Assembly: GCA_029785825.1 (NCBI GenBank)
Contig: JAFLYY010000001.1
Span: 775,374 to 839,373, forward strand
Direction: 5' to 3'
Length of the DNA stretch: 64,000 bases
Origin: Nitrososphaerota archaeon
GTDB taxonomy: Archaea > Thermoproteota > Nitrososphaeria > Nitrososphaerales > Gagatemarchaeaceae
A model generated the notes under the pieces. It did not search any database, was not told where the DNA came from, and saw nothing but the letters and a program-made list of their open reading frames with translations. This document shows, one piece after another, positions 1 to 64,000 of this stretch. The position numbers and the translations under genes are program-made. Position 1 is the stretch's first letter; each line of letters opens with the position of its first letter.

Positions 1-806
1 AACTCCTGGAGGGGGGACGGGCGGTCGAGTACTCGGCCCACAACATCCCCAAGGGGTACAAGGCGCTCCTGAAGCGGCCGTACGCCGACGGGTTCCTGGT
101 AGCCGGGGACGCTCTCGGGTCCTTCGTCAAGATAGGCCCGATGATAGACGGCATGAGGAGGGCGATCACCTCCGGGATGATGGCGGCGTCGACCTATCTG
201 GAGGCGCGCGCGTCAGGGTCGTTCAGGGCCAAGAACCTGTCGAGGTACAAGGACTTCCTCGGGCCCATCTACGAGGACGTCGGCAGGTCGGGGAGGGACG
301 GTTTCATTACGGAGAGCTCGTTCACTTACCATACGCTCCCGCGGGTGCTCTTCGGGACGAGGTTCATGTCGAGCGTCCACCGGTTCGAGCCGAAACCGGA
401 CGGGAGGCCCCGGCGGGACGCCGTCGCCCGGGTGCAAGAAGGGACCGGGCTGCTGGTCTACGACGAGGACGAGTCGTACTCGCACATACGGGTGGACCCG
501 GCGCTGGCCTCGAAGTCCCTCACCAAGCCATGGGTCCCCGCCTGTCCCACCAACTGCTACACGATATTCACACCGAAGGGGGTGTTCGCGTCGTTCAAGG
601 ACCTCTTCGACCACAACCTCGCCCAGAACGGAGGGGACAGGGGGAAGGCGCTGTCCCGAACCCTCGAGGATATCGGGTCGTCGGAGCTCAGGTTCGACCA
701 CGTCGCGTGCGTCGCTTGCGGGACCTGTGGCGCCATCGGACCTCCCGAGATGGTCACTTTCGGCCACGAGAGGGACGGCCACGGGGTCAGATACAGGTTC
801 GGCTAG
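1..806 (+). CDS. FixC-FixX type flavoprotein:quinone oxidoreductase, 3' end
   Basis: This is the C-terminal part of an FAD-dependent dehydrogenase of the FixC/ETF-quinone oxidoreductase family, fused to a FixX-like ferredoxin tail. The frame is open from base 3, so the gene starts before the window. The visible protein has the flavin-binding end motif (FLVAGDALGSFVKIGPMIDG) and then, near its end, a cysteine cluster (PACPTNCYTIF, CVACGTCGAI) of the kind that holds a 4Fe-4S cluster in FixX. Members of the family pass electrons from electron-transfer flavoprotein to membrane quinone. FixC and FixX are separate genes in many bacteria; here they are one polypeptide. ETF genes would be expected upstream, outside the window. 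Confidence 0.8.
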   Translation, partial: LLEGGRAVEYSAHNIPKGYKALLKRPYADGFLVAGDALGSFVKIGPMIDGMRRAITSGMMAASTYLEARASGSFRAKNLSRYKDFLGPIYEDVGRSGRDGFITESSFTYHTLPRVLFGTRFMSSVHRFEPKPDGRPRRDAVARVQEGTGLLVYDEDESYSHIRVDPALASKSLTKPWVPACPTNCYTIFTPKGVFASFKDLFDHNLAQNGGDRGKALSRTLEDIGSSELRFDHVACVACGTCGAIGPPEMVTFGHERDGHGVRYRFG

Positions 807-918
807 AAGGTCGGCTCCCCTCCCGGACCGCCGTGGTCCCGTCAGAGTTCCAAGGCCCGTCAGCGCGAGCCTTTTCCGCCGAAGGGCCTTCAAATAGGGC
901 GAGGAGTGCCGTGCCGGC

Positions 919-1866
919 ATGGATGTCCCGAGGGTCTCCCTGGCGCAGATCGAGGACGCGGCCGCCAGGATACGGGGGTCGGTCTACCGAACCCCGCTGG
1001 TCCCGTCTTCGCGCTTCGACGCCGGCTCCGTGCTGCTCAAGCTCGAGTGCCTGCAGCCGACCGGGAGCTTCAAGGTGCGGGGCGCCTGGAACATGATGAG
1101 CAGGTCGGGGAGGGAGGAGATGAAGCGGGGGTTCGTGACAACATCGGCCGGGAACCACGGCCAGGCGGTCGCCTGGAGCGCCAAGAAGCTCGGGGCCGCC
1201 TGCACGGTGTACGTCCCCACCGACGCCGTCCAGCGGAAGGTCGACTCCATGGAGTCGATGGGCGCGAAGGTGGTCCGCCGGCCCCACCATGAGATAATGG
1301 AGGCCATGGCCGACGACAGGATGACGAAGCTCGGGATGACGTTCGTCCACCCGTTCGGAGACCCGTTGGTGGTCGCCGGCCAGGGGACCGTCGGCCTCGA
1401 GATACTCGAAGACTTCCCGGGGGTGAAGAGCGTCGTCGTCCCTGTGGGGGGCGGGGGGCTGGTGTCGGGGATAGCGCAGGCCGTCAGGGCGAAGAGCCCT
1501 GGGGTGAAGGTATACGGGGTCCAGGCCGAGGGGGCGGCACCGCTGCCAGAGTCGCTGGCGACGGGGAAGGCGGTGGACGTGGGGGAGCCCCACACCATCG
1601 CCGACGGCATAGGGGCCACCAGGGCGTACGACTACATGCTCCCGCTCCTCCGGGAGAACCTCGAAAGGGCGTTCACCGTGAGCGACGAAGAGATCAGGGC
1701 GGCGATGAGGAGGCTGCTCCTGGAGTCGCACGTCGCCCCGGAGCCTGCCGGCGCGGCTTCGTTCGCCTGCCTCCTGAAGCACCGGGGGGAGATCCCGGGG
1801 CCGGCCGCGTGCGTCGTCAGCGGGGGGAACGCCGACCCCGCCCTCCTGGCGTCTTTGCTCTCCTAG
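919..1866 (+). CDS. Threonine/serine dehydratase-like PLP enzyme
   Basis: This is a fold-type II pyridoxal-phosphate enzyme of the threonine ammonia-lyase/serine racemase family. The PLP lysine is K52 in TGSFKVRGA, the substrate loop is TSAGNHGQAVAW, and the phosphate-binding loop is VGGGGLVSG. At 315 residues it is the short catabolic type without a C-terminal ACT regulatory domain, so threonine to 2-oxobutyrate or serine to pyruvate is more likely than feedback-regulated isoleucine synthesis. It ends 13 bp before an ornithine cyclodeaminase-family gene on the same strand, so the two are probably co-transcribed in amino-acid breakdown. Racemase activity cannot be excluded. Confidence 0.85.
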   Translation: MDVPRVSLAQIEDAAARIRGSVYRTPLVPSSRFDAGSVLLKLECLQPTGSFKVRGAWNMMSRSGREEMKRGFVTTSAGNHGQAVAWSAKKLGAACTVYVPTDAVQRKVDSMESMGAKVVRRPHHEIMEAMADDRMTKLGMTFVHPFGDPLVVAGQGTVGLEILEDFPGVKSVVVPVGGGGLVSGIAQAVRAKSPGVKVYGVQAEGAAPLPESLATGKAVDVGEPHTIADGIGATRAYDYMLPLLRENLERAFTVSDEEIRAAMRRLLLESHVAPEPAGAASFACLLKHRGEIPGPAACVVSGGNADPALLASLLS

Positions 1867-1879
1867 CCGGGGTCGCGCG

Positions 1880-2875
1880 TTGAAGGCCCTCTTCGTCGGC
1901 GCGGACCTGGTGTCCGGCATACTCGGGATGAAGGACTGCGTCGAGGTGATAGAAGGCTGCTTCCGGGCCATGGCGAGGGGGGACGCGGGGTTCCCCCCGC
2001 GGTCCGCCATGCCCTATCCGTCCGGGAAGGGGGTTCTGGGGATGATGCCAGGATACCTGGAGAAGGAGGGGGTCTTCGGTGTGAAGGCGACCTCGGTCTT
2101 CCCGGGGAACTTCGGGACCAGGTTCGAGTCGCACCAGGGGGCCGTGCTGCTCTTCGAGTCAGACCACGGGAGCCTCCTGGCGGCCGTGGACGCCGCCTCC
2201 GTCACGCGCATCCGGACAGGCGCCGCGAGCGCCGTGGCGACGAGGGCGCTGGCGAGGCGGAGTTCGAGGGTTCTGGCCATCCTCGGGTCCGGGACCCAGG
2301 CTTCGAGCCACCTGGAGGCGATGACTACGGTCGTCCCGGGGATCGCGGAGGTCAGGGTCTGGTCGAGGAACCCGGCCAACGCGAAGAGGTTCGCGGATGC
2401 CGCCAGGGGGAGCGGATTGGAAATCAGGGAGTGCCAGGGGGGAGAGGAAGCCGTCCGCGGCGCCGACCTGGTCTGCACGGTCACCGGGGCGACGTCTCCG
2501 GTCCTGATGGGAAGATGGCTGGCCCCCGGTACCCACGTGAACGCCGTCGGGGCTTCCAGGCCCCCGTCCCGGGAGCTGGACAGCGAAGCGGTGAGGAAGT
2601 CGCGCTTGTTCGTAGACTCCAGGGAGTCGGCGGAGCTGGAGTCGGACGACTACCTCGTCCCCCTGAGAGAGGGGGCCATAGGAGAGGGGCACATACTGGG
2701 CGAAGTGGGGGAGGTCCTCGAAGGGAGGGTCAGGGGCCGGACCGGTGACTCGGACGTCACGGTCTTCAAGTCGCTGGGGGTCGCGGCCGAAGACATTTCC
2801 GCCGCCTATTTCGTCTACCGCCGCGCCTCCGAGCTCGGCGTCGGGACCGTGGCGGAGTTCAGCTCGGAGAGATAG
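1880..2875 (+). CDS. Ornithine cyclodeaminase / alanine dehydrogenase family protein
   Basis: This is a 331-residue protein of the ornithine cyclodeaminase/mu-crystallin family, starting with TTG. The dinucleotide-binding segment is AILGSGTQASSHLEAM, and the region around VTRIRTGAASAVATRALA is typical of the family. Members act as ornithine cyclodeaminase, as archaeal alanine dehydrogenase, or as imine reductases; the sequence alone does not decide between them. Placement directly after a threonine/serine dehydratase suggests a joint role in interconverting amino acids and 2-oxo acids, for example alanine from pyruvate. Confidence 0.82.
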   Translation: MKALFVGADLVSGILGMKDCVEVIEGCFRAMARGDAGFPPRSAMPYPSGKGVLGMMPGYLEKEGVFGVKATSVFPGNFGTRFESHQGAVLLFESDHGSLLAAVDAASVTRIRTGAASAVATRALARRSSRVLAILGSGTQASSHLEAMTTVVPGIAEVRVWSRNPANAKRFADAARGSGLEIRECQGGEEAVRGADLVCTVTGATSPVLMGRWLAPGTHVNAVGASRPPSRELDSEAVRKSRLFVDSRESAELESDDYLVPLREGAIGEGHILGEVGEVLEGRVRGRTGDSDVTVFKSLGVAAEDISAAYFVYRRASELGVGTVAEFSSER

Positions 2876-2894
2876 CGCCCGGTGGGCCTCGAAC

Positions 2895-2902
2895 TCTAAA
2901 TA
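2895..2902 (+). promoter_or_regulatory. TATA-like box for glyA
   Basis: TCTAAATA lies 26-33 bp before the ATG of the serine hydroxymethyltransferase gene, the spacing expected for an archaeal promoter with a leaderless or nearly leaderless transcript. Confidence 0.5.
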
Positions 2903-2927
2903 CCATCCATCGGCGGGGCCGAATCCG

Positions 2928-4106
2928 ATGCCGCACCAGTTGGAACCGTTGAAGAGGACGATACAGCAGCACGAGGATTGGAGGCTGAGGGAGTGCCTGA
3001 ACCTGATCCCTTCCGAGAACAGGGGGAGCGACCTGATGAAGTCGATGTACCTGACGGACTTCGGGAACAGGTACACGGCGCCGGACCGGTTTTACAGGGG
3101 GACGAGGTACGCCGACGAGCTCGTCACCCAGACCCAGGACCTGGCGCGGAAGGTGTTCAACGCCCGGTACGCCGACGTCAGCCCGCTCTCCGGGCATGTC
3201 GCCAACGCCGCGGTCCTCCTCGCGCTCACGAAGCCCGGGGACAAGGTGGCTTCAACCTCTCCCGATGACGGCGGGTATCCAGGCATATCCCAGGACGGGC
3301 TCGGCGGGCTCCTGGGGCTCCAGAACGTCTACTTCCCATACGACCGGGCGGCTGTTGGGGTGGACCCCGCGGGGTCCGTGGAGCTCCTGAAGTCCGAGAG
3401 GCCGGCGGTCGCCTTCTTCGGCTCGAGCCACATCGTCTTCCCCTATCCGGTCCGGAGGCTCTCGGACGCAGCGGAGGGGGTGTGCGTCTACGACGGGTCG
3501 CACGTGCTCGGGCTCATAGCCGGAGGGGAGTTCCAGGACCCTCTCAGGGAAGGGTGTCCGATCCTCATAGGGTCCACCCACAAGAGCCTCCCCGGCCCGC
3601 AGGGAGGGATCATCCTCTCCAACAACGAGGAGGCGTTCGAGGCCGTGTCAGGGAAGGTCTTCCCGGGGGTGGTCGACAACATCCACCTGAACAGGGTCGC
3701 CGCCCTCGCGGTTTCGCTCCTCGAGATGCAGGAGTTCGGGAAACAGTATGCCCAGGCGGTGGTGAAGAACTCGCGGGCCCTGGCACAGACGCTGGCAGCG
3801 GAAGGGGTGAAGGTGAGGGGCGCGGGACAGGGGTACACGAAGTCGCACCAGGTCCTCCTCGACTATGAGGCGGGGAGGTTAGGACCGCTTTCGCAGAGGC
3901 TGGAGCAGGCGAACATCATAGTCGACGAAGGCGGGAGGCTCGGCACGGCGGAGCTCACCCGGATGGGGTACGGGCCGCAGGAGATGGAGGTGGTGGCCGA
4001 GCTGGTCGCCCTGATAGTCCTCGGGAAGAAGCCCGCAGACTTCGTCCTGAAGAAGGTGAAATCTCTCGTCCGGCAGTTCCAGCAGCCGCGGTTCGTCCTG
4101 TCGTAG
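2928..4106 (+). CDS. glyA: Serine hydroxymethyltransferase
   Basis: This enzyme moves a one-carbon unit between serine and glycine using a pterin carrier and PLP. The 392-residue protein opens with the family region LNLIPSENRGS, and the PLP lysine is K219 in GSTHKSLPGPQGG. The reading frame runs open well upstream into the preceding gene, but the ATG at 2928 is chosen because homology begins there and a TATA-like box sits about 30 bp before it. The gene has its own promoter although it follows two amino-acid genes. It is somewhat shorter than bacterial enzymes (about 415 residues), as archaeal forms can be. Confidence 0.92.
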   Translation: MPHQLEPLKRTIQQHEDWRLRECLNLIPSENRGSDLMKSMYLTDFGNRYTAPDRFYRGTRYADELVTQTQDLARKVFNARYADVSPLSGHVANAAVLLALTKPGDKVASTSPDDGGYPGISQDGLGGLLGLQNVYFPYDRAAVGVDPAGSVELLKSERPAVAFFGSSHIVFPYPVRRLSDAAEGVCVYDGSHVLGLIAGGEFQDPLREGCPILIGSTHKSLPGPQGGIILSNNEEAFEAVSGKVFPGVVDNIHLNRVAALAVSLLEMQEFGKQYAQAVVKNSRALAQTLAAEGVKVRGAGQGYTKSHQVLLDYEAGRLGPLSQRLEQANIIVDEGGRLGTAELTRMGYGPQEMEVVAELVALIVLGKKPADFVLKKVKSLVRQFQQPRFVLS

Positions 4107-4121
4107 CCGCCGGGGCCCTGG

Positions 4122-5138
4122 CTATCGGTGCGCGATGCCGAGAGAGTCGTCCGTGAGCTTCATCGACTCGTCGCGGGTGTAGCCGCCGGCGAGCGCCCTG
4201 ATGGCGTCGACGTTCTCGGGGACGACTATCGCCTCCTGGTGGACCCCCAGGAAGAGGTAGGCCTCTCTGTCCTCCACGGTCACAGAGTCCTTCCAGACCG
4301 TCGCCTCGTAGACGTCGTTCCTGTCCCTCCCCTTCTCCCTCGCCCAGTCCATCACGTTCGCCGTCGACTTGAACCCCGACTTGCCGTCCACCATGTTCAT
4401 CCTCGGCGCGGCTTGGAGCGCCTCCGCCACTTCGTCCGCCGTCGCGTCCTTCTTCAGGGTGAGGATGACGCTGTGGAGGTGCATGTGGGTGGTGGGGACC
4501 TTGAATGCCATGGTCACGACAGGGATCCCCTTCAGGACGGTTTGGACGTCTGGGGCGTGATGCGAGGGGACGGTCGTCGGGTCGAGCACTACCGCGTCTA
4601 TCGGGCCCTTCTTCACGTCGTCGGGGTCCGTCGCCCTCCGGGCGAGGACGGCCCTGGCCTTCGACACGCCCACCCCCTTGTCTACGGCGCCGATCGTCCT
4701 GCAGAGCCCTGTGGTGTTGCACGAAACGACCCTGACCATCGGCTTGCCTACCGCCTTTTCGAAGTTGCACTGTGCGACGAACGACCCGTCCGTCAGTTCG
4801 TGTTCTTCCCCCCCTTGGAAGATGGCTTTCACCCCCGCCTGCTGGTAGGCTGCCCTGTTGGTCACGCCGCTCCCCTCCGGGGCGCCGTCGATCACCACGT
4901 CTACCCTCTGGAGCAGGTCGTTGAGGGTCCCCTTCAGGTTGTACCCCGCGGCGTTGAACGCCTGCAGGCTCTTCATGTCGAGGGCGTAGATCGGTATCCC
5001 CTTCTCCTTGGCGACTGCGTACTTGTAGTGCGGATGCGCCCCCGTCACGCCGACCAGTTCCATGTCCTTCTGCTTCCGCACCGCGTCCGCGACCCTCCTC
5101 CCTATGGTCCCGTACCCGTTCACCCCCACCTTGATCAT
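4122..5138 (-). CDS. gap: Glyceraldehyde-3-phosphate dehydrogenase, archaeal type II
   Basis: This is the phosphorylating NAD(P)-dependent enzyme of glycolysis/gluconeogenesis in its archaeal class II form. The start has the Rossmann motif VGVNGYGTIGRRVADAV and the catalytic cysteine is C140 in VVSCNTTGLCRTI. The ATG at 5138 gives 338 residues with the motif at the very N-terminus; a GTG at 5147 would add three residues. It lies about 30 bp downstream of pgk on the same strand, so the two consecutive enzymes are probably one operon. It runs convergently to glyA with 15 bp between the stops. Confidence 0.94.
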   Translation of the reverse strand: MIKVGVNGYGTIGRRVADAVRKQKDMELVGVTGAHPHYKYAVAKEKGIPIYALDMKSLQAFNAAGYNLKGTLNDLLQRVDVVIDGAPEGSGVTNRAAYQQAGVKAIFQGGEEHELTDGSFVAQCNFEKAVGKPMVRVVSCNTTGLCRTIGAVDKGVGVSKARAVLARRATDPDDVKKGPIDAVVLDPTTVPSHHAPDVQTVLKGIPVVTMAFKVPTTHMHLHSVILTLKKDATADEVAEALQAAPRMNMVDGKSGFKSTANVMDWAREKGRDRNDVYEATVWKDSVTVEDREAYLFLGVHQEAIVVPENVDAIRALAGGYTRDESMKLTDDSLGIAHR

Positions 5139-5169
5139 GCCGGTCACCGGGGCGTCTCTCCTCGGTTTA

Positions 5170-6396
5170 TCAGGCTACGCGCCCCCCTTTCCCCCACCTG
5201 TCAGCCGCCCGCTCGAGCGCGTCTATGAGCGGGAGCCTCTTCCCTGCCAGGTACTGGACGAGGGCCCCTCCTGCCGTGCTGACGTGGTCGACCTGGTCGT
5301 GCACCCCGTACTTCTTGAGGGCGGTGGAGAGGTGCCCCCCGCTGATTATCGTGGTCCCGAGCGAGGACGCCATCGCCCTGAGGAGCCCCTCTGTCCCCAG
5401 GCTGAACCCGTCCCACTCGAAGGCTCCGGGGGGGCCGCTCATGAAAACCGTCCCCGCCCCCTTGATGTAGTGCGAGTAGCGGTCCACGGACTTCGGCCCG
5501 ATATCCAGGATCTGGGCCCCTGACCCTAGCTGCGCCGGGTCAACGTCCTTCCTCCCGTCCTCCCGTCTTATCCCAACGTCGACGGGGAGGACGAACCTCT
5601 CGGGGTCGTCGTCGATCAGCTGCCTGGCCCTTAGCACGAACTTCTGCTCCCCTTCCACCCCTACGTCCCCCCTGAGCTTCCCCGCCGCCTTCAGGAACAC
5701 CAGCCCCACCACTCCGCAGAGGAGGACCTTGTCGGCCCTGTTGTTCGCGATCAGGGCGTCTATGGCCTCGAGGCGGTCGTTCACCTTCGCGCCTCCGAGG
5801 ACCGTCACATAGGGCCCTTTCTCCACCGAAAATATCCTGTCCAGCATCCTCAGCTCCTTCTCGACGGTCCTCCCGGCGCAAGTGGGGACGAGCCCGGCGA
5901 ACCCGACTATGGTCGGCGAGGAGCGGTGGGCGGTCGAGAAGGCGTCCAGGACGCAGGCGTCGACGTGCTTCGAGAGCCTGCTGACCAGCCAGGTCTTCTC
6001 GGCACCGGGCGGGGGGTACTCCTGGTTCTCCTCGGCGGTGAACCTCAGGTTGTCGAGGACGAGCACCCCCCCGTCCGGGAGGGAGTCCATCCTTGACAGC
6101 GCCTCAGGACCGAAGACGTCCGGCACGAAGTCCACCTTCTTCCTTATGATCTCTTCCAGCGCCTTCGAGTGGGGCTCCAGGCTGATGTAGTCCGACCTCC
6201 CGACCCTCCCCTGGTGCGAGACGACTATCGTCTTCGACGCGCCAAGGTCCTTGACAGTCTCCGCCGCCTCCTCGAGTCTCTCGCGCTCCATCAGCTTCCC
6301 CGTTTCGGGGTGGACGGGGGTGTTGACATCGACGCGCAATAGGACGCGCTTCCCATCGAGGTCCAGGTCGTCCATGGTGAGCATTTTGACGGGCAA
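5170..6396 (-). CDS. pgk: Phosphoglycerate kinase
   Basis: This enzyme transfers phosphate between 1,3-bisphosphoglycerate and ADP. The protein of about 405 residues has the N-domain substrate motifs RVLLRVDVNTPV and SHQGRVGR, the inter-domain segment VTVLGGAKVNDRL, and the ATP-site end TIISGGHLSTAL. The frame can start at TTG 6396 or ATG 6384; the second gives an N-terminus more usual for the family. A TATA-like sequence lies at about 6425-6430 on this strand. The gene heads the pgk-gap pair. In the absence of other glycolytic genes nearby, the direction of flux cannot be inferred. Confidence 0.94.
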   Translation of the reverse strand: MPVKMLTMDDLDLDGKRVLLRVDVNTPVHPETGKLMERERLEEAAETVKDLGASKTIVVSHQGRVGRSDYISLEPHSKALEEIIRKKVDFVPDVFGPEALSRMDSLPDGGVLVLDNLRFTAEENQEYPPPGAEKTWLVSRLSKHVDACVLDAFSTAHRSSPTIVGFAGLVPTCAGRTVEKELRMLDRIFSVEKGPYVTVLGGAKVNDRLEAIDALIANNRADKVLLCGVVGLVFLKAAGKLRGDVGVEGEQKFVLRARQLIDDDPERFVLPVDVGIRREDGRKDVDPAQLGSGAQILDIGPKSVDRYSHYIKGAGTVFMSGPPGAFEWDGFSLGTEGLLRAMASSLGTTIISGGHLSTALKKYGVHDQVDHVSTAGGALVQYLAGKRLPLIDALERAADRWGKGGRVA

Positions 6397-6430
6397 TGGG
6401 CCTGGCAGTCGGCCCGGGCCATCGATTATA

Positions 6431-6738
6431 TGCGTTGCTGAGTTGGAGAAGGACGGGACGTGGGTCGGGTGCGAGAGGTAAGCGAGCGCACCACCATCCA
6501 GGGCAGAACGGATCGCTGTAAGAAGCGGTTAACGGCCGTCTTTGGTGAACTGGTCCTCTTCCCTCTACGAGGCGTCCCCCAGACCGCTGCGGCGGATGGA
6601 GATAGCACCACTGACATGGACGGGAGGACCGAGAACAGCAGTGACATGAGAGTCCTATCCCGAGCTTCCCCGGGTAGGCAAGCGGCGGGCGAGCCTGAAG
6701 GAGGAGTGCAGCAGTGCCGGCCGGCTCTTCAATCCATG
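6431..6738. other. Intergenic stretch between pgk and vapB
   Basis: About 300 bp lie between the divergent pgk and vapB genes. Only GC-rich shadow frames are present. Several short self-complementary GC runs occur (for example GCCGGCCGGC around 6718), but no recognisable RNA gene was found. Confidence 0.3.
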
Positions 6739-6746
6739 TTTATATG
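6739..6746 (+). promoter_or_regulatory. TATA box of vapBC
   Basis: TTTATATG lies about 26 bp before the vapB ATG at 6769. The same stretch holds an imperfect dyad (TGTTT ... AAACA, about 6737-6758), a plausible operator for autoregulation by the antitoxin. Confidence 0.55.
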
Positions 6747-6768
6747 TATGTTCAAACATTGTTTCCGT

Positions 6769-6981
6769 ATGACCAAGACCCTCACAATAAAGGACGAGGT
6801 ATACAAGAAGCTCACCGCCGTGAAAGACCCTGATGAGAGCTTCAGCGACTTGTTTTCGAGGCTCGTCGAGGGGGAGAATTCCACAGAGGCGCTCAAGAGG
6901 CTCAGGGGGAAGGTAAAGTTCACCGGCAAGGAGGCGCTACTCGTCGAGCTGTCGGCTCGCAGGGAGGAGAAGAGGGCCTGA
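6769..6981 (+). CDS. VapB-type antitoxin
   Basis: This is a 70-residue protein of the archaeal VapB family (UPF0330-like). It begins TKTLTIKDEVYKKLTAVK, a short DNA-binding segment, followed by ESFSDLFSRLVEG and a basic/acidic C-terminal tail that would wrap the toxin. The ATG at 6769 is chosen because a TATA box lies about 26 bp before it and the family starts there; the frame is open further upstream. Its TGA stop (6979-6981) overlaps the start of the PIN-domain toxin gene. Confidence 0.82.
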   Translation: MTKTLTIKDEVYKKLTAVKDPDESFSDLFSRLVEGENSTEALKRLRGKVKFTGKEALLVELSARREEKRA

Positions 6982-7430
6982 TACTCCTGGACACAGACGT
7001 GCTCATCGAGATCCTCGACAAGGAGTCGCAGAAAGGTGACGAACTGCTGGCGTCGCTGGAGGAAGCGGGCGAGGAGGCGGGGACGACTTCGATAAACATG
7101 CACGAGCTGCTGTACGGCTTGAAGAAGTACTCCCGTTCAGATGCGAAGCTGTCGCAGTTACGCGTGGCGCCGTACACGAAGGAGGACGCGGAACTGTCGT
7201 CGCGGCTCGAGCTGGCAGCGGAGAAGCGGGGGACCGCGGTCAGGAGGCTGGACTCGATGATAGCCGCGATAGCGGTCAACAGGTCGGCCAAGCTTTCGAC
7301 CTTCGACCTGCGCCACTTCGAGCAGTTCGCCAAGGACGGGCTCAAGCTGTTCCGCCCAGGTGACGTGTCCGGGGCCCATCTCCAGGGCCGGGATGCCGGC
7401 CGCGAGAAACAGAACGACCGCCCCTCTTGA
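6978..7430 (+). CDS. VapC-type PIN-domain toxin
   Basis: This is a PIN-domain ribonuclease, the toxin partner of VapB. The first conserved acidic motif is LLDTDVLIEIL, the second includes the glutamate of SINMHELLYGL, and the later acidic residues are in RRLDSMIAAIAV and LSTFDLRHFEQF. The first usable standard start (GTG 6999) would remove the catalytic LLDTD aspartate. The toxin therefore most likely starts at CTG 6978, or possibly ATA 6981, overlapping the antitoxin stop, with GGAGG about 10 bp before. The product would be about 150 residues. The toxin is expected to cleave RNA when the antitoxin is lost. Confidence 0.8.
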   Translation: MILLDTDVLIEILDKESQKGDELLASLEEAGEEAGTTSINMHELLYGLKKYSRSDAKLSQLRVAPYTKEDAELSSRLELAAEKRGTAVRRLDSMIAAIAVNRSAKLSTFDLRHFEQFAKDGLKLFRPGDVSGAHLQGRDAGREKQNDRPS

Positions 7431-7557
7431 CAGGCTAGCTCCATGTCGGAGAGGGGGGCTCCCTCCTCGGGCTGACCGTCGAAAGGCGCTTCGGGGATTG
7501 CAGCCGTCTGTTCTTCAGAAACGTACTAGCTGTTGCCACCTGAGACTGCGTTATTCG

Positions 7558-7917
7558 CTACGGGCCGTAGCTGTCCGGCAATTTCCATGTTGGGCCTAGA
7601 GCCGCGCCAATAGCCGACAGTGCACCACCAAAGAGTTCTCCAGCGTATGTCGAGGGGATGCCAGCGATGAGGCTAGTCAAGATAAGTGGAGAACCAAGTC
7701 TCACTTTCTGTCTTCCCCCAGAGTACTGCAGGGCTGCTCCAGCCAATATCATAACTCCGCAGATCGTCTCTATGACGAACAGCACTATGGCCTCCCCAGA
7801 AGGTACGCTGCCAAGGCCCAGTGAGTTGTAGTCAAACCCACCGACGGCTGAACTCAGGGCAAACCACTCGTGGGCATCGGACAGGCCAACAGCCAGCGTT
7901 AAAGCGCCACCAATCAA
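7558..7917 (-). CDS. Small multi-pass membrane protein, unknown
   Basis: This is about 119 residues with three or four hydrophobic segments (for example IVLFVIETICGVMILAGAAL and GELFGGALSAIGAALG). No family is recognised. The start is uncertain: TTG 7917 is the only standard candidate, but the frame continues upstream for about 30 codons with plausible protein and no start codon, so the gene may be 5'-truncated. Base composition is more AT-rich than the neighbouring metabolic genes. It sits between a VapBC pair and a decayed transposase, an area of gene turnover. Confidence 0.5.
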   Translation of the reverse strand: MIGGALTLAVGLSDAHEWFALSSAVGGFDYNSLGLGSVPSGEAIVLFVIETICGVMILAGAALQYSGGRQKVRLGSPLILTSLIAGIPSTYAGELFGGALSAIGAALGPTWKLPDSYGP

Positions 7918-8016
7918 GGAGTGAATGAACGCTGAAAATGGCCCATCCCCATCGTAGCTTCGAAGTAGTGCACGCTCTACATGGCCGTTACGAACACTTC
8001 GGGCGTCGGATACAAG

Positions 8017-8370
8017 TCAGAAGGTCGAGAGATAGAATAGGTTGTGCCAGAGCCCGGTGCAGAAGCTGGCGCGGTCTGTCCTGTCGCCCCTCCTCTGACC
8101 GGTTGACCACCCGCACATCTTCTTGTCCTCGGCGAACTCTGACTTGAAGCTCTCCCTTCGCTAATACTCCTCCAAGTGTTTCATGGTGTTCCCGACGAAG
8201 CCCATCATGGCCTCCTTCCACCTCCAAGAACCGTTCAGGGTGCCGTCGCTCCCGGGCGATACGAAGACCTCGGTCCCGCGCCTTCAACTAGGTCGGGGCC
8301 CACGACTCGTCGACGTCGCCGTCATGGCGGCCATAGACAAACGCCACATCGCCCGTCGCAGCCCTGACAC
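8017..8370 (-). pseudogene. Decayed transposase remnant
   Basis: On the minus strand an 89-codon frame (8283 down to 8017) reads like a transposase C-terminus, including GSWRWKEAMMGFVGNTMKHL, RESFKSEFAEDKK and FCTGLWHNLFYLS, but it is broken by an in-frame TAG after EEY. A second fragment upstream (GDVAFVYGRHDGDVDESWAP, about 8365-8288) is in another frame and ends in a stop. Conserved-looking protein in two frames with stops indicates a gene in decay. The transposase family is not identified with certainty. A 50-bp inverted-repeat element lies just upstream at 8449-8498. Confidence 0.6.
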
Positions 8371-8448
8371 GGAGGGGGCCCCTGGCCGCAAGTGAAGCGG
8401 CTTCGCGATAGAGCGGCGACGAAATGGAGTCCTCCGCCTGTCCGCGGT

Positions 8449-8498
8449 GTTAAGTTGCCGTGGTTGATACGCAGCGCATGTGGCCCACTTATCTTAAC
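8449..8498. repeat. 50-bp element with inverted GTTAAG ends, copy 1
   Basis: The element begins GTTAAGTTG and ends ACTTATCTTAAC, exactly 50 bp long. A second element with the same ends and the same length, but a different interior, is at 21578-21627. Here the flanking bases extend the dyad to GTGTTAAG/CTTAACAC. On the minus strand it lies just after the uppP stop and upstream of the decayed transposase. Confidence 0.6.
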
Positions 8499-8501
8499 AC
8501 C

Positions 8502-9344
8502 CTATCCGCTTATCCCTGTGACGATGCTGACCACCCCGCTCCCGATGGCGAGCGCCCCCAGGGCGACGACGAGGAGGACGATGCGGTTGCTCCCAGCCGC
8601 TCTGAGGAGGACGCGGATGAACACCAGCCCGATGGCGACGGAGATTATGATGGCCAGAAGTATCACTCCGACCCCTATGGTGGACACCGCCGAGCCGATA
8701 TCGACACCGGAGAAGATGACGCTGACCCCCGCCGCTCCGACAGAAGCAGGGATAAGGGCCAGGAAGGAGAGCCTGAAGGAATCCTCCGCGTTGATGCCGA
8801 GGAGGAGCATCGCAGACACTGTGACTCCGGACCTGCTCACCCCTGGGAGGGCAGATATCCCCTGGACGACTCCGATGATGATGAGCTCCTTCATAGAAAG
8901 GTCTTTGAGGCCTTTGGTGGGGTTTGCCTTCCCCCTCGCGAGGGCGATGATGGCCCCATCTCCCAGGAGGATGCACCCTAGGATGATCATCGGAATCCCG
9001 ACCACGGGCCCGGAGATGGAAGAAAGAGCCGTCAGATAGATCGACACCCCCACCACGGCCGTCAGCGCGGTGACTATGACCAGGTACTTCAGGAGGACTT
9101 TCCCCTCGTCGTCACCCTTCCCCACGAGCGCTTTCAGTACCCCCCACACCTCTCGCCTGAAGTAGAAGGTGGCGGCTATGAACGTCCCGGCCTCGAGGAA
9201 GAGCCCGAGCGCATAGGCGTCCTTTAGCCCGAGCCCGAAGAGGAAAGTGGATGCCAGTATGATCTGGGTCTTGCTGCTGACCGGGAGCCACTCGCTTACC
9301 CCCTGCACCACGCCCAGGACGATGCCGAGGAGCCAGTTGGTCAT
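8502..9344 (-). CDS. uppP: Undecaprenyl-diphosphatase family protein (UppP/BacA)
   Basis: This is an integral membrane phosphatase of the UppP/BacA family, 280 residues and about eight membrane segments. The two signature motifs are present: GVVQGVSEWLPVSS near the N-terminus with the catalytic glutamate, and GVVQGISALPGVSRSG in the second half. In archaea the substrate is presumably a polyprenyl (dolichyl-type) diphosphate recycled from glycan or lipid-linked sugar assembly. A protein mannosyltransferase at 61.5 kb would need such a lipid carrier. The ATG at 9344 is preceded by GGAGGG. Confidence 0.9.
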   Translation of the reverse strand: MTNWLLGIVLGVVQGVSEWLPVSSKTQIILASTFLFGLGLKDAYALGLFLEAGTFIAATFYFRREVWGVLKALVGKGDDEGKVLLKYLVIVTALTAVVGVSIYLTALSSISGPVVGIPMIILGCILLGDGAIIALARGKANPTKGLKDLSMKELIIIGVVQGISALPGVSRSGVTVSAMLLLGINAEDSFRLSFLALIPASVGAAGVSVIFSGVDIGSAVSTIGVGVILLAIIISVAIGLVFIRVLLRAAGSNRIVLLVVALGALAIGSGVVSIVTGISG

Positions 9345-9414
9345 CCCTCCGGCCGCCCCGCTCCATGTCGCTTAAAGCGTTCTAAAACCAGGGGGCCCAC
9401 AGGGGCTGGACACT

Positions 9415-9753
9415 ATGAACAACGGGACGCTTACGAACATATTCTGGGGGATCCTGCTGATCTGGTTCGGGGCGGTGGCCGGGCGGCTGGGCGGCGACCT
9501 CTTCCTTACCGTCAACTCCCCGCTCTTCGCCTTCGGCACGGGGGTCCTCCTCCTGGCCATGAACGTGGCAAGGTCGGCGCTCAGGCTGAGCCTGAGCGTG
9601 CTCACAATCGGGTTGGGGCTGATATTGGCTGTGGCGAACGGGTTCGTCCTGTTTTACAGGCAGTCGGTCCCCTTCCTCCCGGAGCTCCTGATCATCGCGG
9701 GCGTGGCGCTGGTGATCGGCGCCTTCAGGACCAGGAACTTCCAGACCTACTAG
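9415..9753 (+). CDS. Small four-helix membrane protein, unknown
   Basis: This is a 112-residue protein made almost entirely of four hydrophobic segments, starting NIFWGILLIWFGAVAGRLGG and ending with IIAGVALVIGAFRTR. It resembles small DUF5668-like membrane proteins but no function is known. A TATA-like TTCTAAAA lies about 30 bp before the ATG, divergent from uppP. Its 3' end overlaps the convergent ACT-V4R gene by 29 bp. Confidence 0.7.
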   Translation: MNNGTLTNIFWGILLIWFGAVAGRLGGDLFLTVNSPLFAFGTGVLLLAMNVARSALRLSLSVLTIGLGLILAVANGFVLFYRQSVPFLPELLIIAGVALVIGAFRTRNFQTY

Positions 9754-10543
9754 CGAGCTTCCCCTTCGCCGTGACGGTGAAGAGGCAGTATGGGTCTCCT
9801 GCCGCAGCGCAGCTCTTCTCTTCGCAGGCAGTGGCGCGTGACAGGGCCCTCTCAGCAGACCCGGCGATAAGGCCCCTGGTGAAGTGGCAGACCGGGACCG
9901 GCGACTTCACCCCGGTGCACTCGAACCCCTCTTCCAGCTTCATGCTGAAGGCCGAAAGGTCGGGCGCCGCTTCGACGATCTCCATCCTTCCCCACCCCAG
10001 GGCCGCGTAGAGCCCCGTGAACAGGTCGGGGTCCTTCGTCAATGCCTCCTCGCCCATTACCCTCGCGACGTCCTCCGTCCCCTGCCTTCCGACCGCGTGC
10101 CCCGCCCTGAAGAGGATGGACTCTCCGCCTGTCCCGAACATCTTGATGATGTCCTGGAACATGGCCCTCACCCCCGACTGCGGGAAGATCACCCCGCGCC
10201 CTGACGGGAAGTACATCAGAGGGAACGGGAAGCTGTCGACCAGGAGCTTGGACTCGGACTTCCTCACAACGACCTCCAGCGCGTACGGCGACCCTGCGAT
10301 CGCGCTCCTGAGCTCGTCCTCAGTCGTCCCCGCCTCGCCTTCGACGAAGAACGTGGCCGTGGACTCGCGGCTCTCGGGGGGCGAGCACTCGTTGACCAGG
10401 AGAATGTTGAACCCAGCCCCGCCCATCTTCGTGGCCAAGTCCCCCAGCACGCCGGGGCCGTTCGTCCCCTTCACCACCGCGTGGAAGAGAGGGCGTCCCC
10501 GCTCGAGCATCGAGACGCCAACGAAGCGCGGCGTTTGCTCCAA
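9725..10543 (-). CDS. ACT-like plus V4R domain protein, copy 1
   Basis: This is a 272-residue protein with an ACT-like region (about residues 18-85, VKGTNGPGVLGDLATKMG) followed by a V4R domain (about 100-260). V4R domains bind small hydrophobic ligands in cytosolic sensors and in heme/bacteriochlorophyll proteins. The V4R part ends with cysteines at FECTGVKS, PVCHF and ACEEKSCAAAGDPYC, which could bind metal. The TTG start at 10543 lies about 27 bp from a TATA-like GATATAC. It has two paralogues at 50.5 and 60.6 kb. There is no output domain, so it is probably a sensor or adaptor. Confidence 0.75.
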   Translation of the reverse strand: MEQTPRFVGVSMLERGRPLFHAVVKGTNGPGVLGDLATKMGGAGFNILLVNECSPPESRESTATFFVEGEAGTTEDELRSAIAGSPYALEVVVRKSESKLLVDSFPFPLMYFPSGRGVIFPQSGVRAMFQDIIKMFGTGGESILFRAGHAVGRQGTEDVARVMGEEALTKDPDLFTGLYAALGWGRMEIVEAAPDLSAFSMKLEEGFECTGVKSPVPVCHFTRGLIAGSAERALSRATACEEKSCAAAGDPYCLFTVTAKGKLASRSGSSWS

Positions 10544-10595
10544 CAGGTCTCCTTGCCCCGGTTCGGTATATCACCCTTTGGAGCCTGACGCGCGT

Positions 10596-10985
10596 TCAGC
10601 CGAAACCGTGCGAGCGGTAGTGGACGACGTAGGCCTCTTCGTAGGGGGTCACGAACGGACAGAAGGGGCACTTGAACAGGTTGTCGGGGAGGAGCTGGCC
10701 CGTGTCTTTCCTCCCCCTCCTCCTCGAAAGAGGGTCCGGGGTGTGGACCACCACGTGCTCCCCGCTCGTCTCGACGGCGTAGTGCTGGGGGTCCTTCCTC
10801 CTCGACGCGAACGCCTTCGCCAGCTCGGCGACCTCTCCTGGGGTCACCTTCCCCGCGATCTGGTCCACGACCACCCGGTCGTCCTTCACGAGCGCGACCC
10901 CTCGCCCTGCGAGCCCGTCGGAGACGGCCGACGCGAGCGATAACTGCTCGTCAACGGTCATCTCGCTGCAGTCGATGTCGATCAA
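10596..10985 (-). CDS. Small protein with C-terminal C2H2-like zinc finger
   Basis: This is about 129 residues. The last third carries FKCPFCPFVTPYEEAYVVH followed by YRSH, a classical C2H2 spacing; the rest is a mixed alpha/beta region without a recognised family. The frame is open to GTG 11036, but a TATA-like CCTTAAT at 11011-11017 lies about 28 bp before TTG 10985, so the shorter form is preferred. A nucleic-acid or protein-binding role is likely but not proven. Confidence 0.65.
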   Translation of the reverse strand: MIDIDCSEMTVDEQLSLASAVSDGLAGRGVALVKDDRVVVDQIAGKVTPGEVAELAKAFASRRKDPQHYAVETSGEHVVVHTPDPLSRRRGRKDTGQLLPDNLFKCPFCPFVTPYEEAYVVHYRSHGFG

Positions 10986-11120
10986 CGGTCGAGGTCCCCC
11001 TTCAGGGGGGATTAAGGCCTCTTGTGGCGTTTTCACGCCGTTTCCTCCCCTTTGCGGCGCTGACTTCTGTCACGTGGGGTGAGCAGACTATAGATAGAAG
11101 ACCAAGGCCGGGCGGCCCAA

Positions 11121-12362
11121 TTGGACAAGAGCGTCCGCCTGCTCGGGGTGGCGACCGGGATCAGGCTCCTCGGGTTCGCCATGATCTACCCTTTCCTCGC
11201 CCTCTACCTGAAGCGAGTCATCGGGCTCGGTTACGTCGAGGTCGGCGCCCTGGTCGTCCTGGTATCGATACTCCCGCTTGCGATCTCCCCGTTCGGGGGG
11301 CTGATAACGGACAGGCTCGGGCGGAGGAGGGTCTTCCTCCCCGGCCTCGGCGGAGAGGCGGCCGCCGTCCTGCTGGTCGCCCTGAGCATGGAGCTGAACT
11401 CGGTGGCCGGGGTCCTCGTCGGGGCGGCACTGGCCGGGGTCGCCGGGTCCATCGCGCAGCCCGCTATTCAGGCGTACGTGGCCGACCTCACCAGCATCCC
11501 GGACAGGACGATGGCCTACACCTGGGTGAGGATCGGGTTCAACGCGGGGTTCACCGTCGGGGTCGCCGCCGGGGGGGTCCTGATCGGCTTCATCGGTTTC
11601 CCGGGGACGGCTTTCGTCACGGCCGCCACGCTCGCCTCCGGGGTGGTCTTCATCTTCCTGATGCTCGACCCGTCCCCCTACGACGTCGCCCGCTCGAAGG
11701 GGGCGGCCGCGCCGGGCCACGCGCCGACTGTCACGGGTCCGGGGTCGCTCAGGCAGAGCATCACGACGCTCGCCCGCGACAGGACGTTCCTCATCCTCTG
11801 CTTCGCGTCGCTCTTCTCGGGAGAGATGTACGGGAACTGGAGCTTCACCTTCCCTCTCTTCGCCAACACGGTCCTCTTCGTCCCCTACGCGGTACTGGGG
11901 GTCGCGCTGGCCCTGAACGGGGTCATGGTGGTCCTCGGCCAGGCCCCCATGACCAAGATGATGACCGGGAGGAAGCACACGTTCTCCGCCGTGCTCGCCG
12001 TCCTGTTCATGGCCGCGTCGTTCGTCGCGATCGGAGGGCTGAGCCTCGTCAGCGGGCTGGCGGTCGTGTCGGTGTTCGCCTTCGTGGTGCTCCTGACCCT
12101 CGGGGAGAACCTCGGCTCGATCCCTTCGATGACGCTCCCCTCCAACGTGGCGCCCGCGACCGAGATAGGGTCGTACAACGGGGTGTTCGGGCTCTTCAAC
12201 GGGGCAGGGAGCAGCATCACCCCCGTCATTGCCGGGGTGATCCTGGCGTCCTTCGGGAACCACCTGCTGGTGTGGGGGCTCCTGGGCTTGCCGGGGATAC
12301 CTGCGCTGCTGTTGTACCGGTGGGCTGGCAGGAGGATCCCGGCCGCCGCGAACACGGTATAG
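11121..12362 (+). CDS. Major facilitator superfamily transporter
   Basis: This is a 413-residue, roughly 12-helix transporter. The signature loop between helices 2 and 3 is GGLITDRLGRRRVF, the usual G-x-x-x-D-R-x-G-R-R pattern. Substrate is unknown; the closest types by appearance are drug/metabolite exporters. It starts at TTG with a TATA-like ACTATAGATAG about 30 bp upstream (11087-11097). It is monocistronic and convergent with the next small membrane gene. Confidence 0.85.
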   Translation: MDKSVRLLGVATGIRLLGFAMIYPFLALYLKRVIGLGYVEVGALVVLVSILPLAISPFGGLITDRLGRRRVFLPGLGGEAAAVLLVALSMELNSVAGVLVGAALAGVAGSIAQPAIQAYVADLTSIPDRTMAYTWVRIGFNAGFTVGVAAGGVLIGFIGFPGTAFVTAATLASGVVFIFLMLDPSPYDVARSKGAAAPGHAPTVTGPGSLRQSITTLARDRTFLILCFASLFSGEMYGNWSFTFPLFANTVLFVPYAVLGVALALNGVMVVLGQAPMTKMMTGRKHTFSAVLAVLFMAASFVAIGGLSLVSGLAVVSVFAFVVLLTLGENLGSIPSMTLPSNVAPATEIGSYNGVFGLFNGAGSSITPVIAGVILASFGNHLLVWGLLGLPGIPALLLYRWAGRRIPAAANTV

Positions 12363-12364
12363 GC

Positions 12365-12637
12365 TCACATTTGCAGGGGGCTGATAGCAAAGGTGATGAT
12401 GACTGCTATTAACGCCGCGTAGACCCAGACTACGAAGCCAAAGGCCTTCGTGGAGTTGTTGGACGGGAAGAGCACCGCTGCGGGCAAGGAGAACACCCCC
12501 CACACCATCATTAGGACGACCACCGAGACCGACAGTTGCGAAGGGATGGTCGAGGGATTCACAAAAACCACGATGAGCGTCCATACGGCAAGAGGGAACA
12601 CCGGCATCGCGAGCCCCACGGCGTCGTTCCACCTCAT
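12365..12637 (-). CDS. Small three-helix membrane protein, unknown
   Basis: This is 90 residues with three hydrophobic segments (AMPVFPLAVWTLIVVFV; VVVLMMVWGVFSLPAAVLF; WVYAALIAVIITFAI). No family is recognised. It is convergent with the MFS gene, with 2 bp between stops. Confidence 0.55.
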   Translation of the reverse strand: MRWNDAVGLAMPVFPLAVWTLIVVFVNPSTIPSQLSVSVVVLMMVWGVFSLPAAVLFPSNNSTKAFGFVVWVYAALIAVIITFAISPLQM

Positions 12638-12712
12638 ACAGGAGAGAATCTCGGAGGCGGTTTCACTTACGCGTTTCTCGGAAAGTCCCCGGTGGGATGC
12701 ATAGGATCCAGC

Positions 12713-12820
12713 CTATGGTGCTACCTGCGGCCCATCGACGGGTTGCTCCCCAGCAGTTTGCTTCACGAGCCTTTCGAGCTCCAGTTGGGACGCCTCGACG
12801 ACCTTGTCTCTCCGGACCAT
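12713..12820 (-). CDS. Possible 35-residue charged small protein
   Basis: This ATG-started frame encodes a charged, helix-prone peptide (VRRDKVVEASQLELERLVKQ then a short Gly/Pro-rich end). It lies downstream of the gene at 12858-13289 on the same strand, and its ATG is the last part of repeat motif copy A. Support is only composition and position. Confidence 0.25.
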   Translation of the reverse strand: MVRRDKVVEASQLELERLVKQTAGEQPVDGPQVAP

Positions 12821-12844
12821 CAATGTCGATATCGACGTCGATTC
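12818..12844. repeat. 27-bp GATATC motif, copy A
   Basis: CATCAATGTC-GATATC-GACGTCGATTC matches, without gaps, sequences at 17613-17639 and 20581-20607. It lies 13 bp past the stop of the minus-strand gene ending at 12858. Confidence 0.55.
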
Positions 12845-12857
12845 GACCCTTGCGCGG

Positions 12858-13289
12858 TCAGGCGGGGCTCTGGATCATGTCGTTCCAGGCCTTGGCGACC
12901 TGCCAGGTCAGCCTGACGAACCCGGACTGGGGAGGGCGCTCGGGGATGGGCTGGAGCTTCAGCTGGTAGACCCGCGGCGTCTTCTGGTGCTTGGCGTCCC
13001 AGATGGCGACGTCCTTCTCCATGAACCCCAGGTCCAGGAGCTTCCTGATGAGCTTCGTGTAGAACCCGTGGTAGCTGTACTTGACGCCGAGCCTCCCCGA
13101 CTCGAGGTCCTTCGCGAAGAACCTGAGCTCCCTCTTGGTCATGGAAAGGGTGTTCACCTGCTTCATCCTGTCGATGGTGAGCCTCGCCACCTTGATGGTC
13201 TCGTCGCGGTCCCCGAAGAGGAAGTGGAGTATGTTCCCCTTGCTTACCGCCTCGCCGCTCCACCAGATCTTCATCCCCTTGCCTGACAT
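12858..13289 (-). CDS. Conserved-looking hypothetical protein, possible winged helix
   Basis: This is about 143 residues. It starts MSGKGMKIWWSGEA; the middle (ELRFFAKDLESGRLGVKY, LIRKLLDLGFMEK) is helical and could form a winged-helix fold. The ATG at 13289 is preceded by GGAGGTGA at the right distance; the frame is open to GTG 13301. Function is unknown. Repeat motif A lies just past its stop. Confidence 0.6.
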   Translation of the reverse strand: MSGKGMKIWWSGEAVSKGNILHFLFGDRDETIKVARLTIDRMKQVNTLSMTKRELRFFAKDLESGRLGVKYSYHGFYTKLIRKLLDLGFMEKDVAIWDAKHQKTPRVYQLKLQPIPERPPQSGFVRLTWQVAKAWNDMIQSPA

Positions 13290-13536
13290 ATGGAAGTTCA
13301 CCTCCAGGGTTCAAAATTAGGGAGCGGGTGAGTTTCGGCTCACCATGCGGTCAAGATGCGGGGATGGCGGCATCTCCTCGCACCCCGGACGGAGGGGCGG
13401 ACAAGTGGCAGACCCCATCGGCGGCCCCGGAAGGCGCGGCCTGTTTGTGCACCTGCGGGTGAACGGGAAACCCCGTCCGCTCTAACTGTATAGTGTACCC
13501 CAGAGGGTCATAAAACACCCCCCCGGACCAAAGAAT
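13290..13536. other. Non-coding stretch before repeat R1
   Basis: It contains the promoter region of the gene ending at 12858 (an AT-rich TTCAAAATTAG near 13310) and GC-rich sequence with only shadow frames. Nothing else is recognised. Confidence 0.3.
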
Positions 13537-13735
13537 CTCCCTTGCGTGGCAGGAGGTTTTCCGTGCGCAGCCTGTGACCCTCCAGGGGAACGGCCGCCCC
13601 TTGCGCCGCCGGTCCCTCCCTGACGCTGCTCCCCCGAACAGATCTCCGCCGCGCCATGCCATTTGTTTGGCGCGGACACCACCCCTCCACAGGCCTGGTT
13701 TTGCGTCACATTATCATATGTTTGAGCACGGACCG
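13537..13735 (-). repeat. ~200-bp repeat R1 flanking relBE
   Basis: It aligns over its whole length with 14246-14452 in the same orientation, about three quarters identical by eye. Shared blocks include CTTGCGTGGCA, TGCGCAGCCT, GACCCTCCAGG, GCTCCCCCGAA and TGGCGCGGACACC. On the minus strand it can form a perfect 8-bp stem CCGCGCCA/TGGCGCGG. Its last 53 bp recur at 16469-16521. Confidence 0.7.
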
Positions 13736-13783
13736 GAATCTGCGACGAGGCACGCCACGAAGGAAAATGTCCAGACATGGAGC

Positions 13784-14030
13784 TTACTCGTAAGCCGACC
13801 CTCTTGGGCTGATCTTGAATACGACGATTTCCTCGCGCTTGACAGTCGTGTAGAGGATCCGGTAGTCGCCTACCCTCAGCCTGAACGAGTTCGGCGCGCC
13901 TTAGTTTCTTGCACCCCGAAGGGTATGGGGTCGTCCACAACTCCGAAATTCTCTCTTCGAGCCTCCTTCTGAGGTCCGGAGAAGCTTCATCAAGAAATCT
14001 CTTCGGGCGCTGAGCCAGATAGACTCTCAA
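13784..14030 (-). pseudogene. RelE/ParE-family toxin gene with a one-base frameshift
   Basis: The N-terminal part (VYLAQRPKRFLDEASPDLRR ... SGCKKL) and the C-terminal part (PNSFRLRVGDYRILYTTVKR, VFKISPRGSAYE) together make a normal RelE-type toxin of about 81 residues, but they lie in two frames. One extra base near 13900-13903 (CTAAGG where CTAGG would restore the frame) separates them. It starts at TTG 14030, overlapping the antitoxin stop. Unless this is a sequencing error, the toxin, an mRNA endonuclease in the family, is inactive. Confidence 0.75.
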
Positions 14031-14203
14031 GGCTTGCGGGCCTTGAAGGGGACGGCCTTGCCCAGTCTATGCTCTTCAAGAGCCTCCCGAAGCGCCGACC
14101 TGTCGTCCTCTGTCATTTCCTCTGCCAAAGCCTCCTCTATCGAATCGAGCCGCTGCCGGATTAACCTCAGCTCTTTCTCGACCGCAGTCTGAGCCATCAA
14201 CAT
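14027..14203 (-). CDS. RelB-type antitoxin
   Basis: This is a 56-58 residue, highly charged helical protein (VEKELRLIRQRLDSIEEALA ... EDDRSALREALEEHRLGK) directly before and overlapping a RelE-type toxin gene, the classic antitoxin position. Starts at ATG 14203 or 14197 are both possible. It has no visible N-terminal DNA-binding domain, so repression of its own promoter would have to work through an unseen fold or partner. The partner toxin gene is frameshifted, so the antitoxin may be an orphan. Confidence 0.7.
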   Translation of the reverse strand: MLMAQTAVEKELRLIRQRLDSIEEALAEEMTEDDRSALREALEEHRLGKAVPFKARKP

Positions 14204-14245
14204 TCGACGAGTCAGGCCATGACTAAATCTCTTCCGTATGGGTCC

Positions 14246-14452
14246 CCCCCTTGCGTGGCACGAGGTGTTCCCTGCGCAGCCTGCGACCCTCCAGGTGAAT
14301 GCCCTTGCCTCCGCGGCCGGCCCTTCCCCGGGGCGCCCCTGATGCGGCTCCCCCGAATGGATCTCCTCCGCGTTCTGCCATCCGTCTGGCGCGGACACCG
14401 CCGCCCACGGGTCTGATTTCGCGTCACATCATCATGTGTTTGAGGACGGGCC
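14246..14452 (-). repeat. ~200-bp repeat R2 flanking relBE
   Basis: This is the second copy of repeat R1, upstream of the antitoxin gene on the minus strand. The stem seen in R1 is partly kept (CCGCG ... CGCGG). The end block (GCGTCACATCATCATGTGTTTGAG) matches the R1 end, split here as GCGTCACAT then CATCATGTGTTTGAG. It could carry the relBE promoter or encode an RNA. Confidence 0.7.
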
Positions 14453-14463
14453 CGCGCCACGGC

Positions 14464-15603
14464 TCACGCGCCGGTCACGGCGAAGTGCAGCACCGCTATC
14501 TGGCCCCACTCGTCTGCCGCGACGACGGTGTACATCCCCGGCGGGAACTGGCTGAAGACGAGCGGCGGGCAAGCCGGGTAGAGCGCGGCAGGAGGGCAAG
14601 GGCCTCCTAGGGTGTACGGGTTCCCGCCCGACCAGTATCCGGACGCGACGAGGGTGCTGGACATCCCCCCCGCGTAGTTGCCGGCGCCGTCGACGGCCAG
14701 CGCGACGTCGCTCTGCGCCTCGAACACGTACTGCGAGACAGGGAGGAAGTAGGGGCAGAACAGTTCGGAGTAGCCCGATATGCGGAGTGCGCTCTGTCGC
14801 GGGAGGTCGGACGGCCCGTAGTCTCCCGCGTAGACCGCGAAACCCGCGGGGAGCAAGCTGCCACACCCCCCGGGGGAGCCGAAGTTGCGTGTAGCGATCT
14901 TCCATAGAGACGCCGGCTGGACGGTGTTTTCTTGGCCCCTGAGGTTGAAGTCGAAGGCGGTCACTTCGACGCCGCCTCCGGGAGCAGCCGTCAGCGTGAG
15001 GTTGAGGCTGAGGCCGAGCGCGGGGCTGTAGGCAGACGCTCCCGAGGAGGGGAGGAGGTAGGAGGGCTCCCGGTAGGGGGATGCGGGGCAGGTGGGGTAC
15101 CGGATGAAAGAGTTGCTGACGGCGTAGGCCGGGGTGACGCAGTAGACCGACTCGTTGGTGAACCAGACGGAGTAGGTGGTATAGAGAGTCGTGCCGTTGA
15201 TCCTCCCGTACTGAGACGTCTCGTTGTAGACGTAGTAGCGGCCAGGGCCGTAGGATATCAGCGCCACCGGAGAGAGAGTCGCGTCGGAAGGAGCCGGGCA
15301 CTTCGGGACGCCCAGGTCCACGCACGGCACGACGGCCGGTGGCCCTTCCAGGACGAGGCCGCTTCGGACCACCGCCCACGGGCGCTGGGGCGCTGCGCCT
15401 GAGCCCGAGAGGGCCTGCGCCGACCCGATGATCACCAGCGCCGCGACCAGGACGGCCGCGAACACGAGGCCGCTTCTGTCCTCCAAGCTTCTTCGGGGTC
15501 TGCCGTTGGAGCGCGTTGCTTTTTTGGCTTCCTCTGCCGGGTTCTGTCCAGTCTCCGCTTGGTGGACGGTGGTCTTCCGGCCAAGTCGTTCGGTGGCGGG
15601 CAC
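14464..15603 (-). CDS. Membrane-anchored extracellular protein, unknown
   Basis: This is 379 residues: a charged cytoplasmic N-terminus of about 45 residues, one membrane segment (GLVFAAVLVAALVIIGSAQA), and a Ser/Thr/Tyr-rich extracellular domain with many Asn-x-Ser/Thr sites and about eight cysteines. The end (PGMYTVVAADEWGQIAVLHF) is beta-rich, like a cell-surface sandwich domain. GTG 15603 is the start. The class is the same as the anchored proteins at 16.8 and 17.7 kb, but the sequences are not clearly related. Function is unknown; an envelope role is likely. Confidence 0.65.
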   Translation of the reverse strand: MPATERLGRKTTVHQAETGQNPAEEAKKATRSNGRPRRSLEDRSGLVFAAVLVAALVIIGSAQALSGSGAAPQRPWAVVRSGLVLEGPPAVVPCVDLGVPKCPAPSDATLSPVALISYGPGRYYVYNETSQYGRINGTTLYTTYSVWFTNESVYCVTPAYAVSNSFIRYPTCPASPYREPSYLLPSSGASAYSPALGLSLNLTLTAAPGGGVEVTAFDFNLRGQENTVQPASLWKIATRNFGSPGGCGSLLPAGFAVYAGDYGPSDLPRQSALRISGYSELFCPYFLPVSQYVFEAQSDVALAVDGAGNYAGGMSSTLVASGYWSGGNPYTLGGPCPPAALYPACPPLVFSQFPPGMYTVVAADEWGQIAVLHFAVTGA

Positions 15604-15745
15604 AGGTCAGGCATCAGAGGCTCCAGGTTAGAGATGTAAGGACCGGTGCAAAAGAAGGTGAGGGCAAGATGGTCAACAGTGTCCTTGGGCGTGACCCGTC
15701 AACAACTTCAGATAGGCCTGCCGTCGGCGCTGCTCCGCTTCGAGC

Positions 15746-16390
15746 GTGATTTCTGAAGCCGCCCTTCTCTTCACGGCCGCGGCTGTGGGCATCCTCCACA
15801 TGTCCGCTCCCGACCACTGGGCGACCCTCCTCGTCCTTGGGCGGGTCGCGAAGTGGGGAAGGTCGAAGCTCCTCGGCGTCGGCATCATGACAGCTGCAGG
15901 GCACGTCGGGTTCTCTCTCGCCCTCGGCTTCGCGATCGTGGGACTCGGGTTCGCCTTCTCGGCACAGGTCTCGACCGACCTGACAATCGCGGTAGGGGCG
16001 GTCATGGTGGTAGGCGGCCTCGCCTACGGAGCAAGAGCGCTGAGGAACAGAACCCCCGAAGACTACGAGACGGAGACCCTTGACGAGCTGACCAGGGGCG
16101 AGGGGAAGTATGGCAAGAGGTTCCGGTACTTCGCCGTCTTGGGCGCGGCGCTATCGCCCGACCTGGCCATCCTCCCCGTTCTACTCCTCGCCATCCAGGC
16201 AGGACTGGGCTTCACGTTCGCCGTTGCGACGGTCTTCGGGGCCGCGTCGGTGGTCGCGCTACTGCTCTTCCTCCTCCTCGGCATGACTGGACTGGGCGGG
16301 ATATTCGAGAGGATACCCCCCGAATACAACGATGCAATCGTGGGATTCGTGATCGCGGTGGTCGGCCTCTATGTCATCGTCGTAGGATAG
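15746..16390 (+). CDS. NicO/UreH-like metal permease family membrane protein
   Basis: This is 214 residues and about six membrane segments. The motif HMSAPDHWATLLVLGRVAKW in the first helix and AAGHVGFSLALG in the next match the HxxxPDH...GH pattern of UreH/NicO-like nickel-cobalt transporters and their relatives. The middle loop is acidic (TPEDYETETLDELTRGEGKY). The start is GTG 15746. The substrate is not defined by sequence. It is monocistronic. Confidence 0.65.
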   Translation: MISEAALLFTAAAVGILHMSAPDHWATLLVLGRVAKWGRSKLLGVGIMTAAGHVGFSLALGFAIVGLGFAFSAQVSTDLTIAVGAVMVVGGLAYGARALRNRTPEDYETETLDELTRGEGKYGKRFRYFAVLGAALSPDLAILPVLLLAIQAGLGFTFAVATVFGAASVVALLLFLLLGMTGLGGIFERIPPEYNDAIVGFVIAVVGLYVIVVG

Positions 16391-16468
16391 GCGGAGACTG
16401 CACAGAACCCCTCTGGCGCCACAAGGCCGGGCTAGCTTCTGGAGTGACCGTTTGTTGAGCTGTGACCC

Positions 16469-16521
16469 CACCCCTTTACACTTCCAATCCCAAATCACAT
16501 TATCATATCGCTAGGAACGGA
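16469..16521 (+). repeat. Partial third copy (R3) of the relBE-flanking repeat
   Basis: These 53 bp align without gaps to the end of R1 (13680-13732): both begin CACCCCT, share the 14-mer TCACATTATCATAT at the same offset, and end ACGGA. R3 ends exactly at the TTG start of the next gene, so the repeat end may be a promoter. Confidence 0.6.
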
Positions 16522-16692
16522 TTGGCAAAGAAGGTGGCGATCTCCATCACGGTCGACCGGGACGTACTCCGGGACTTCGACAACGCGCTGCGTTCGGTGC
16601 AGTCGAGGGAGATAGAGAAGGGGAGGCTCTCGTCCAACCGGAGCAGCCTCATCGAGAAGGTCCTGAAGGACTGGGTCGACGGTCAGGTCTGA
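16522..16692 (+). CDS. Ribbon-helix-helix-type small DNA-binding protein
   Basis: This is a 56-residue protein beginning AKKVAISITVDRDVLRDFDN, a beta strand followed by a helix, then SNRSSLIEKVLKDWVDGQV, the usual ribbon-helix-helix layout of antitoxins and small repressors. The TTG at 16522 is chosen because the homology starts there and the AT-rich block of R3 lies about 25 bp upstream. No toxin gene follows, so it may be an orphan antitoxin or a free-standing regulator. Confidence 0.7.
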   Translation: MAKKVAISITVDRDVLRDFDNALRSVQSREIEKGRLSSNRSSLIEKVLKDWVDGQV

Positions 16693-16749
16693 GCGGCCGA
16701 GCCGGTCACAGCGTCCGGGCACGTCGCTGACGTGGGTGTGACAGCGGCC

Positions 16750-17373
16750 CTAGCTGAACGTGAACTGAGCGGTCACCGTGGTGGTGTCGTTCAGGGAGGA
16801 TGCTCCCCCTTCGCCGTACCCCCAGGCCAGGGTGAGCGTCACGGTGACAGTCCCGGGACCGACCAGGTCGAACTGGTAGCCGCTCCAGCACCCCGGAGTC
16901 GCAGCGGTTCCGCTCTGCCCAGGGGCGACTGGGGCAGGGGCCTCCGCGCAAAGGCAGCGGGGCCCAGCGTCCTGCTGCTCCAACACGCCTGAGCCTGCCG
17001 GGACGGCTGCGGTGAGGCTGCTCCCGCACCCCGTGACGGTGTAGATCGCGGAGGGGCCGACGTTCTCGAACCCAACATAGAAGGCGACCGTTTCCCCGGC
17101 CGAGCCCTGATACACGTCGGCCACGACAGAGTCTACCTTGACCGGGACGGACGACGGAGCCGAGAATGACCCCACGACGCTCGTACCCCCGGCCTGGGTG
17201 GAAGAGGCCGTGGTAGACTGCCCGGATGTGCAGGCGGTCCTGGTGGAGGTGGCCCCTCCTCCGGCAGCCGTAGGAGTTCCTCCGGTCGAAAGTCCACCGT
17301 AGAGGGAGGTGAACGCTCCGACGCCTATCACGGCCACCACCGCCACCGCGAGAGCGGGCCAGAAGGACGCCAT
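16750..17373 (-). CDS. Membrane-anchored extracellular protein, Ser/Thr-rich
   Basis: This is 207 residues. An N-terminal membrane segment (FWPALAVAVVAVIGVGAFTS) is followed by a Gly/Ser/Thr-rich linker and a beta-rich domain (about 75-207) with six cysteines. The linker would be a good target for O-glycosylation. No family is recognised. A TATA-like CTTTTAGA lies upstream on this strand. Position next to similar anchored proteins suggests envelope function. Confidence 0.6.
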   Translation of the reverse strand: MASFWPALAVAVVAVIGVGAFTSLYGGLSTGGTPTAAGGGATSTRTACTSGQSTTASSTQAGGTSVVGSFSAPSSVPVKVDSVVADVYQGSAGETVAFYVGFENVGPSAIYTVTGCGSSLTAAVPAGSGVLEQQDAGPRCLCAEAPAPVAPGQSGTAATPGCWSGYQFDLVGPGTVTVTLTLAWGYGEGGASSLNDTTTVTAQFTFS

Positions 17374-17468
17374 GGCGGCGGATGTGGGGACCCTGGGTCT
17401 AAAAGACCAGAGGCAAGAACAGCGCGTTCAGGACCTCACATGGTTCTCTATAGAGAAAGGTGGAAGGG

Positions 17469-17560
17469 TTTTTATCCGCCTCAGCCGCTAGCCGTGATGT
17501 TCGTGGGGCAATCAGAACAGCCCGCCGCCTAACGACGGAGAAGCTCCGTAAAATCGGAGC
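17469..17560 (+). other. Possible short transcript with hairpin
   Basis: A plus-strand TATA-like TTTTTATC (17469-17476) is followed at 17497 by an ATG with only 11 codons, and by a perfect 6-bp hairpin GCTCCG/CGGAGC with a TAAAAT loop (17543-17560). This may be a small RNA or a spurious promoter. The rest of the 276-bp gap holds repeat copy B. Confidence 0.3.
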
Positions 17561-17612
17561 CGGACATCTCTTCGGTTTCAGACTCGCAGGAAGAAGGATG
17601 CACCAGACTCCT

Positions 17613-17639
17613 CATCGACCTTGATATCGACATAGATAG
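17613..17639. repeat. 27-bp GATATC motif, copy B
   Basis: CATCGACCTT-GATATC-GACATAGATAG, aligned without gaps to copies A and C. It is about 10 bp past the stop of the minus-strand gene ending at 17650. Confidence 0.55.
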
Positions 17640-17649
17640 AGGCTTGCCT

Positions 17650-18573
17650 TCAGCACGGTCCCGCAGGGTTGATCATCAGCTCCAGCGCGAGGGCTGCGAG
17701 CGCCGTGGTCTCGGTGTTCGGCCCTGAAAGCGGGGCGACCCCCGGGGCGCTCAGGCTGGTCGGGTTGGGACCGTAGGCGGTGGCGAACCCTCCGGTGGAG
17801 GCGGACTGCAGGCTGAGGAGGGTGCCTTCGGCCGCGCTCAGGCTGGTCGCGGTTGCCTGTTCCCCCAGGCAGTAGGTGGCGTAGACGTAGAGCGCCAGCT
17901 TGTATGTCTGGTAGACGTGTGGCGAGTTCGCGTTGGCTAGATCCACGATCCCGACGCCGTTGAAGTCCCGAGCGGCCAGCTGGTAGTAGTGCAGCGCCGC
18001 GGTTGCGTTGCCGAGCCTGTGGTAGTAGACGGCCTGGAGGAGGTAGAGGTCGGCGTAGTTCTGGGACGCGCATGCGGGGCTGCCGTCGTTGGAGGTCGTG
18101 GCGTAGACCACGGTCCCCCCGGGAGGCTCGCCGGACCAGGTGAGGACGTGGTTGGATGAGCAGTTGAACGAAGCCGTGGTGGAGTTCAGGGCTTCGTACT
18201 GGTTCCCGTCGAGGGAGGGAGGGAATGAAAGCGAGAAGGCGCCGACCGCGGATTCGAGGGCTCCCGCGAAGGCCTCCGTCGAGCTGTTCTGGGGGTCGTA
18301 GCGCGCGAGGGCCAGGGCAACCAGATAGTTGTCCGAGTAGATCCAGTATGTCTGGGTGGTGGGGGTCTCTGGGACGAGCGCCGTGGCCGGGCTGTAGTTC
18401 CTGACGAAGTAGGAGACCGCAAGGTCCAGCGGGCGCTGGTAGGGCGAGGCGCGTGGCGGGGAGGTCGTCGGGTACGCCGATACTACCGCCACCACTATGA
18501 CGACAGCGATCAGCGCGACTAAAGGCCGCCTGTAGTTCCGCAGCCTATGCGACAACCCGCCCCCAGTTTCCAA
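17650..18573 (-). CDS. Membrane-anchored extracellular helical-repeat protein, unknown
   Basis: This is 307 residues with a basic N-terminus, one membrane segment (PLVALIAVVIVVAVVSAY) and a long extracellular domain of paired helices (DLAVSYFVRNYSPATALVPE, YLVALALARYDP, YADLYLLQAVYYHRLGNATA). The pattern recalls alpha/alpha-barrel or TPR-like folds in secreted enzymes, but no catalytic motif stands out. It ends 16 bp after the ABC ATPase gene region begins downstream of it on the same strand order, so a shared transcript from the 20.5 kb side is possible. Confidence 0.55.
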   Translation of the reverse strand: METGGGLSHRLRNYRRPLVALIAVVIVVAVVSAYPTTSPPRASPYQRPLDLAVSYFVRNYSPATALVPETPTTQTYWIYSDNYLVALALARYDPQNSSTEAFAGALESAVGAFSLSFPPSLDGNQYEALNSTTASFNCSSNHVLTWSGEPPGGTVVYATTSNDGSPACASQNYADLYLLQAVYYHRLGNATAALHYYQLAARDFNGVGIVDLANANSPHVYQTYKLALYVYATYCLGEQATATSLSAAEGTLLSLQSASTGGFATAYGPNPTSLSAPGVAPLSGPNTETTALAALALELMINPAGPC

Positions 18574-18588
18574 CCCCCTTAAGCCATC

Positions 18589-19290
18589 CTAGGGTATCTT
18601 CTTCGCGACCCTGATGGTCTTCCTCGCCAGCTGCGTCACCCGCCTGTCGTGGGTGGTGACGAAGATTGTCCGCCCGTCCGTCATGTTGTCCCCCCTCAGC
18701 ACCCCCAGCATCACCTCCGACATCAGCGGGTCCAGGGCCTCGGTCGGCTCGTCTAGGAGGAGGATCGGCGGGTCGTTGGCCAGCGCCCTGGCGAACGAAA
18801 CCATCTGCCTCTCCCCGACGCTGAGCGTCCCTACCACTCTGTCTGCCTCCCTCGATATCCCGACCCTCTGCATCACGGCCTCCGCCCTCCGCTTCCGGGC
18901 GTCCTTCCCGACTTTGGCGAAGTACAGAGGGAGCTCGATGTTCTCGTATGCCGTCAACTCGGGGATCAGAGTCTGCGTCTGAGGGACGAGCCCCACGTTC
19001 TTCGACCTGTAGGCTGCGAGGGTCTGTTCGTCCATCTGGGTGATCTCCTGGCCCATCACTTTGAGGCTCCCGGCCGTCGGCCGCTCGAGCCCGGCGAACA
19101 TGTTCACCAGGGTGGACTTGCCGCTCCCGATAGGTCCGATCATGGCGACGAACGTCCCCCTCAGCAGCTGGAAGTGGAGGTCCGTGTAGACCTCGTTCTC
19201 GCCGTATGACTTCTTCACGTGCTTGACTTCGATGGAGTACCTGTCTCCGAGGACCGGCTGCTCCTGCTTGACCGCCGCTAGCTGCGCCAC
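18589..19290 (-). CDS. ABC transporter ATP-binding protein, MacB/LolD type
   Basis: This is a 233-residue ATPase with Walker A GPIGSGKST, signature LSVGERQM, Walker B ILLLDEPTEALD and the switch histidine in VTTHDRR. The layout is that of the MacB/LolD/FtsE subfamily, which works with FtsX-like permeases. The GTG start overlaps the end of the upstream membrane gene by 13 bp, so the pair is translationally coupled. The substrate is unknown. The permease is unusually small, so this may be a mechanotransmission module and not a classic transporter. Confidence 0.88.
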   Translation of the reverse strand: MAQLAAVKQEQPVLGDRYSIEVKHVKKSYGENEVYTDLHFQLLRGTFVAMIGPIGSGKSTLVNMFAGLERPTAGSLKVMGQEITQMDEQTLAAYRSKNVGLVPQTQTLIPELTAYENIELPLYFAKVGKDARKRRAEAVMQRVGISREADRVVGTLSVGERQMVSFARALANDPPILLLDEPTEALDPLMSEVMLGVLRGDNMTDGRTIFVTTHDRRVTQLARKTIRVAKKIP

Positions 19291-19760
19291 GAGAGCCTCC
19301 CCCCTGCGAACGCCCCTGTCGCGACAGCGGCCGACGAGGCGATGATCAGGGCGAGCGCGTCGAAGAGGGACGCTCCCGGCGGCGACGAGGACACCAGCGC
19401 GGCCAGCACCGCTCCTGCCGCTGCGCCGACCAGCGCGCCCCCCGCTCCGAACACGACCACGGAACTGGCGACGGCTCCCGATATCCTCCCCTGTGACGCC
19501 CCTATGGAACGGAGATTAGCCACCGCCTGGCTCGAACGCGACAAGACGTCGGCGGATAGGGCCGCAGTCACCCCAGCCAGCGAAACGAAGACCACCGCGA
19601 CCACCGCCGCCTTCCCCGCTGCGCCCAGGGGCGCCGCTGCGAGCATCCCGTTGGCTGCGACAGCCGCCGCGAGCGATGCCACCACGGCGTAGGTGTAAGA
19701 CGTGATCTTCAGGCTCTTCGCCACAGGTCCGCCCCACCGCAGCAGAGACCCTGGTTTCAT
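19278..19760 (-). CDS. Small permease-like membrane protein paired with ABC ATPase
   Basis: This is 160 residues and about four hydrophobic segments rich in Ala/Gly/Val. The middle (LSRSSQAVANLRSIGASQGR) resembles the cytoplasmic coupling region of FtsX-like permeases, where RSIGAS is common. The ATG at 19760 is preceded by GGAGAGGAT; the frame is open further upstream but that part is antisense to CdvA. It lacks the large extracellular domain of MacB/FtsX. It overlaps the ATPase gene, which supports a complex. Confidence 0.7.
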   Translation of the reverse strand: MKPGSLLRWGGPVAKSLKITSYTYAVVASLAAAVAANGMLAAAPLGAAGKAAVVAVVFVSLAGVTAALSADVLSRSSQAVANLRSIGASQGRISGAVASSVVVFGAGGALVGAAAGAVLAALVSSSPPGASLFDALALIIASSAAVATGAFAGGRLSWRS

Positions 19761-19822
19761 CTGCCATCCTCTCCTTGGGGGTGCATGGAGTGCCTCAACA
19801 AACCCCGAGGACCAGCCCGGGC

Positions 19823-20497
19823 CTACTCTGCAGGCGCCTGGACTGCCTTCTGGACCGGGGGCTGAGCCACCTGCCTCTGCTGCTGCGCGGGCTGCTGTTG
19901 CTGCTGCGCCACCGGCTCTGTCATGGCCTTCAGCATCTTCGAGAGGTCCTCCATCTCCTGGGAGTTCCTCTTCTGCATGGACTGGCACGACTCTGCGGCC
20001 ACCTTGAATGCGGCCTCGTCGACTTCACCGGCCCTGTACTGGACCTTGATCTCCACCAGGAACCTGTCGAGGGCCTCCCTCTGCCCCTCCAGCTCCCCTA
20101 TGCGGACGACCATCCCCTCGGTGAGCGACTTGTACGACTCTTGGAACTTCGACGCCTCTGAGGAGTACCTCCCCGCCATCTCCTCGTAGAGCGCCCTCGG
20201 TATCTCCCCTTCCCTGGCCAGGTCCTGCAGCGCCTTCACCCTCCGCTTGACCCCGTCGAGCTCCTTCCCGAGCGCGTCGCACTCGACCTTCCAGGCCGGG
20301 ATGAGGACGAACCCCTCTGCGGCAGACACGATCCTGACGCTCGGATACTCCGTGAACTCCCCGTTCCCCTGGTCCACGCCGACAGACTTCAACTCCCCGG
20401 AGGTGTCGACGGAGAACCCCACAACAAAACCGACGTACCTTCCGTAGGTGTCCTTCACTGGCTTGTCTACCAGCTTTTCGAGTGCTTCTGACCTCAT
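19823..20497 (-). CDS. cdvA: CdvA-like cell-division protein
   Basis: This is 224 residues. A PRC-barrel-like N-domain (LVDKPVKDTYGRYVGFVVGF ... FVLIPAWKVE) is followed by a long coiled coil (about 80-185) and a Gln/Pro-rich tail that could bind ESCRT-III (CdvB). This is the architecture of CdvA, the membrane- and DNA-associated division protein of Sulfolobales and Thaumarchaeota. The ATG at 20497 is 27 bp from a TATA box (CTATATCC, 20520-20527); the longer frame would include that box. No cdvB or cdvC is adjacent in this window. Confidence 0.75.
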   Translation of the reverse strand: MRSEALEKLVDKPVKDTYGRYVGFVVGFSVDTSGELKSVGVDQGNGEFTEYPSVRIVSAAEGFVLIPAWKVECDALGKELDGVKRRVKALQDLAREGEIPRALYEEMAGRYSSEASKFQESYKSLTEGMVVRIGELEGQREALDRFLVEIKVQYRAGEVDEAAFKVAAESCQSMQKRNSQEMEDLSKMLKAMTEPVAQQQQQPAQQQRQVAQPPVQKAVQAPAE

Positions 20498-20519
20498 AGG
20501 GGCGTAACGGCCGAGGTCG

Positions 20520-20527
20520 GGATATAG
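20520..20527 (-). promoter_or_regulatory. TATA box of the CdvA-like gene
   Basis: CTATATCC on the minus strand, centred about 27 bp before the ATG at 20497, decides the start and suggests a leaderless mRNA. Confidence 0.55.
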
Positions 20528-20580
20528 TGGAAAGTGTGAATTTAGGCGCGCCAACGGGTCAACAAAGAGCCATCACTTGA

Positions 20581-20607
20581 CATCGGCCTCGATATCTACG
20601 TCGATGG
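20581..20607. repeat. 27-bp GATATC motif, copy C
   Basis: CATCGGCCTC-GATATC-TACGTCGATGG, aligned without gaps to copies A and B. It overlaps the stop codon of the minus-strand gene ending at 20596. Confidence 0.55.
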
Positions 20608-20949
20608 GACCAGACTGGGCGGGGGACAGAGGACGCGCAGGAGGACCTCCCGCTCCGGCGCCGGAGCCGAGCGCTCGAGCCTCGCGGTGAGCGAGCTGAC
20701 TATCAGGTCGACCGCCGCCTCGCTCCTGAAGATGGCGGTCAGGGTCTGCCTCGCCTTTACCGGGTCCCCCTTCAGCGCCTGGTAGAGCCCCAGGCCGACA
20801 GCGTCCCGGAAGTGGTGCTCCACCACCGCGGCGAACTCACCTCCGTAGATCCCGTTCAGGTACAGGTCCAGCAGCCTCGCAGCCTTCGCTTCCACCGCTT
20901 CCATGTCCACGGGCGATATGTCGGGGACGAGCGCGCGGACCGCCTGCAT
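20596..20949 (-). CDS. Small helical protein, unknown
   Basis: This is 117 residues, all helical in appearance (DMEAVEAKAARLLDLYLNG, EFAAVVEHHFRDAVGLGLYQ, RQTLTAIFRSEAAVDLIVS). No family is recognised. The ATG at 20949 lies about 27 bp from a TATA-like TTATAAG (20971-20977); the open frame upstream is antisense or out of register with the neighbouring gene. Its stop lies inside repeat motif C. Confidence 0.6.
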   Translation of the reverse strand: MQAVRALVPDISPVDMEAVEAKAARLLDLYLNGIYGGEFAAVVEHHFRDAVGLGLYQALKGDPVKARQTLTAIFRSEAAVDLIVSSLTARLERSAPAPEREVLLRVLCPPPSLVPST

Positions 20950-20993
20950 GCAACTCCAGGCGTCCGACCGCTTATAACGAGCCAGACCGCAGA

Positions 20994-21572
20994 CTACCTT
21001 TCTTCTCCCGGAGGGACCCCGGCCCCGAGGAAGAGCCTCCCCAGCTTGGTCATGATGGACTGGCTCGGCTCCGTCTGGAAGTACAGGTCTAGGTTCACCA
21101 GCCCCCTCGGAGAGTTCGCGCCTGTGCCGAGCCTCAGCGAGGGCCTGTTCGTGCACTGCGCCGCGACCCCGGCGAGGAACCTTGTCCCGTCCACGGCAGA
21201 CGCGTCCGGAGAGCCCTGGAACGACATGATCTCTCCCGAGTCGTAGTCCCTGGCCAGCCAGACGTAGTAGCTCCTCCCCTCCACGGTAGCGTCAGACCCG
21301 TCGATCGCGACTGTCCTCCTGTACCTCTTCTCTTCTCTGGGGAGACTGGTGAGAAGCGAGATGTAGGCGTCCCGGGCTGCGATGTGGGACATCCCCCCCA
21401 GCATCTTCGCCACGTCCCGGTAGGAGTATCCCGAGTTGCAGAGGGCGGCAGCGACCACCTTCTTGCTGGACGGGACTTTGTTCCTCCGGAACGCGTGGAC
21501 CGATGCGGCCCACTCCGTCAGCACGAAGAGGGGCCCCTGGACCCCAGGCTCTGCCGGCCCTTGCGAATACAT
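20994..21572 (-). CDS. Transposase-derived protein, truncated DDE type
   Basis: This is 192 residues. A helix-turn-helix region (SSKKVVAAALCNSGYSYRDV) is followed by the first part of an IS6/IS240-like DDE core (YRRTVAIDGSDATVEGRSYY, WLARDYDSGEIMSFQGSPDA). The second aspartate and the glutamate regions are missing, and the C-terminus is replaced by about 45 unrelated residues. It cannot be an active transposase on its own. It is either a decayed copy or a domesticated DNA-binding protein; the frame is intact. A 50-bp inverted-repeat element lies 5 bp upstream. Confidence 0.6.
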   Translation of the reverse strand: MYSQGPAEPGVQGPLFVLTEWAASVHAFRRNKVPSSKKVVAAALCNSGYSYRDVAKMLGGMSHIAARDAYISLLTSLPREEKRYRRTVAIDGSDATVEGRSYYVWLARDYDSGEIMSFQGSPDASAVDGTRFLAGVAAQCTNRPSLRLGTGANSPRGLVNLDLYFQTEPSQSIMTKLGRLFLGAGVPPGEER

Positions 21573-21577
21573 CTGGC

Positions 21578-21627
21578 GTTAAGTTGGTGCGGCACCGGCT
21601 TAGAGGAGAAGCTCGACTTATCTTAAC
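21578..21627. repeat. 50-bp element with inverted GTTAAG ends, copy 2
   Basis: It begins GTTAAGTTG and ends ACTTATCTTAAC, the same ends and exact length as the element at 8449-8498 with a different interior. On the minus strand it lies immediately before the start codon of the transposase-derived gene. Confidence 0.6.
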
Positions 21628-21660
21628 AGACGAGACAGGGGTTGTTGACCCCGGTCCAGC

Positions 21661-22479
21661 CTAGAGTATCAGGGCCGCGACGTTGGTGTAGGCCAGGTAC
21701 GTCGCCACTGCGAAAGCGGCGATGGCGACCCCCCAGACGACCTTGCTCCATCGGAAGACCTTGGCCCCGTCCAGGGGGCCGACCGGGAGGAGGTTGAACG
21801 CGCCAAGCTCGACGTTGACCCAGAGGCCGAAGCCTCCGATGAACTGCAAGACCCCGCCAGTGAAGAGGAAGATCGGGAGGAAGAGGGCGGCTATGACCGC
21901 GTTTGTCAGGGGCCCCGCCAGGGAGATGAGCCCGGTCTCCATCTTGGAGCTGTTCCCCCCGACTATGTACGTCGCGCCTGGGGCGGCGAAGAGGAACCCG
22001 ACGAGCGCGACCAGTATCGCCATGGCGAGCATCTGCGGCCACATCCTGAACTCGGCCCAGAACCCGTACCGGCGGGCGACGAACTTGTGGCTCAGCTCGT
22101 GGAAGATGAACCCGGGGCCGACGGTCACCAGGGCTATCCCCATGGCCACGGCGAGGACGCGCGGGGAGAAGCTCCCGAACGCCCCTCCGGTGAACGCGAT
22201 GGCGACGGCGAACCCTATCCCGAGCCAGGCGATGAGTATGTCCCGCACCTCGATCCTGGAGAAGACCTGCGCGGGCTTCGCCTGCTGAGCGTAAGGCGAC
22301 GTGGCCCCCGAGGTCTGCCAGCTGAACGTCGTCTGGGGCGCGGTTATGGTTCGCTTCTGGGTGAGGTCTCCCCTGCACTGGTGCGCCTCGGGGAGCCTGT
22401 GGTCGGGGCAGAAGGCGCCGCCGCAGTAGTTGCAGACGAACGGGAGTGACTCGTCCTTGCCGCAGTAGTCGCACTTCAT
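21661..22479 (-). CDS. Site-2 protease (M50) with N-terminal AN1-type zinc finger
   Basis: This is a 272-residue intramembrane metalloprotease. It starts with a cysteine/histidine finger (CDYCGKDESLPFVCNYCG, FCPDHRLPEAHQC) like the eukaryotic AN1 finger, which is known in archaeal M50 proteins. The zinc-binding HELSH is at residues 127-131 and the second motif is NLLPVGPLDGAKVF. About six membrane segments follow residue 80. Such enzymes cut membrane-bound regulators. A Shine-Dalgarno GGAGG precedes the ATG. The substrate is not evident from neighbours. Confidence 0.88.
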   Translation of the reverse strand: MKCDYCGKDESLPFVCNYCGGAFCPDHRLPEAHQCRGDLTQKRTITAPQTTFSWQTSGATSPYAQQAKPAQVFSRIEVRDILIAWLGIGFAVAIAFTGGAFGSFSPRVLAVAMGIALVTVGPGFIFHELSHKFVARRYGFWAEFRMWPQMLAMAILVALVGFLFAAPGATYIVGGNSSKMETGLISLAGPLTNAVIAALFLPIFLFTGGVLQFIGGFGLWVNVELGAFNLLPVGPLDGAKVFRWSKVVWGVAIAAFAVATYLAYTNVAALIL

Positions 22480-22601
22480 GCCAGAGCCTCCAAGAATAAA
22501 CTAGGTGGTCGCCTTCCCCCCTGCTTTTAAATTTGTGAGACGGCCGCGAAAGAACAACTCCTCCGGAGGCTTTATGAACGAACGGGCCCTGTTCGGCGTT
22601 C

Positions 22602-22991
22602 GTGGGGGAGCACTCGGAGACATTCACCCTCGACGTGGAGAGGAAGAAGGTCAAGGACCTGATTGTCAAGCACCTTACGGGGTTCGGGTACAGGCTGACC
22701 AAGGAGCAGGGGTGGATACTCGTCTTCGAGAAAGGGTCGCTGAGGAAGAACATCTACACCACCTCCTTCGACTCCGCCTACAAGCAGGTCATCGTGTCGC
22801 TGGTAGGAGAGGAGTCGGTCCCCGTGACGACGGTGGCGATATCCTTCTCGCTCCCGTTCCTCATCCTACGCAAGAACGACATGCTCGCCATCAACAACCT
22901 CACGAAAGCGCTGAAGGACTACATAGTCATAACCACCGGGTACGCAGAAGTGGCCGAAAAGGCTAGGCGCCCGCTGCGACCGAGTTCCTGA
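22602..22991 (+). CDS. Conserved-looking small alpha/beta protein, unknown
   Basis: This is 129 residues, starting at GTG. Alternating strands and helices (KKVKDLIVKHLTGFGYRLTK, EQGWILVFEKGS, TVAISFSLPFLILRK) suggest a compact cytosolic fold. No family is recognised. Its 3' end overlaps the convergent TrmB-family gene by 29 bp. Confidence 0.55.
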   Translation: MGEHSETFTLDVERKKVKDLIVKHLTGFGYRLTKEQGWILVFEKGSLRKNIYTTSFDSAYKQVIVSLVGEESVPVTTVAISFSLPFLILRKNDMLAINNLTKALKDYIVITTGYAEVAEKARRPLRPSS

Positions 22992-24165
22992 CCGCGGCTG
23001 CCGCGTCCACCGCGTCAGACCCGTCCACCACGGTCGCGCCCACCAGGCTCGCCAGGCTCTTCGTCCGCTCGTCGGGCTCGGGGCTCGCTATTATCAGGAG
23101 CCCGCTGTCCTTCAGGTCGAGCTTCTTCATGGCGGAGGCGGTCACCCTGTCCCCGACCGGAGACCCCTTCTGCCCTAGGACCACGTCCACCCCCACCCTT
23201 CGCCCGCCGGGGCCCGTGAGCACGGCGGCGAAGTCGTACTCCGTCCCCGACCCGCTCCTGATCCTCCCCGGCGACTCCACCCTCCACCCGCTCTCGGCCA
23301 GGGCCGTCCTGACCACGGCCACCATCGAGTCTATCTTCTCGCCGAACCGCATCTGGCCCCTGACGGCTGCGAGCCTGTCCGCCGCCGCTTCCGCCTTCGT
23401 GAAGGACACGCGGTAGAGCCCCTCCATGGTCTCGCCGTAGTCCCGGCTGTCGGTCCAGATGGCGATGTCCCTGTCGTTCTTGAGCCCCCTGGTGTCGTCC
23501 AGGACCAGAGAGACAAGGGTCTGGGCGCCGTCGGCCACCACCAGCCTGCTCCTCGGGGCTTCCTCCGAGTGCCTGAGCTCGACTGACTTCGCTATGGCGT
23601 CTGCGGCTTCGAAGGTCGTCGGGTCGATGGGCGCGACCATGGTCACCTTGACCCCGCGCCTGCGGGCCTCGACCAGCTTGTCGGCTATCCCGAGGACGTG
23701 GGCCTGGACCAGGTCGTTCTTCGTGAAGACAAGGTCGAGGGAGGCCGAGGCGAGCTCGACCATCTTGGCGACCGAGTTGTAGATCTGCTCCCTCCCCTGG
23801 ATTATCCTGAACCTCTGCTCGAAGCTCTCGCGGGGGGCCCTGGGCATCTGCTTCCAGAGCGAGGAGAGCTCCTGCCTCGCGTCCTCCATCCTCCGGACGT
23901 ACCCTTTCTGCTCGTCCGTCAGCAGGGAGATGACGCCCTCGAGGGACTCGGCCTGGTACTTGATCGGTTTCCCGGCGGTGGACACCACTATCCCCCGGTC
24001 GAGGAGGCGCTTGAGGAGGCGATAGGCCTCCATCCTCCTGATCCCCACGGCCTTCGCGAGCTCCCCCGCGCCGCAGGAGCCGTTCTTGGTGAGGAAGATG
24101 AACGTCTGCGCCTCCCGTTCGTTGAGGCCGTAGACCCCCAGGAGCTCTACGAGGCGCTCGTCCAC
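22963..24165 (-). CDS. TrmB-family regulator with nuclease-like C-terminal domain
   Basis: This is a 400-residue protein. Residues 1-75 form a TrmB winged helix (LLGVYGLNEREAQTFIFLTK ... GIRRMEAYRLLKRLLDRGIV). The middle (about 115-270) looks like the PLD-type effector domain of TrmB regulators. The last 115 residues (LAESGWRVESPGRIRSGSGT, EYDFAAVLTG, RVGVDVVLG) look like a restriction-endonuclease fold and resemble the tails of the proteins at 47.3 and 55.9 kb. The GTG start lies 30 bp from a CCTTAACT box. Classic TrmB proteins bind sugars; the third domain is an unusual addition. Confidence 0.75.
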   Translation of the reverse strand: MDERLVELLGVYGLNEREAQTFIFLTKNGSCGAGELAKAVGIRRMEAYRLLKRLLDRGIVVSTAGKPIKYQAESLEGVISLLTDEQKGYVRRMEDARQELSSLWKQMPRAPRESFEQRFRIIQGREQIYNSVAKMVELASASLDLVFTKNDLVQAHVLGIADKLVEARRRGVKVTMVAPIDPTTFEAADAIAKSVELRHSEEAPRSRLVVADGAQTLVSLVLDDTRGLKNDRDIAIWTDSRDYGETMEGLYRVSFTKAEAAADRLAAVRGQMRFGEKIDSMVAVVRTALAESGWRVESPGRIRSGSGTEYDFAAVLTGPGGRRVGVDVVLGQKGSPVGDRVTASAMKKLDLKDSGLLIIASPEPDERTKSLASLVGATVVDGSDAVDAAAAVRNSVAAGA

Positions 24166-24334
24166 GCCGCTCCGCGGCAGGTCAGGTGAGTTAAGGGTTG
24201 CACAGAGGCTGATACACCGGGCGTTTCATAGACGCCGCTGCTGAACGGGCGCTTGGGACACGCTCACCCTGGCGTTGTATGTCACTTCCGTGCTTACACC
24301 CCCTCTAATCCCCCCGGCCGGCACCCGGAGGCAG

Positions 24335-24715
24335 ATGCTCCCGGCATACCAGACCGAAGAGCCAGCGCAGCAGGCCCAGGGGAACCTGAGGTCGAGGCTG
24401 TCCTCCCAGGCGAAGAACCGCGGGAGGCTGGATGTCGTGGCAGACATCCTCGGCGCGTGCGCCAGGCCGGCGACGAAGAACGCCATCCTGATCAGGGCCA
24501 ACGTCAACTCCGTGACAGCCACCCACCTGCTGGCGCAGATGACGGACACCAGGCTGGTGGACACCGTGGTCGACGAAGAGGGCCGGGTGTCGTACATAGG
24601 GACGAAGCAGGGGGCCGCCTTCCTGGACTCTTATCGGAACCTGACGGCCATGCTGACGCCGGCGCTGCTCCCCGAGAGCAGGGCCGCGAGGCTGGAAGTC
24701 GGGCCCTTCGCCTAG
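24335..24715 (+). CDS. Archaeal winged-helix regulator (HTH_45-like)
   Basis: This is about 126 residues. NRGRLDVVADILGACARPAT, KNAILIRANVNSVTATHLLA and YIGTKQGAAFLDSYRNL match the pattern of the archaeal single-wing HTH family common in Thaumarchaeota. The ATG at 24335 is preferred; the frame is open to TTG 24275. It overlaps the convergent KaiC-like gene by 4 bp. Confidence 0.7.
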   Translation: MLPAYQTEEPAQQAQGNLRSRLSSQAKNRGRLDVVADILGACARPATKNAILIRANVNSVTATHLLAQMTDTRLVDTVVDEEGRVSYIGTKQGAAFLDSYRNLTAMLTPALLPESRAARLEVGPFA

Positions 24716-25446
24716 AACATCTGTTCCGTCGGGAAGACCTCTATCCCGCCTTCGCCTATCTTGTACGGGTGCGGCTGGCTGTCGTTGTCTATCCCCCGCA
24801 TCTTCTCGACGCTGAAGACCCGGGTGTAGGCCTGGCCGCTCAGCACCCTGGTCAGCACCAGGACGCCGTCGACCACGAACTCCTCGAACTGGAACTTGCG
24901 TTGCAGGGACGGGTCGCTCATCTCGGCCACCAGCAGGGTGGTGCACCTGCTCTTGACGGTCGCCGCCATCAGGTCGAGGAGGGCGATCCTCCGCTCGTAG
25001 TCCTCGGCATAGTGGACCACGAGGGTGGAGATGGGGTCGATGACGACCCGCTGGGCCCCCACCTTCTTTATGGCGTCCGTGACCGAGCTGATCAGGGTCG
25101 CGACCGCGAACTCCTTGCGCCCTATCTCGGTCGACCCGAGCTTGACCTTCGCCGGGAGGAGCCTGATTGGGGACGCGTCGACCATCGCTATCTTCTTGGC
25201 CGCTATCTGGTGCTTGACCCCCAGGCCGAGAGGCTCGGTGCTCTCTATCAGGCGGTCAGGGTCCTCGTCCAAGGAAACGTAAACGCCGTTTTCGCCCGCC
25301 TTTGCGCCGGCCACCAGGTACTGGAGCCCGAAGGTGGTCTTACCGCTCCCGGGCGCGCCGAGGACGAGCACGTTGTGCCCCTTGGGGATCCCCTTGTCGT
25401 CAAGGAGGTCGTCCACACCCTTGACCCCGACCCGGGTATACAACAC
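24712..25446 (-). CDS. KaiC-like RecA-fold ATPase
   Basis: This is a 244-residue single KaiC domain: Walker A GAPGSGKTTFGLQYL, the acidic pair SLDEDPDRL, Walker B region RVVIDPISTLV and a C-terminal beta hairpin. Archaeal single-domain KaiC proteins act as signalling ATPases, often with regulators or motility machines. The start is GTG 25446. It is divergent from a second RecA-fold ATPase with 39 bp between starts, so the two share a control region. Confidence 0.85.
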   Translation of the reverse strand: MLYTRVGVKGVDDLLDDKGIPKGHNVLVLGAPGSGKTTFGLQYLVAGAKAGENGVYVSLDEDPDRLIESTEPLGLGVKHQIAAKKIAMVDASPIRLLPAKVKLGSTEIGRKEFAVATLISSVTDAIKKVGAQRVVIDPISTLVVHYAEDYERRIALLDLMAATVKSRCTTLLVAEMSDPSLQRKFQFEEFVVDGVLVLTRVLSGQAYTRVFSVEKMRGIDNDSQPHPYKIGEGGIEVFPTEQMF

Positions 25447-25485
25447 CGGGATTTCTCATTGTAAACTCTTTAAGCGTTTCAGGAG

Positions 25486-26166
25486 GTGCGGTCGGGCGTG
25501 CAGAGGCTCAGGCTCGGGGTCTCCGAACTGGACCAGGCGATCTTAGGGGGTGTCCCGAAGGGGTCCCTCGTCCTCGTGCTGGGCCCGCCGGGGGCAGGCA
25601 AAAGCATCCTCGGGAAGCTCTTCCTCCACTCGGGGCTGGTCGGAGGGGACAGGGCGTTCCTGGTCTCCACGGCAGAGGCGGACTCGGCCATAGCGGAGAC
25701 CATGGCGATGTTCAAATGGACGGAGGGGGTGTCAGAGAGGCTCCGGGTGCTGGATTGTTACTCGTGGAGGCTGGGGGGGAAGGGGTCGAAGTACGCAGTC
25801 CCGCTCACCTCCCTGACCGACGTCTCCGTGGCCCTGAAGACCCTCCTCGACGACGCGAAGGCGGCCCCGGAGAAGAACGAGAGGCTGGTTGTGGACTCGT
25901 TCACCGACTTCGTGAAGTATGCCGGGGTGGAGAAGTCTCTGAAGTTCCTGGACTACCTTAGGCAGAAGCTGAGGGAGTACGGCGTGACGGGGCTCCTCCT
26001 CCTGGAGGAGGGGGTGCACGCCCCGAGGACGATAGCGGCCGTCGAGTACTCCACGGACGGGACGGTCAGGATGCGGGTCTCTGATCAGGGGAGGTTCATG
26101 ATGGCGAGCAGGATGCAGGCCACCCCGCTGGTCCAGAAATGGATCCAGTTCACGATAGGAAGCTAG
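25486..26166 (+). CDS. RecA/KaiC-like ATPase
   Basis: This is a 226-residue RecA-fold protein with Walker A GPPGAGKSILGKLFL, VSTAEADSAIAETM in the place of the catalytic glutamate region, and Walker B RLVVDSFTDFV. It is a more distant KaiC relative than its divergent neighbour. GTG 25486 or GTG 25498 may be the start. The 39-bp shared upstream region contains TAAACTCTTTAAG, which could serve promoters in both directions. Confidence 0.75.
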   Translation: MRSGVQRLRLGVSELDQAILGGVPKGSLVLVLGPPGAGKSILGKLFLHSGLVGGDRAFLVSTAEADSAIAETMAMFKWTEGVSERLRVLDCYSWRLGGKGSKYAVPLTSLTDVSVALKTLLDDAKAAPEKNERLVVDSFTDFVKYAGVEKSLKFLDYLRQKLREYGVTGLLLLEEGVHAPRTIAAVEYSTDGTVRMRVSDQGRFMMASRMQATPLVQKWIQFTIGS

Positions 26167-28040
26167 ACCCCCGGCAGACCGAAAGCCAGGCGGAGGTCAT
26201 AGGCTGTCCCCTCTCCAGGCCCAGGCCCCAGCCCCAGCGAGTCCTCGTCCTCGACCGTCTCTCCGCGCCTCCGCCTCACCATAATCACCGCCACGATGGC
26301 CACGACCGCGGCGGCCGCTATGGCTCCCAGGTAGATTGGCGATTTGATCACTGTGGTGAGAAGCGAGGGGCGCACCTTCACCGGATACGGTATGACCAGT
26401 ATGTTGGTCGTGGAGTTGACCGCCCCTATGGCCGGGTCTGTGGCTGTCAGCCGGATGGTCGCCTCGCCTGCTCCCGATGGGGTGAAGAGGGCTGATGCCG
26501 ACCCGTCGGCGTCTGTGGTCGGCGACCCAGGCTTGATCGTCCCCCCGGTCGCCGTCCACGTGAGGGTGGCCCCCGCTGCAGGGCGCCCCTGATACTGGAG
26601 TGAATAGTATACGTAGGCCGTCTGGTTCGGGTAGATGGTACCCACCGATGGGCCTATGTTGGCGGTCACTCCCAACGGCGCTGCGGCGAACTGGACCGAC
26701 GCGGAAAACAGGCCGTTTGAGATGGCGGTGAAAGTCCCTTCGGTCGCCCTAACTAGGGGAACACTCCCGTAGACGAGGTCAGTCCCCCTTGGGATGATCA
26801 GGTCGATGGGAGAAGACAGGAGGGTCGTGTTGGAGAACGACACTATCACGTTCGCCGAGGTCCTGGCTTCGGCAGGAAGCCCCTGGGAGTCCTGCAGCTG
26901 GACCACGAAGTCGAGGGCGTTCGCAGTCGGGGTGATTAGCCCTGAAGCGTCGGAGACGTACATCCCTAGCTTGGTGGGGGGGATGCTCACCGTGGTCACC
27001 GGGAGCGAGGCGGAGGTGAAGTTTACCGCCGACGCTGTGATGTACGCCTCCCCGGCCGCGAGGGAGGTGGATATGGGGACGGTGACGAAAGAACTGTTCG
27101 CCGGAATGCGCGCCGCCGGCTGCACCGAGACCAGGTCCGGCCTGGACGACGTCAGGAAGATAGGGATTGAAGCGTTCATGAAGGCCGGGCGGCTGCCGTT
27201 ATCGGTTATCGACACGGTCAGGGAGTCATATGTGGCGCCATCGGCTGGCAGGGTTGCGGGGGCGGAAAGCGACAGCAGCGAGGGTTTTTCGCCGCCTCCG
27301 ACGACCGAGATGAACGCCTCGGCCGTGACCAGCCCCGGGGCGGATACAGTGACGGACACCACCCCCGGCACCCCGGTGGTGCTCATTGTCCCATAGCCCA
27401 CGGTTTTGTTTGCCGGGATGAGGGCGTTGCCCACCCTGACGACACCTGTGTCGGACGAAGTCGCTTGGATGGTGGCTTCCTGGATGGTCCTAGCAGGAAG
27501 GCCGGCGGCGTCCTCCACAATCACGGTGAAGTTCGAAGCGAACGCCTTCCCAGTAGGGAACTCGTCGGGCATCGGGTACACTTGCAGCTGGGTGGGGTAG
27601 CCTCTGGGCTCGTGCGTGCTGAATGTCGTGTAGGCCGCCTCGTACCCGGGGGCGACGGCCGTTATCGTGGCGCCGCCGGGGGTCGGGGACGCTGACACGG
27701 TGGCGATTGCGTACTGGTGCCCCGCCTCGATGATCACACTCGGCTCGACGGCCAGCACGGCTGGGTCAGATGAGGAGAGGTAGATCGTGATGTCGTTTGG
27801 CGCGACGGTCGGCTCGCCCTGCTGATTGGCGATGGAGACCACCAGGGCCGGGTACGACGCCAGTCCTCCTGAACTCGTCGGAAGCTCCGGCGGGAGGGAG
27901 GTCAGTGAGATATATCTGAAGGCGGAAGGAGCCGCGCCGAGCCCCTGGGGAGCCGAGCTCACGACGAAGAGGACGAGGGCGACGACCACACCGAAGGTGC
28001 GGAGACCGAGCCTCAAACTAGCTGCTTTTTCCTCTCTCAA
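26163..28040 (-). CDS. Large cell-surface protein with Ig-like repeats
   Basis: This is a 625-residue secreted protein: signal peptide (VVVALVLFVVSSAPQGLGA), four or five beta-sandwich (bacterial Ig-like) repeats each ending in a run like YAIATVSASPTPGGATITAV, a C-terminal membrane helix (SPIYLGAIAAAAVVAIVAVI) and a short basic/acidic cytoplasmic tail. Numerous Asn-x-Ser/Thr sites suggest glycosylation. It resembles the interrupted protein at 44-45 kb in layout and sequence. It is likely an S-layer-associated or adhesion protein. TTG 28040 is the start. Confidence 0.8.
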   Translation of the reverse strand: MREEKAASLRLGLRTFGVVVALVLFVVSSAPQGLGAAPSAFRYISLTSLPPELPTSSGGLASYPALVVSIANQQGEPTVAPNDITIYLSSSDPAVLAVEPSVIIEAGHQYAIATVSASPTPGGATITAVAPGYEAAYTTFSTHEPRGYPTQLQVYPMPDEFPTGKAFASNFTVIVEDAAGLPARTIQEATIQATSSDTGVVRVGNALIPANKTVGYGTMSTTGVPGVVSVTVSAPGLVTAEAFISVVGGGEKPSLLSLSAPATLPADGATYDSLTVSITDNGSRPAFMNASIPIFLTSSRPDLVSVQPAARIPANSSFVTVPISTSLAAGEAYITASAVNFTSASLPVTTVSIPPTKLGMYVSDASGLITPTANALDFVVQLQDSQGLPAEARTSANVIVSFSNTTLLSSPIDLIIPRGTDLVYGSVPLVRATEGTFTAISNGLFSASVQFAAAPLGVTANIGPSVGTIYPNQTAYVYYSLQYQGRPAAGATLTWTATGGTIKPGSPTTDADGSASALFTPSGAGEATIRLTATDPAIGAVNSTTNILVIPYPVKVRPSLLTTVIKSPIYLGAIAAAAVVAIVAVIMVRRRRGETVEDEDSLGLGPGPGEGTAYDLRLAFGLPGV

Positions 28041-28094
28041 CGTATTTCAGCATGGAGGAATCGAAGTAAGAATTCCGAGTTCATGTCGGCCTGC

Positions 28095-29816
28095 CTACGT
28101 GACCGAGATGTGTAGGACCGCCTGGACCACGAGGACGGAGACCAGAGCTATGAGCACCAAGGCGAGGGCGTGCTTGAACCCCTCGGCGGTCCCTCCCTCT
28201 CCCATCTTCCCCGCGACCATGCCGATAAACCAACTCTCCACTACGGAGACGGTGAGGAGAATGCCTACCGTCGCGCCGCTGATCGTCGGCATAGGCGGCG
28301 CGAACTTGCTCGAGGGTCCGAAGTTGATCGGCTTGGCCACGAAATAGACCATGATGAACGTCGTGACCACGACCATTACCGAAGAGAAGTAACAGATGAA
28401 CAAGTACGGCCTCAACGACGAGCGCTTCTCCGCCTCGAGGTCGTTCATCTTGCGGGTGAATTCGGCCATGTCGGAGAAGCTCCTCACTGTACCCCCTCCC
28501 ACGTCTATCACCTCCGTCAGGAGCATGCCCGCTTCGCGGGTGACCCAGCTCTTCACCTCGCTCGCGAACGTGGAGATCACCTGGACGGTCGAGACCCCCC
28601 AGGAGACCTGGGCGCTCATCTTCTTGACATGCTTGGAGAGGAGCCCGTAGTGCTTGTCTGCCAGCGCCTGGATGGTCTGCTCCGGGGATAGACCGATCTT
28701 CCGTCCTTCGGAGATGTCTCTGATGAAGTCAGGGAGCGCCTTCTCTAGGGCGTTCCTTTCCCGCGCGGCCCTGCTTGCCACGACCGTCGGGGCGACTGTC
28801 ATCAGTATCAAAGCGAAGGCCGTGTGCTCGAACAGGGACAGGGGGACCGGGATAAGGAAGAACGCGAGCCCTACAGGGATGGACGCCCCGAACGCGATGA
28901 ACGGCTGGTAGTCCACGTATGGGTACCTGGCCTGGACAGCGTTGAGTAGATAGATGAAGAGGAAAGAGAACGCTGGGACGCCGACCAGACCAAAGACCTC
29001 AATCCCCTGAATCCCGGACGACGAGTGGCTTATCAGCGACTCCGACTGGAAGAGGACGAAGAGGCTTATCCCGAGGACGGAGGTGACCGTGACGTATCCT
29101 TCAGCAAGAGTCCCTATCGTCTCGGAGGACTTCTTGACCTTAAGCGCCCTGGTCTCGTAGATCTCTTTGAGTTTGTTGTTAAGGAAAGAGGACATGTCTC
29201 CGCCTGTCTTGATTATGGTCGTATAGCCATAAAGGAGCTCCGAGAACGCTTTGTTCGGGCTCGTCTCGGCAGCCTTCTCGAGCGCGGTCGTCGGGTCGAG
29301 GCCGAACACGTCGATGTCGAGCAGGATTCTTTTCGCCTCCTTAGCGGCGTTAGGGAAGATGTCAGACAACTTAGCGATCCGCCGGATGGAGGCGATGGGA
29401 GAAATGCCGCCTCCCGCCAAGACGACGATGAAGCCCACCATGAAGGGGAGCTCGTTGTCGAGCGCCGCCGACCTGGACCCCTGGCTGATACGCGGGGACC
29501 TCATTATGATTAGGAAGACGAGTGGAGGCGTCGCGGCAAACGCCCCTGAGACGAGCAAGAGCAGAGGGTTGGCGAGCAGGTAAGCGACGCCGATTTCAGC
29601 CACGAAGGCGACGGCGGAGAGGATGCTCCCCAGAAAGGCGAGCGATATCAGCCCTTCCGGGGTGATCCTCATGTTGGACCTCAGTATCTCGTCGCGGAGC
29701 CAGGGGGTGTTGGCCGCTATCCCTGTCGAATACCGGCCGAATATCCTGTAGGCGAACCCCGAGACGACGTCGAGAGGGCCCAGGTCGGCTTCCCCGGCCG
29801 CCTTCGCCGACTTCAG
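28095..29816 (-). CDS. Type IV pilus/archaellum membrane platform protein (ArlJ/TadC-like), locus A
   Basis: This is the integral membrane core of a type IV filament machine, with two T2SF domains separated by membrane helices. Helical blocks such as LPFMVGFIVVLAGGGISPIA and ALPDFIRDISEGRKIGLSPE mark the two domains. The first ATG (29672) would drop a typical ArlJ N-terminus (DVVSGFAYRIFGRYSTGIAA). The frame is open to the ATPase stop, and a CTG at 29816 overlapping that TGA is the best start, giving 573 residues. It follows the ATPase gene directly and is expected to dock it at the membrane. Confidence 0.88.
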   Translation of the reverse strand: MKSAKAAGEADLGPLDVVSGFAYRIFGRYSTGIAANTPWLRDEILRSNMRITPEGLISLAFLGSILSAVAFVAEIGVAYLLANPLLLLVSGAFAATPPLVFLIIMRSPRISQGSRSAALDNELPFMVGFIVVLAGGGISPIASIRRIAKLSDIFPNAAKEAKRILLDIDVFGLDPTTALEKAAETSPNKAFSELLYGYTTIIKTGGDMSSFLNNKLKEIYETRALKVKKSSETIGTLAEGYVTVTSVLGISLFVLFQSESLISHSSSGIQGIEVFGLVGVPAFSFLFIYLLNAVQARYPYVDYQPFIAFGASIPVGLAFFLIPVPLSLFEHTAFALILMTVAPTVVASRAARERNALEKALPDFIRDISEGRKIGLSPEQTIQALADKHYGLLSKHVKKMSAQVSWGVSTVQVISTFASEVKSWVTREAGMLLTEVIDVGGGTVRSFSDMAEFTRKMNDLEAEKRSSLRPYLFICYFSSVMVVVTTFIMVYFVAKPINFGPSSKFAPPMPTISGATVGILLTVSVVESWFIGMVAGKMGEGGTAEGFKHALALVLIALVSVLVVQAVLHISVT

Positions 29817-31435
29817 ATCCTGAACCCCTCCGCGGCTATTGCCTCTGGGGTCCCGGCTATGCCGAGCTCCTTGACCGCTTTCTGGAAAACAGGGGCGGGC
29901 CTGGCAGCGTAGTCCTCAAGGACGGCGGACACCTCCCTGAAATTCCTTATGCCTCGCTCCTGGAGCCAGCGGAGGACCACAGCCCTCTTGTTGAGCTCCT
30001 CGGTGAGGTCGGCCAGCTGGACTCCCTGGTCCTTGGCCAGCCTCGTGAGCTTGGGGCTGTTGCGAAGCTCCGCGACCTTGAAGGTGTCGGTGGAAGGGTT
30101 CCATCTGAAGACGTTGAAGTACTCTCCCACCTTCGTCACCTCGTCTACGGAAACAATCCTCCTCACCGCCCTGAACCCGCCTCCCGGGTTCGGGACCGAG
30201 ATCCTCCTGACGGTGAAGGTCAGGTCCAGGAACGGGATGAAGGCGGGAGGGACGTCCATAGGCTTCGACGTCAGCCTCTGGATGGCTGATTCGACGTCGT
30301 CGGCGTGTATCGTGCAAGCCCCTCCGTGCCCGGTGGAAATCGCCTGGAATAGGACGTAGGCCTCATCTCCTCTTACCTCCCCCACCACTATGATGTCGGG
30401 CCTCATCCTCATGGCCGCCTTGACGAGGTCGAAGAGGTTCACCTGGCTCGATGCCTCTCCCGTAGTCCCGTAGTTCTCCCTGGCAAGGAGGGCGGTCCAG
30501 TTGAAGTGGGGGATATTGACCTCCTGGACCTCTTCTATCGTGACGATCTTCGAGTTAGTCCTCGTCAGGGTGAGGAGGGCGTTGAGGAGGGTCGTCTTCC
30601 CGCTCCCGGTCGAGCCCACCACCAGACTTGTCGCCTTGTTCTCCATCATGAGCCAGAAGTATGCGGCCATCTTCTGGTCGATGACCCTGGCGTCGAGGAG
30701 GTCGACGAGGGTGAGGGGGTCTTCCCTGAACTTCCTTATCGTGAGGGTCGAGCCGTAGGGAGATATCTCACGCCTAAACGTCGCCAAGAGTCTGTGCCGC
30801 CCCGGGAGCGTCCCCTGAAGTATGGGGAATGCGGTCGAGATATGCTTCCCGGCCATGTGCGCTAGCCTTGTGATCAAGCTGTCCAAGTCGCTGTCCTTCC
30901 CGAAGACGAGGTTGGTGCCCAGGCTCTCGAACCTGCGGTGATAGATGAAAATCGGCTTCCCGACGCCGTCCACCGAGATGTCTTCGATGTTGGGGTCCTT
31001 CAACATCGCATCCAAGACGCCGAAGCCGACCAGGTCTCTCTCGGCGAAGTAGAGTATCTTCGCCCAGGGTAGCGGTGCGACCTTGATGCCGTACTTCTTC
31101 ACTATCCTGTGTGCCTGCTCTGCGAAGTACCTTTTTGGGTCAACCTCCGTGCGGGGGATGGTGAGCTCAGTCTCCAGCTTGTCGAGGATGTAGCTGTAGA
31201 CTCTCGCCTCCTGATTGGTGAGCGGCACCTCGTCAAGGTAGTATTTTCTGCCCCCGTTCTCGTCTTCGAGTATGGCTGCGTAGGCGTAAGGATTTGTCAG
31301 CGGGTACCTGTCGAGCAGGTTCCCTCCTGCAGGGATGGGGGTCCCGGTGAACGGGAACCTGACCACGTAGCTCCTCTCCTTTCCCGCGTCTGTCGGGAAA
31401 CTCGGGTCCTTCGCCTTCTGTCCCCCGAGCCTCAA
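29813..31435 (-). CDS. Type IV pilus assembly ATPase (ArlI/TadA-like), locus A
   Basis: This is a hexameric secretion ATPase of 540 residues. Walker A is GSTGSGKTTLLNALL, followed by the Asp box, IVVGEVRGDEAYVLFQAI (Walker B region) and STGHGGACTIHADD. The frame extends to 31534 over the pilin gene end, but TTG 31435 lies 11 bp after the pilin stop and is preferred. It lies between a pilin-like gene and the platform gene, so locus A contains substrate, motor and platform in order. Confidence 0.9.
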   Translation of the reverse strand: MRLGGQKAKDPSFPTDAGKERSYVVRFPFTGTPIPAGGNLLDRYPLTNPYAYAAILEDENGGRKYYLDEVPLTNQEARVYSYILDKLETELTIPRTEVDPKRYFAEQAHRIVKKYGIKVAPLPWAKILYFAERDLVGFGVLDAMLKDPNIEDISVDGVGKPIFIYHRRFESLGTNLVFGKDSDLDSLITRLAHMAGKHISTAFPILQGTLPGRHRLLATFRREISPYGSTLTIRKFREDPLTLVDLLDARVIDQKMAAYFWLMMENKATSLVVGSTGSGKTTLLNALLTLTRTNSKIVTIEEVQEVNIPHFNWTALLARENYGTTGEASSQVNLFDLVKAAMRMRPDIIVVGEVRGDEAYVLFQAISTGHGGACTIHADDVESAIQRLTSKPMDVPPAFIPFLDLTFTVRRISVPNPGGGFRAVRRIVSVDEVTKVGEYFNVFRWNPSTDTFKVAELRNSPKLTRLAKDQGVQLADLTEELNKRAVVLRWLQERGIRNFREVSAVLEDYAARPAPVFQKAVKELGIAGTPEAIAAEGFRI

Positions 31436-31445
31436 TCTCTCGGCC

Positions 31446-32525
31446 TCAATAGTAGAGCACCGACACGTAGGGGGAGTTCTGTCCGTAGTTGTAGGGTGGA
31501 GGTGTGTCTCCCGTGATCGCTGAGTAAGAGTCACCCTCCCACCCGTGGGAGATGAGATTCACCGCGGCTAATGTCCCGCTCTTCGGGAGTGCGGACCATC
31601 CTCCGTTGGTGGGGGCAAAGCTGCCATAGCCTCCAGACGCGAAGACCAGGGTTCTGGGTTTGTCGTAAGTGAGCACTATGGGAGAGTAGGAGTTCACTAT
31701 CTGGTTCGAGCTGTTGTCCACGATATACCAGACAGCGTTCAGGAAGCTGTTCCCCTTGGGGGCGTAATCCGCAATAAAGCTGTACTCGTCCAGAGTGATG
31801 TTGGCTTGCTGGGGATTCAGGTCGGTCACTGAGACCGAAAAAGCGACATTTCCAGATAGGTCTGATATCGGGACAGCGAACCCCTTCCCCTTGTAAGTGA
31901 TGCAGTAGGGGCCGCTCGTCCCGCTGCAGTAGGCCACGGTGTAGAAGGAGTACGACTGGAAGTCTAGATACAGATCCCCGATGGCGCCGCTGGAGAGAGC
32001 TTGGGCTGCGAGGGAGACCCCGGTCTCCGGGTAGGTGGCGGTGAATACATTGCCGGTCGAGGTGATGAGCTTCAAGACGACTGTCCCTTTCTTGTAAGGA
32101 TAATTCGTGACAAGGTACCCGTTCGATGGGGTCCCGACCCCTGGGTTGGCTACCGCTGGGAGTCCGGGAGTGGTGTTCTTGCATCCTTGGGTAGACGGAA
32201 GTCCGATGCCGTCACACTCGAGTACCGTCCCAGTGGCGTTAAGGAGGACCAGAGAGGTGACGTTAACCGTGCCACCCCCGGTGTTGTTCAGATAGAACTG
32301 AACGTAACCGGTAGAGTTGATGGAGGTGGAGATCTGCACGTCCTCCTGTAGCCTGGCTGCCAGGTCGTTCCCCCTGGCCACCAGGGACTGGGTCTCGACT
32401 GCGTTGGCATTGTTGATGAAAATGAAATACTCGCTCCCCACTGTGAAGAGCATGGTGAACAGGAACACCGCCCCGATTATCCCAGATATGGCTCGCCTCC
32501 GCTTCGTATTGAAGGGAATCTTCAA
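31446..32525 (-). CDS. Large pilin-like protein with class III signal peptide
   Basis: This is 359 residues. The N-terminus KRRRAISGIIGAVFLFTMLF is a class III signal: basic run, small residue before the cut, and a hydrophobic helix that would form the filament core. The rest is a large beta-rich, Asn/Ser/Thr-rich extracellular domain with six cysteines. Its size exceeds that of usual pilins (100-200 residues), so it may be a minor or tip subunit. It is 7 bp from the next pilin gene and 11 bp from the ATPase. Confidence 0.8.
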   Translation of the reverse strand: MKIPFNTKRRRAISGIIGAVFLFTMLFTVGSEYFIFINNANAVETQSLVARGNDLAARLQEDVQISTSINSTGYVQFYLNNTGGGTVNVTSLVLLNATGTVLECDGIGLPSTQGCKNTTPGLPAVANPGVGTPSNGYLVTNYPYKKGTVVLKLITSTGNVFTATYPETGVSLAAQALSSGAIGDLYLDFQSYSFYTVAYCSGTSGPYCITYKGKGFAVPISDLSGNVAFSVSVTDLNPQQANITLDEYSFIADYAPKGNSFLNAVWYIVDNSSNQIVNSYSPIVLTYDKPRTLVFASGGYGSFAPTNGGWSALPKSGTLAAVNLISHGWEGDSYSAITGDTPPPYNYGQNSPYVSVLYY

Positions 32526-32531
32526 CCCCGG

Positions 32532-33146
32532 TTAGCCCACCTCGCTGTAGGTGTAGGAGTTGCCGTAAATCCCGGCAATGGTGAAAAAGTACGTGTCGGT
32601 TGTGCTAATCGTCTGACCATACGACGGACAAGACTGACCCAGGGGGGCCGAGGATGGAATCCCCAGCTCGATGGTGGCGGTCTGGGTCATTGGATCTGCA
32701 AACGCCCCGGTGCCGTGGAGGGGCGGATTGGCATATGACGAGGTAGCGACCAGCGCGCACTGGCCGGCTCCCGTGATGACATCATCAACATAGTTGGTCC
32801 CGCTAGAACTGTAGTTGTAAAAGAGGTCGATCTTCCTAGCAGAGTCGTAGAAGCGTATCTGCAGGAGCGAGAGCTGGATGTTACCGGTGTTGTAGATCCA
32901 GACTGTCGCGCAGGCCGAAGTCCCCGTGGGGCAGGTGGCGGGCCAGCTTACGTCCACGACTGTGAACTTCTCTTCCAAGTACTGCACGCTGTTCCCGACC
33001 GATTGACCGTAAGCCTGTGAAGCGACTCCGGCCTCTCCGTTGATGTAACCCCAGACGGCAGCCGCCGCGATTATGGTCATAGAAACCACGAGCACCGTCC
33101 CGACGACCTCTGAGAGGGCTCGCCTACGTCGCTTCGATAGCCTCAA
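32532..33146 (-). CDS. Pilin-like protein with class III signal peptide
   Basis: This is 204 residues beginning KRRRRALSEVVGTVLVVSMT, a class III signal peptide with cleavage expected before LSEVVG or next to it. The mature domain is beta-rich with four cysteines. It starts at TTG with AT-rich TAATTAAAG upstream, and is the first gene of the locus A operon (pilin, large pilin, ATPase, platform). Confidence 0.8.
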   Translation of the reverse strand: MRLSKRRRRALSEVVGTVLVVSMTIIAAAAVWGYINGEAGVASQAYGQSVGNSVQYLEEKFTVVDVSWPATCPTGTSACATVWIYNTGNIQLSLLQIRFYDSARKIDLFYNYSSSGTNYVDDVITGAGQCALVATSSYANPPLHGTGAFADPMTQTATIELGIPSSAPLGQSCPSYGQTISTTDTYFFTIAGIYGNSYTYSEVG

Positions 33147-33738
33147 CTTTGATGAAAGGAGGCTGCTCTTTAATTATTGGTTATGGACTCGGACTCTGGA
33201 TTCCGTCTCTCGTAAACGAGGTAGGCGCTCCAAAGATAGGCAGACCCTGCAAAAGAGTAACTGGCAGACAAATGCCCGCGTGGCTCCGTCGTTGCGGGGG
33301 CCCACGCTTTGCGAGCGAAGCCCGGAACTACATGAAGGCTCGAACCGAGGATACGGTCAAATGATTCGCCCTGATATTCGTCCCCCTTCTGAGAAAGCGT
33401 GGAGTCTGCCTTCAGCGGCCTCAATAGTGACACCGAGACAGTCTACTTCGAGGTAACACCGAGAGTCTCCCGTAACGGTGGGAAGGATTGCGAAAACTCC
33501 GTCTCACACCGAGAATATGCTTCACTTGAACTAGTGCGCCTTCTCAAGCGTTGAGCACAAGTACATCCGCTGTCACTTCACTCTTCTTTCCCTTCGCTCT
33601 GCGCTTTGTTGACGTTTAGCCACCATACATGTCTGTTCTCTTGAGGAGGAACCGCCTGATCTGACTCGGAGAGTGGGGATCGGGAGGGTCAAAGGAGACA
33701 CACATCGTTTTGCCCGACAGACTCCGAAAGAAAAGGGA
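33147..33738. other. Long non-coding stretch in pilus locus A
   Basis: This 590-bp gap is less GC-rich than the surroundings and has no convincing gene in any frame. It contains three ACACCGAGA repeats (near 33430, 33456 and 33512) and the promoter region of the locus A operon at its left end. A regulatory RNA is possible but not supported by a clear structure. Confidence 0.35.
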
Positions 33739-33766
33739 GACGGTGGGTGGTTCTCATCCCACCGTC
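33739..33766 (-). terminator. Hairpin terminator after the major pilin gene
   Basis: A perfect 9-bp stem GACGGTGGG/CCCACCGTC with a 10-base loop lies 14 bp past the pilin stop and is followed on the minus strand by a T-rich run (CTCCCTTTTCTTTC). This is a strong terminator candidate, fitting a highly expressed single gene. Confidence 0.65.
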
Positions 33767-33780
33767 AAATGGGGATTCCC

Positions 33781-34227
33781 TTACGACATAGTCCCGGTGA
33801 ACGAAGCTTCTGCTCCATTCGCCAGAGATATGTAGCCGTTAAACGTCTCGCCAGCGGAGCCCGACACGGTACCAGATACCGTGATAGTTCCAACTGTAAG
33901 TGGCGTGGTTGTTCCACCAGGGATGGAGACTGAAGCGAAAGTAAGTGTGTATGAAGTGCCTCCATATGTGATCGAGCCACCAGAAGCAGAAGTCGAACCG
34001 CTGCCAGAGTTGGTTACATATATTGTGCACGTTGGAGCAGTAGTTGCAGTACTGCCGTGGACACATGACGCACTCGAAACGGTCACATTCGCTGAGTTAG
34101 TTGAGCTGCCGAATATGCCGAAGATGTATCCAAGTACCGCCGCGAAGGCGATGAGTGTGGCTGCGATGATGAGGACTGTTGCTACGATTGGCGAGATAGC
34201 TTTTCTTCGCTGTCCCGATATCTTCAT
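33781..34227 (-). CDS. Major type IV pilin candidate, locus A
   Basis: This is a 148-residue archaeal pilin. The class III signal peptide is QRRKAISPIVATVLIIAATL, and the short mature domain is Gly/Ser/Thr-rich beta sheet. The ATG at 34227 follows GTGGAGGCA with a good GGAGG ribosome site; the frame is open to GTG 34236. AT content and codon use differ from neighbours (more A/T-ending codons), as seen in abundant structural proteins. It is single-gene, with its own terminator, which fits the main filament subunit for the nearby ATPase and platform. Confidence 0.85.
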   Translation of the reverse strand: MKISGQRRKAISPIVATVLIIAATLIAFAAVLGYIFGIFGSSTNSANVTVSSASCVHGSTATTAPTCTIYVTNSGSGSTSASGGSITYGGTSYTLTFASVSIPGGTTTPLTVGTITVSGTVSGSAGETFNGYISLANGAEASFTGTMS

Positions 34228-34335
34228 TGCCTCCACTTCCTTCCGGAGAATATTAACGGTTAGGGAGGGCGACTATGGATGTCGAATCCATATGTCTGAA
34301 AAGGGAGACCCCTATCATGCATCTCTGGCTGAATC

Positions 34336-34758
34336 TTGCGCTCCTGGACGACCCCTTTCGACAGGGAGAAGAGGTTCATCGACAGCCTCAACATGCCGCT
34401 CATCCAGAGGGCGCTTTGGCCTCTCCTAGCGGTGTATGTCCTCCTTAACTTCTCTGACGTCCTCACCACCTTGATAGCGTGGGCGACGGGCCCGGGGTTC
34501 ATCGAATACAACCACCTCGGGTCGCTGATGTTCAACCTTGGGCCCATAGGATTCATGCTCGCCTACGCCCTCAAGTTCGTCACTATAGCGCCCCTTCTCT
34601 TCATGGCGTGGTACAGGGCCAAGCCCGGCACGGACGACTTCCAAGTCAAGCTCCTGAAGTTCGCTGCCTTCGTAGTGCTCGTCGCCGTCGACATCGGCCT
34701 AGGAGCGATAGTCGTGGGAAACAACCTCCCCGTCCTCTTGCGTCACGTAGGCGCCTAG
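34336..34758 (+). CDS. DUF5658-like small membrane protein
   Basis: This is 140 residues and four membrane segments. The first contains LLNFSDVLTTLIAWATGPGF followed by EYN, matching the N-x-x-D-x-x-T-T ... E-x-N pattern of DUF5658 proteins. Function is unknown. The start is TTG 34336. It is convergent with, and overlaps by 4 bp, the coiled-coil gene cluster. Confidence 0.65.
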   Translation: MRSWTTPFDREKRFIDSLNMPLIQRALWPLLAVYVLLNFSDVLTTLIAWATGPGFIEYNHLGSLMFNLGPIGFMLAYALKFVTIAPLLFMAWYRAKPGTDDFQVKLLKFAAFVVLVAVDIGLGAIVVGNNLPVLLRHVGA

Positions 34759-35264
34759 ACCGCCCTGAACCGGCCCGTGAAGGCGAAGACCTCTCTCTTC
34801 GCGATGCCTTCGACGATCACACCTTCGGGGACCCCCTTGTAGACGAAGAGCGTGTAAGAGCTCGCACCCGCCCTGCCCAGCGAGTCGACGTCGCTGAACG
34901 ACTTCAGCGCCTCTGAGACCTTCTCCACCCTCGACTTGTAGTCTTCGACGATCCTTAGGGTGACCTGCGCCAGCGCGCCGAGCGGGTCAGAAGTATTCAC
35001 CGGGAGGCTCCCCACCCTCGTCCACCCCTTCGCGACCGGCTGCTGGTCCTTCTTGTCCTTCTTGTCCTTCTTCTGCTCCTTCTCTTCGACCCTCTTCTGG
35101 GGCTGGGGCGACTGGGTGCTCCTCAGATGCTCCGCCAGCTGCTGCCCGTACTCTTCCTGGCGCGACTTGTAGTACTGGAGGAGGGTCTCAAGATACGCCG
35201 CAGCGCTCTCCCTGCTCTGGAACCTCACGAGCCCTGAGTTTAGCTCTAGGTTGTCGCGGAGCAC
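34755..35264 (-). CDS. Coiled-coil protein with Lys-rich linker, unknown
   Basis: This is 169 residues. A helical N-part (SAAAYLETLLQYYKSRQEEY) leads to a charged linker of repeated Lys/Asp (EEKEQKKDKKDKKDQQ) and a folded C-part (TSDPLGALAQVTLRIVEDYK, YTLFVYKGVPEGVIVEG). No family is recognised. The GTG start is 10 bp after the stop of the next coiled-coil gene, so the two are one operon. They follow the AAA+/VWA genes on the same strand and may be their partners. Confidence 0.6.
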   Translation of the reverse strand: MLRDNLELNSGLVRFQSRESAAAYLETLLQYYKSRQEEYGQQLAEHLRSTQSPQPQKRVEEKEQKKDKKDKKDQQPVAKGWTRVGSLPVNTSDPLGALAQVTLRIVEDYKSRVEKVSEALKSFSDVDSLGRAGASSYTLFVYKGVPEGVIVEGIAKREVFAFTGRFRAV

Positions 35265-35273
35265 CTGGAGCCC

Positions 35274-35819
35274 CTACTCCTTCTCTAGGGTGTCCTTGAC
35301 GAGGTCTGACTCCACGGAGTCGTAGAACTGCTTGCGGGAGTCCTTGATGGCCGAGGTCCCCTCCTTGAACTCGCGGAGTATCTTCTCCACCAGATACAGC
35401 CTCTCCTCCGCCCCCTTCTTCCTCTCCGTTATCTTCACCCTGAGCTTCGGGGCCCACTCCTGGACCACGTTGAGTATGTCCACCGGCTTGAGGTCCGACA
35501 GCGGCCTGGAGAAGGGCTTGCCGTCGGCGTCAAGGCCTATGATCACCGCATCGGCGCCTATTATCGCCTGCTTGACATGGTTGAGGGGCTCGCCCAGCGA
35601 GACTGGCCTTATCGAGATGGCGGTCCCCACGCCGGCCTGGATGACCTTCATCGACTCCACAAGCTTCATCGTCTGCGAGTATTCCAACTCCTCTATCTCC
35701 GACAGCTGGGCCGCGTCGCTCTGGATCTCCCGCATCTCCCGTATGACCTCCTGCGGGTCGGGAGACTGCTCGTCCATCGCATCTTTCTCCTTCTCTTTAG
35801 CTTCCTGGGTGGCTGGCAT
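35274..35819 (-). CDS. Coiled-coil protein next to MoxR/VWA genes, unknown
   Basis: This is 181 residues. A long charged helix (PQEVIREMREIQSDAAQLSE) leads into a small alpha/beta core (AVIIGLDADGKPFSRPLSDL) and another coiled coil to the end. No family is recognised. It lies 134 bp downstream of the VWA gene and may have its own promoter there. Size, operon and charge suggest a structural or adaptor role in a complex, not an enzyme. Confidence 0.6.
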   Translation of the reverse strand: MPATQEAKEKEKDAMDEQSPDPQEVIREMREIQSDAAQLSEIEELEYSQTMKLVESMKVIQAGVGTAISIRPVSLGEPLNHVKQAIIGADAVIIGLDADGKPFSRPLSDLKPVDILNVVQEWAPKLRVKITERKKGAEERLYLVEKILREFKEGTSAIKDSRKQFYDSVESDLVKDTLEKE

Positions 35820-35952
35820 TGGGAGCGAGATGCCCCGCCGTTGATAATAGGTTTGTGAACCCGTAATCCATACGTCGAGACCTGCAGAATCGCATAGCGG
35901 ACGGAGCGCCCGCCCGTGCGTACCCCAAACTGGAAAGGGCGCCCGTCCGGTC

Positions 35953-37635
35953 TCACCCCTCCCCTACCCCGGAGAGCTCCATGTACGCCTTGGTGAAGAA
36001 CTTCATCATCTCGTAGGGGGTGTTGAGGACCGAGTTGACCTTGAAGTACTTCTTGATCTCGGGGCTCTCCACCCCTATCCCGACGAGCATTATCCCCATC
36101 TTCCCGGTCTCCTTGACCTTGTCCAGCAGCTCTTCCTCGATCCCCGCGTACCCCGTCGGACGGCCGTCTGACACCACCACGAGATACTTGCTCTCTATGG
36201 GCCTCGAGTTCAGCGCCCTCGACGCGACCGCCAGGGCGTCGGGGAGGTAGGTCCCCCCCTTCTGAGAGAGCCCCCCGATCCTCGACTTCGCCTCGATGGA
36301 GTAGGGCTCGTCGAAGTCCTTCACCACCTGCAGCGCATCGTTGAAGCCAAAGAGCCCCCACCTGCTCCTCTCCCTCATGACGGTGGACGCCACCTCCGCG
36401 AGGCAGGTCGTTATCCCTCGTATCTCCATGGACGACTTCGACACGCTCTTGCTCGCGTCCACCAGTATCCCCCAGGCCTCGTCCTTCAGTACCGCCTCCT
36501 CCCTGACGAATACGTCAGACCTCTGGGAGCCGGAGGCGACCACCTGCATCGCCATGGGCATGTCCACCTGGCCGCTCAGCTTCCCCGGCTCTTCGTCGGT
36601 GACGTTCTTGATGGCGAGGAGCTGGTTCTTGATGTTCCGGATCGGCCCTGCCAGCTCGGCCCTCGCCCTGAGGAACGCCGCGTAGTCCCCGTCGGGGAAG
36701 GACACGCCGTTGAGCCTGGTGCTGGAGAGCAGCTTCCTGTAGTAGTCCGTGACCTTCTGCCTCTTCGCGTAGGTCTCCTGGAGGGCCGCGAAGGTGTCCT
36801 TGAACTCAGGCTCGTCAGGCAGCTCTGTCCCGCCCTCCACCCCGATGGCCGCCAGAGCCCCCGTCAGCTTCGCCCCGCCCTTCCCCTTCTTCACCTCGAG
36901 GTGGTCCCGGAAGAGCGAGTCTCCCGAGTGGGCCTCGGTGTGGGGGAAGGCGGGGATCTGCGGGAGGACCGTCTTGTCGAACTGCTTGTAGACGAGGTCT
37001 GCAGCCTTCAACAGGAGAGGGTCCTCGGGATTGTCTACCGAGTTCTCCACCATGCCGCGCGCCTTCTCGGTGAGCGCGAGCAACTCCCTGTCCTCGTCGA
37101 CCCGCCCTCCCTTCGCAGGCGACACCCCCCAGAGCGAGACGAGGAGCTTGGCCGCGGTCCTCAGCCCCCTGCTCTCTATGTCGTCGAGGTCCGGCATCCT
37201 CATGGCGGCGATGGCGTTGGCGTAAGCCACGTCTGTCATGGTCCCGGGCCATCTGTCCCGGGCGGCGAGGGTGATGCGGTAGTCCTCGAGGAGCGAGATG
37301 GTGAATATCGCGGGGAAGCGCTCCTTCTCCTTCGCCCACTTCGCCAGGGGTCTGAGGTTCCCATAGCTGACGTGGAACGCCGCGTGGTAGAGCGAGGCCC
37401 GGAAGAGGCGCCAGAGCGTCGCCCACCCCTGGTCGTCGGCGTCCGCGAAGAGCCCCTGCACGGACATTACCCCCTCCTTTTCCCTCCGGGGGACCGGGAC
37501 CTTGACGACGAACCCGTCCCCCTCGAGCCCGACCGACGGCCTCGGCGCCGACTCGCTGAGTATCAGCCTGAACTTGCTCTGGTCCACCCCCGAGACGCTG
37601 GAGAAGTTCGTCCAGGCGTACTCTAAGATGTTCAT
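35953..37635 (-). CDS. VWA-domain protein paired with MoxR ATPase
   Basis: This is 560 residues. The C-terminal third is a von Willebrand A domain with a complete metal site: DASKS at residues 393-397, the Thr in GGTYLPDAL and VVVSDGRPTGY. The N-terminal 380 residues are helical and not recognised. The ATG overlaps the stop of the AAA+ gene (ATGA), a strong coupling. MoxR-VWA pairs (for example CbbQ-CbbO, NorQ-NorD) remodel target proteins or insert metals. The target here is not one of the known ones. Confidence 0.85.
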   Translation of the reverse strand: MNILEYAWTNFSSVSGVDQSKFRLILSESAPRPSVGLEGDGFVVKVPVPRREKEGVMSVQGLFADADDQGWATLWRLFRASLYHAAFHVSYGNLRPLAKWAKEKERFPAIFTISLLEDYRITLAARDRWPGTMTDVAYANAIAAMRMPDLDDIESRGLRTAAKLLVSLWGVSPAKGGRVDEDRELLALTEKARGMVENSVDNPEDPLLLKAADLVYKQFDKTVLPQIPAFPHTEAHSGDSLFRDHLEVKKGKGGAKLTGALAAIGVEGGTELPDEPEFKDTFAALQETYAKRQKVTDYYRKLLSSTRLNGVSFPDGDYAAFLRARAELAGPIRNIKNQLLAIKNVTDEEPGKLSGQVDMPMAMQVVASGSQRSDVFVREEAVLKDEAWGILVDASKSVSKSSMEIRGITTCLAEVASTVMRERSRWGLFGFNDALQVVKDFDEPYSIEAKSRIGGLSQKGGTYLPDALAVASRALNSRPIESKYLVVVSDGRPTGYAGIEEELLDKVKETGKMGIMLVGIGVESPEIKKYFKVNSVLNTPYEMMKFFTKAYMELSGVGEG

Positions 37636-38648
37636 TTTGCCCCGGCTTTGGCGTCGCCGACGACCATCCTGACGACCCTTCTCACGTTGTTCTGGACCTC
37701 GGGGTCGTCGGCCGTTAGCGCGATGATGGTCTCCTCCGCCGCGGTCGCGGGGGACAGTCCGTCGGCGACCAGGGTCCCCCAGTTGATGAGGTCGCCCACG
37801 GAGGGGGCGTAGGGGAGGTCTCCGGTCTTGTACTGGCGCCTGATCTCAGCCGCCACCCTGACGAGCTTCTCCGCGACCGGGCTGTCTATCTTGGCCCTCT
37901 GAGCGATCATCTCGACCTCGTCAGGGGCGACCTTGCTCCCGACGCTCAGATAGTCGAAGTCAATCCAGACGGTCATCCTGCGCCTGAAGGCCGCGTTGAG
38001 CGGCTTGGTCCCCGCGAACTCCGCCGAGTAGGGGTTCATGCTGATTATGACGTACCCGTTCGGGTGCCTCGGGATCACCTCGTTGTCCCTCTCGTTGAGG
38101 ACCATGTGCCCTCTGGTGTCGAGGATGGGGTTGAGCCTGGTGGCGATGTCCTGCTTCATCATGTTCGCCTCGTCCAGGTAGAGTATCCCTCCGTACCTGC
38201 ACCAGGACACTATCTGGCCGTCCACCCAGTTCTCCTTTCCGAGGCCGACGAACCTGCCGAAGAGGTCGTACACGGACGTCTGCAGCCCGCAGTTGATCTC
38301 CCAGAGAGGGAGCCCCGCGAGCTCCGCGACGAGGTACGTGATGTGGGTCTTCCCCGTACCCGAGGGCCCGATCAGCGCGCACTGCTTGAAGTGGTAGAGG
38401 GCGCGCATTATCCGCTCCACGTAGTTCTCTCCGTGCTCCACGTAGCCGGGGGTCCCCTTCGGGACGAGCGCCTGCAGCGAGGGGCCCATAGAATACCCTT
38501 CGGAGAGCGTGTACTTCTCGACCTTGTACTTCGACTTCAGGTCTGCCTTGCCGTAGCGCGGCTTCAGCTGGATCTTTACGGTGACCCTGGCGTTGTCTCC
38601 TTCCGACCTGACGCTCGTCGTCCCTTGAAGGTCGTCAGTCTGAGACAA
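37632..38648 (-). CDS. MoxR/CbbQ-type AAA+ ATPase
   Basis: This is a 338-residue AAA+ chaperone-like ATPase. Walker A is GPSGTGKTH (residues 94-102), Walker B GGILYLDEANMM (154-164), and sensor 1 VIISMNP, with the MoxR-type insertion. The TTG start at 38648 is about 30 bp from CCTTTTACG on this strand. It heads a group of four same-strand genes: AAA+, VWA and two coiled-coil proteins. The N-terminal 60 residues are not part of the AAA core. Confidence 0.88.
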   Translation of the reverse strand: MSQTDDLQGTTSVRSEGDNARVTVKIQLKPRYGKADLKSKYKVEKYTLSEGYSMGPSLQALVPKGTPGYVEHGENYVERIMRALYHFKQCALIGPSGTGKTHITYLVAELAGLPLWEINCGLQTSVYDLFGRFVGLGKENWVDGQIVSWCRYGGILYLDEANMMKQDIATRLNPILDTRGHMVLNERDNEVIPRHPNGYVIISMNPYSAEFAGTKPLNAAFRRRMTVWIDFDYLSVGSKVAPDEVEMIAQRAKIDSPVAEKLVRVAAEIRRQYKTGDLPYAPSVGDLINWGTLVADGLSPATAAEETIIALTADDPEVQNNVRRVVRMVVGDAKAGAK

Positions 38649-38754
38649 GATGCGGTGATAGACTGGGGATGACGTAAAAGGAATTGCGAACCTCTCGTAT
38701 GAATCCCAAATCTATTTCCGTTAAATACCGTAGACGGGTGTTACACCCCATATC

Positions 38755-39159
38755 ATGGTGCAGGTAGACGTCCTTGTCAAAGGTATCGAGGCCAACAAGA
38801 CGTCTGACGACGCCGACGAGTCGACCCCAGTGACCTTCAACGTTAACTCTTCAATCAACGAGTCCGACCGGGGCCCCGGGTTCCTGAACCTGAAGTTCTC
38901 CATGGACCTGGAGACGTTGCCGGCCGCGGCGCGGGTCTTCGTTTCCGGAGGGGTCACGCTGAAGGGGAAGGACGAGGAGATCGACGAGATGCTAGGCGCG
39001 AAGGAGAAGGACGGGACTCCCACGCTCTTCATGAAGATCTACCAGAGGGTGTACCCCACGATGTACCTCCTCTGCGGGTCGCTCAAGATACCGTATCCGG
39101 CCCCAGGTCTCCTCAAGCTGAGCCAGATGGCTTCAGCGGAGGAGGAAGTTGCCCGTTAG
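38755..39159 (+). CDS. Small beta-rich protein, possibly SecB-like
   Basis: This is 134 residues. Strands such as TPVTFNVNSSIN, GFLNLKFSMDLET and ARVFVSGGVTLKG are followed by YPTMYLLCGSLKIPYPAPGL, an end reminiscent of SecB-like chaperones. The resemblance is weak. GTTAAATACC lies about 30 bp before the ATG. It is divergent from the MoxR gene, sharing a 106-bp control region, and a functional link is possible. Confidence 0.5.
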   Translation: MVQVDVLVKGIEANKTSDDADESTPVTFNVNSSINESDRGPGFLNLKFSMDLETLPAAARVFVSGGVTLKGKDEEIDEMLGAKEKDGTPTLFMKIYQRVYPTMYLLCGSLKIPYPAPGLLKLSQMASAEEEVAR

Positions 39160-39238
39160 GGTCGGATGTGTCTTCCTCCATGGAATTCCCATAGATTTAA
39201 GTGCGAAATACCCTGACCGTGCTAACTGAGGCGGGTCA

Positions 39239-40393
39239 TTGGTGAGCACCGCGTCGATCGAAGAAGGGAGGGACACGAGCGCCCGCACCGCCGAACTCGT
39301 CGACCTGATCTCTGAGCTTGGCCCTGACATCCCTGAGATATCGAGGCGCCTCGGGCAGTTCAAGGAGTCGGTCAGGTACAGGTACAAGGAGAAGGTGATA
39401 GGGAAAGGGTTCTCCATCCACGTCCTCCCCGACCACGAGAAGCTGGGGCTCCAGAGGGTCGTCATGCTGGTGGAGTTCGCCCCCGTCTACAAGACGTACG
39501 CCCATTCGATCCTGACCGCGATGAACGAGCTCTGCTACATCGTCTCCTTCGAGAGGAGGATGTTCAGGGGCGACTTCCTGGTGGAGGCGAGCGTCCCCAC
39601 CGAGTTCAGCGGGGCCTTCGCGGGGCTGATGTACAAGCTGAAGGAGAAAGGGCTCTTCACCAGCGTCGAGGTGGTCCCGTTCGAGTGGTTCAGGACCGTC
39701 CCCATGCGGACAAAGTACTATGACTTCGACACCGGGAGATGGGACTTCGACTGGACCAACCTGCAGAAGCAGTCGGACGACGCCGGGTACCGCCCTTCGG
39801 GCCGGGCGAAGTTCGACAAGCAGGACCTGCTCATCCTGAAGGAGCTCCAGATCGACGCGACGCGGAGCTTCATCGAGATATCTGGAAGACTGAAGGACAA
39901 CTACAAGAAACTGGCGTGGCACTACAAGACCCACGTGGTCGACCGGGGCCTGATCAACGGGTACTACCTGAGGTGGATGGGGACGAGCTACAGCACCGTC
40001 CTGGAGAGGGCGCTGCACCGGAAGCACAGGTACCAGCAGCTCGCGATACTCGCTAGCGGCCTCACAGAGCTCGAAAGGATGAACCTGATGGCACGTGCCC
40101 ACATGGTCCCGTTCATCTGGAACGAGATGGTCGGGAAGAGCGCCTACTGCGCCAACTTCTTCTTCCCCACCGAGTACATCACCGAGGCCTATCAGTTCCT
40201 GACAGAGACGATCTCGGACACGAGGGACAAGACGTCAGTCTTGGCGCTGGACCAGACGGAGGCGCTGTCCTTCACCATATCCCACCAGCTCTACGACGAG
40301 AAGAAACGGCAGTGGACCTTCGACGAGCCCGGGTTGTTAGAGAGATTCGACGAGCTGATAGCAAAAATAGTGGAAATAGGCGGAGCCGTCTAA
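39239..40393 (+). CDS. Transcriptional regulator with two AsnC/Lrp-like winged helices
   Basis: This is 384 residues. Two DNA-binding regions, PEISRRLGQFKESVRYRYKE near the start and DLLILKELQIDATRSFIEIS in the middle, each match AsnC/Lrp-like winged helices, separated and followed by alpha/beta sensor-like domains. This duplicated layout is typical of large archaeal regulators without a known ligand. The start is TTG 39239 or GTG 39242. A possible TATA-like GCGAAATACCC lies about 32 bp upstream. Confidence 0.7.
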   Translation: MVSTASIEEGRDTSARTAELVDLISELGPDIPEISRRLGQFKESVRYRYKEKVIGKGFSIHVLPDHEKLGLQRVVMLVEFAPVYKTYAHSILTAMNELCYIVSFERRMFRGDFLVEASVPTEFSGAFAGLMYKLKEKGLFTSVEVVPFEWFRTVPMRTKYYDFDTGRWDFDWTNLQKQSDDAGYRPSGRAKFDKQDLLILKELQIDATRSFIEISGRLKDNYKKLAWHYKTHVVDRGLINGYYLRWMGTSYSTVLERALHRKHRYQQLAILASGLTELERMNLMARAHMVPFIWNEMVGKSAYCANFFFPTEYITEAYQFLTETISDTRDKTSVLALDQTEALSFTISHQLYDEKKRQWTFDEPGLLERFDELIAKIVEIGGAV

Positions 40394-40521
40394 CCTGAAC
40401 CGGCTCCACCTATGATTTCCAGCGGCCCCAGATGCAGACCGAGCGAGGCGAAAACAATGCTCGCGCCGGTCAATGCCAGCATTCCGAATCTGACCTTTTC
40501 GTCGAGAGTCATAGCCCTCAT
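40390..40521 (-). CDS. 43-residue single-span membrane protein
   Basis: This small gene encodes a charged N-terminus (MRAMTLDEKVRFG) followed by one hydrophobic span (MLALTGASIVFASLGLHLGP). CTTAAATCG lies about 22 bp before the ATG, and the stop overlaps the end of the convergent regulator. The size, charge layout and the ALTG start of the span resemble the small protein at 50320-50454. Confidence 0.5.
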   Translation of the reverse strand: MRAMTLDEKVRFGMLALTGASIVFASLGLHLGPLEIIGGAGSG

Positions 40522-40673
40522 GCTCGCAACTTCAGCGATTTAAGGGTGAGCAATCTTAACGAACATTGTTAGACAGCTCCATGTGTTTTCTAAACGTTTA
40601 TGTTAACCCGGGGCGGTAGTCTTGGGGCAAACCCGGGCCCCTCGCCGCAGACGCGGAAACGCGTCGACTGGAT

Positions 40674-41246
40674 TCAGCGCCGGCATGCGAGGCCGTAGTG
40701 ATAAGGCCCCGCGTCGAACGACCCCACGGCGGGGAGGCCGTTGTCAGCCAGGATCTTCCGTGCCATTGCTTCCGTCAGCCTGATCTCGTAAGGAGGACCC
40801 TTGTCCATCCTTGCCTTCTTCCAGTCTACGTCCACGACCGCAGCCCCAGGCTTGCAGATGCGCTTCACCTCTGCGAAGAAAGCGCGCTTGTCCTCCAGGT
40901 CGTGCAAGACGTTGGCGAAGAGCACGACGTCCACGGAGCCTGACGGGATGCCTGTGTCGGAGACGTCTGACTGTATGACCTTGACCGCCTTGCGACCTGT
41001 GCCCGACTCTGCCATCGTCGCGCGCAGGTGGTCAAGCATCGTCTTGCTTGCGTCGACCGCATAGACGACCCCGCCCTCTCCGACCAGCGAAGCCAGCGGC
41101 AGGGTGAAGAACCCAGGGCCGCACGCGAGATCGGCCACGGTCATCCCTCTCCCGACCCCCATGGCCTTCAAAATCTTCAGCGGGTCCTGCCACTTCCTCC
41201 TTTCGTCGGAGAGGAGGATGCGCGCGAACTCGTCTTCGTGCGGCAT
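40674..41246 (-). CDS. Class I SAM-dependent methyltransferase
   Basis: This is 190 residues with SAM motif I VADLACGPGFFTLPL, the acidic VYAVDASKTML and motif IV DVVLFANVLHDLED. It is UbiE/Methyltransf_11-like. The ATG at 41246 lies 2 bp after the stop of another methyltransferase gene, so the two are translated together. The substrate is unknown; small-molecule or metalloid methylation are options. Confidence 0.82.
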   Translation of the reverse strand: MPHEDEFARILLSDERRKWQDPLKILKAMGVGRGMTVADLACGPGFFTLPLASLVGEGGVVYAVDASKTMLDHLRATMAESGTGRKAVKVIQSDVSDTGIPSGSVDVVLFANVLHDLEDKRAFFAEVKRICKPGAAVVDVDWKKARMDKGPPYEIRLTEAMARKILADNGLPAVGSFDAGPYHYGLACRR

Positions 41247-41248
41247 CG

Positions 41249-41986
41249 TCACTTCGCCCCTCCGGCCGACGGCGCTTCCTCCGCGGGCGCGCCTCCCTCC
41301 GTCGCCCGCGAGCTTCGGTCGCGCCTTGTCACCAGCGCCCATCTGCTCGCCAGCCCGTCTTTCCCCTCCAAGACCTCGAACTCTGCAAGAATCTTCCGCC
41401 ACTCCTCCCGCGAGACGGCGCGTGGGTCGCTCTTCCTGAACGCCTTCGTGACGCTGAGATATGCCCTCCCGCCCGGCTTCAGTATGCGCTTGATCTCGCC
41501 GACGGCGCCTCCGTGGTCTGCCATGCAGCAGAGAAGTCCGCTGCCGAGCACGAAGTCGGTCGAAGCGTCAGGGATGAAACCGAGCTGCGCTGCCGAGCCT
41601 ACTCGGGCGTCCACGACGGCGCCGAGGTTGAGCCCTTCGGCCTTCGTCGACAGGGCCTTGACCGCCTTCGCGTCGAAGTCCACGGCGAAGACCTTCCCTG
41701 AAGCCCCCACCCTTCGGGCCATAGGCAGGGCATAGAACCCCGACCCCGACCCCAGGTCCGCGACGACCTGCCCCGGCGCGACGTGCTTTTCCGCGAACTT
41801 CGAGGGTGAGCTCGCCAGGCGGCGGATGAGGTTGTCCATCAACAGGAGAGGGACGTGCCGGTCCCCTTCGGAGCAGGTCGGGCAGGTTGTGGCCGCCCCC
41901 CCGCAGGATGCCATCAAAATCCGGACCACGCCTTCCTGGTGCAGGGCGCTCCCCTGTCCAGAGCCTTCAGACCGCGTCCCAACCAT
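41249..41986 (-). CDS. Class I SAM-dependent methyltransferase with N-terminal Cys motif
   Basis: This is about 245 residues. Motif I is VVADLGSGSGFYALPM and the acidic residue is in VFAVDFDAKAVK; FVLGSGLLCCMADHGGAVGE replaces the usual motif IV. The N-terminal extension has CGGAATTCPTCSEGD, possibly a metal site. The ATG at 41986 (or GTG 41992) lies about 25-30 bp from TTTTTTATG, indicating a leaderless mRNA. It is a paralogue of the next gene and in the same operon. Confidence 0.78.
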   Translation of the reverse strand: MVGTRSEGSGQGSALHQEGVVRILMASCGGAATTCPTCSEGDRHVPLLLMDNLIRRLASSPSKFAEKHVAPGQVVADLGSGSGFYALPMARRVGASGKVFAVDFDAKAVKALSTKAEGLNLGAVVDARVGSAAQLGFIPDASTDFVLGSGLLCCMADHGGAVGEIKRILKPGGRAYLSVTKAFRKSDPRAVSREEWRKILAEFEVLEGKDGLASRWALVTRRDRSSRATEGGAPAEEAPSAGGAK

Positions 41987-42058
41987 CGTCACCAGGTCAA
42001 GGCAGCCGTCGGCATAAAAAACCTCCGAAGCGGCCTACGGCGCGCCACCCGGGCCGGT

Positions 42059-42424
42059 TCAGAACGCCGCCGAGAACTCTGCCGTGTCCTCTTCTCCGAC
42101 TTCCTCGAGAATCTTCTGGTAGGCGTACATCACGCTCGACCCCTTCAGGGTGAGCTCGTAGCGCTTCCTGGTCCCTTCGGTCACCCACTTCAGCAGCCCC
42201 CTCTCTATCATCTGCGTCAGGTGCGTCTGCAGCGCGACCCAGGACAGGTTGGCCTTGTACATGATCTGGGTCGGCTTCTCCGCCCCGGCCTTGATGACCT
42301 TCAGCATGTCCATCCTTATCTCGAGCTGAGACCTCCGAGAAAGGACCTTTCTCTTGTCAGACATCGGAGTCTGCACCTGCAGCTCCGTTTCGCGGCTCCC
42401 GGCGTAGAGTCCTAGTTCAGCCAT
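42059..42424 (-). CDS. Archaeal winged-helix regulator (HTH_45-like)
   Basis: This is about 121 residues. QLEIRMDMLKVIKAGAEKPT, QIMYKANLSWVALQTHLTQM and YELTLKGSSVMYAYQKILEE form a winged helix of the archaeal family also seen at 24.3 kb. The start is unsure (ATG 42424 or ATG 42364). It lies 73 bp before the methyltransferase pair on the same strand and may control it. Confidence 0.7.
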   Translation of the reverse strand: MAELGLYAGSRETELQVQTPMSDKRKVLSRRSQLEIRMDMLKVIKAGAEKPTQIMYKANLSWVALQTHLTQMIERGLLKWVTEGTRKRYELTLKGSSVMYAYQKILEEVGEEDTAEFSAAF

Positions 42425-42436
42425 CTTGCTTACCAA

Positions 42437-42881
42437 CCATCCATCCTCGAGGGGTTATCTTGGTGTGTCCGCACCCGCCGTGCATACACGCAGACGGCAG
42501 ATTCAGGTCAGGATTACAGAGTCGGAGTCCACGTGTTGAAAATCCTTCAGCAATCGTCGACCTCCCGTACGGTCCGTAACAAAAAAGAGCGAACAGGTGG
42601 GCCATTCTTCTAGTTCGCCTCGCCCCTCTTCAGCGCTCCCAAGACGGGTTTCGAACCGTTTTCCGAGGGGAAGGCGTTCTGGCACCCTTGAGGTCGCATG
42701 AACATGTCCATGGCTCGCATATGCGTTTACTAATCCGGGCATTATAAGTGCAGAGGAGGTCAGATATGGACGCAGAGTACATCTTTGCCGGAGTCCAATA
42801 GGCGGGCCAGGGTTGGACGGCGGGCGGGCCGCGGTCTCCGCCCCTCTGCGACCCGACTGGCATCAGGGCGCGGAGGCGGGC
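42437..42881. other. Intergenic stretch with an isolated promoter and 11-codon frame
   Basis: On the plus strand, CATTATAAG (42740-42748), GGAGG (42755-42759) and ATG 42766 are ideally spaced, but the frame stops after 11 codons (42766-42801). No other gene is seen. A stretch around 42640 (GGGTTTCGAACCG) looks like a tRNA T-loop, but its stem does not pair. Confidence 0.35.
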
Positions 42882-43910
42882 CTAAAGCAGCGCGGGGAGG
42901 TAGGCTATCAGGCCGATTATCACCTGGAGCGCGACTGCCTTTCTGAGGGGGACCCCCTCCCGGGCCGCCATCTGGAGCGCGAGCAGGTTCGCGAAGGAAG
43001 CTGCGGGCCCAAGGTTTCCGGCCAACCCCGCCTCCACCGCTATCTTCGGCGCGGCCGCCGCGGTCACCCCCGAGGTGCTGACGAGGAGCTGCGTGACGGG
43101 GACGTTGCCTATCAGGCTGGACATCATCCCGACGAACGCCCAGGAGTAGGGCTCTTTCCCGGCGGCCGCGGGGGCGACGTAGGCCGCGATCTCCGGCGCG
43201 ACGAGATACGCCACGACCGCTATCGCCGTGATGAAGCCGTAGAGCATCAGCACGCTCCTGACGTCGAACTCCCTCTTCACGGAGCCGAGCGCCCGCCGGT
43301 TGACCGCGAACCCTCCCAGGAATCCTACGCCGAGAGACGCGTAGTCGGGGAGGTGGAACACCTCGGCGGCCAGGACCGCGGCTGTGACAAAGAGGAGGTA
43401 CGCAGCCGGGGCGGCCGACTTCAGCTTCGTCGTCGCGTCTCTCGGTCCCCCAAGGCGCCAGGCGAGAGGGGCGAGGGCTACGGCCGCCACCGCGGCTGAC
43501 GCGAGGACCAGCTCCCAGGTCCCCCCGACGAAGGCATGGAAGCCGATGCCGGACGACGCCCAGAGGATGATGTTCTGCGGGTTCCCGATGGGGGTGAGGG
43601 AGCTGGCTATGTTTGTGAAGGTGACCTCGGCGACGATCAGCGGGACCGGGTCGAGCCCGTACTGTTTCGCATAGCGGATCAGGGCCGGGGTCAGTATGAG
43701 GACGAGGACGTCGTTGAGGATGAACGGAGAGACCACCAGGGTGACCAAGGACACGGCGTAGAGGAGGCCCACCCTCGGTTCGACGTGCGAGAGGACGCTC
43801 CTGAGGAAGGAGTAGCCGTCCATGGCCCTGAACTGGGCGGCGATGCCGAAGAGGAGGGCGAGGGAGACGTAGATCGAGAGATCGAAAGGACCGATGGCGA
43901 GGACGCTCAA
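42882..43910 (-). CDS. ArsB/CitM-type anion permease
   Basis: This is a 342-residue, roughly ten-helix permease of the arsenite/citrate (ArsB-CitM, ion transporter) superfamily. The family motif region is FTNIASSLTPIGNPQNIILW, with a second inverted-repeat-like region MSSLIGNVPVTQLLVS. Substrates in the family are arsenite, citrate, sulfate or Na+/H+; no ars genes are near. TTG 43910 is the start. It is divergent from the interrupted surface-protein gene. Confidence 0.8.
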   Translation of the reverse strand: MSVLAIGPFDLSIYVSLALLFGIAAQFRAMDGYSFLRSVLSHVEPRVGLLYAVSLVTLVVSPFILNDVLVLILTPALIRYAKQYGLDPVPLIVAEVTFTNIASSLTPIGNPQNIILWASSGIGFHAFVGGTWELVLASAAVAAVALAPLAWRLGGPRDATTKLKSAAPAAYLLFVTAAVLAAEVFHLPDYASLGVGFLGGFAVNRRALGSVKREFDVRSVLMLYGFITAIAVVAYLVAPEIAAYVAPAAAGKEPYSWAFVGMMSSLIGNVPVTQLLVSTSGVTAAAAPKIAVEAGLAGNLGPAASFANLLALQMAAREGVPLRKAVALQVIIGLIAYLPALL

Positions 43911-43944
43911 CTGAAGAGTAACATTTACGCGGGCAACTACCTCG

Positions 43945-43953
43945 TTTTATAAG
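43945..43953 (+). promoter_or_regulatory. TATA box of the interrupted surface-protein gene
   Basis: TTTTATAAG centred 25 bp before GTG 43974 indicates the true start of the gene and a leaderless transcript. Confidence 0.6.
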
Positions 43954-43973
43954 CGGTGCAAGGCGCAAGAACC

Positions 43974-45155
43974 GTGAAAGCAGTCCCGGCCGCGCTGGCT
44001 GCCGGCTTCATCGTCGGGCTGGCGCTGCTAGCTCTTGTGACCCCGGCCGCCGCCGCGCCGACGAGGTCCCCAGCGGGGCTGCTCGTGACGGCCATCCCCC
44101 CGACCCTCCCGGCCGACTCCGCGACCCACGAGGCGGTCGTGGTCTCCCTGGTCGACGGGTCCGGGGACCCCACGCTGTCGTTCACGAACCTCACCATCTA
44201 CCTGTCTTCTTCCAACGCGACGGTCGCGACGGCGCCTGCTTCCGTCACGCTCCTCGCAGGCCAGGCGTTCGTCCCGGTCGCCGTGACCACCACGTCTGTG
44301 GCCGGGTCGACCGTCTTCGCGGCCTCGTCTGCGGGGCTCGCGTCAGGCTCCGTCCGCATAGGCACGGTCGCCCCCGCGCCCGACGCCGCGGCGCTGGAGC
44401 TCTTCCTCGGGCCGCCTTAGTCGGTCATCTCGCTCTCTGGGGAGGACGAGGCCTACGCCGTCCAGGCGGTGGACGCCGGCGGGAACCCCGCGGTGTCTCA
44501 GGGCGGGACGGGGTTCGTGATCACCAGCTCGAACTCGAGCCTGCTGGCAGGAGCCATCTCCGGCGCCATCGCCCCCGGCTCGGACCTCGCATACGGGGAG
44601 TTCCAGGTCGGAGGGGCAGGGAGGGCAACCCTCACCGCGCTTGCTCCGAATCTGGCAACGGGGTCGGCGCAGCTCTCTATGGCTTCGGTGCCGGTGGCCT
44701 TCTCAGTGACGGCGGACCCCCCATACCTGACGCTGTTCGGGACCGGGTCCGTGACGGTGTCCGTGACCGTCCTGGGGATGCCTTTCCCCGGGCTAACGGC
44801 CTTCGTCTCAGCCAGCCAGGGGACCCTCGTCCCGACGGGGAACGTGTCCCTGGGACAGGGAGGCCAGGCCACCGTCACATTCATCCCTTCACAGCAGGGT
44901 CCGGTGACGGTCACAGCCTCGTCCACGAGCAGGCTGCTCGGCGCGCTCTCCGGGTCTGCGACGATAGTGGTGACGGCGCAGACCGCCTCGACGACGAAGC
45001 CCGCGCCCTTCCCGGCGGGATTCGACCTCTGGCTCTACGTCCCTGTGCTGGCCGTCATCGTAGTCGCCGCCGCCGGGTACCTCGTCGTCCGGACGACCCT
45101 GCGGAGGCGCAAACCGACCCCCGAGGATGAGTACCAGGCCGATCCGAAGGCGTAG
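43974..45155 (+). pseudogene. Cell-surface Ig-repeat protein interrupted by in-frame TAG
   Basis: One continuous frame encodes a signal peptide (AALAAGFIVGLALLALVTPA), two or three Ig-like repeats, and a C-terminal membrane anchor (LWLYVPVLAVIVVAAAGYLV) with an acidic tail. It is broken by a single TAG at 44418-44420 (after LFLGPP); homology continues in the same frame (SVISLSGEDEAYAVQAVDAG). A C-to-T change in CAG would explain it. The layout matches the surface protein at 26-28 kb. TAG is an ordinary stop elsewhere in the window, so pyrrolysine decoding is unlikely. Confidence 0.75.
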
Positions 45156-45367
45156 GCGGGGCCTGCCGGACCGTCTGACCGCCGAAGAGAGCGGCCGCCA
45201 AGGCAACACGGTGTCACGACGACCCATGGGAGACCCTAAGAGCGACCGTATACGCTCCGTGACGCAGAGCTGCTCGTCAAGTCTGTCAGGGGCTGGCTTT
45301 CCGCCCGCGCAGGCAAGGACGAGGAGACCGACCCCGCGACCTGAAAGCTGGCCCTCGCTGGTCCCCG

Positions 45368-46141
45368 TCAGCCTATCCTAGCTGTGGTCTCTATCGCGAT
45401 GCCGTCGCCCTGGACGGTGTGCCTGAACGACTTCGACTTTGGTATCACGCGCCTGAGCTTCTGTATCTCGACCTCCCCCTCAGCCTGGCCGAACCCCTGC
45501 GCGAACTTGAACGACATCACCCCGTCCACCACGCTCTTCAGGAAGTTCATGTGCTTCTCCTCGTGCACGCCTTCAGGGAGGGTGACGAAGTGAACCCCGC
45601 CGTACCTGTGGGCCGCGCTGACCCAGAACATGACCAGGTCGGTGACCTCCTGCTGCGGGTACACGTTCATCAGGTAGCTCGGGTTGAAGATGCTCCAGCG
45701 CCCCTCCTTCAGCTTCTCGACGAAGTCCTTCGTGAGCCCGCCCAAAGACGAGCCCAGCTTTATGACCTCTTCCAGAGGATCGTCCTGCATCACCCCGGCG
45801 AGCCCCTGCAGCTGCGGGGGCATGGGCCTGGAGTAGACGAACGACCTGTCGTCAAGGTAGGGACGTATCCCCCAGTGGTAGAGGGCCATGTCCTCCACGA
45901 CGTCGTTCAGCGGCGTCTCCGGGTTGTAATACACGGCCTTCCCTCCCTTCGACAGATGGTTGTAGACGGCCTGGTCTGCGAAGGTAACGTAGTGGGTCCC
46001 CGGGCCCCCTGTGAGGAGGTAGACGGAGCTCTCGGGGAGACCCCCGCCCAGGACGTACTCGAGCCCCTGCAGGCCGAGGTTGGTTAGTTTGATTCCAGGA
46101 GCAGACCGTTCGGTGTCCGCGCGCTGGCCTTCGTAGGCCAA
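45368..46141 (-). CDS. KaiC-like protein with degenerate Walker A
   Basis: This is a 257-residue KaiC/ArlH-fold protein (NLGLQGLEYVLGGGLPESSV as the usual KaiC opening). The nucleotide loop reads GGPGTHYVTF (residues 45-54): the Walker lysine and Ser/Thr are replaced by His and Tyr. It can hardly hydrolyse ATP in the normal way, and may act as a scaffold or bind a different ligand. The start is TTG 46141. It is single-gene, with TATA-like sequence in both directions upstream (about 46165-46172). Confidence 0.75.
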   Translation of the reverse strand: MAYEGQRADTERSAPGIKLTNLGLQGLEYVLGGGLPESSVYLLTGGPGTHYVTFADQAVYNHLSKGGKAVYYNPETPLNDVVEDMALYHWGIRPYLDDRSFVYSRPMPPQLQGLAGVMQDDPLEEVIKLGSSLGGLTKDFVEKLKEGRWSIFNPSYLMNVYPQQEVTDLVMFWVSAAHRYGGVHFVTLPEGVHEEKHMNFLKSVVDGVMSFKFAQGFGQAEGEVEIQKLRRVIPKSKSFRHTVQGDGIAIETTARIG

Positions 46142-46678
46142 AGATATGGGAAAGCGCCTTTATGCCTCCTATATATGCGCTGCGCTCTCCCGGTCTACGA
46201 TATCATGCGTTTTCTCCGCTGCGCTGTGACGGGCTCGGGGGACGTGATGGCCGTCGTCCCGCTCGGCTGGTCCGAGGAGAAGCGCCCCGTCCATCTCGCG
46301 AGCCTCTGGCAGACGAGCGGCCGTCTTCCTCCCGCTGTCGCTCGTCCTTTCCGTCAAGTCCCGTGCTCTTCGCTCTGACGACGGTGCCAGCGACAGCCAT
46401 CTGCGCCCCTCCTTTGAGCGGGAAGGACAGCGTGTCTGAGAGAAAGGCGGACGTCAGGGACGAGCTCCCCTTCTTCGCGCCCCTTCCGTCGCTGACGCAG
46501 TCGGCCGGGCGGCCTTTCGTCGACGCGCTCAGAGGGAGCATGGGGAAGCAGACCTGCCTGCGGCATCGCTCAGGCTCTGAGCCCACACAGCACCACAGCC
46601 AAGCATGTGGCCTAACCTGGCGCCGTCCCATTCTTGGCGAGGAAGAGCTCAAGCCTTCTGAAACCCGCCTGCCTGACA
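46142..46678. other. Intergenic stretch with divergent TATA-like sequence
   Basis: CTATATATG at 46164-46172 could drive transcription rightwards, and its complement serves the KaiC-like gene on the left. Rightward frames of 60-200 codons exist, but their protein (Pro/Arg/Ser-rich) does not look real. No product is recognised. Confidence 0.3.
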
Positions 46679-47195
46679 TTGAAGACGGTTGCGGACGGAA
46701 AGGGACGGAGCAAGACCGAGCTGCTCGTCGGAGACCTCAGACCAGCAGATTTCGAGGACATAGCGGGGTACTACTACAGGTTCTATGACGAAGTAAAAGA
46801 GAACCGCTTTTCGGCATCGTTCTCGCAAAGGAGGAGCATCCTGTCAGCGTGGAGCTCAGATGGTTCGCCGACCTCTACGAAGGGGCCGCGCGGTGGGGGT
46901 GTGCGAAGTGAAGACTCTTGGACGGAAAAGCTCCGAGGTCTCCCACAGGGGAGAGCTCGGGATAGCTGTGGGCGCGGGCCACAGGGGGAAGGGGGTCGGG
47001 AGCGCCCTGCTGCGGTCGACCCTCGAAAGGTGCAAGGGGAAGCTGGAGATCGTGGAGCCGACGGTCTTCTCGAAGAACGAAGCTGCCAAGAGGCTCTATG
47101 GGAGGTCCGGCTTCGAGAAATACGGGGCGAGACCTTCATCCGTCAAGAGGGGGAACGTGTACCTCGAAGAAGACCTGGTGCGCCTGGAGCTGTGA
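46679..47195 (+). pseudogene. GNAT-family N-acetyltransferase with two frameshifts
   Basis: The N-part (LRPADFEDIAGYYYRFYDEV) is in one frame, the middle (GIVLAKEEHPVSVELRWFAD) in a second, and the C-part with the acetyl-CoA loop (GIAVGAGHRGKGVGSALLRS, AAKRLYGRSGFEKYG) in a third. One-base deletions in TTTT near 46805 and in CGGTGGGGG near 46892 would explain both shifts. The complete protein would be a normal acetyltransferase of about 170 residues. Both sites are homopolymer runs, so sequencing error is a fair alternative to true decay. Confidence 0.7.
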
Positions 47196-47253
47196 AGCGG
47201 CCGAGTCCGCGCCGTCAGCGCGGCCGCTCGAGGACGTCCTCGGCCCTGCTGCG

Positions 47254-47583
47254 CTACCCGTTCTCCACGAGAGTTATCCCGTAGGACTTCGCGACCACCT
47301 CCTCGACGCCTCCCCGCATGGCGTAACACGGCTCCGCGCCGACGTCGAAGGCCATCGCGAAGAGCCCGACCATCTCTTCGACCGGGTTGTTCCCCCGTTC
47401 CTTCATGCAGACGACCGTCCTCTTCTCCCCTCCGCCTTCAGTCTTCTCCGCCAGCAGGTCGAACCGGTGGACGACCCCTGACCTGCCGGCCAGGAGCGCA
47501 TCGAATCTCACAGTGTATCCGTCTCTCCTGAGACTTTCCGCGAGGTCGTCAAATGACCTCCTGCGTCCAAAGGCCGCACTCAC
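47254..47583 (-). CDS. Small nuclease-fold protein (orphan C-terminal domain)
   Basis: This is about 109 residues. DDLAESLRRDGYTVRFDALL, GRSGVVHRFDLLAEKT and TVVCMKERGNN follow the helix-strand pattern of restriction-endonuclease-like folds, with the D of HRFDLL and the C/K of VVCMKE in the places of the catalytic residues. The GTG start at 47583 overlaps the stop of the CBS-type gene (GTGA). It is a stand-alone version of the tail found in the proteins at 22.9 and 55.9 kb. Confidence 0.6.
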   Translation of the reverse strand: MSAAFGRRRSFDDLAESLRRDGYTVRFDALLAGRSGVVHRFDLLAEKTEGGGEKRTVVCMKERGNNPVEEMVGLFAMAFDVGAEPCYAMRGGVEEVVAKSYGITLVENG

Positions 47584-48437
47584 GGTCGGGCGCCCCTTGC
47601 CATCTTCAGCTCTCCTGCCTCCCAAGGCTTCATCACCAGGTCCCACGGAGTGACGACCCCCGCGCCTCCTTCGACAGTCAGGCAGACGCCGCTTCCTGGT
47701 TTGATGGCGTCTGCCGCATTCTTCACCCGTGCGCCGCCGTCGGCCTCGACCGCTTCCGTGCCGCCTGCATCCTGCAGCGTCGCCTCCAGCATCTTCTCCG
47801 GAGCGTCTTTGACGGTGCGGAGCCGCGCCGGGCTGAAGAGGTAGGCGAGGATCTCCCTGTCGGATACGAAGCGGTTCGAGCCCTCGACGCGGACCCGCCT
47901 CACCCTCCTCCTGAAGAGCTGGCGGACGGCTTCCCTGAGGCTGGCGCTGCCGGGAAGAGAGAAGACGGGCGAAGAGGCCACGTCACGCAGCCGGAGGCCG
48001 GTGCTAAAGAGGCCTTCCTGGTACAAGAGGAGGGCGTCGGCGAGCGTGACCATCCCGAAGGATTCGGCAGACTCGACCAGAGCGTACCCAAACCTCGTCC
48101 TCTGGAACGCGTCGAGCACGGCGGCTACCCCGTCTGACCTGACGGGATCGAGGAAGACCGACGCGCTCTCGCACGGTTGAAAGAGGAGCCGATACAGGTC
48201 CTTCGGCTCGGTCGCGAGCATCATTTCGAGGAGAGGGTATCCCGCAAACGCCATCCACTTCCCGCCCCTGCTCAGGTACCTGACCCCATCGTCTGTGCTG
48301 GATATCAGGAGAACTTCCCGTCTTGGGATGTCGAGCAGCGTCCCGGCGATCACATTGAACGTCCCCTGCTCCACGGTAGGGACCACCCTTCCGAACAGCT
48401 CGGGGACCGCTTCATTCAGCCGTAGCAGACCCGTCAA
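47580..48437 (-). CDS. CBS-domain-like regulatory protein
   Basis: This is 285 residues. Two CBS-like halves can be seen (ASVFLDPVRSDGVAAVLDAF ... YALVESAESFGMVTLADALL, and DVASSPVFSLPGSASLREAV ... RVRVEGSNRFVSDREILAYL). CBS pairs bind adenosyl ligands. The remaining third is not recognised. The TTG start at 48437 has GGAGGGG before it. It is translationally coupled to a nuclease-fold protein, which suggests the two form a sensor-effector pair. Confidence 0.65.
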   Translation of the reverse strand: MTGLLRLNEAVPELFGRVVPTVEQGTFNVIAGTLLDIPRREVLLISSTDDGVRYLSRGGKWMAFAGYPLLEMMLATEPKDLYRLLFQPCESASVFLDPVRSDGVAAVLDAFQRTRFGYALVESAESFGMVTLADALLLYQEGLFSTGLRLRDVASSPVFSLPGSASLREAVRQLFRRRVRRVRVEGSNRFVSDREILAYLFSPARLRTVKDAPEKMLEATLQDAGGTEAVEADGGARVKNAADAIKPGSGVCLTVEGGAGVVTPWDLVMKPWEAGELKMARGARP

Positions 48438-48485
48438 AATCCCCTCCGGTTATACTCGCATGCATCCGCCAGCCAGATTCCCAAG

Positions 48486-48857
48486 CTAAGCAGTTCCCAC
48501 GGCCCGCGGTCGTCCTCCCGTCTTCTCCGCTTCATATTCCTTTTGTGTACGCCAGTATCTGAAGATGCCCAGAGAGAGGAGCGCCAGCGAAGCCGCCGTG
48601 AGGAGGGAGTGAGCGATGCCCAGGGCGTCAGACGGGACGGAAGACCGCGCCAGGTCAGCTGCGACGGCCAGAACGCGGTCCAGCACCAGGGGGCCCCCGG
48701 CGTACAGAATCGGCAGCCATACGCCTCTCTGCATCTTGAGCGCATCTTGGTTGCGGTTGAGCAGGGAGAGGGACCTGACGGCGTAGAACCCGCCCACGGC
48801 GGCGACCGCTATGGTCACCGCGTCGAGCGCCAGGTTGACGGACACATGCGCCGACAC
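48486..48857 (-). CDS. Small membrane protein, unknown
   Basis: This is 123 residues with three hydrophobic segments (ALDAVTIAVAAVGGFYAVRS, LPILYAGGPLVLDRVLAVAA, LLTAASLALLSLGIFRYW) and a basic C-terminal tail. No family is recognised. It lies 48 bp before the CBS-type gene on the same strand and may share its transcript. Confidence 0.55.
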   Translation of the reverse strand: MSAHVSVNLALDAVTIAVAAVGGFYAVRSLSLLNRNQDALKMQRGVWLPILYAGGPLVLDRVLAVAADLARSSVPSDALGIAHSLLTAASLALLSLGIFRYWRTQKEYEAEKTGGRPRAVGTA

Positions 48858-49004
48858 CGCGGAGGGTTATGGTACCCGGTCATTCAGCAAATTCACCCCC
48901 CGCACGGTATCAGCTCCGTGCCGGCCCTGACAGGCGCCTGAAAGACCGCAGCGCGAGTCATTGGTGGCGGGGAGCTCGTGGCAGAGCGTCAGAAGAATCT
49001 GCGC

Positions 49005-50087
49005 CTACGGTATGATTTCGCAGCCGTTGTTGAAGCCGGGATACCGAAGGTCAGAGAGCCCCACTATCCCTCCCTCGACGAGTGCCTCGACCCGCGGCTG
49101 AGCCGCTCTGAGCTCCTTCACCAGGTGTCTCACGGTCGAGCAGATGAGGGGATAGCCGTCCTGGCGCAGCAGGTGCTGCGACCTGTTGACGAACAGGCAC
49201 CTCCCCCCGCAGACGCCGAGTATGTCGCAGGATGCGCATGGTTCCCCCACCGTTGCGATGTTGGCCAGAGACGCGGGGGTGTTCTTGAATATGGACCCCA
49301 CCACGGAGAAGTCGAAGTCGACGGAGACAGGGCAGGCGGAGATTCTCCCGTCCGGCATGATCGAGAAGAAGTCGAGCCCCGAGCCGCATCGCAGGGCAGA
49401 CCTTTCGCCGGTGAGCAGCGTTCTCATCACGCCCATGAACGGGACCAGGCCCTCCACCTTGCCCGTCCGCTCCATCTCGTCCACCCACCAGTTGACGAGG
49501 GAGGAGATCCCTGAGTTGTACTCATCGAGCCACCCGCGGATGTTAGGTTCCGTCTGAAGCCCGGCCTCCCAGAACATCCCGAAGTCGAGCTGCCAGTGGA
49601 CATGGTCGAACAGCCGCAGGTCTAGAAGATGGCGGACGTTCTCCCTGATGTCAGTCCCCTGGACCACCGTCATCCTTGCCACCAGGTCTCCCTTGAACCC
49701 CCTCGTCCTGATCAGCTCAGAGTTGCGGACGGCGCGCCGATAGACCCCCTTCCCCCTTTGCCCGTCCGTCACGTCCTCCTTCCCGTCTATCGAGACGAGG
49801 ACGGTGCTGAGCTTCGAGAGGTATCTCGGGTCGACCCCGTCGAGAAGGGTGCCGTTGGTCTGCAGCACGAATCGCCCGGGGACCTCTTCCATCATCGCCT
49901 GCATGCTCCCTGTCCGGAGGAGGGGCTCCCCGCCGTAGAACTCGATGACAGGGTCGCTGTCCTGCGACAGGAACGACCTGAGGTCGGACATCGAGTACTG
50001 GATCTCCTTTGGGGGGGTGTCGCTACCGCCTCCGCAATACCTGCAGAGGAGGTTGCACTCCTTGGTAAGGATAACGTGGTAGTGCAT
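49005..50087 (-). CDS. Radical SAM/SPASM peptide-modifying enzyme candidate
   Basis: This is a 360-residue radical SAM protein. The 4Fe-4S motif is C11-x3-C15-x2-C18 (TKECNLLCRYCGGG), followed by IEFYGGEPLLR. The C-terminal half has a SPASM-type cysteine set (ALRCGSGLDFFSIMPDG, SACPVS, CASCDILGVCGGRC, LICSTV). It resembles the archaeal family of putative peptide-modifying radical SAM/SPASM enzymes known from methanogens. The ATG at 50087 is chosen because homology starts there; a TTATAATCC lies about 38 bp upstream. No obvious precursor peptide is adjacent. Confidence 0.82.
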   Translation of the reverse strand: MHYHVILTKECNLLCRYCGGGSDTPPKEIQYSMSDLRSFLSQDSDPVIEFYGGEPLLRTGSMQAMMEEVPGRFVLQTNGTLLDGVDPRYLSKLSTVLVSIDGKEDVTDGQRGKGVYRRAVRNSELIRTRGFKGDLVARMTVVQGTDIRENVRHLLDLRLFDHVHWQLDFGMFWEAGLQTEPNIRGWLDEYNSGISSLVNWWVDEMERTGKVEGLVPFMGVMRTLLTGERSALRCGSGLDFFSIMPDGRISACPVSVDFDFSVVGSIFKNTPASLANIATVGEPCASCDILGVCGGRCLFVNRSQHLLRQDGYPLICSTVRHLVKELRAAQPRVEALVEGGIVGLSDLRYPGFNNGCEIIP

Positions 50088-50319
50088 GCTATGGGGTTGG
50101 ACCGGGTCTGGGGCCCTCGGATTATAAGGGGTTGCAGGAGGCATGAGAAATTAACTGCATCCCTTCCGGCCCATATCCTCCAGGGTCTATTTCCGTCCGG
50201 CCCGTTAAACGCCCCTACCGTCATCGTCTACGGGAGTTGGCCCGACCATGCAGGGAGGTGAAAGCAAGTACACCGAAATGCTCGATGACAGGGACGTAGC
50301 ACGCTGGTCCGGGAGTCTC

Positions 50320-50454
50320 TCAGGGGCCGAACTTGTATGTGAGCGATGTCAAGGCTGCCGCTGTGAGGCCGAGGGCGCAGACGAGCCCCCCCGTCAGCGC
50401 GACCCGATAAGCCGCGACCGCCCCGAAGAGCCGCCGTGACCGGGCTCCGCTCAA
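50320..50454 (-). CDS. 44-residue membrane protein coupled to ACT-V4R gene
   Basis: This small gene has a basic N-terminus (SGARSRRLFGAVAAYR) and one or two hydrophobic spans (VALTGGLVCALGLTAAALTS) ending YKFGP. Its TTG start overlaps the stop of the upstream ACT-V4R gene (TTGA), so it is probably translationally coupled. It resembles the 43-residue protein at 40390-40521 in size and in the ALTG opening of the hydrophobic span. Confidence 0.45.
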   Translation of the reverse strand: MSGARSRRLFGAVAAYRVALTGGLVCALGLTAAALTSLTYKFGP

Positions 50455-51236
50455 GAGCGCGCCAGCGAAAACATGATCTTCCCATCTTCGAGGCGGAGCT
50501 TCTCGACCGAGTACTTCGCCGAGAAGACAACCTCCAAGGCCCCCCTCACGAACCCGATGATGAAGTGGTCCACGTGGTGGTCAGACTTTACTGTGGTGGC
50601 AGCCTCGCTGACGCTGGCTTCTACCGTCCCGTCGCTCCCCACGGAAAGGTCCAGGAGCCCCAGCCCGTCGGCCTTGAAGACAGCCTTCACGTTCTCCAGC
50701 ATCGCCGCGTCGTCGGAGCCCGCCCCCGGCTCCCCGTCCTTGGAGAGCTTCTCCCTGACCTTGACGGTCACCTCCCGCCCCACCGACTCCCCCTCCGCCT
50801 GGAGTATGACGTCCCCCCCTGACCCGAACTTGGCGGAGATGGTGTTGACGAGGGCGGCCCAGCTGGAGGCGCCGATGAAGAACCCCCTGTAGTGCCCCCC
50901 GCTGGTGAGCGGGAACATCTGGCTCTCGAATATGATCTTCCTCTTCGACTCGGCCCGTATGTCGAGGACGAAGGGCATCGCCCTGAACTCGCTCATGACC
51001 CTCTCGGTGTCCACGTCCGCCCCCTGCATCTCCACGAACATGAGGATGTGCCCCACCTTCCTGTCGTCAGAGACCTGCCCGTGCGAGCCGAGGATGTCGA
51101 TGTTATGCGCCCCCAGGACGTCTGTGATCTTTCCGAGGATGGAGGGCCTGGACTCGACCTTGAAGTAGAGCTCCCAGACGTCGCGGCCGCTAGGTGCGGT
51201 GATGCCTAGGACGAGTGGGACTGGCACGGAAGGCAC
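50451..51236 (-). CDS. ACT-like plus V4R domain protein, copy 2 (no cysteines)
   Basis: This is 261 residues: an ACT-like region (ELYFKVESRPSILGKITDVL) followed by a V4R-type domain (about 105-255, with SGGHYRGFFIGASSWAALVN and HFIIGFVRGALEVVFSAKYS). Unlike its paralogues at 9.7 and 60.6 kb it contains no cysteine at all, so any metal site has been lost. It lies directly upstream of a small membrane protein and 7 bp from the pilin operon end on the same strand, so it may be read through from the pilins. Confidence 0.7.
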   Translation of the reverse strand: MPSVPVPLVLGITAPSGRDVWELYFKVESRPSILGKITDVLGAHNIDILGSHGQVSDDRKVGHILMFVEMQGADVDTERVMSEFRAMPFVLDIRAESKRKIIFESQMFPLTSGGHYRGFFIGASSWAALVNTISAKFGSGGDVILQAEGESVGREVTVKVREKLSKDGEPGAGSDDAAMLENVKAVFKADGLGLLDLSVGSDGTVEASVSEAATTVKSDHHVDHFIIGFVRGALEVVFSAKYSVEKLRLEDGKIMFSLARS

Positions 51237-51243
51237 TCCCGGG

Positions 51244-51792
51244 TCAGCCAGTCTGGCCGGCTACCACGTTGAAGATGAACTTGCCGCCGTCGACGGTGGC
51301 TATGGTGACCTGGTAGGAAGTCCCGGAGGAGGTACCAGTAATGCCGTATACGTTCAGCTCGCAGCTGGCCTGCACGGGTTGCGCTGTAGTTACAGGGTAG
51401 CTGGTTGCGATAGTTGTCGTCACCGTGCCGCTTACCACGGTGAGACTACTGCTCGTAGTTGTCGCATATGCGCCGCTTGTTACTACATTCTGCGCACCGC
51501 ACGAACCATAGAAGCTCGTAAGAACCCCGTTGAAGTAGACTGCCGAAACCGTTATCGCGCCGGTGCCCGTGTTCCTGAGGTACATCGTCAGGTAGTTCGG
51601 CGGCGAGGTCTGGAAGTTGTATGCGTCGAGGCTGACCTGCTCCGTCAGCTGGTTGACGTGCGAGTTGGTCAGGGTCCCTGCTAGCCCGGTGGTGAACACA
51701 TAGACTATGACCCCCGCGGCGACTGAAATCGCGATCAGGAGGAGGGTCGCGACTATGGGGCTAACTGCGCGCCTGCGCTGCTGGATCTTCAA
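51244..51792 (-). CDS. Type IV pilin, locus B
   Basis: This is a 182-residue pilin with a class III signal peptide (QQRRRAVSPIVATLLLIAIS). The mature part (about 150 residues) is Thr/Ser/Val-rich with two cysteines, NYLTMYLRNTGTGAITVSAV marking the conserved strand pair. It is a close paralogue of the upstream pilin. TTG 51792 is 3 bp past the previous stop, so the two are one transcript. Confidence 0.85.
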   Translation of the reverse strand: MKIQQRRRAVSPIVATLLLIAISVAAGVIVYVFTTGLAGTLTNSHVNQLTEQVSLDAYNFQTSPPNYLTMYLRNTGTGAITVSAVYFNGVLTSFYGSCGAQNVVTSGAYATTTSSSLTVVSGTVTTTIATSYPVTTAQPVQASCELNVYGITGTSSGTSYQVTIATVDGGKFIFNVVAGQTG

Positions 51793-51795
51793 CGC

Positions 51796-52353
51796 CTAGC
51801 TCGAGCTCCCTGCAACCACGTTGTACGGCGTGATGCCGCCGTCTGCCGTGACAATCTTAACCTGGTAGGAGGTGCCTGCCGAGACGTTACCCAAGTCGAA
51901 GAGGTTGAGCTGGCAGGAGCTCTGGGCCGACTGTGGAGCTGGAACGGTGGTTGGCCAAGTGCCGTTGGTAGTCGCGGCGACTGAGGTGCTGCCGCTATTC
52001 ACAGAAATCACCGCGGTGGAACCCGAGCTGCTAGTCGCGTACCCTGTAGTCGCTGAAACCGAAGTCCCGCAGCTCCCGTAGAACTGCGCCGGCGCCCCGT
52101 TGAAGTACACCGACGATAATGTCACGGCCGACGTCCCCGTGTTGCTGAGATAGACCGTCAGGAAGTTGGTTGACTGGAAGTCATAGGACTCGACGGTCAC
52201 CTGCTCCGTCAGCTGGTTCCCCCCCTGCTTCGTCAGGTTCCCTGAGAGCCCAGTCACGAACACGTATACGATGACCCCCGCAGCCACGGTGATAGCTATG
52301 AGCAGCAGCGTGGCGATGATGGGCGAGACCGCCTTCTTCTGCGAGACGTTCAT
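51796..52353 (-). CDS. Type IV pilin, locus B
   Basis: This is a 185-residue pilin: class III signal peptide SQKKAVSPIIATLLLIAITV, and a mature domain paralogous to the next gene (FLTVYLSNTGTSAVTLSSVY, NGAPAQFYGSCG). A TATA box (GTTATATGC, 52376-52384) is centred 27 bp from the ATG, so the pair of pilins has its own strong promoter inside the larger cluster. The two paralogues may be alternative or alternating major subunits. Confidence 0.85.
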   Translation of the reverse strand: MNVSQKKAVSPIIATLLLIAITVAAGVIVYVFVTGLSGNLTKQGGNQLTEQVTVESYDFQSTNFLTVYLSNTGTSAVTLSSVYFNGAPAQFYGSCGTSVSATTGYATSSSGSTAVISVNSGSTSVAATTNGTWPTTVPAPQSAQSSCQLNLFDLGNVSAGTSYQVKIVTADGGITPYNVVAGSSS

Positions 52354-52375
52354 CGGCTCCCGTTGGCGTCCGGGC

Positions 52376-52384
52376 GCATATAAC
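52376..52384 (-). promoter_or_regulatory. TATA box of the pilin pair in locus B
   Basis: GTTATATGC on the minus strand, centred 27 bp before ATG 52353, indicates a leaderless mRNA for the two major pilin genes. Confidence 0.6.
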
Positions 52385-52409
52385 GGCGGTGAAGAAGTTC
52401 TACTCCAGG

Positions 52410-54266
52410 CTACGGCGGGGTCGCGACGAAGGTGTACTCCGCCCCGGTGGACGTCACCACTATGAACGTATAGCTCCCGCTGGACCAGGCGAAGTTCAGG
52501 GTCAGGGAATAGGTCTCCCCTGGGCTGAGGTACACGTCGAACGCCGGAGTCGACGCCGTGTTGTAGTCCACCTCAGAAGTCGAGCCGATGATCCACAGGC
52601 TGACGAGGTGCGAAGTCGCCCCCTCGAGGTTGCTGAGGTTCTCGAACCCGACGGTGACGTGGTTCTGGTTAGGCCAAGCGTCGGTCGCCGTGCTCCCGCT
52701 CGAAACCGTGAACGTCATGGCGCCGGGGTTGGTCGCCCGCGGCTGTATGACGTAGAAGCGGAACTCCATTGCCCCTACCGGGATGGGAGGTATCGCGGCG
52801 TTCCCGAAGACGAGCTCGTTCTGGTTGACGAAGAGCCTCACGTCGAAGACCCCGTTGTTCCAGGTAAAGCTGAAGGGGCCGTTTGATATCGTCGCCGTGT
52901 CTATCTGGTTCCAGTCGAAGGCGTAGCTGGCGCTAGGCCCCGTGCCTATGGGCCTCGCCTGAGTGAACTCGTTCACATAGATGTACACGTTGGCCTGGGA
53001 GGAGGTGCTCCCGGCGAAGTTGAAGGAAATCTGGGAGAGTATGCCAGGGGATTCCCCGGTGGCCCCGTTAGGGCACTGGGTGGAGTTCGTCGCTTCCTGC
53101 GCGGTCAAGCAGGACGGTATGACGTAGTTCAGGGTCTGGTCGACCACGTTGGCGCTGTAGAAGAGCCCTATCCCGATGTCGTCGAAGAACATCCTTGCCT
53201 CCTGAAGGCCGTTGTTCCCGCTGACGTGCTTCAGGTTGAATGTAGCATACAGCGCCAGTATGTAGAACCCCGTTGTGACGAACACGTTCTGGGTGGTCCC
53301 CGCCGCGGGGCCGCTGTTCGCCAGGAGGGACGTGATGTTAATCCCAGTGGTCTCCACCCATTGGGTGTCCGCGGCGGAAGGGCCAGTGTAGCAGAGCTCC
53401 CCTGTGGTGCCGCAGTTAGCCCCTGAGTTCAGCGGGATCGGAATCGTGTAGTTGTTGCCTGCCGGGTCCTGGATGGAGAACTGGACCACGAGCTTGTTGA
53501 GCTCGGGGATGCCCAGGTAAAACCCGCTCATGAACCGGGCGTAGCTGAAGTACGCCGTCGGACAGCTCGAAACGCAGGGGGAGGAGACCCCGAAGGTGGT
53601 CATATTGACGTACATCTCATACTTCCACTCGACCGTGAACCCCGGGTTGGACGACCCGCTGGGCGGATTGATGTTGGAGCTGATGAATATCACCCCGGGG
53701 CCAGACGGGGAGCCTGGCGACCCCAGCGACGTGTCCGTAGGGTCGTAGCCAGCGAGGAGCCCGGAGCTCACTCCAGACCCAGACGGGTAGAACACGTCCG
53801 AGGTCCACCCGGACGAGCTCGTGGTGAAGTTCTCGTTCTGTATCGGGGTGTACTCTGCGACTCGGTCCTGCGAGGTGAAGGAGAGGGGGAAGGGGAGGGA
53901 CGCGGGGTAGGTGGACGGGGGGTTGTGCGTCGCCGTGTGGCAGAGCGTGGAGTAGTAGGGGGACGCGGTGTCGCAGACGGGCTCGTACCCGTTGGTGTAA
54001 TTGTATGGGAGGAGCGGTGCGGCGATCGTGGGCCCGTTCCTGACGTCGTAGGGCCCCCTGGTGGCGCTCGCGCCGAAGCTCACCCCGGTGATCTGGGTGT
54101 TGTCTAGCCCCTTTGCCTGCTGGGCCGCGTCGTATCCCTTCACGGCCGTCTGATACCCCGTGTACTCCTGGAAGACGACTACGAACGTCCCCGCGACGAG
54201 GAGGGCGAGGACGAGGAAGATCGCCATCCCGACGACCGTCCCGACCCCCCGCCTCTTCACCCTCAT
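52410..54266 (-). CDS. Large pilin-like adhesin with class III signal peptide
   Basis: This is a 618-residue protein that opens with KRRGVGTVVGMAIFLVLALL, a class III signal like the pilins. The extracellular part contains several predicted beta-sandwich domains rich in Tyr/Asn/Ser/Thr (for example ANVYIYVNEFTQARPIGTGP and AWPNQNHVTVGFENLSNL). It ends in a pilin-like fold (SLTLNFAWSSGSYTFIVVTS). It is probably a minor tip subunit or adhesin carried on the pilus. It lies between pilin genes in the same operon. Confidence 0.78.
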   Translation of the reverse strand: MRVKRRGVGTVVGMAIFLVLALLVAGTFVVVFQEYTGYQTAVKGYDAAQQAKGLDNTQITGVSFGASATRGPYDVRNGPTIAAPLLPYNYTNGYEPVCDTASPYYSTLCHTATHNPPSTYPASLPFPLSFTSQDRVAEYTPIQNENFTTSSSGWTSDVFYPSGSGVSSGLLAGYDPTDTSLGSPGSPSGPGVIFISSNINPPSGSSNPGFTVEWKYEMYVNMTTFGVSSPCVSSCPTAYFSYARFMSGFYLGIPELNKLVVQFSIQDPAGNNYTIPIPLNSGANCGTTGELCYTGPSAADTQWVETTGINITSLLANSGPAAGTTQNVFVTTGFYILALYATFNLKHVSGNNGLQEARMFFDDIGIGLFYSANVVDQTLNYVIPSCLTAQEATNSTQCPNGATGESPGILSQISFNFAGSTSSQANVYIYVNEFTQARPIGTGPSASYAFDWNQIDTATISNGPFSFTWNNGVFDVRLFVNQNELVFGNAAIPPIPVGAMEFRFYVIQPRATNPGAMTFTVSSGSTATDAWPNQNHVTVGFENLSNLEGATSHLVSLWIIGSTSEVDYNTASTPAFDVYLSPGETYSLTLNFAWSSGSYTFIVVTSTGAEYTFVATPP

Positions 54267-54272
54267 CCTGCA

Positions 54273-54815
54273 CTACGCCTTCCAGAACAGGGTGACCGTG
54301 TTCCCCCTCGCCGTAGACACCACTATGTTGTACGCGGTCCCTGAGACCCAGGTGTAGTCCACCTTGAACGAGCATGAGTAGCCCACCCCCACCACGAAGT
54401 AGTTGTCTCCGGCGGGGACCGAGCATGTGTTCGTGTCCGTCGGGTTGGGGGGCGCGGCCGCGATCTGCGACGGCCCGCTGAACTCCAGGAACTGCGACCC
54501 TGCCCCCGTGAAGCTGGTCAGGTTGCTTATCGCTATGCTGGACACCTCCGTGGTGATCGTCCCCACGTTCCGGACGGTCACGACGACGTTCTGGGTGGGA
54601 TAGGTCCCGTTGAACTGGACGTACTCCACGACGAACGACTCCTGCAGCTGGCTCGTCTTCAGCCCGATGAGGTTCCCGAACCCTTGGGACCAGTTAGCGA
54701 ACGCCGCGGACCCGAAGGCGAAGACCACCGTCCCGAGGACGACCACGATCGCGAGCATCAGGAGGGTCGCGACGATCTCGCTGACCCCCTTCCTGCGCTT
54801 CCCCTCCATCTTCAT
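54273..54815 (-). CDS. Pilin-like protein, first pilin of locus B
   Basis: This is a 180-residue pilin-like protein with a class III signal peptide (KRRKGVSEIVATLLMLAIVV). The mature domain has conserved strands (VVVTVRNVGTITTEVSSIAI) and two cysteines. It begins 3 bp after a 26-codon zinc-knuckle frame and ends 6 bp before the large adhesin gene, so all are one operon. By position it could be the minor pilin that joins the adhesin to the shaft. Confidence 0.82.
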   Translation of the reverse strand: MKMEGKRRKGVSEIVATLLMLAIVVVLGTVVFAFGSAAFANWSQGFGNLIGLKTSQLQESFVVEYVQFNGTYPTQNVVVTVRNVGTITTEVSSIAISNLTSFTGAGSQFLEFSGPSQIAAAPPNPTDTNTCSVPAGDNYFVVGVGYSCSFKVDYTWVSGTAYNIVVSTARGNTVTLFWKA

Positions 54816-54818
54816 CCA

Positions 54819-54899
54819 CTAGGCCCCTCCGCAGGAGCAGAGGGCGCCGCAGAGCCGACAGGTCCAGGCATCTCCCCTGCCGCTCCCTCCGGTGACCAT
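54819..54899 (-). CDS. 26-residue zinc-knuckle microprotein leading the pilin operon
   Basis: The frame reads VTGGSGRGDAWTCRLCGALC and then SCGGA: a C-x2-C-x3-C-x-C cluster, long enough to hold a zinc ion. It has a promoter (CCTTTAAGTG, 54925-54934, about 30 bp before the ATG) and ends 3 bp before the first pilin gene, so it is the first frame of the operon. Comparable tiny zinc-finger proteins are known in archaea. It may regulate pilin expression; its translation is not proven. Confidence 0.5.
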   Translation of the reverse strand: MVTGGSGRGDAWTCRLCGALCSCGGA

Positions 54900-54924
54900 C
54901 TCTTCGTCGCGAGGAGCGCGAAGT

Positions 54925-54934
54925 TCACTTAAAG
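54925..54934 (-). promoter_or_regulatory. Promoter of the locus B pilin operon
   Basis: CCTTTAAGTG lies about 30 bp before the microprotein ATG at 54899 and is the only AT-rich block upstream of the pilin genes. Confidence 0.5.
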
Positions 54935-55048
54935 GAATGTAACATCTCCGAGGACAGCCAAAAGAGAATCTCGCCCCGCCGCGCGTCTGTGCCCCGCAGA
55001 GGCGACCGTGACGCTTTTTCTAGCAGCGGCTCCGGCGACGACGCTGGA

Positions 55049-55888
55049 GTGAAGTCCGTCGGGGCCCACGCCCAGGTGGGCGGAGGGCGGCTCTACTATG
55101 AGCTGGCCGGGGAGAGGAGGGACCACGCCGTGGTCCTCATCCACGCCGGCTTCCTCGACAGGAGGATGTGGGACGGGCAGTTCGAGCTCCTCGGCAGGAA
55201 GGGGTTCTCCGCGCTCAGGTACGACCTCCGAGGGTCCGGGCTGTCTGACGGGCCCAAAGAAGAATACGACGACGCCGAGGACCTGAAGGACCTCCTCGGC
55301 CACGTGGGGGTGAAGGAAGCGACCCTCGTGGGGGTCTCCAACGGCGGGAGCGTCGCCATCGACTTCGCCCTCGAGTACCCCGAGCGCGCGAGGGGGCTGG
55401 TCCTGGTGGCCCCCACGGTGGACGGCTACGAGTACGGCACGCCGCAGGAGGAGCAGATGGACCACGCCAGAGACAAGGACTGGGAGCGGTGGGAGGAGGC
55501 TGTCAAGGACGGGAGGGTGGACGAGGCGGTCGACATACACCTCTCCATCATGGGGCAGGCGCTGGGGGGCGCCAGGCCGAGGGTCGCGTCGATAGCCAGG
55601 GAGAACTACCGCGTCTTCAGCGAGCCGTTCTGGCACCTGCGCCGGACGAAGCCGCGCCCCGCCTTCAAGAGGCTCGGGGAGATCCGGGCGCCGACCCTCC
55701 TCGTCTGGGGGGACAGCGACTTCCCCGGCCAGATCACCCTCGCCGAGAGGGTCCACCAGATGATACCGAAGTCGTCCAGGATACTCGTCCGTGGCGCCGA
55801 CCACCTTGTCAACGTGTCGCAGCCCGCCGCCTTCAACGACGCCCTGCTTTCGTTCCTGAACACGGGCGCTACCGCGGCCGCGCGGTAG
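55049..55888 (+). CDS. Alpha/beta-fold hydrolase
   Basis: This is about 279 residues. The nucleophile elbow is GVSNGGSVAI (serine), the oxyanion region is LIHAGFLDRRMWDGQF, the acid is in LLVWGDSDFPG, and the histidine in VRGADHLVNVS. This is a normal alpha/beta-hydrolase of the esterase/haloperoxidase group with unknown substrate. GTG 55049 gives the shortest form that keeps the fold; GTG 54989 would add 20 low-complexity residues. It overlaps the convergent TackOD1 gene by 20 bp. Confidence 0.82.
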   Translation: MKSVGAHAQVGGGRLYYELAGERRDHAVVLIHAGFLDRRMWDGQFELLGRKGFSALRYDLRGSGLSDGPKEEYDDAEDLKDLLGHVGVKEATLVGVSNGGSVAIDFALEYPERARGLVLVAPTVDGYEYGTPQEEQMDHARDKDWERWEEAVKDGRVDEAVDIHLSIMGQALGGARPRVASIARENYRVFSEPFWHLRRTKPRPAFKRLGEIRAPTLLVWGDSDFPGQITLAERVHQMIPKSSRILVRGADHLVNVSQPAAFNDALLSFLNTGATAAAR

Positions 55889-56849
55889 CCTCGAGGACCG
55901 CCTTCACCTTCTTCACCGCCCCGGACCCGTCGAAGTCTTCCACCACAGAGACCCCGTACCCGGTCTCAAGGCGCTTCGCGTCTTCCGAGGCGGCAGGTAT
56001 CGTCACCAGCACCGACCGGTTCGGCTTTATGTCGAACGTCTTGGCGAAGAACGCTATCACGGCGCTCGCGTCCACGGGCTTGGTGTCAACGGCCACCTGC
56101 AGGGCCACGGTCTCTCCGTCCCTCTTGGCGTAGACGTCGAGGGAGTGCACCGACCCCGACTGCCCCTGCACCTTGGCCGGGGCGGAGACCTCGTACCCCA
56201 TCTCCGTGAGCATCGCGGCCAGCTCGGGGTCGAGGAGGAGGGTGTTCCTGAGCTCCACCAGTACCCTCTCGTTGACCTCGTAGGTGTCGATGTTGACGAG
56301 GGTGAGGTCCGCGGAAGTGAACTCGTGGTTCCCCTCCTTGCAGATGAACACGAGCCTCGGCGAGCTCGTCTTGGAGAGACAGTTCTGGCACTCGTACCAG
56401 ACCCCCGACACCCTGAGCTCCCCCTGGGTCTTGACGGGCCTGCCGCAGTTGGGGCACTGGAGCGTCCCGTCCTTGTCGAAGCGCGAGTCGTCCCCTATGT
56501 AGCCGCAGTAGACGTGCTCCACCAGGGACCGCTTCGAAGAGACCTTCGACCTGCACTTCACGCACTCCACCATCACCATGGGGTCGGCCCTGAGGTGCAC
56601 CGGGCACATGACGACCTCCCTGCTCGAAGCCTTACGGAGTATCGCCTGCTCCAGCATCTCCTTGATCCACCCGTTCACGTCCACCTCCAGCCCGAGGACC
56701 TCGTCCGCCAGCGGGTAGTGGGCCTTCCCGTCCGAACCGATCTTCGGCTCGAGCAGGAGGTTCTCCGTGAGCATGCGGCGGAGGAGCTCCCTGGTGTTGG
56801 GGTCGCTGTAGAGCCTCGTCGCGTCTATCCTCGGGCCGGGGGTCTGCAC
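55869..56849 (-). CDS. TackOD1-like zinc protein with nuclease-like C-terminal domain
   Basis: This is 326 residues. The middle (about 80-180) has a zinc-ribbon array: C82, C96/C99, C115 in HVYCGYIGDDSRF, C132/C135, C154/C157, C170 and H175. This matches the TackOD1 output domain of Thaumarchaeota and some bacteria. The last 110 residues (LTEMGYEVSAPAKVQGQSGS, HSLDVYAKRDGE, VALQVAV) resemble a restriction-endonuclease fold. It lies 7 bp from the platform gene in the pilus operon, an unexpected place for such a protein. It may couple filament assembly to a signal. Confidence 0.7.
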   Translation of the reverse strand: MQTPGPRIDATRLYSDPNTRELLRRMLTENLLLEPKIGSDGKAHYPLADEVLGLEVDVNGWIKEMLEQAILRKASSREVVMCPVHLRADPMVMVECVKCRSKVSSKRSLVEHVYCGYIGDDSRFDKDGTLQCPNCGRPVKTQGELRVSGVWYECQNCLSKTSSPRLVFICKEGNHEFTSADLTLVNIDTYEVNERVLVELRNTLLLDPELAAMLTEMGYEVSAPAKVQGQSGSVHSLDVYAKRDGETVALQVAVDTKPVDASAVIAFFAKTFDIKPNRSVLVTIPAASEDAKRLETGYGVSVVEDFDGSGAVKKVKAVLEATARPR

Positions 56850-56856
56850 TCCTATC

Positions 56857-57720
56857 TCATCTCACGAAGACCTGGAAGGCCAGTATCGTAGCCACCACGA
56901 GTATCACGATGTGCTTGAACCCGGCCGCGAAAGAAGCTTCGCCGAGCTTCCCTGCGCCCAGCCCCCCTATCACCGCCTCCACCAGGGCGATCTGGAGGAA
57001 GGCGCTCTTGATGCTCGAGAGGCTGATCCCCTGCAGCCCTGCGAAGGCCACGGCCGCCCCGGCCGCCGTGCTCTGGGTGCTGATGAGCCCGGAGAAGAAG
57101 GTGTCAAGCATCACTATGGCTATGCCGAGGAAGATGAAGACCGCTATGTACGTGGTGAGGGTGTACGGCTTGAGGGTGCCCCTCACTTCCTTCTCTATCT
57201 GGTGGAGCTCCATCGTGTGCCTCTGTATCGCCTCCAGCATGTCCTCCACCTTCCCCCCTGCCCTGTTGGCCTCCAGAAGGACCCCGAAGGTCCTCCTAGC
57301 CATGCGAGAGTCAAGCCGCCTCAGCTCCGACCTGATGACGTCCTCGAACGGTATCCCCCACGAGAGCTGGGCCGTCATCCGCCGCAGCTCCTTGGAGAGG
57401 GGGCCGTAGTCGTTTTCCGCGGCCATCTCGAGGGAGCGGGTGAGGCTGAACCCCGTCTTCGCGTTGCTGGTGACGTCGGAGAGGAACGTGGGGAGGGCGT
57501 CGTCCACCTTCTCCCTCCACCTGTTGAACCACCAGTCGACCCCTCCAGGGACCGCCATGAAAGCCACCCCCACGAGGAGGAGCGTCGACAGCAGCGGGAA
57601 TGGGAGGGCAACCCCCGCGTAGACGTTCAGGGCCACCACAGACCCCATCGCGGCTGCCGCAGCCGCGGCGGAGGCCAGGTAGACCTCCGTCCTCTTCTCG
57701 TGCAGCTCCCGGAGCCCCAC
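56857..57720 (-). CDS. Pilus platform protein, second half (TadC-like), locus B
   Basis: This is 287 residues with one T2SF domain (DALPTFLSDVTSNAKTGFSL ... LRRMTAQLSWGIPFEDVIRS) and five or six membrane helices. In locus A the two T2SF domains are one protein; here each is a separate gene, as in bacterial TadB/TadC. The GTG start is 1 bp past the previous stop. It is expected to form a heteromer with the next protein. Confidence 0.86.
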   Translation of the reverse strand: MGLRELHEKRTEVYLASAAAAAAAMGSVVALNVYAGVALPFPLLSTLLLVGVAFMAVPGGVDWWFNRWREKVDDALPTFLSDVTSNAKTGFSLTRSLEMAAENDYGPLSKELRRMTAQLSWGIPFEDVIRSELRRLDSRMARRTFGVLLEANRAGGKVEDMLEAIQRHTMELHQIEKEVRGTLKPYTLTTYIAVFIFLGIAIVMLDTFFSGLISTQSTAAGAAVAFAGLQGISLSSIKSAFLQIALVEAVIGGLGAGKLGEASFAAGFKHIVILVVATILAFQVFVR

Positions 57721-57721
57721 C

Positions 57722-58618
57722 TCAGTCCACCTCCTTCCTGACCGTCTGGTCCGCCATTATCAGGGTGAAGAGGCCCCCCACGGGGACGAACACGTAGGCG
57801 ATGAGGTACATCATCGTCACGATGTTCAGCCCCCCGATGGTCCCGACGATCGCCCCCATCACGGAGAACATGATGAGCAGCAGGAGGGGCGCCACCACCA
57901 GCGTGATGGTGTAGATCTCCGCCACCATCCCCACGTTCTCCCCCACCGCCTTCGCCTGGAGCCGCTTGTTCAGCATCATGTTCGACGCCGCCCTCTGCAG
58001 GTAGGCGTTGAGGTCGTTCCCGGTGACCGAGGCCGACCTGAACCCTTCGAGGAACTCCCCGAAGGTGTCAGAAGGGGAGCGCTTGATCTCGGCGTCCACG
58101 GCCTGCGACAGGTCCATCCCCATGGCGGCCATGTCCCTGACTATCATGCTCGACTCCTCGGAGACCACCCCTCCCTTCTCCTCCCTGGCGAGGACCTCGA
58201 AGATCCTCTCAGGGGTGACCCCCGCGGTCGAGAGGACAGACATATGCCCGGCGGCGTAGGGGAGCTCGGCGTCGAGCTTCTGCCCCCTGGAGTGGGCCCT
58301 GGAGCTCGGGTAGAAGTAGAACATGGCGAGGCACCCCGCGAAGGCCAGCCCCCCCGACCCCGCCGGGAGGAGGAGGACGAAGCTCAGCCTCATCCCCGCG
58401 TAGAACGCCCAGCTGAACCCTGCGAGCGCGCCGGCGACCCCGGAGATGGTCGACAGGAAGAGCGCGCCGGCCACGTAGGCGCGGAAGGTGACCCTCATCC
58501 CGCTCATGGCCAGGTCCTTCCTGGTGTCCGCGAAGAAGCGCTCGAACGTCCTGGTGTAGGGGGCGTATAGGACGTAGGACGTCCCCCAGAACCCCAGCTT
58601 CGCGGAGCCCTCTTTCAT
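57722..58618 (-). CDS. Pilus platform protein, first half (TadB-like), locus B
   Basis: This is 298 residues: an N-terminal amphipathic part (YAPYTRTFERFFADTRKDLA), two helices, one T2SF domain (AELPYAAGHMSVLSTAGVTP, SDTFGEFLEGFRSASVTGND) and two helices. The ATG overlaps the ATPase stop (ATGA). The open frame further upstream is a shadow of the ATPase gene. Together with the next gene it equals one ArlJ-type protein. Confidence 0.86.
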   Translation of the reverse strand: MKEGSAKLGFWGTSYVLYAPYTRTFERFFADTRKDLAMSGMRVTFRAYVAGALFLSTISGVAGALAGFSWAFYAGMRLSFVLLLPAGSGGLAFAGCLAMFYFYPSSRAHSRGQKLDAELPYAAGHMSVLSTAGVTPERIFEVLAREEKGGVVSEESSMIVRDMAAMGMDLSQAVDAEIKRSPSDTFGEFLEGFRSASVTGNDLNAYLQRAASNMMLNKRLQAKAVGENVGMVAEIYTITLVVAPLLLLIMFSVMGAIVGTIGGLNIVTMMYLIAYVFVPVGGLFTLIMADQTVRKEVD

Positions 58619-60483
58619 CTGGTCACACCCTCCAGCTCGGCCCCGGCCCTGCTGGCCATGGCGTACGGGTTCGCGTAGAACTCGTGGACGTACTGGCTGA
58701 CCTCCTTGTACGAGCGGTAGTTCTTGCTCGCCAGCCACTCGAGGAATATCTTCCTGGACTCGATGTCGCGCCTGATCTCGTCGGGCCTGAGCCCGTACCT
58801 CTGGTTGATCTTGTCCACCAGCCTGCTCCTCCCCGTGGCGTTGAGCCTGTCGGTCACGGGGTCCCACCTGTACACCTCGTTCATGACCATCTCGTTGGTC
58901 CTGTTGTCGTACCCCAGGATCTCGTTGACGCTCACCACGCGCCTCACCGACCTGTCCCCTATCCTGAGCTTCAGCTGCAGGACGACGCAGTCGAGGCTTG
59001 TCCCCACCATGCTCCGGGGGATGTTCATCGGCTCAGTGGTGAGCCTGTTGAAGACCGCCTCCACGGAGTCGGCGTGTATCGTCGACATCCCTCCGTGACC
59101 GGTGCTGATCGCCTGGAAGAGTGTGAACGCCTCCTTCCCCCTGACCTCCCCCACTATGATGACGTCCGGCCTCTGCCTGAGAGCGTTCCTTACGAGGTCG
59201 AAGAGGGTGATCTCCCCGGCCCCTCCTTCCGACCGGCTGACCTCCTGGATCCAGTTCTCCTGGGGCAGAGAGAGCTCCGGTGTGTCCTCGATCGAGATGA
59301 CCTTCTGCCCGGGCGCGATGAACATGGAGAAGCAGTTCAGCGAGGTGGTCTTCCCGCAGGCCGTCGAGCCGGCCACGAGCATGGAGAGCCGCTTCTCCAC
59401 GAGATACCAGAGGTATGCCGCGACCTCGGCGTTGACGGTGCCGTATTTGACGAGGTCGACGATTGTGAACGGGTCCGCCTTGAACTTCCTGATGGTGAAT
59501 GTGCTCCCCTTCTGGGTGATCTCCTTCCCGTAGGTGAGGTGGAGCCTGCTCCCGTCGTCGAGGGACGCGTCGACTATGGGGAGCGCGAGCGAGACGTGCT
59601 TCCCCGACACGTAGGCGAGCTTGGACACGAACGTGTCCAGCTCCTGGTCGGACGCGAACGCGACGTTGGTGGGGATGGACTCGTAGTCCCTGTGCCAGAC
59701 GTAGATCGGGATCTTGGCGCCGTCGCACGAGATGTCCTCTATCAGTGGGTCGAGCATCAGGGGCTCGATCTTCCCCAGGTGGATGAAGTCCCTGGTGAAG
59801 TAGTACTGGAGCTTCCTCATGCTGGGCTTCGGTATGTTGAAGCCGTAGGTGTCGGCGAGCCTCGCCACCTTCGCGGAGAGGAACGCCTCCGCCTTCTCCC
59901 GGGTCTCTATGCTCCTGAGGTCGACGTCCATCTCCTCTATCAGCAGCTCCTTGAGCTGGTCGAACTGCTTCCGCTCCTGGGAGGTCAGCTCCGGCTCTAT
60001 CACGATGTACCTGTACCCCTCCACCCCTTCCTCCTTCGATATGGCCCCGTAGACGTTGAGGGCCCCGGTCCTCAGGGGGAAGACCTCCACGAAGTTCTGC
60101 GCCGAGTCGCTGAGCATCGCGTTGATGGAGGACCGCTGGATCCCCTTCACAGGGGCGGCGGCCGGGGGCGGGGTGGCAGGCTTGGCCGACCTCATGAAGG
60201 CGATGACGACCCCTTCGACGGCCACCACCGCGGCCATGGCCGCGGCCAGCGTCACCATCGCGGATGCGGTCCCCATCCCGAGGTAGTCGGCCACGAGCAC
60301 GGCTATCGGGAGGCGGGGCACCCCCGAGACGGCCAGGGCGGCCGTCTCGACGAGCAGGTAGCATATCACGGCGGCTAGGGCCCAGAGCCTGATCCTGCCC
60401 GGAGTCCCCTCCGTAGGGGCTTTCAACAGTGCAAGACCATCCAAGGTTTTGCTTAAGGTTGTGTAACTTCCGGCCGGGCACAC
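58615..60483 (-). CDS. Type IV pilus ATPase with N-terminal membrane helices, locus B
   Basis: This is up to 622 residues. The C-terminal 450 residues are a complete ArlI/TadA ATPase: Walker A GSTACGKTT (372-380), Asp box around SIEDTPELSL, VIIVGEVRGKEAFTLFQAIS and STIHADS. The first 100 residues contain two or three membrane helices (WALAAVICYLLVETAALAVS; AMVTLAAAMAAVVAVEGVVI), which is unusual, since these ATPases are normally soluble. A CTTAAGC box near 60454 suggests TTG 60426 as start (603 residues). Confidence 0.87.
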   Translation of the reverse strand: MCPAGSYTTLSKTLDGLALLKAPTEGTPGRIRLWALAAVICYLLVETAALAVSGVPRLPIAVLVADYLGMGTASAMVTLAAAMAAVVAVEGVVIAFMRSAKPATPPPAAAPVKGIQRSSINAMLSDSAQNFVEVFPLRTGALNVYGAISKEEGVEGYRYIVIEPELTSQERKQFDQLKELLIEEMDVDLRSIETREKAEAFLSAKVARLADTYGFNIPKPSMRKLQYYFTRDFIHLGKIEPLMLDPLIEDISCDGAKIPIYVWHRDYESIPTNVAFASDQELDTFVSKLAYVSGKHVSLALPIVDASLDDGSRLHLTYGKEITQKGSTFTIRKFKADPFTIVDLVKYGTVNAEVAAYLWYLVEKRLSMLVAGSTACGKTTSLNCFSMFIAPGQKVISIEDTPELSLPQENWIQEVSRSEGGAGEITLFDLVRNALRQRPDVIIVGEVRGKEAFTLFQAISTGHGGMSTIHADSVEAVFNRLTTEPMNIPRSMVGTSLDCVVLQLKLRIGDRSVRRVVSVNEILGYDNRTNEMVMNEVYRWDPVTDRLNATGRSRLVDKINQRYGLRPDEIRRDIESRKIFLEWLASKNYRSYKEVSQYVHEFYANPYAMASRAGAELEGVTR

Positions 60484-60586
60484 ATCAGCGTTTCATGTCG
60501 AGGACAGGTCATGCCGCCGGCCAAGGTCGAAGGGAGGTCGCCTGAAGACGCCGTCGCCAGGACCGCCCGGGCTCCGCCTCCAGCGC

Positions 60587-61438
60587 TTGCGCGCCGGGGG
60601 TGTGAACAACTTCTTCACCCGTCTTAAGAACTCCAGCGGGGCGCTTCTCGTCGTGCGCCTGCGTAAGGACGTCAACGTCTACCTCTTCGACCCGACGAGG
60701 AAGTACTTCCACATCGTGATCGAGATGGAGAACGTCCCCGGGGCCCTCAGGAACGTCCTCGAGGTGATGCACGGCATCGGGCTCAACGTCCTCGGGAGCT
60801 TCTCCTCGGTGGACGGGTCGGCCAGGCTCGGGGTCTGGAGCGGGTTCGTGGAAGACAACGAGCACACGGCCTGGGACCTGAAACAGAGGCTGGGGGCGTC
60901 CCCATTCGTCCACGACGCCATGGTGGTCGAGAGCAGGCAGGGGTTCCTTGTCGACGGGGTCCACTTCCCCCTGGCGTTCAACACAGGGACCAGGGCGGTG
61001 ATGATGGGCGCGAAGTCCCTGGCCAACATGCTGAGCACCGTCAACGAGAAGTTCGGGACCGGAGGGAACGTGATACTGTTCGAAGAGGGGAAGACCTACG
61101 GCAAGGACCTGGGAGAGGAGTACCTCCTCAAGCTCGGGGCCGACTTCATCCTCTCCAACTTCGCAGAGGTGGTCAAGCTCTACCAGGCGCTGGGGTGGTT
61201 CAGGGTCGAGAAGGTCAGGTTCGACCCCGCCGAGGGGAGGGTCGTCATAGACGCCGGGGAGAGCTTCGAGTGTTCCGGGGTGGAGTCGCGCGTCCCCAGG
61301 AGCCACTTCGTCAGGGGGCACCTCGAAGGGATGGTCACCACCTGGCTCGGGAAGCCCCTGGAGAGCAAGGAGGCCCTCTGCGCGGCCAAGGGGGACCGGG
61401 TCTGCGAGTTCGTCCTCACGCCGAGGCCGGAAGCGTAG
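60587..61438 (+). CDS. ACT-like plus V4R domain protein, copy 3
   Basis: This is 283 residues. An N-terminal basic strand region is followed by an ACT-like domain (FHIVIEMENVPGALRNVLEV) and a V4R domain (GTRAVMMGAKSLANMLSTVN ... FVRGHLEGMVTTWLGK). Cysteines at FECSGVES and ALCAAKGDRVCEF are kept as in copy 1. It is divergent from the pilus ATPase operon, with about 100 bp between starts, and upstream of a protein mannosyltransferase gene. It may sense a hydrophobic ligand linked to the envelope. Confidence 0.75.
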   Translation: MRAGGVNNFFTRLKNSSGALLVVRLRKDVNVYLFDPTRKYFHIVIEMENVPGALRNVLEVMHGIGLNVLGSFSSVDGSARLGVWSGFVEDNEHTAWDLKQRLGASPFVHDAMVVESRQGFLVDGVHFPLAFNTGTRAVMMGAKSLANMLSTVNEKFGTGGNVILFEEGKTYGKDLGEEYLLKLGADFILSNFAEVVKLYQALGWFRVEKVRFDPAEGRVVIDAGESFECSGVESRVPRSHFVRGHLEGMVTTWLGKPLESKEALCAAKGDRVCEFVLTPRPEA

Positions 61439-61455
61439 CCGTTCGCCTGCTCAGC

Positions 61456-61462
61456 TTTTTTA
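61456..61462 (+). promoter_or_regulatory. TATA-like box of the mannosyltransferase gene
   Basis: A TTTTTTA run lies about 25 bp before ATG 61485. Confidence 0.5.
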
Positions 61463-61484
61463 GGCGACTTGGCGGAACAGAACC

Positions 61485-63410
61485 ATGGCGTTCCAAGAAC
61501 CGAGCGAGGAGCCTGTATCCCGGCTCCTTCTCGGGTTGTTCGCGGGTTCGTCGGCGGCTATCCTCCTGCTTCTCGTCCTGGTCATCATAGTCCATGCCTT
61601 GACGTCGGCTCCCAGCCTGGTCCCCGTGGTCGGGGTCCTGTCTGTGACACTCGCGGGGTTCGCGGTGATCTCGATAGCCGACGGGATTTGCTTCGCCTGG
61701 AGCCGGTATCCCGCCCACCGGAAGGCCGTGACATTCGTCGTGGCTGTGACGCTCGCGACCCTCCTGGCGCACGCGTACGTGATGGGGACCCCGGGGGTCT
61801 CCACTCCCGGATCGGCGTCGGGCGCCGTGGGGACACACTTCGGGAACAGCGAGGTCTCGGTCAACTCCTCCCGGGTCGGGGCCCAGCTGGTGGTGAGCGT
61901 CCAGGCTGAGGCCGGGGGGAGCGCCATCGCGAACCTTTCCATCCTGAGCGGCGGCGCCCCTCTCGCCGGGGGCGGGTTCGTCCAGCCGCCCAGCTACTCT
62001 TCGCCGCTGGAGCCTGGGAACACCGCCACTGGAATGTGGACCCTGGGGCCAGGGGAGACTGTCGCCAACGTCACTGTCGACTACCGCTCCCTCACCTGCT
62101 ACGACTCCACGGACCAGGTGTACGGGTGCATAATGGACGAGGTCTTCTACGTCCCTGCCGCCCAGCACATGCTCGCCGGCGCGCAGTGCCAGCAGGGGGT
62201 CCCCAGGAACGACCCGGCGTACTGCAACCCCGAGCACCCGCCCCTCACTAAGGCGCTCGTCGCCGCGGGGATGGCGGTCTTCGGAGAGTACAACACGGTC
62301 GGCTGGAGGGTGATGCCCGCCCTCCTGGGGTCGTTCAGCATCCCCCTCGTCTTCGGGATAGCGTGGAAGGTGTCCGAGAGCAAGAAGATAGCGGCGCTGT
62401 CCGCCCTCCTGCTCGCCCTCGACGTCCTGTTCTTCTCCCAGTCGAGCGCCGCCCTCCTCGACATCCCGCCCCTCTTCTTCGAGCTCGCCGCGTTCTTCGT
62501 GGTCGTCGCGGGGGTGAAGTGGTGGAAGTTCGACAGGTACTTCTTCGCGGGGGTCCTCATGGGGCTCGCCGGGCTGGCCAAGGAGACGGCGATCTTCCCC
62601 CTGATGGGGCTCCTGACCTACATCCTCCTCTTCGGCGACGGGATCAGGCTGAGGAGGGTGTACTCGGTGCTGAAGGTGGCGCTGGTCGTTATAGTTGTGT
62701 TCTCGGTCGGGCTCCAGGCCTACGACTCGGCCCTGGCGTCCCAGTCATACCAGCTCTTCTCCCAGCAGATAGCCTACCTCCTCTCCTACGGGGCGAGCCT
62801 CACAGGAGGGTGCCCCTGGTCCTGCGGATGGACCAACACGGTCACCGGGGGGTACATCACCCCCTTCAACTGGGTCACCTACTACTCTCCCATCGGGTAC
62901 TACCTGGTCTCCGTGACGGTCAACCCCGGCAACCTGCACTACGTGTCGGTGGGGTACTACGGGGTCACCAACCTGCTCGAGACCTGGACGATCTACGTCT
63001 GGGTCCCCCTCGCCGCGTACGCCCTCTACAGGCACCGCCGCAAGGAGAAGCAGCCCAGCCTCGACCAGTTCACAGCCGCGGAGGGGGCGGCCCCGCCCGC
63101 CGCTGAAGCGCCCCTCGCCGCGCAGGGGACCCCCGCAGACCTGAAATTCGCGGGGCTTGCCCTCACCATGTTCGCCTGGACGTTCCTGCCCTACATCGCG
63201 CTCTTCTTCGCAGGGAGGGTCACCTACCCCTTCTACATCATCGACGCGGTCCCGTTCATGGCGATGGGGACCGCCTACTGGCTGTCGAGGAAGTGGTTCC
63301 CGAAGTGGCTGGTGTGGGTGTACCTGGCGTTCGTCTTCGTCTTCTTCCTGGTGTACTTCCCGGACAAGGCGTTCCTCCCGGTCGGGCTGAGGGTGCTCCT
63401 CGGGCACTGA
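61485..63410 (+). CDS. Protein O-mannosyltransferase (GT-C, PMT family)
   Basis: This is a 641-residue, about 13-helix glycosyltransferase that uses a lipid-linked sugar. The catalytic acidic motif is in MDEVFYVPAAQHMLAG, followed by the family signature NPEHPPLTKALVAAGMAVFG and LLDIPPLFFELAAF in a later loop. Two N-terminal helices and an extracellular beta region (about 100-210) precede the PMT core, which is unusual. Likely acceptors are the Ser/Thr-rich pilins and surface proteins coded nearby. It has its own promoter. Confidence 0.85.
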   Translation: MAFQEPSEEPVSRLLLGLFAGSSAAILLLLVLVIIVHALTSAPSLVPVVGVLSVTLAGFAVISIADGICFAWSRYPAHRKAVTFVVAVTLATLLAHAYVMGTPGVSTPGSASGAVGTHFGNSEVSVNSSRVGAQLVVSVQAEAGGSAIANLSILSGGAPLAGGGFVQPPSYSSPLEPGNTATGMWTLGPGETVANVTVDYRSLTCYDSTDQVYGCIMDEVFYVPAAQHMLAGAQCQQGVPRNDPAYCNPEHPPLTKALVAAGMAVFGEYNTVGWRVMPALLGSFSIPLVFGIAWKVSESKKIAALSALLLALDVLFFSQSSAALLDIPPLFFELAAFFVVVAGVKWWKFDRYFFAGVLMGLAGLAKETAIFPLMGLLTYILLFGDGIRLRRVYSVLKVALVVIVVFSVGLQAYDSALASQSYQLFSQQIAYLLSYGASLTGGCPWSCGWTNTVTGGYITPFNWVTYYSPIGYYLVSVTVNPGNLHYVSVGYYGVTNLLETWTIYVWVPLAAYALYRHRRKEKQPSLDQFTAAEGAAPPAAEAPLAAQGTPADLKFAGLALTMFAWTFLPYIALFFAGRVTYPFYIIDAVPFMAMGTAYWLSRKWFPKWLVWVYLAFVFVFFLVYFPDKAFLPVGLRVLLGH

Positions 63411-63481
63411 CCGGTCCCGGAGAGGCCCGCGGCCCAGGGTGCGGGACGGAGCAGGGGCCAGAGCGTCGGCGCCTGGCGCAC

Positions 63482-63490
63482 GCTTAAAAT
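63482..63490 (+). promoter_or_regulatory. TATA-like box of the dihydroorotase-family gene
   Basis: GCTTAAAAT is centred about 27 bp before GTG 63513, which supports that start over the in-frame ATG at 63489. Confidence 0.5.
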
Positions 63491-63512
63491 GAGAAGCGGG
63501 CCGGGACAGAGT

Positions 63513-64000
63513 GTGCCCGCGTTCGACCTGGTCGTCCGGAACGGCCTTGTGGTGAGGGCGAGCGGCCCCTTCGAGGCCGACGTGTACGTGTCCGACGGAA
63601 AGGTCGCCGCGGTCTCGAGGTCGGCCTCTGCGTCCAGGCAGGCAGGCAGGGCCGTGGACGCGAGGGGGGCGCTGGTCCTCCCCGGCCTGATAGACTCTCA
63701 CGTCCATTTCCGCGACCCGGGGATGACCCAGAAGGAAGACTTCGTGACCGGGAGCAGGGGGGCGGCGGCCGGGGGCGTCACCGCGGTCTTCGACATGCCG
63801 ACCACCCTCCCGGTGGTGACCGACGTCGCGAGGTTCCGGCAGAAGGCGGCGGCGCTGGAAGGGAGGTCATTCGTCGACTACGGCCTCTACGCGGCCGCGG
63901 GGCCGGGGAACCTCGGACAGCTGGGGCCGCTGGCCTCGGCCGGCGCTGTGGCGTTCAAGACCTACGCCGTCGCCCCTCCCCCCGAGCGGGAGGGGGAGTA
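63513..64000 (+). CDS. Dihydroorotase-family amidohydrolase, 5' part
   Basis: This gene runs off the window end. The visible 162 residues include the metal-binding motif LIDSHVHFRDPGMTQKEDFV and GSRGAAAGGVTAVFDMPTTL, typical of dihydroorotase, allantoinase and hydantoinase. HFRDPG favours dihydroorotase, the pyrimidine pathway step from carbamoyl aspartate. The cut makes the carboxylated lysine and the C-terminal ligands invisible. GTG 63513 is used because a TATA-like box is 27 bp before it. Confidence 0.8.
   Translation, partial: MPAFDLVVRNGLVVRASGPFEADVYVSDGKVAAVSRSASASRQAGRAVDARGALVLPGLIDSHVHFRDPGMTQKEDFVTGSRGAAAGGVTAVFDMPTTLPVVTDVARFRQKAAALEGRSFVDYGLYAAAGPGNLGQLGPLASAGAVAFKTYAVAPPPEREGE

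Follow-up and report, generated by a model that had tools for sequence, protein, structure and literature searches.

A TackOD1-associated type IV pilus locus with a split platform and a putatively membrane-tethered motor ATPase in a Nitrososphaerota archaeon

Introduction

Is the motor ATPase of an archaeal pilus locus anchored in the membrane, and does the locus thereby stand for a filament class of its own? In descriptions of type IV filaments the ATPase is a soluble, cytoplasmic ring docking on the platform, and there is debate over which of the two, ring or platform, rotates. The question is raised by locus B, which shares a 64,000-nucleotide stretch of archaeal DNA (the window) with another pilus locus, A. 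An original prediction, made from the sequence alone, proposed for locus B an unusual set of parts, which were followed up here by homology searches, structure models and comparison with related genomes.

Results

The genes of locus B were found at the positions originally predicted, except that an alpha/beta hydrolase gene on the plus strand had been overlooked (Table 1). This gene occurs in L037, L038, L040, and L043, is absent in L105, L106, and L108, and is not thought to be part of the pilus machine. As it separates TackOD1 from the pilins, the latter have a promoter of their own.

Table 1. Features of locus B and its flanks
Feature	Position	Strand	Evidence
ACT-domain regulator-like protein	50451-51236	-	follows pilin 4 after 7 bp; position shared with L037
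Pilin 4, 182 aa, paralogue of pilin 3	51244-51792	-	53% identity to pilin 3
Pilin 3, 185 aa	51796-52353	-	Pilin_N 28.0 bits, cut-off 25.2
Large pilin-like protein, 618 aa	52410-54266	-	class III-type N-terminus by eye
Pilin-like gene 1, 180 aa	54273-54815	-	Pilin_N 18 bits, cut-off 25.2
26-codon leader ORF	54819-54899	-	ends 3 nt before first pilin gene
Promoter element TGTTACATTCCTTTAAG, pilin operon	54928-54944	-	block conserved in window, L037, L038, L043
Alpha/beta hydrolase, between TackOD1 and pilins	54989-55888	+	Abhydrolase_1 79 bits
TackOD1 protein	55869-56849	-	TackOD1 76.7 bits, cut-off 32
Platform protein, second gene (C-terminal half), 287 aa	56857-57720	-	T2SSF 69 bits
Platform protein, first gene (N-terminal half, ArlJ/UpsF-type), 298 aa	57722-58618	-	T2SSF 53 bits
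Pilus assembly ATPase (T2SSE/ArlI-like), 603 aa, start TTG 60426	58615-60426	-	Pfam T2SSE 142 bits
Predicted ATPase membrane helix 2, residues 53-80	60187-60270	-	hydropathy, AF2 helix 53-80
Predicted ATPase membrane helix 1, residues 9-34	60325-60402	-	hydropathy, AF2 helix 9-34, invariant columns
Promoter element AGTTACACAACCTTAAG (TATA-like CCTTAAG), ATPase operon	60452-60468	-	motif match and conservation
V4R-domain protein, divergent from ATPase	60653-61438	+	V4R 40 bits
PMT/GT39-type glycosyltransferase	61485-63410	+	PMT 51 bits

The gene order was checked in relatives, all of them draft or metagenome assemblies, and synteny is conserved in the host genus, family, and order and in Bathyarchaeia. 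Within the host genus the locus is patchy: of the 15 genomes with a completeness of 90% or more, 4 have full-length TackOD1. The V4R gene, whose start was taken from an alignment of relatives, keeps its order next to the ATPase in L037, L038, and L040-L043 of the host genus. The glycosyltransferase is a neighbour kept across the genus, and pilin or envelope glycosylation is a possible role.

As predicted, the TackOD1 gene, which encodes a nuclease-fold protein, follows the second platform gene at a distance of 7 bp. The protein consists of helices and a hairpin at the N-terminus, zinc ribbons, and a C-terminal PD-(D/E)XK-fold domain (AF2 model, pLDDT 80), with fold matches to 1Y88, EndoMS, and Can2 and a score of 18.9 bits against Mrr_cat, just under the cut-off. 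In the C-terminal domain Asp238 and Lys270 are invariant and the canonical E-x-K on the strand is found in none of 17 aligned sequences; judged from this alignment, a catalytic motif with a migrated lysine, which would make TackOD1 an enzyme, may be present. Among phylum genomes whose TackOD1 and ATPase top hits share one contig, TackOD1 lies at most 9 kb from a locus-B-type ATPase in 89 of 90.

TackOD1 (arCOG06883) was reported in thaumarchaeal type IV pilus loci in 2016 (Makarova et al., PMC4858521) and 2018 (PMC5847659), and its function was called obscure (PMC5847659). Most likely, it regulates pilin expression or assembly; the built-in regulation originally proposed would follow from TackOD1 together with the flanking V4R and ACT genes, and is a guess by association. 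We give slightly less than an even chance to TackOD1 acting on the pilin operon as a DNA-binding regulator of transcription and not as an assembly factor. The domain serves archaeal response regulators as an output domain, at times with a wHTH (PMC5847659), the modelled helices, zinc ribbons, and REase-fold domain are in line with such a role, and pilins directly follow TackOD1 in several genera. However, no winged-helix match was obtained for TackOD1, and an assembly adaptor would be just as compatible with a place next to the motor genes.

The platform is split in locus B, where each of two genes carries one T2SSF domain above the cut-off, whereas locus A has a single fused protein (28095-29672) with two T2SSF stretches, as had been predicted. 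The first gene, which overlaps the ATPase stop in an ATGA, aligns to the N half of fused platforms and the second to the C half. Aligned in this way, the two genes are the usual ArlJ/UpsF-type protein divided by a colinear fission, and this split is found in every locus of the ATPase clade where both halves are readable. Split platforms are known from Epd and Tad pili (PMC6668835) and also from clade 1 of PMC4858521.

An Epd/Tad-like system, whose ancient TadB/TadC fission the platform genes would share, is improbable. In Epd and Tad, too, the platform comes from a pair of genes that carry a single T2SSF domain apiece (PMC6668835), but the order ATPase, N half, C half is colinear with the fused ArlJ/UpsF proteins, and the ATPase matches A. 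fulgidus GspE and FlaI best by sequence and fold, CpaF coming far after them. In addition, the operon contains no TadZ/FlaH gene, and the pilins are about 180 aa long (180-185, plus one of 618 aa), whereas those of Epd and Tad are described as short.

For the ATPase core, the closest solved structure is A. fulgidus GspE (2OAP), both by sequence (408 bits) and by fold (40% identity in the fold alignment). The sequence match is confined to the core (query 158-608), and the membrane hairpin has no counterpart in the solved chain. The original prediction of two or three membrane helices before an ArlI-type core holds for the T2SSE core and the hydrophobic N-terminus, the helices being two, with a short helix between them (hydropathy, AF2). 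The model reaches a pLDDT of about 82-86 over residues 21-70 and has low confidence in the linker after helix 2 (residues 80-108). Insertion of the ATPase into the membrane is suggested by hydropathy and the AF2 model.

The hairpin is present in all 10 ATPases from three genera of the host family, with five invariant columns (L, L, E, P, G) that include a buried glutamate, Glu27, in membrane helix 1. Its carriers form one clade in the ATPase tree (SH-aLRT 100). Relatives outside the family have ATPases that begin directly at the core, and none of 14 phylum relatives chosen for long ATPase frames has the hairpin. Perhaps the sole exception among the relatives checked outside the family is L051 (contig labelled WOR-3), on a distant branch, whose ATPase has a hydrophobic N-terminus. 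Fusion with a free-standing two-helix gene was considered as the origin of the hairpin and rejected, as no hydrophobic ORF lies within 900 bp upstream of the ATPase in 10 hairpin-less relatives.

The start of the ATPase at TTG 60426 was derived from the alignment of relatives and the promoter position. The promoter motif has only two matches in the window, those of the ATPase and pilin operons, and in seven same-genus genomes 24-25 nt separate the end of TTAAG from the ATPase start (TTG or ATG) behind it. GTG 60483 is not the start because it lies upstream of this conserved promoter. It is highly unlikely that the ATPase is an ordinary one whose hydrophobic N-terminus is an annotation artefact, with the start behind it (e.g., the Met near residue 97 of the long ORF). 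Such a start would agree with the relatives that begin at the core and with the fast evolution of the region (median pN/pS 0.70 in the hairpin vs 0.19 in the core). However, the TATA-like box stands ahead of the hairpin in all seven genomes, the starts are homologous and the five residues invariant in the 10 sequences, and every ATPase of the family carries the two hydrophobic helices. Promoter placement and homologous starts thus point to translation of the hydrophobic N-terminus, which is very probable from these comparisons. Since synteny is conserved as well, the locus escapes both objections foreseen for it, a gene order not shared by relatives and an untranslated N-terminus.

Four genes with pilin-type N-termini were found (51244-54815), in agreement with the four pilin-like genes predicted, of which one passes the Pilin_N cut-off, two score below it, and the 618-aa one has no match. 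Pilin-like gene 1 matches pilin 3 in its N-terminus and keeps its position in relatives. Pilin 3 is the likely major pilin. The 618-aa protein, conserved over its N-terminal ~75 aa alone in L037, L041, and L043 and over its full length in L038, is a candidate tip or adhesive minor pilin. Searches of the genome with PF01478 and PF06847 gave no prepilin peptidase; the gene (G000:C1:596958-597569) was then located elsewhere in the genome through its 90% identity to a protein from a relative that itself matches PF01478 weakly, and a missing peptidase was therefore dismissed.

The 26-codon cysteine-rich frame ahead of the pilins is present as predicted, and like the short leader frames of three same-genus genomes it ends 1-3 nt before the first pilin gene, although neither sequence nor cysteines are conserved (four in the window; 0, 1, and 0 in the others). 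That it encodes a zinc microprotein working with the pilus has next to no probability: its four cysteines form two pairs and transcription of the pilin operon is predicted to start where it lies, but the cysteines are not kept, the TackOD1-pilin gap is too short for the frame in L103, L105, L106, and L108 of the host family and in the more distant L088, and about 3% of shuffled leaders yield an ORF of at least 20 codons with at least four cysteines. We retain it only as a positional leader ORF.

Discussion

Locus B probably encodes a pilus that is adhesive and has its motor ring tethered to the membrane, adhesion being guessed by association. The explanation that accounts best for the locus, and which we consider likely as a whole, is that its type IV pilus belongs to a clade that is widespread, associated with TackOD1 and marked by a split platform, and that the ATPase ring of the host family is tethered to the membrane. 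Such pili would belong to Thermoproteota of the Nitrososphaeria and Bathyarchaeia. Their pilins, which bear class III signals, would be cut in trans by the prepilin peptidase encoded elsewhere, and a hexameric ATPase would assemble them on a platform of two half-proteins. The machine and pilin operons share one promoter type. TackOD1 would be a cytoplasmic protein with zinc ribbons and an REase fold, whose gene was probably transcribed together with the pilins at one time.

In the host family, the ATPase would have gained an N-terminal two-helix hairpin with a flexible linker to the core; therefore, the ring should be membrane-tethered and act as a fixed stator beneath the platform. More tentatively, the ATPase could be integral to the membrane, with six hairpins (12 helices) tethering the ring round the platform and Glu27 in contact with the platform or incoming pilins. 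As the ring would be fixed by these hairpins, it would have to be the stator. We regard this topology as possible rather than probable.

If true, a natural lineage with a membrane-welded ring would make the stator question testable, and the conserved anchor could help show which part of the machine stands still and which moves. The phylum-wide link of TackOD1 to one pilus ATPase clade offers a concrete handle on TackOD1.

With a T2SSE ATPase, a T2SSF platform, class III-signal pilins, and a prepilin peptidase, locus B is a type IV pilus of the TFF superfamily, and with TackOD1 linked to the ATPase it belongs to the TackOD1/arCOG06883-associated type IV pili. The distinct filament class once proposed is not borne out, as the locus belongs to a widespread clade with synteny into Bathyarchaeia. 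The claim that no standard system is described with such a set stands in part: TackOD1 (PMC4858521, PMC5847659) and split platforms (PMC6668835, PMC4858521) are known, and the anchored ATPase looks like the only undescribed part. The literature searched yielded nothing relevant on ATPases that carry membrane helices at the N-terminus.

The archaellum (ArlI/ArlJ) is homologous in ATPase core and platform. The ATPase scores 431 bits against NCBIfam FlaI, below the cut-off of 550 for an archaellum, and no ArlH, ArlF, ArlG, or ArlX was recognised in the locus (50.4-63.4 kb). The Epd pili of Methanococcus and bacterial Tad pili share the two single-domain platform genes (PMC6668835) but differ in gene order and colinearity, in pilin length, in TadZ, which locus B lacks, and in ATPase affinity as judged by sequence and fold. 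Locus A (28.1-38.6 kb) resembles the subclade 4A thaumarchaeal pili with vWA and MoxR/GvpN genes (PMC4858521), whereas locus B is without vWA/MoxR, has a split platform, and has its ATPase in another clade. In the thaumarchaeal arCOG06883 loci, too, the TackOD1 double-zinc-ribbon protein is encoded together with an ATPase, a platform, and pilins; compared by description, the main text of PMC4858521 and PMC5847659 mentions neither an ATPase hairpin nor a split platform for them.

Predicted membrane hairpin of the ATPase

The assembly ATPase of the pilus locus under study (locus B) comes from a member of the Gagatemarchaeaceae, and two hydrophobic N-terminal helices were predicted in all ten members of this family that were examined (three genera). 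The start at GTG 60483 in the original prediction is an over-call, as aligned relatives start at the codon of residue 20 of the long ORF, which is TTG 60426 in the window and ATG in five relatives' loci (L037, L038, L040, L042, and L043). GTG 60483 lies upstream of a TATA-like CCTTAAG. In six genomes of the same genus, as in the window, this element ends 24-25 nt ahead of the start codon, a spacing that would fit a leaderless transcript, and constraint is absent over the first 19 codons of the long ORF (median pN/pS 1.02). Taken together, the relatives' starts, the position of CCTTAAG, and the unconstrained codons give a 603-aa ATPase that contains the entire hydrophobic region.

Five columns (L, L, E, P, G) are invariant among the ten family ATPases, and the Glu is residue 27 (counted from TTG 60426), within the first hairpin helix. 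AlphaFold2 places helices at residues 9-34, 40-49, and 53-80, with pLDDT about 82-86 across residues 21-70, followed by a low-confidence linker (80-108) and the core, for which A. fulgidus GspE is the best structural match. Basic residues, read by eye, lie ahead of the first hairpin helix and behind the second, which is consistent with both hairpin ends facing the cytoplasm. Constraint on the hairpin is weak (median pN/pS 0.70 versus 0.19 in the core).

The hairpin was absent from the compared ATPases of Bathyarchaeia and other Nitrososphaeria having the same gene set, and from 14 additional ATPases chosen for long frames. In a quick tree, its carriers form one clade (SH-aLRT 100) adjoining ATPases of families f10 and f2. 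On a distant branch, L051 (JAGMEL010000373.1) encodes a pilus ATPase with a hydrophobic N-terminus, which may represent a second, independent gain of a membrane anchor. Its bin is labeled WOR-3, yet the sequence is of archaeal type, and the contig is probably mis-binned.

An insertion of roughly 470-500 aa interrupts the pilus ATPase genes of relatives L041, L061, and L080, and a similar one occurs in L040, L043, L078, and L079. The three scanned (L041, L061, and L080) match intein splicing and LAGLIDADG domains; insertion sites differ between L041 and L061, and the window ATPase has no such insertion.

TackOD1, pilins, and leader frame

TackOD1 (arCOG06883, a double-zinc-ribbon protein) had been counted among the unusual parts of locus B; it is present, but its association with thaumarchaeal T4P loci is already published (PMC4858521, PMC5847659), and what is new here is the strength of the association. 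In a sample of 397 Thermoproteota genomes, 104 had both TackOD1 and a locus-B-type ATPase among the matches listed; the two shared a contig in 90 of these and lay ≤9 kb apart in 89 of the 90, counts which cover best matches only and thus describe the best-matching members. TackOD1 lies downstream of the ATPase on the same strand in the window and mostly on the opposite strand elsewhere. A pilin gene follows TackOD1 at about -4 to +12 nt in hydrolase-free relatives (L103, L104, L105, L106, and L108) and likewise in L088 from another family, so the operon joining TackOD1 to the pilin is probably the older one.

All nine Cys positions in TackOD1 region 82-170 are invariant among 17 aligned sequences. 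The C-terminal domain has a PD-(D/E)XK fold. None of the 17 members has a canonical E-x-K there; because Asp238 and Lys270 are invariant among them, a migrated active site is conceivable. A TrmB-type regulator in the window has a C-terminal stretch related to TackOD1 (E 2e-4) and shares the G-x-SG-x-x-H-x-x-D stretch of the TackOD1 C-terminus with a 130-aa ORF (the latter by eye only). This domain may recur among regulators of the lineage.

The 26-codon frame ahead of the pilins had been predicted to encode a zinc microprotein, a reading we reject since neither its cysteines nor its other amino acids are conserved among the window and three same-genus leaders keeping the pilin promoter. The frame lies 28 nt behind a TATA-like box and stops 3 nt ahead of the first pilin; the other three leaders contain frames of 18, 26, and 17 codons, starting 25-38 nt after the box and stopping 1-3 nt short of the pilin. 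Shuffled leaders reproduce such a frame in 2-9% of cases, and as the four leaders look like two related pairs, we estimate the joint chance as nearer 1e-3 than 1e-6. Most plausibly, the frame is a leader ORF that couples translation to the pilin. Upstream of the promoter, the block GAGATTCTCyTTTGGCTG, conserved among same-genus genomes, is a possible operator. The same promoter element precedes both locus B operons, its only two matches within the window, a number also reached in 6 of 100 shuffles.

The likely major subunits are pilins 3 and 4, a pair of paralogues with 53% identity. A 618-aa protein, of which only the N-terminus is conserved in most relatives, may be a tip pilin or an adhesive one. 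About 180 kb from locus B lies the gene for the prepilin peptidase. In the proposed working, the ATPase ring would be anchored at the membrane through its hairpins, and the remaining steps would be those of type IV filaments in general; the membrane tether, stator role, TackOD1 function, and adhesion are what we infer.

Genomic setting and comparison with known systems

The 1.97-Mb source genome is archaeal (Nitrososphaeria) and encodes five T2SSE ATPases. Of 15 same-genus genomes with a completeness of 90% or more, 4 contain full-length TackOD1 relatives, and locus B is thus an accessory trait within its genus. In all same-genus loci that include this flank (L037, L038, and L040-L043), two genes adjoin locus B, one for a V4R protein and one for a PMT-type glycosyltransferase; the latter raises the possibility of pilin glycosylation. 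A further locus of the source genome with a T2SSE ATPase, L086, has two small membrane genes without a T2SSF match at the platform position, a pilin-like ORF of 69 aa, and a HerA-type ATPase like CedD (174 bits, under the CedD cut-off), and it may represent a filament or DNA-transfer system of its own.

Features of the window and of related loci (window positions unless a locus or contig is given)
Feature	Position	Strand
Locus B: assembly ATPase, two platform genes, TackOD1, four pilin-like genes	60.4 to 51.2 kb	minus
Alpha/beta hydrolase	between TackOD1 and pilins of locus B	plus
Conserved block upstream of pilin promoter	54926-54972	
V4R protein and PMT-type glycosyltransferase	60587-63410	
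130-aa ORF	47254-47646	
Locus A: second pilus locus (fused platform; vWA; MoxR)	28-39 kb	
TrmB-type regulator	22963-24165	
L086	G000:C1:1078000-1094000	
ATPase gene with insertion	L041:8001-11285	
ATPase gene with insertion	L061:7885-10902	
ATPase gene with insertion	L080:7830-11117	

The two platform genes of locus B correspond, in order, to the N- and C-terminal halves of ArlJ, UpsF, BasF, and the fused platform of locus A, a correspondence which indicates a colinear fission. The split is found in every locus of the locus-B ATPase clade where both genes are readable, whereas locus-A-type loci have a fused platform. In L053 and L067 (Thermoplasmatota, related ATPases), the second platform gene encodes 631 and 467 aa versus the usual ~290 aa. 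The split noted in the original prediction is real relative to locus A, but split platforms have already been described in Epd and Tad (PMC6668835) and in clade 1 of PMC4858521. The gene set of locus A agrees with thaumarchaeal subclade 4A, described by Makarova et al. (PMC4858521) as having a fused platform with vWA and MoxR.
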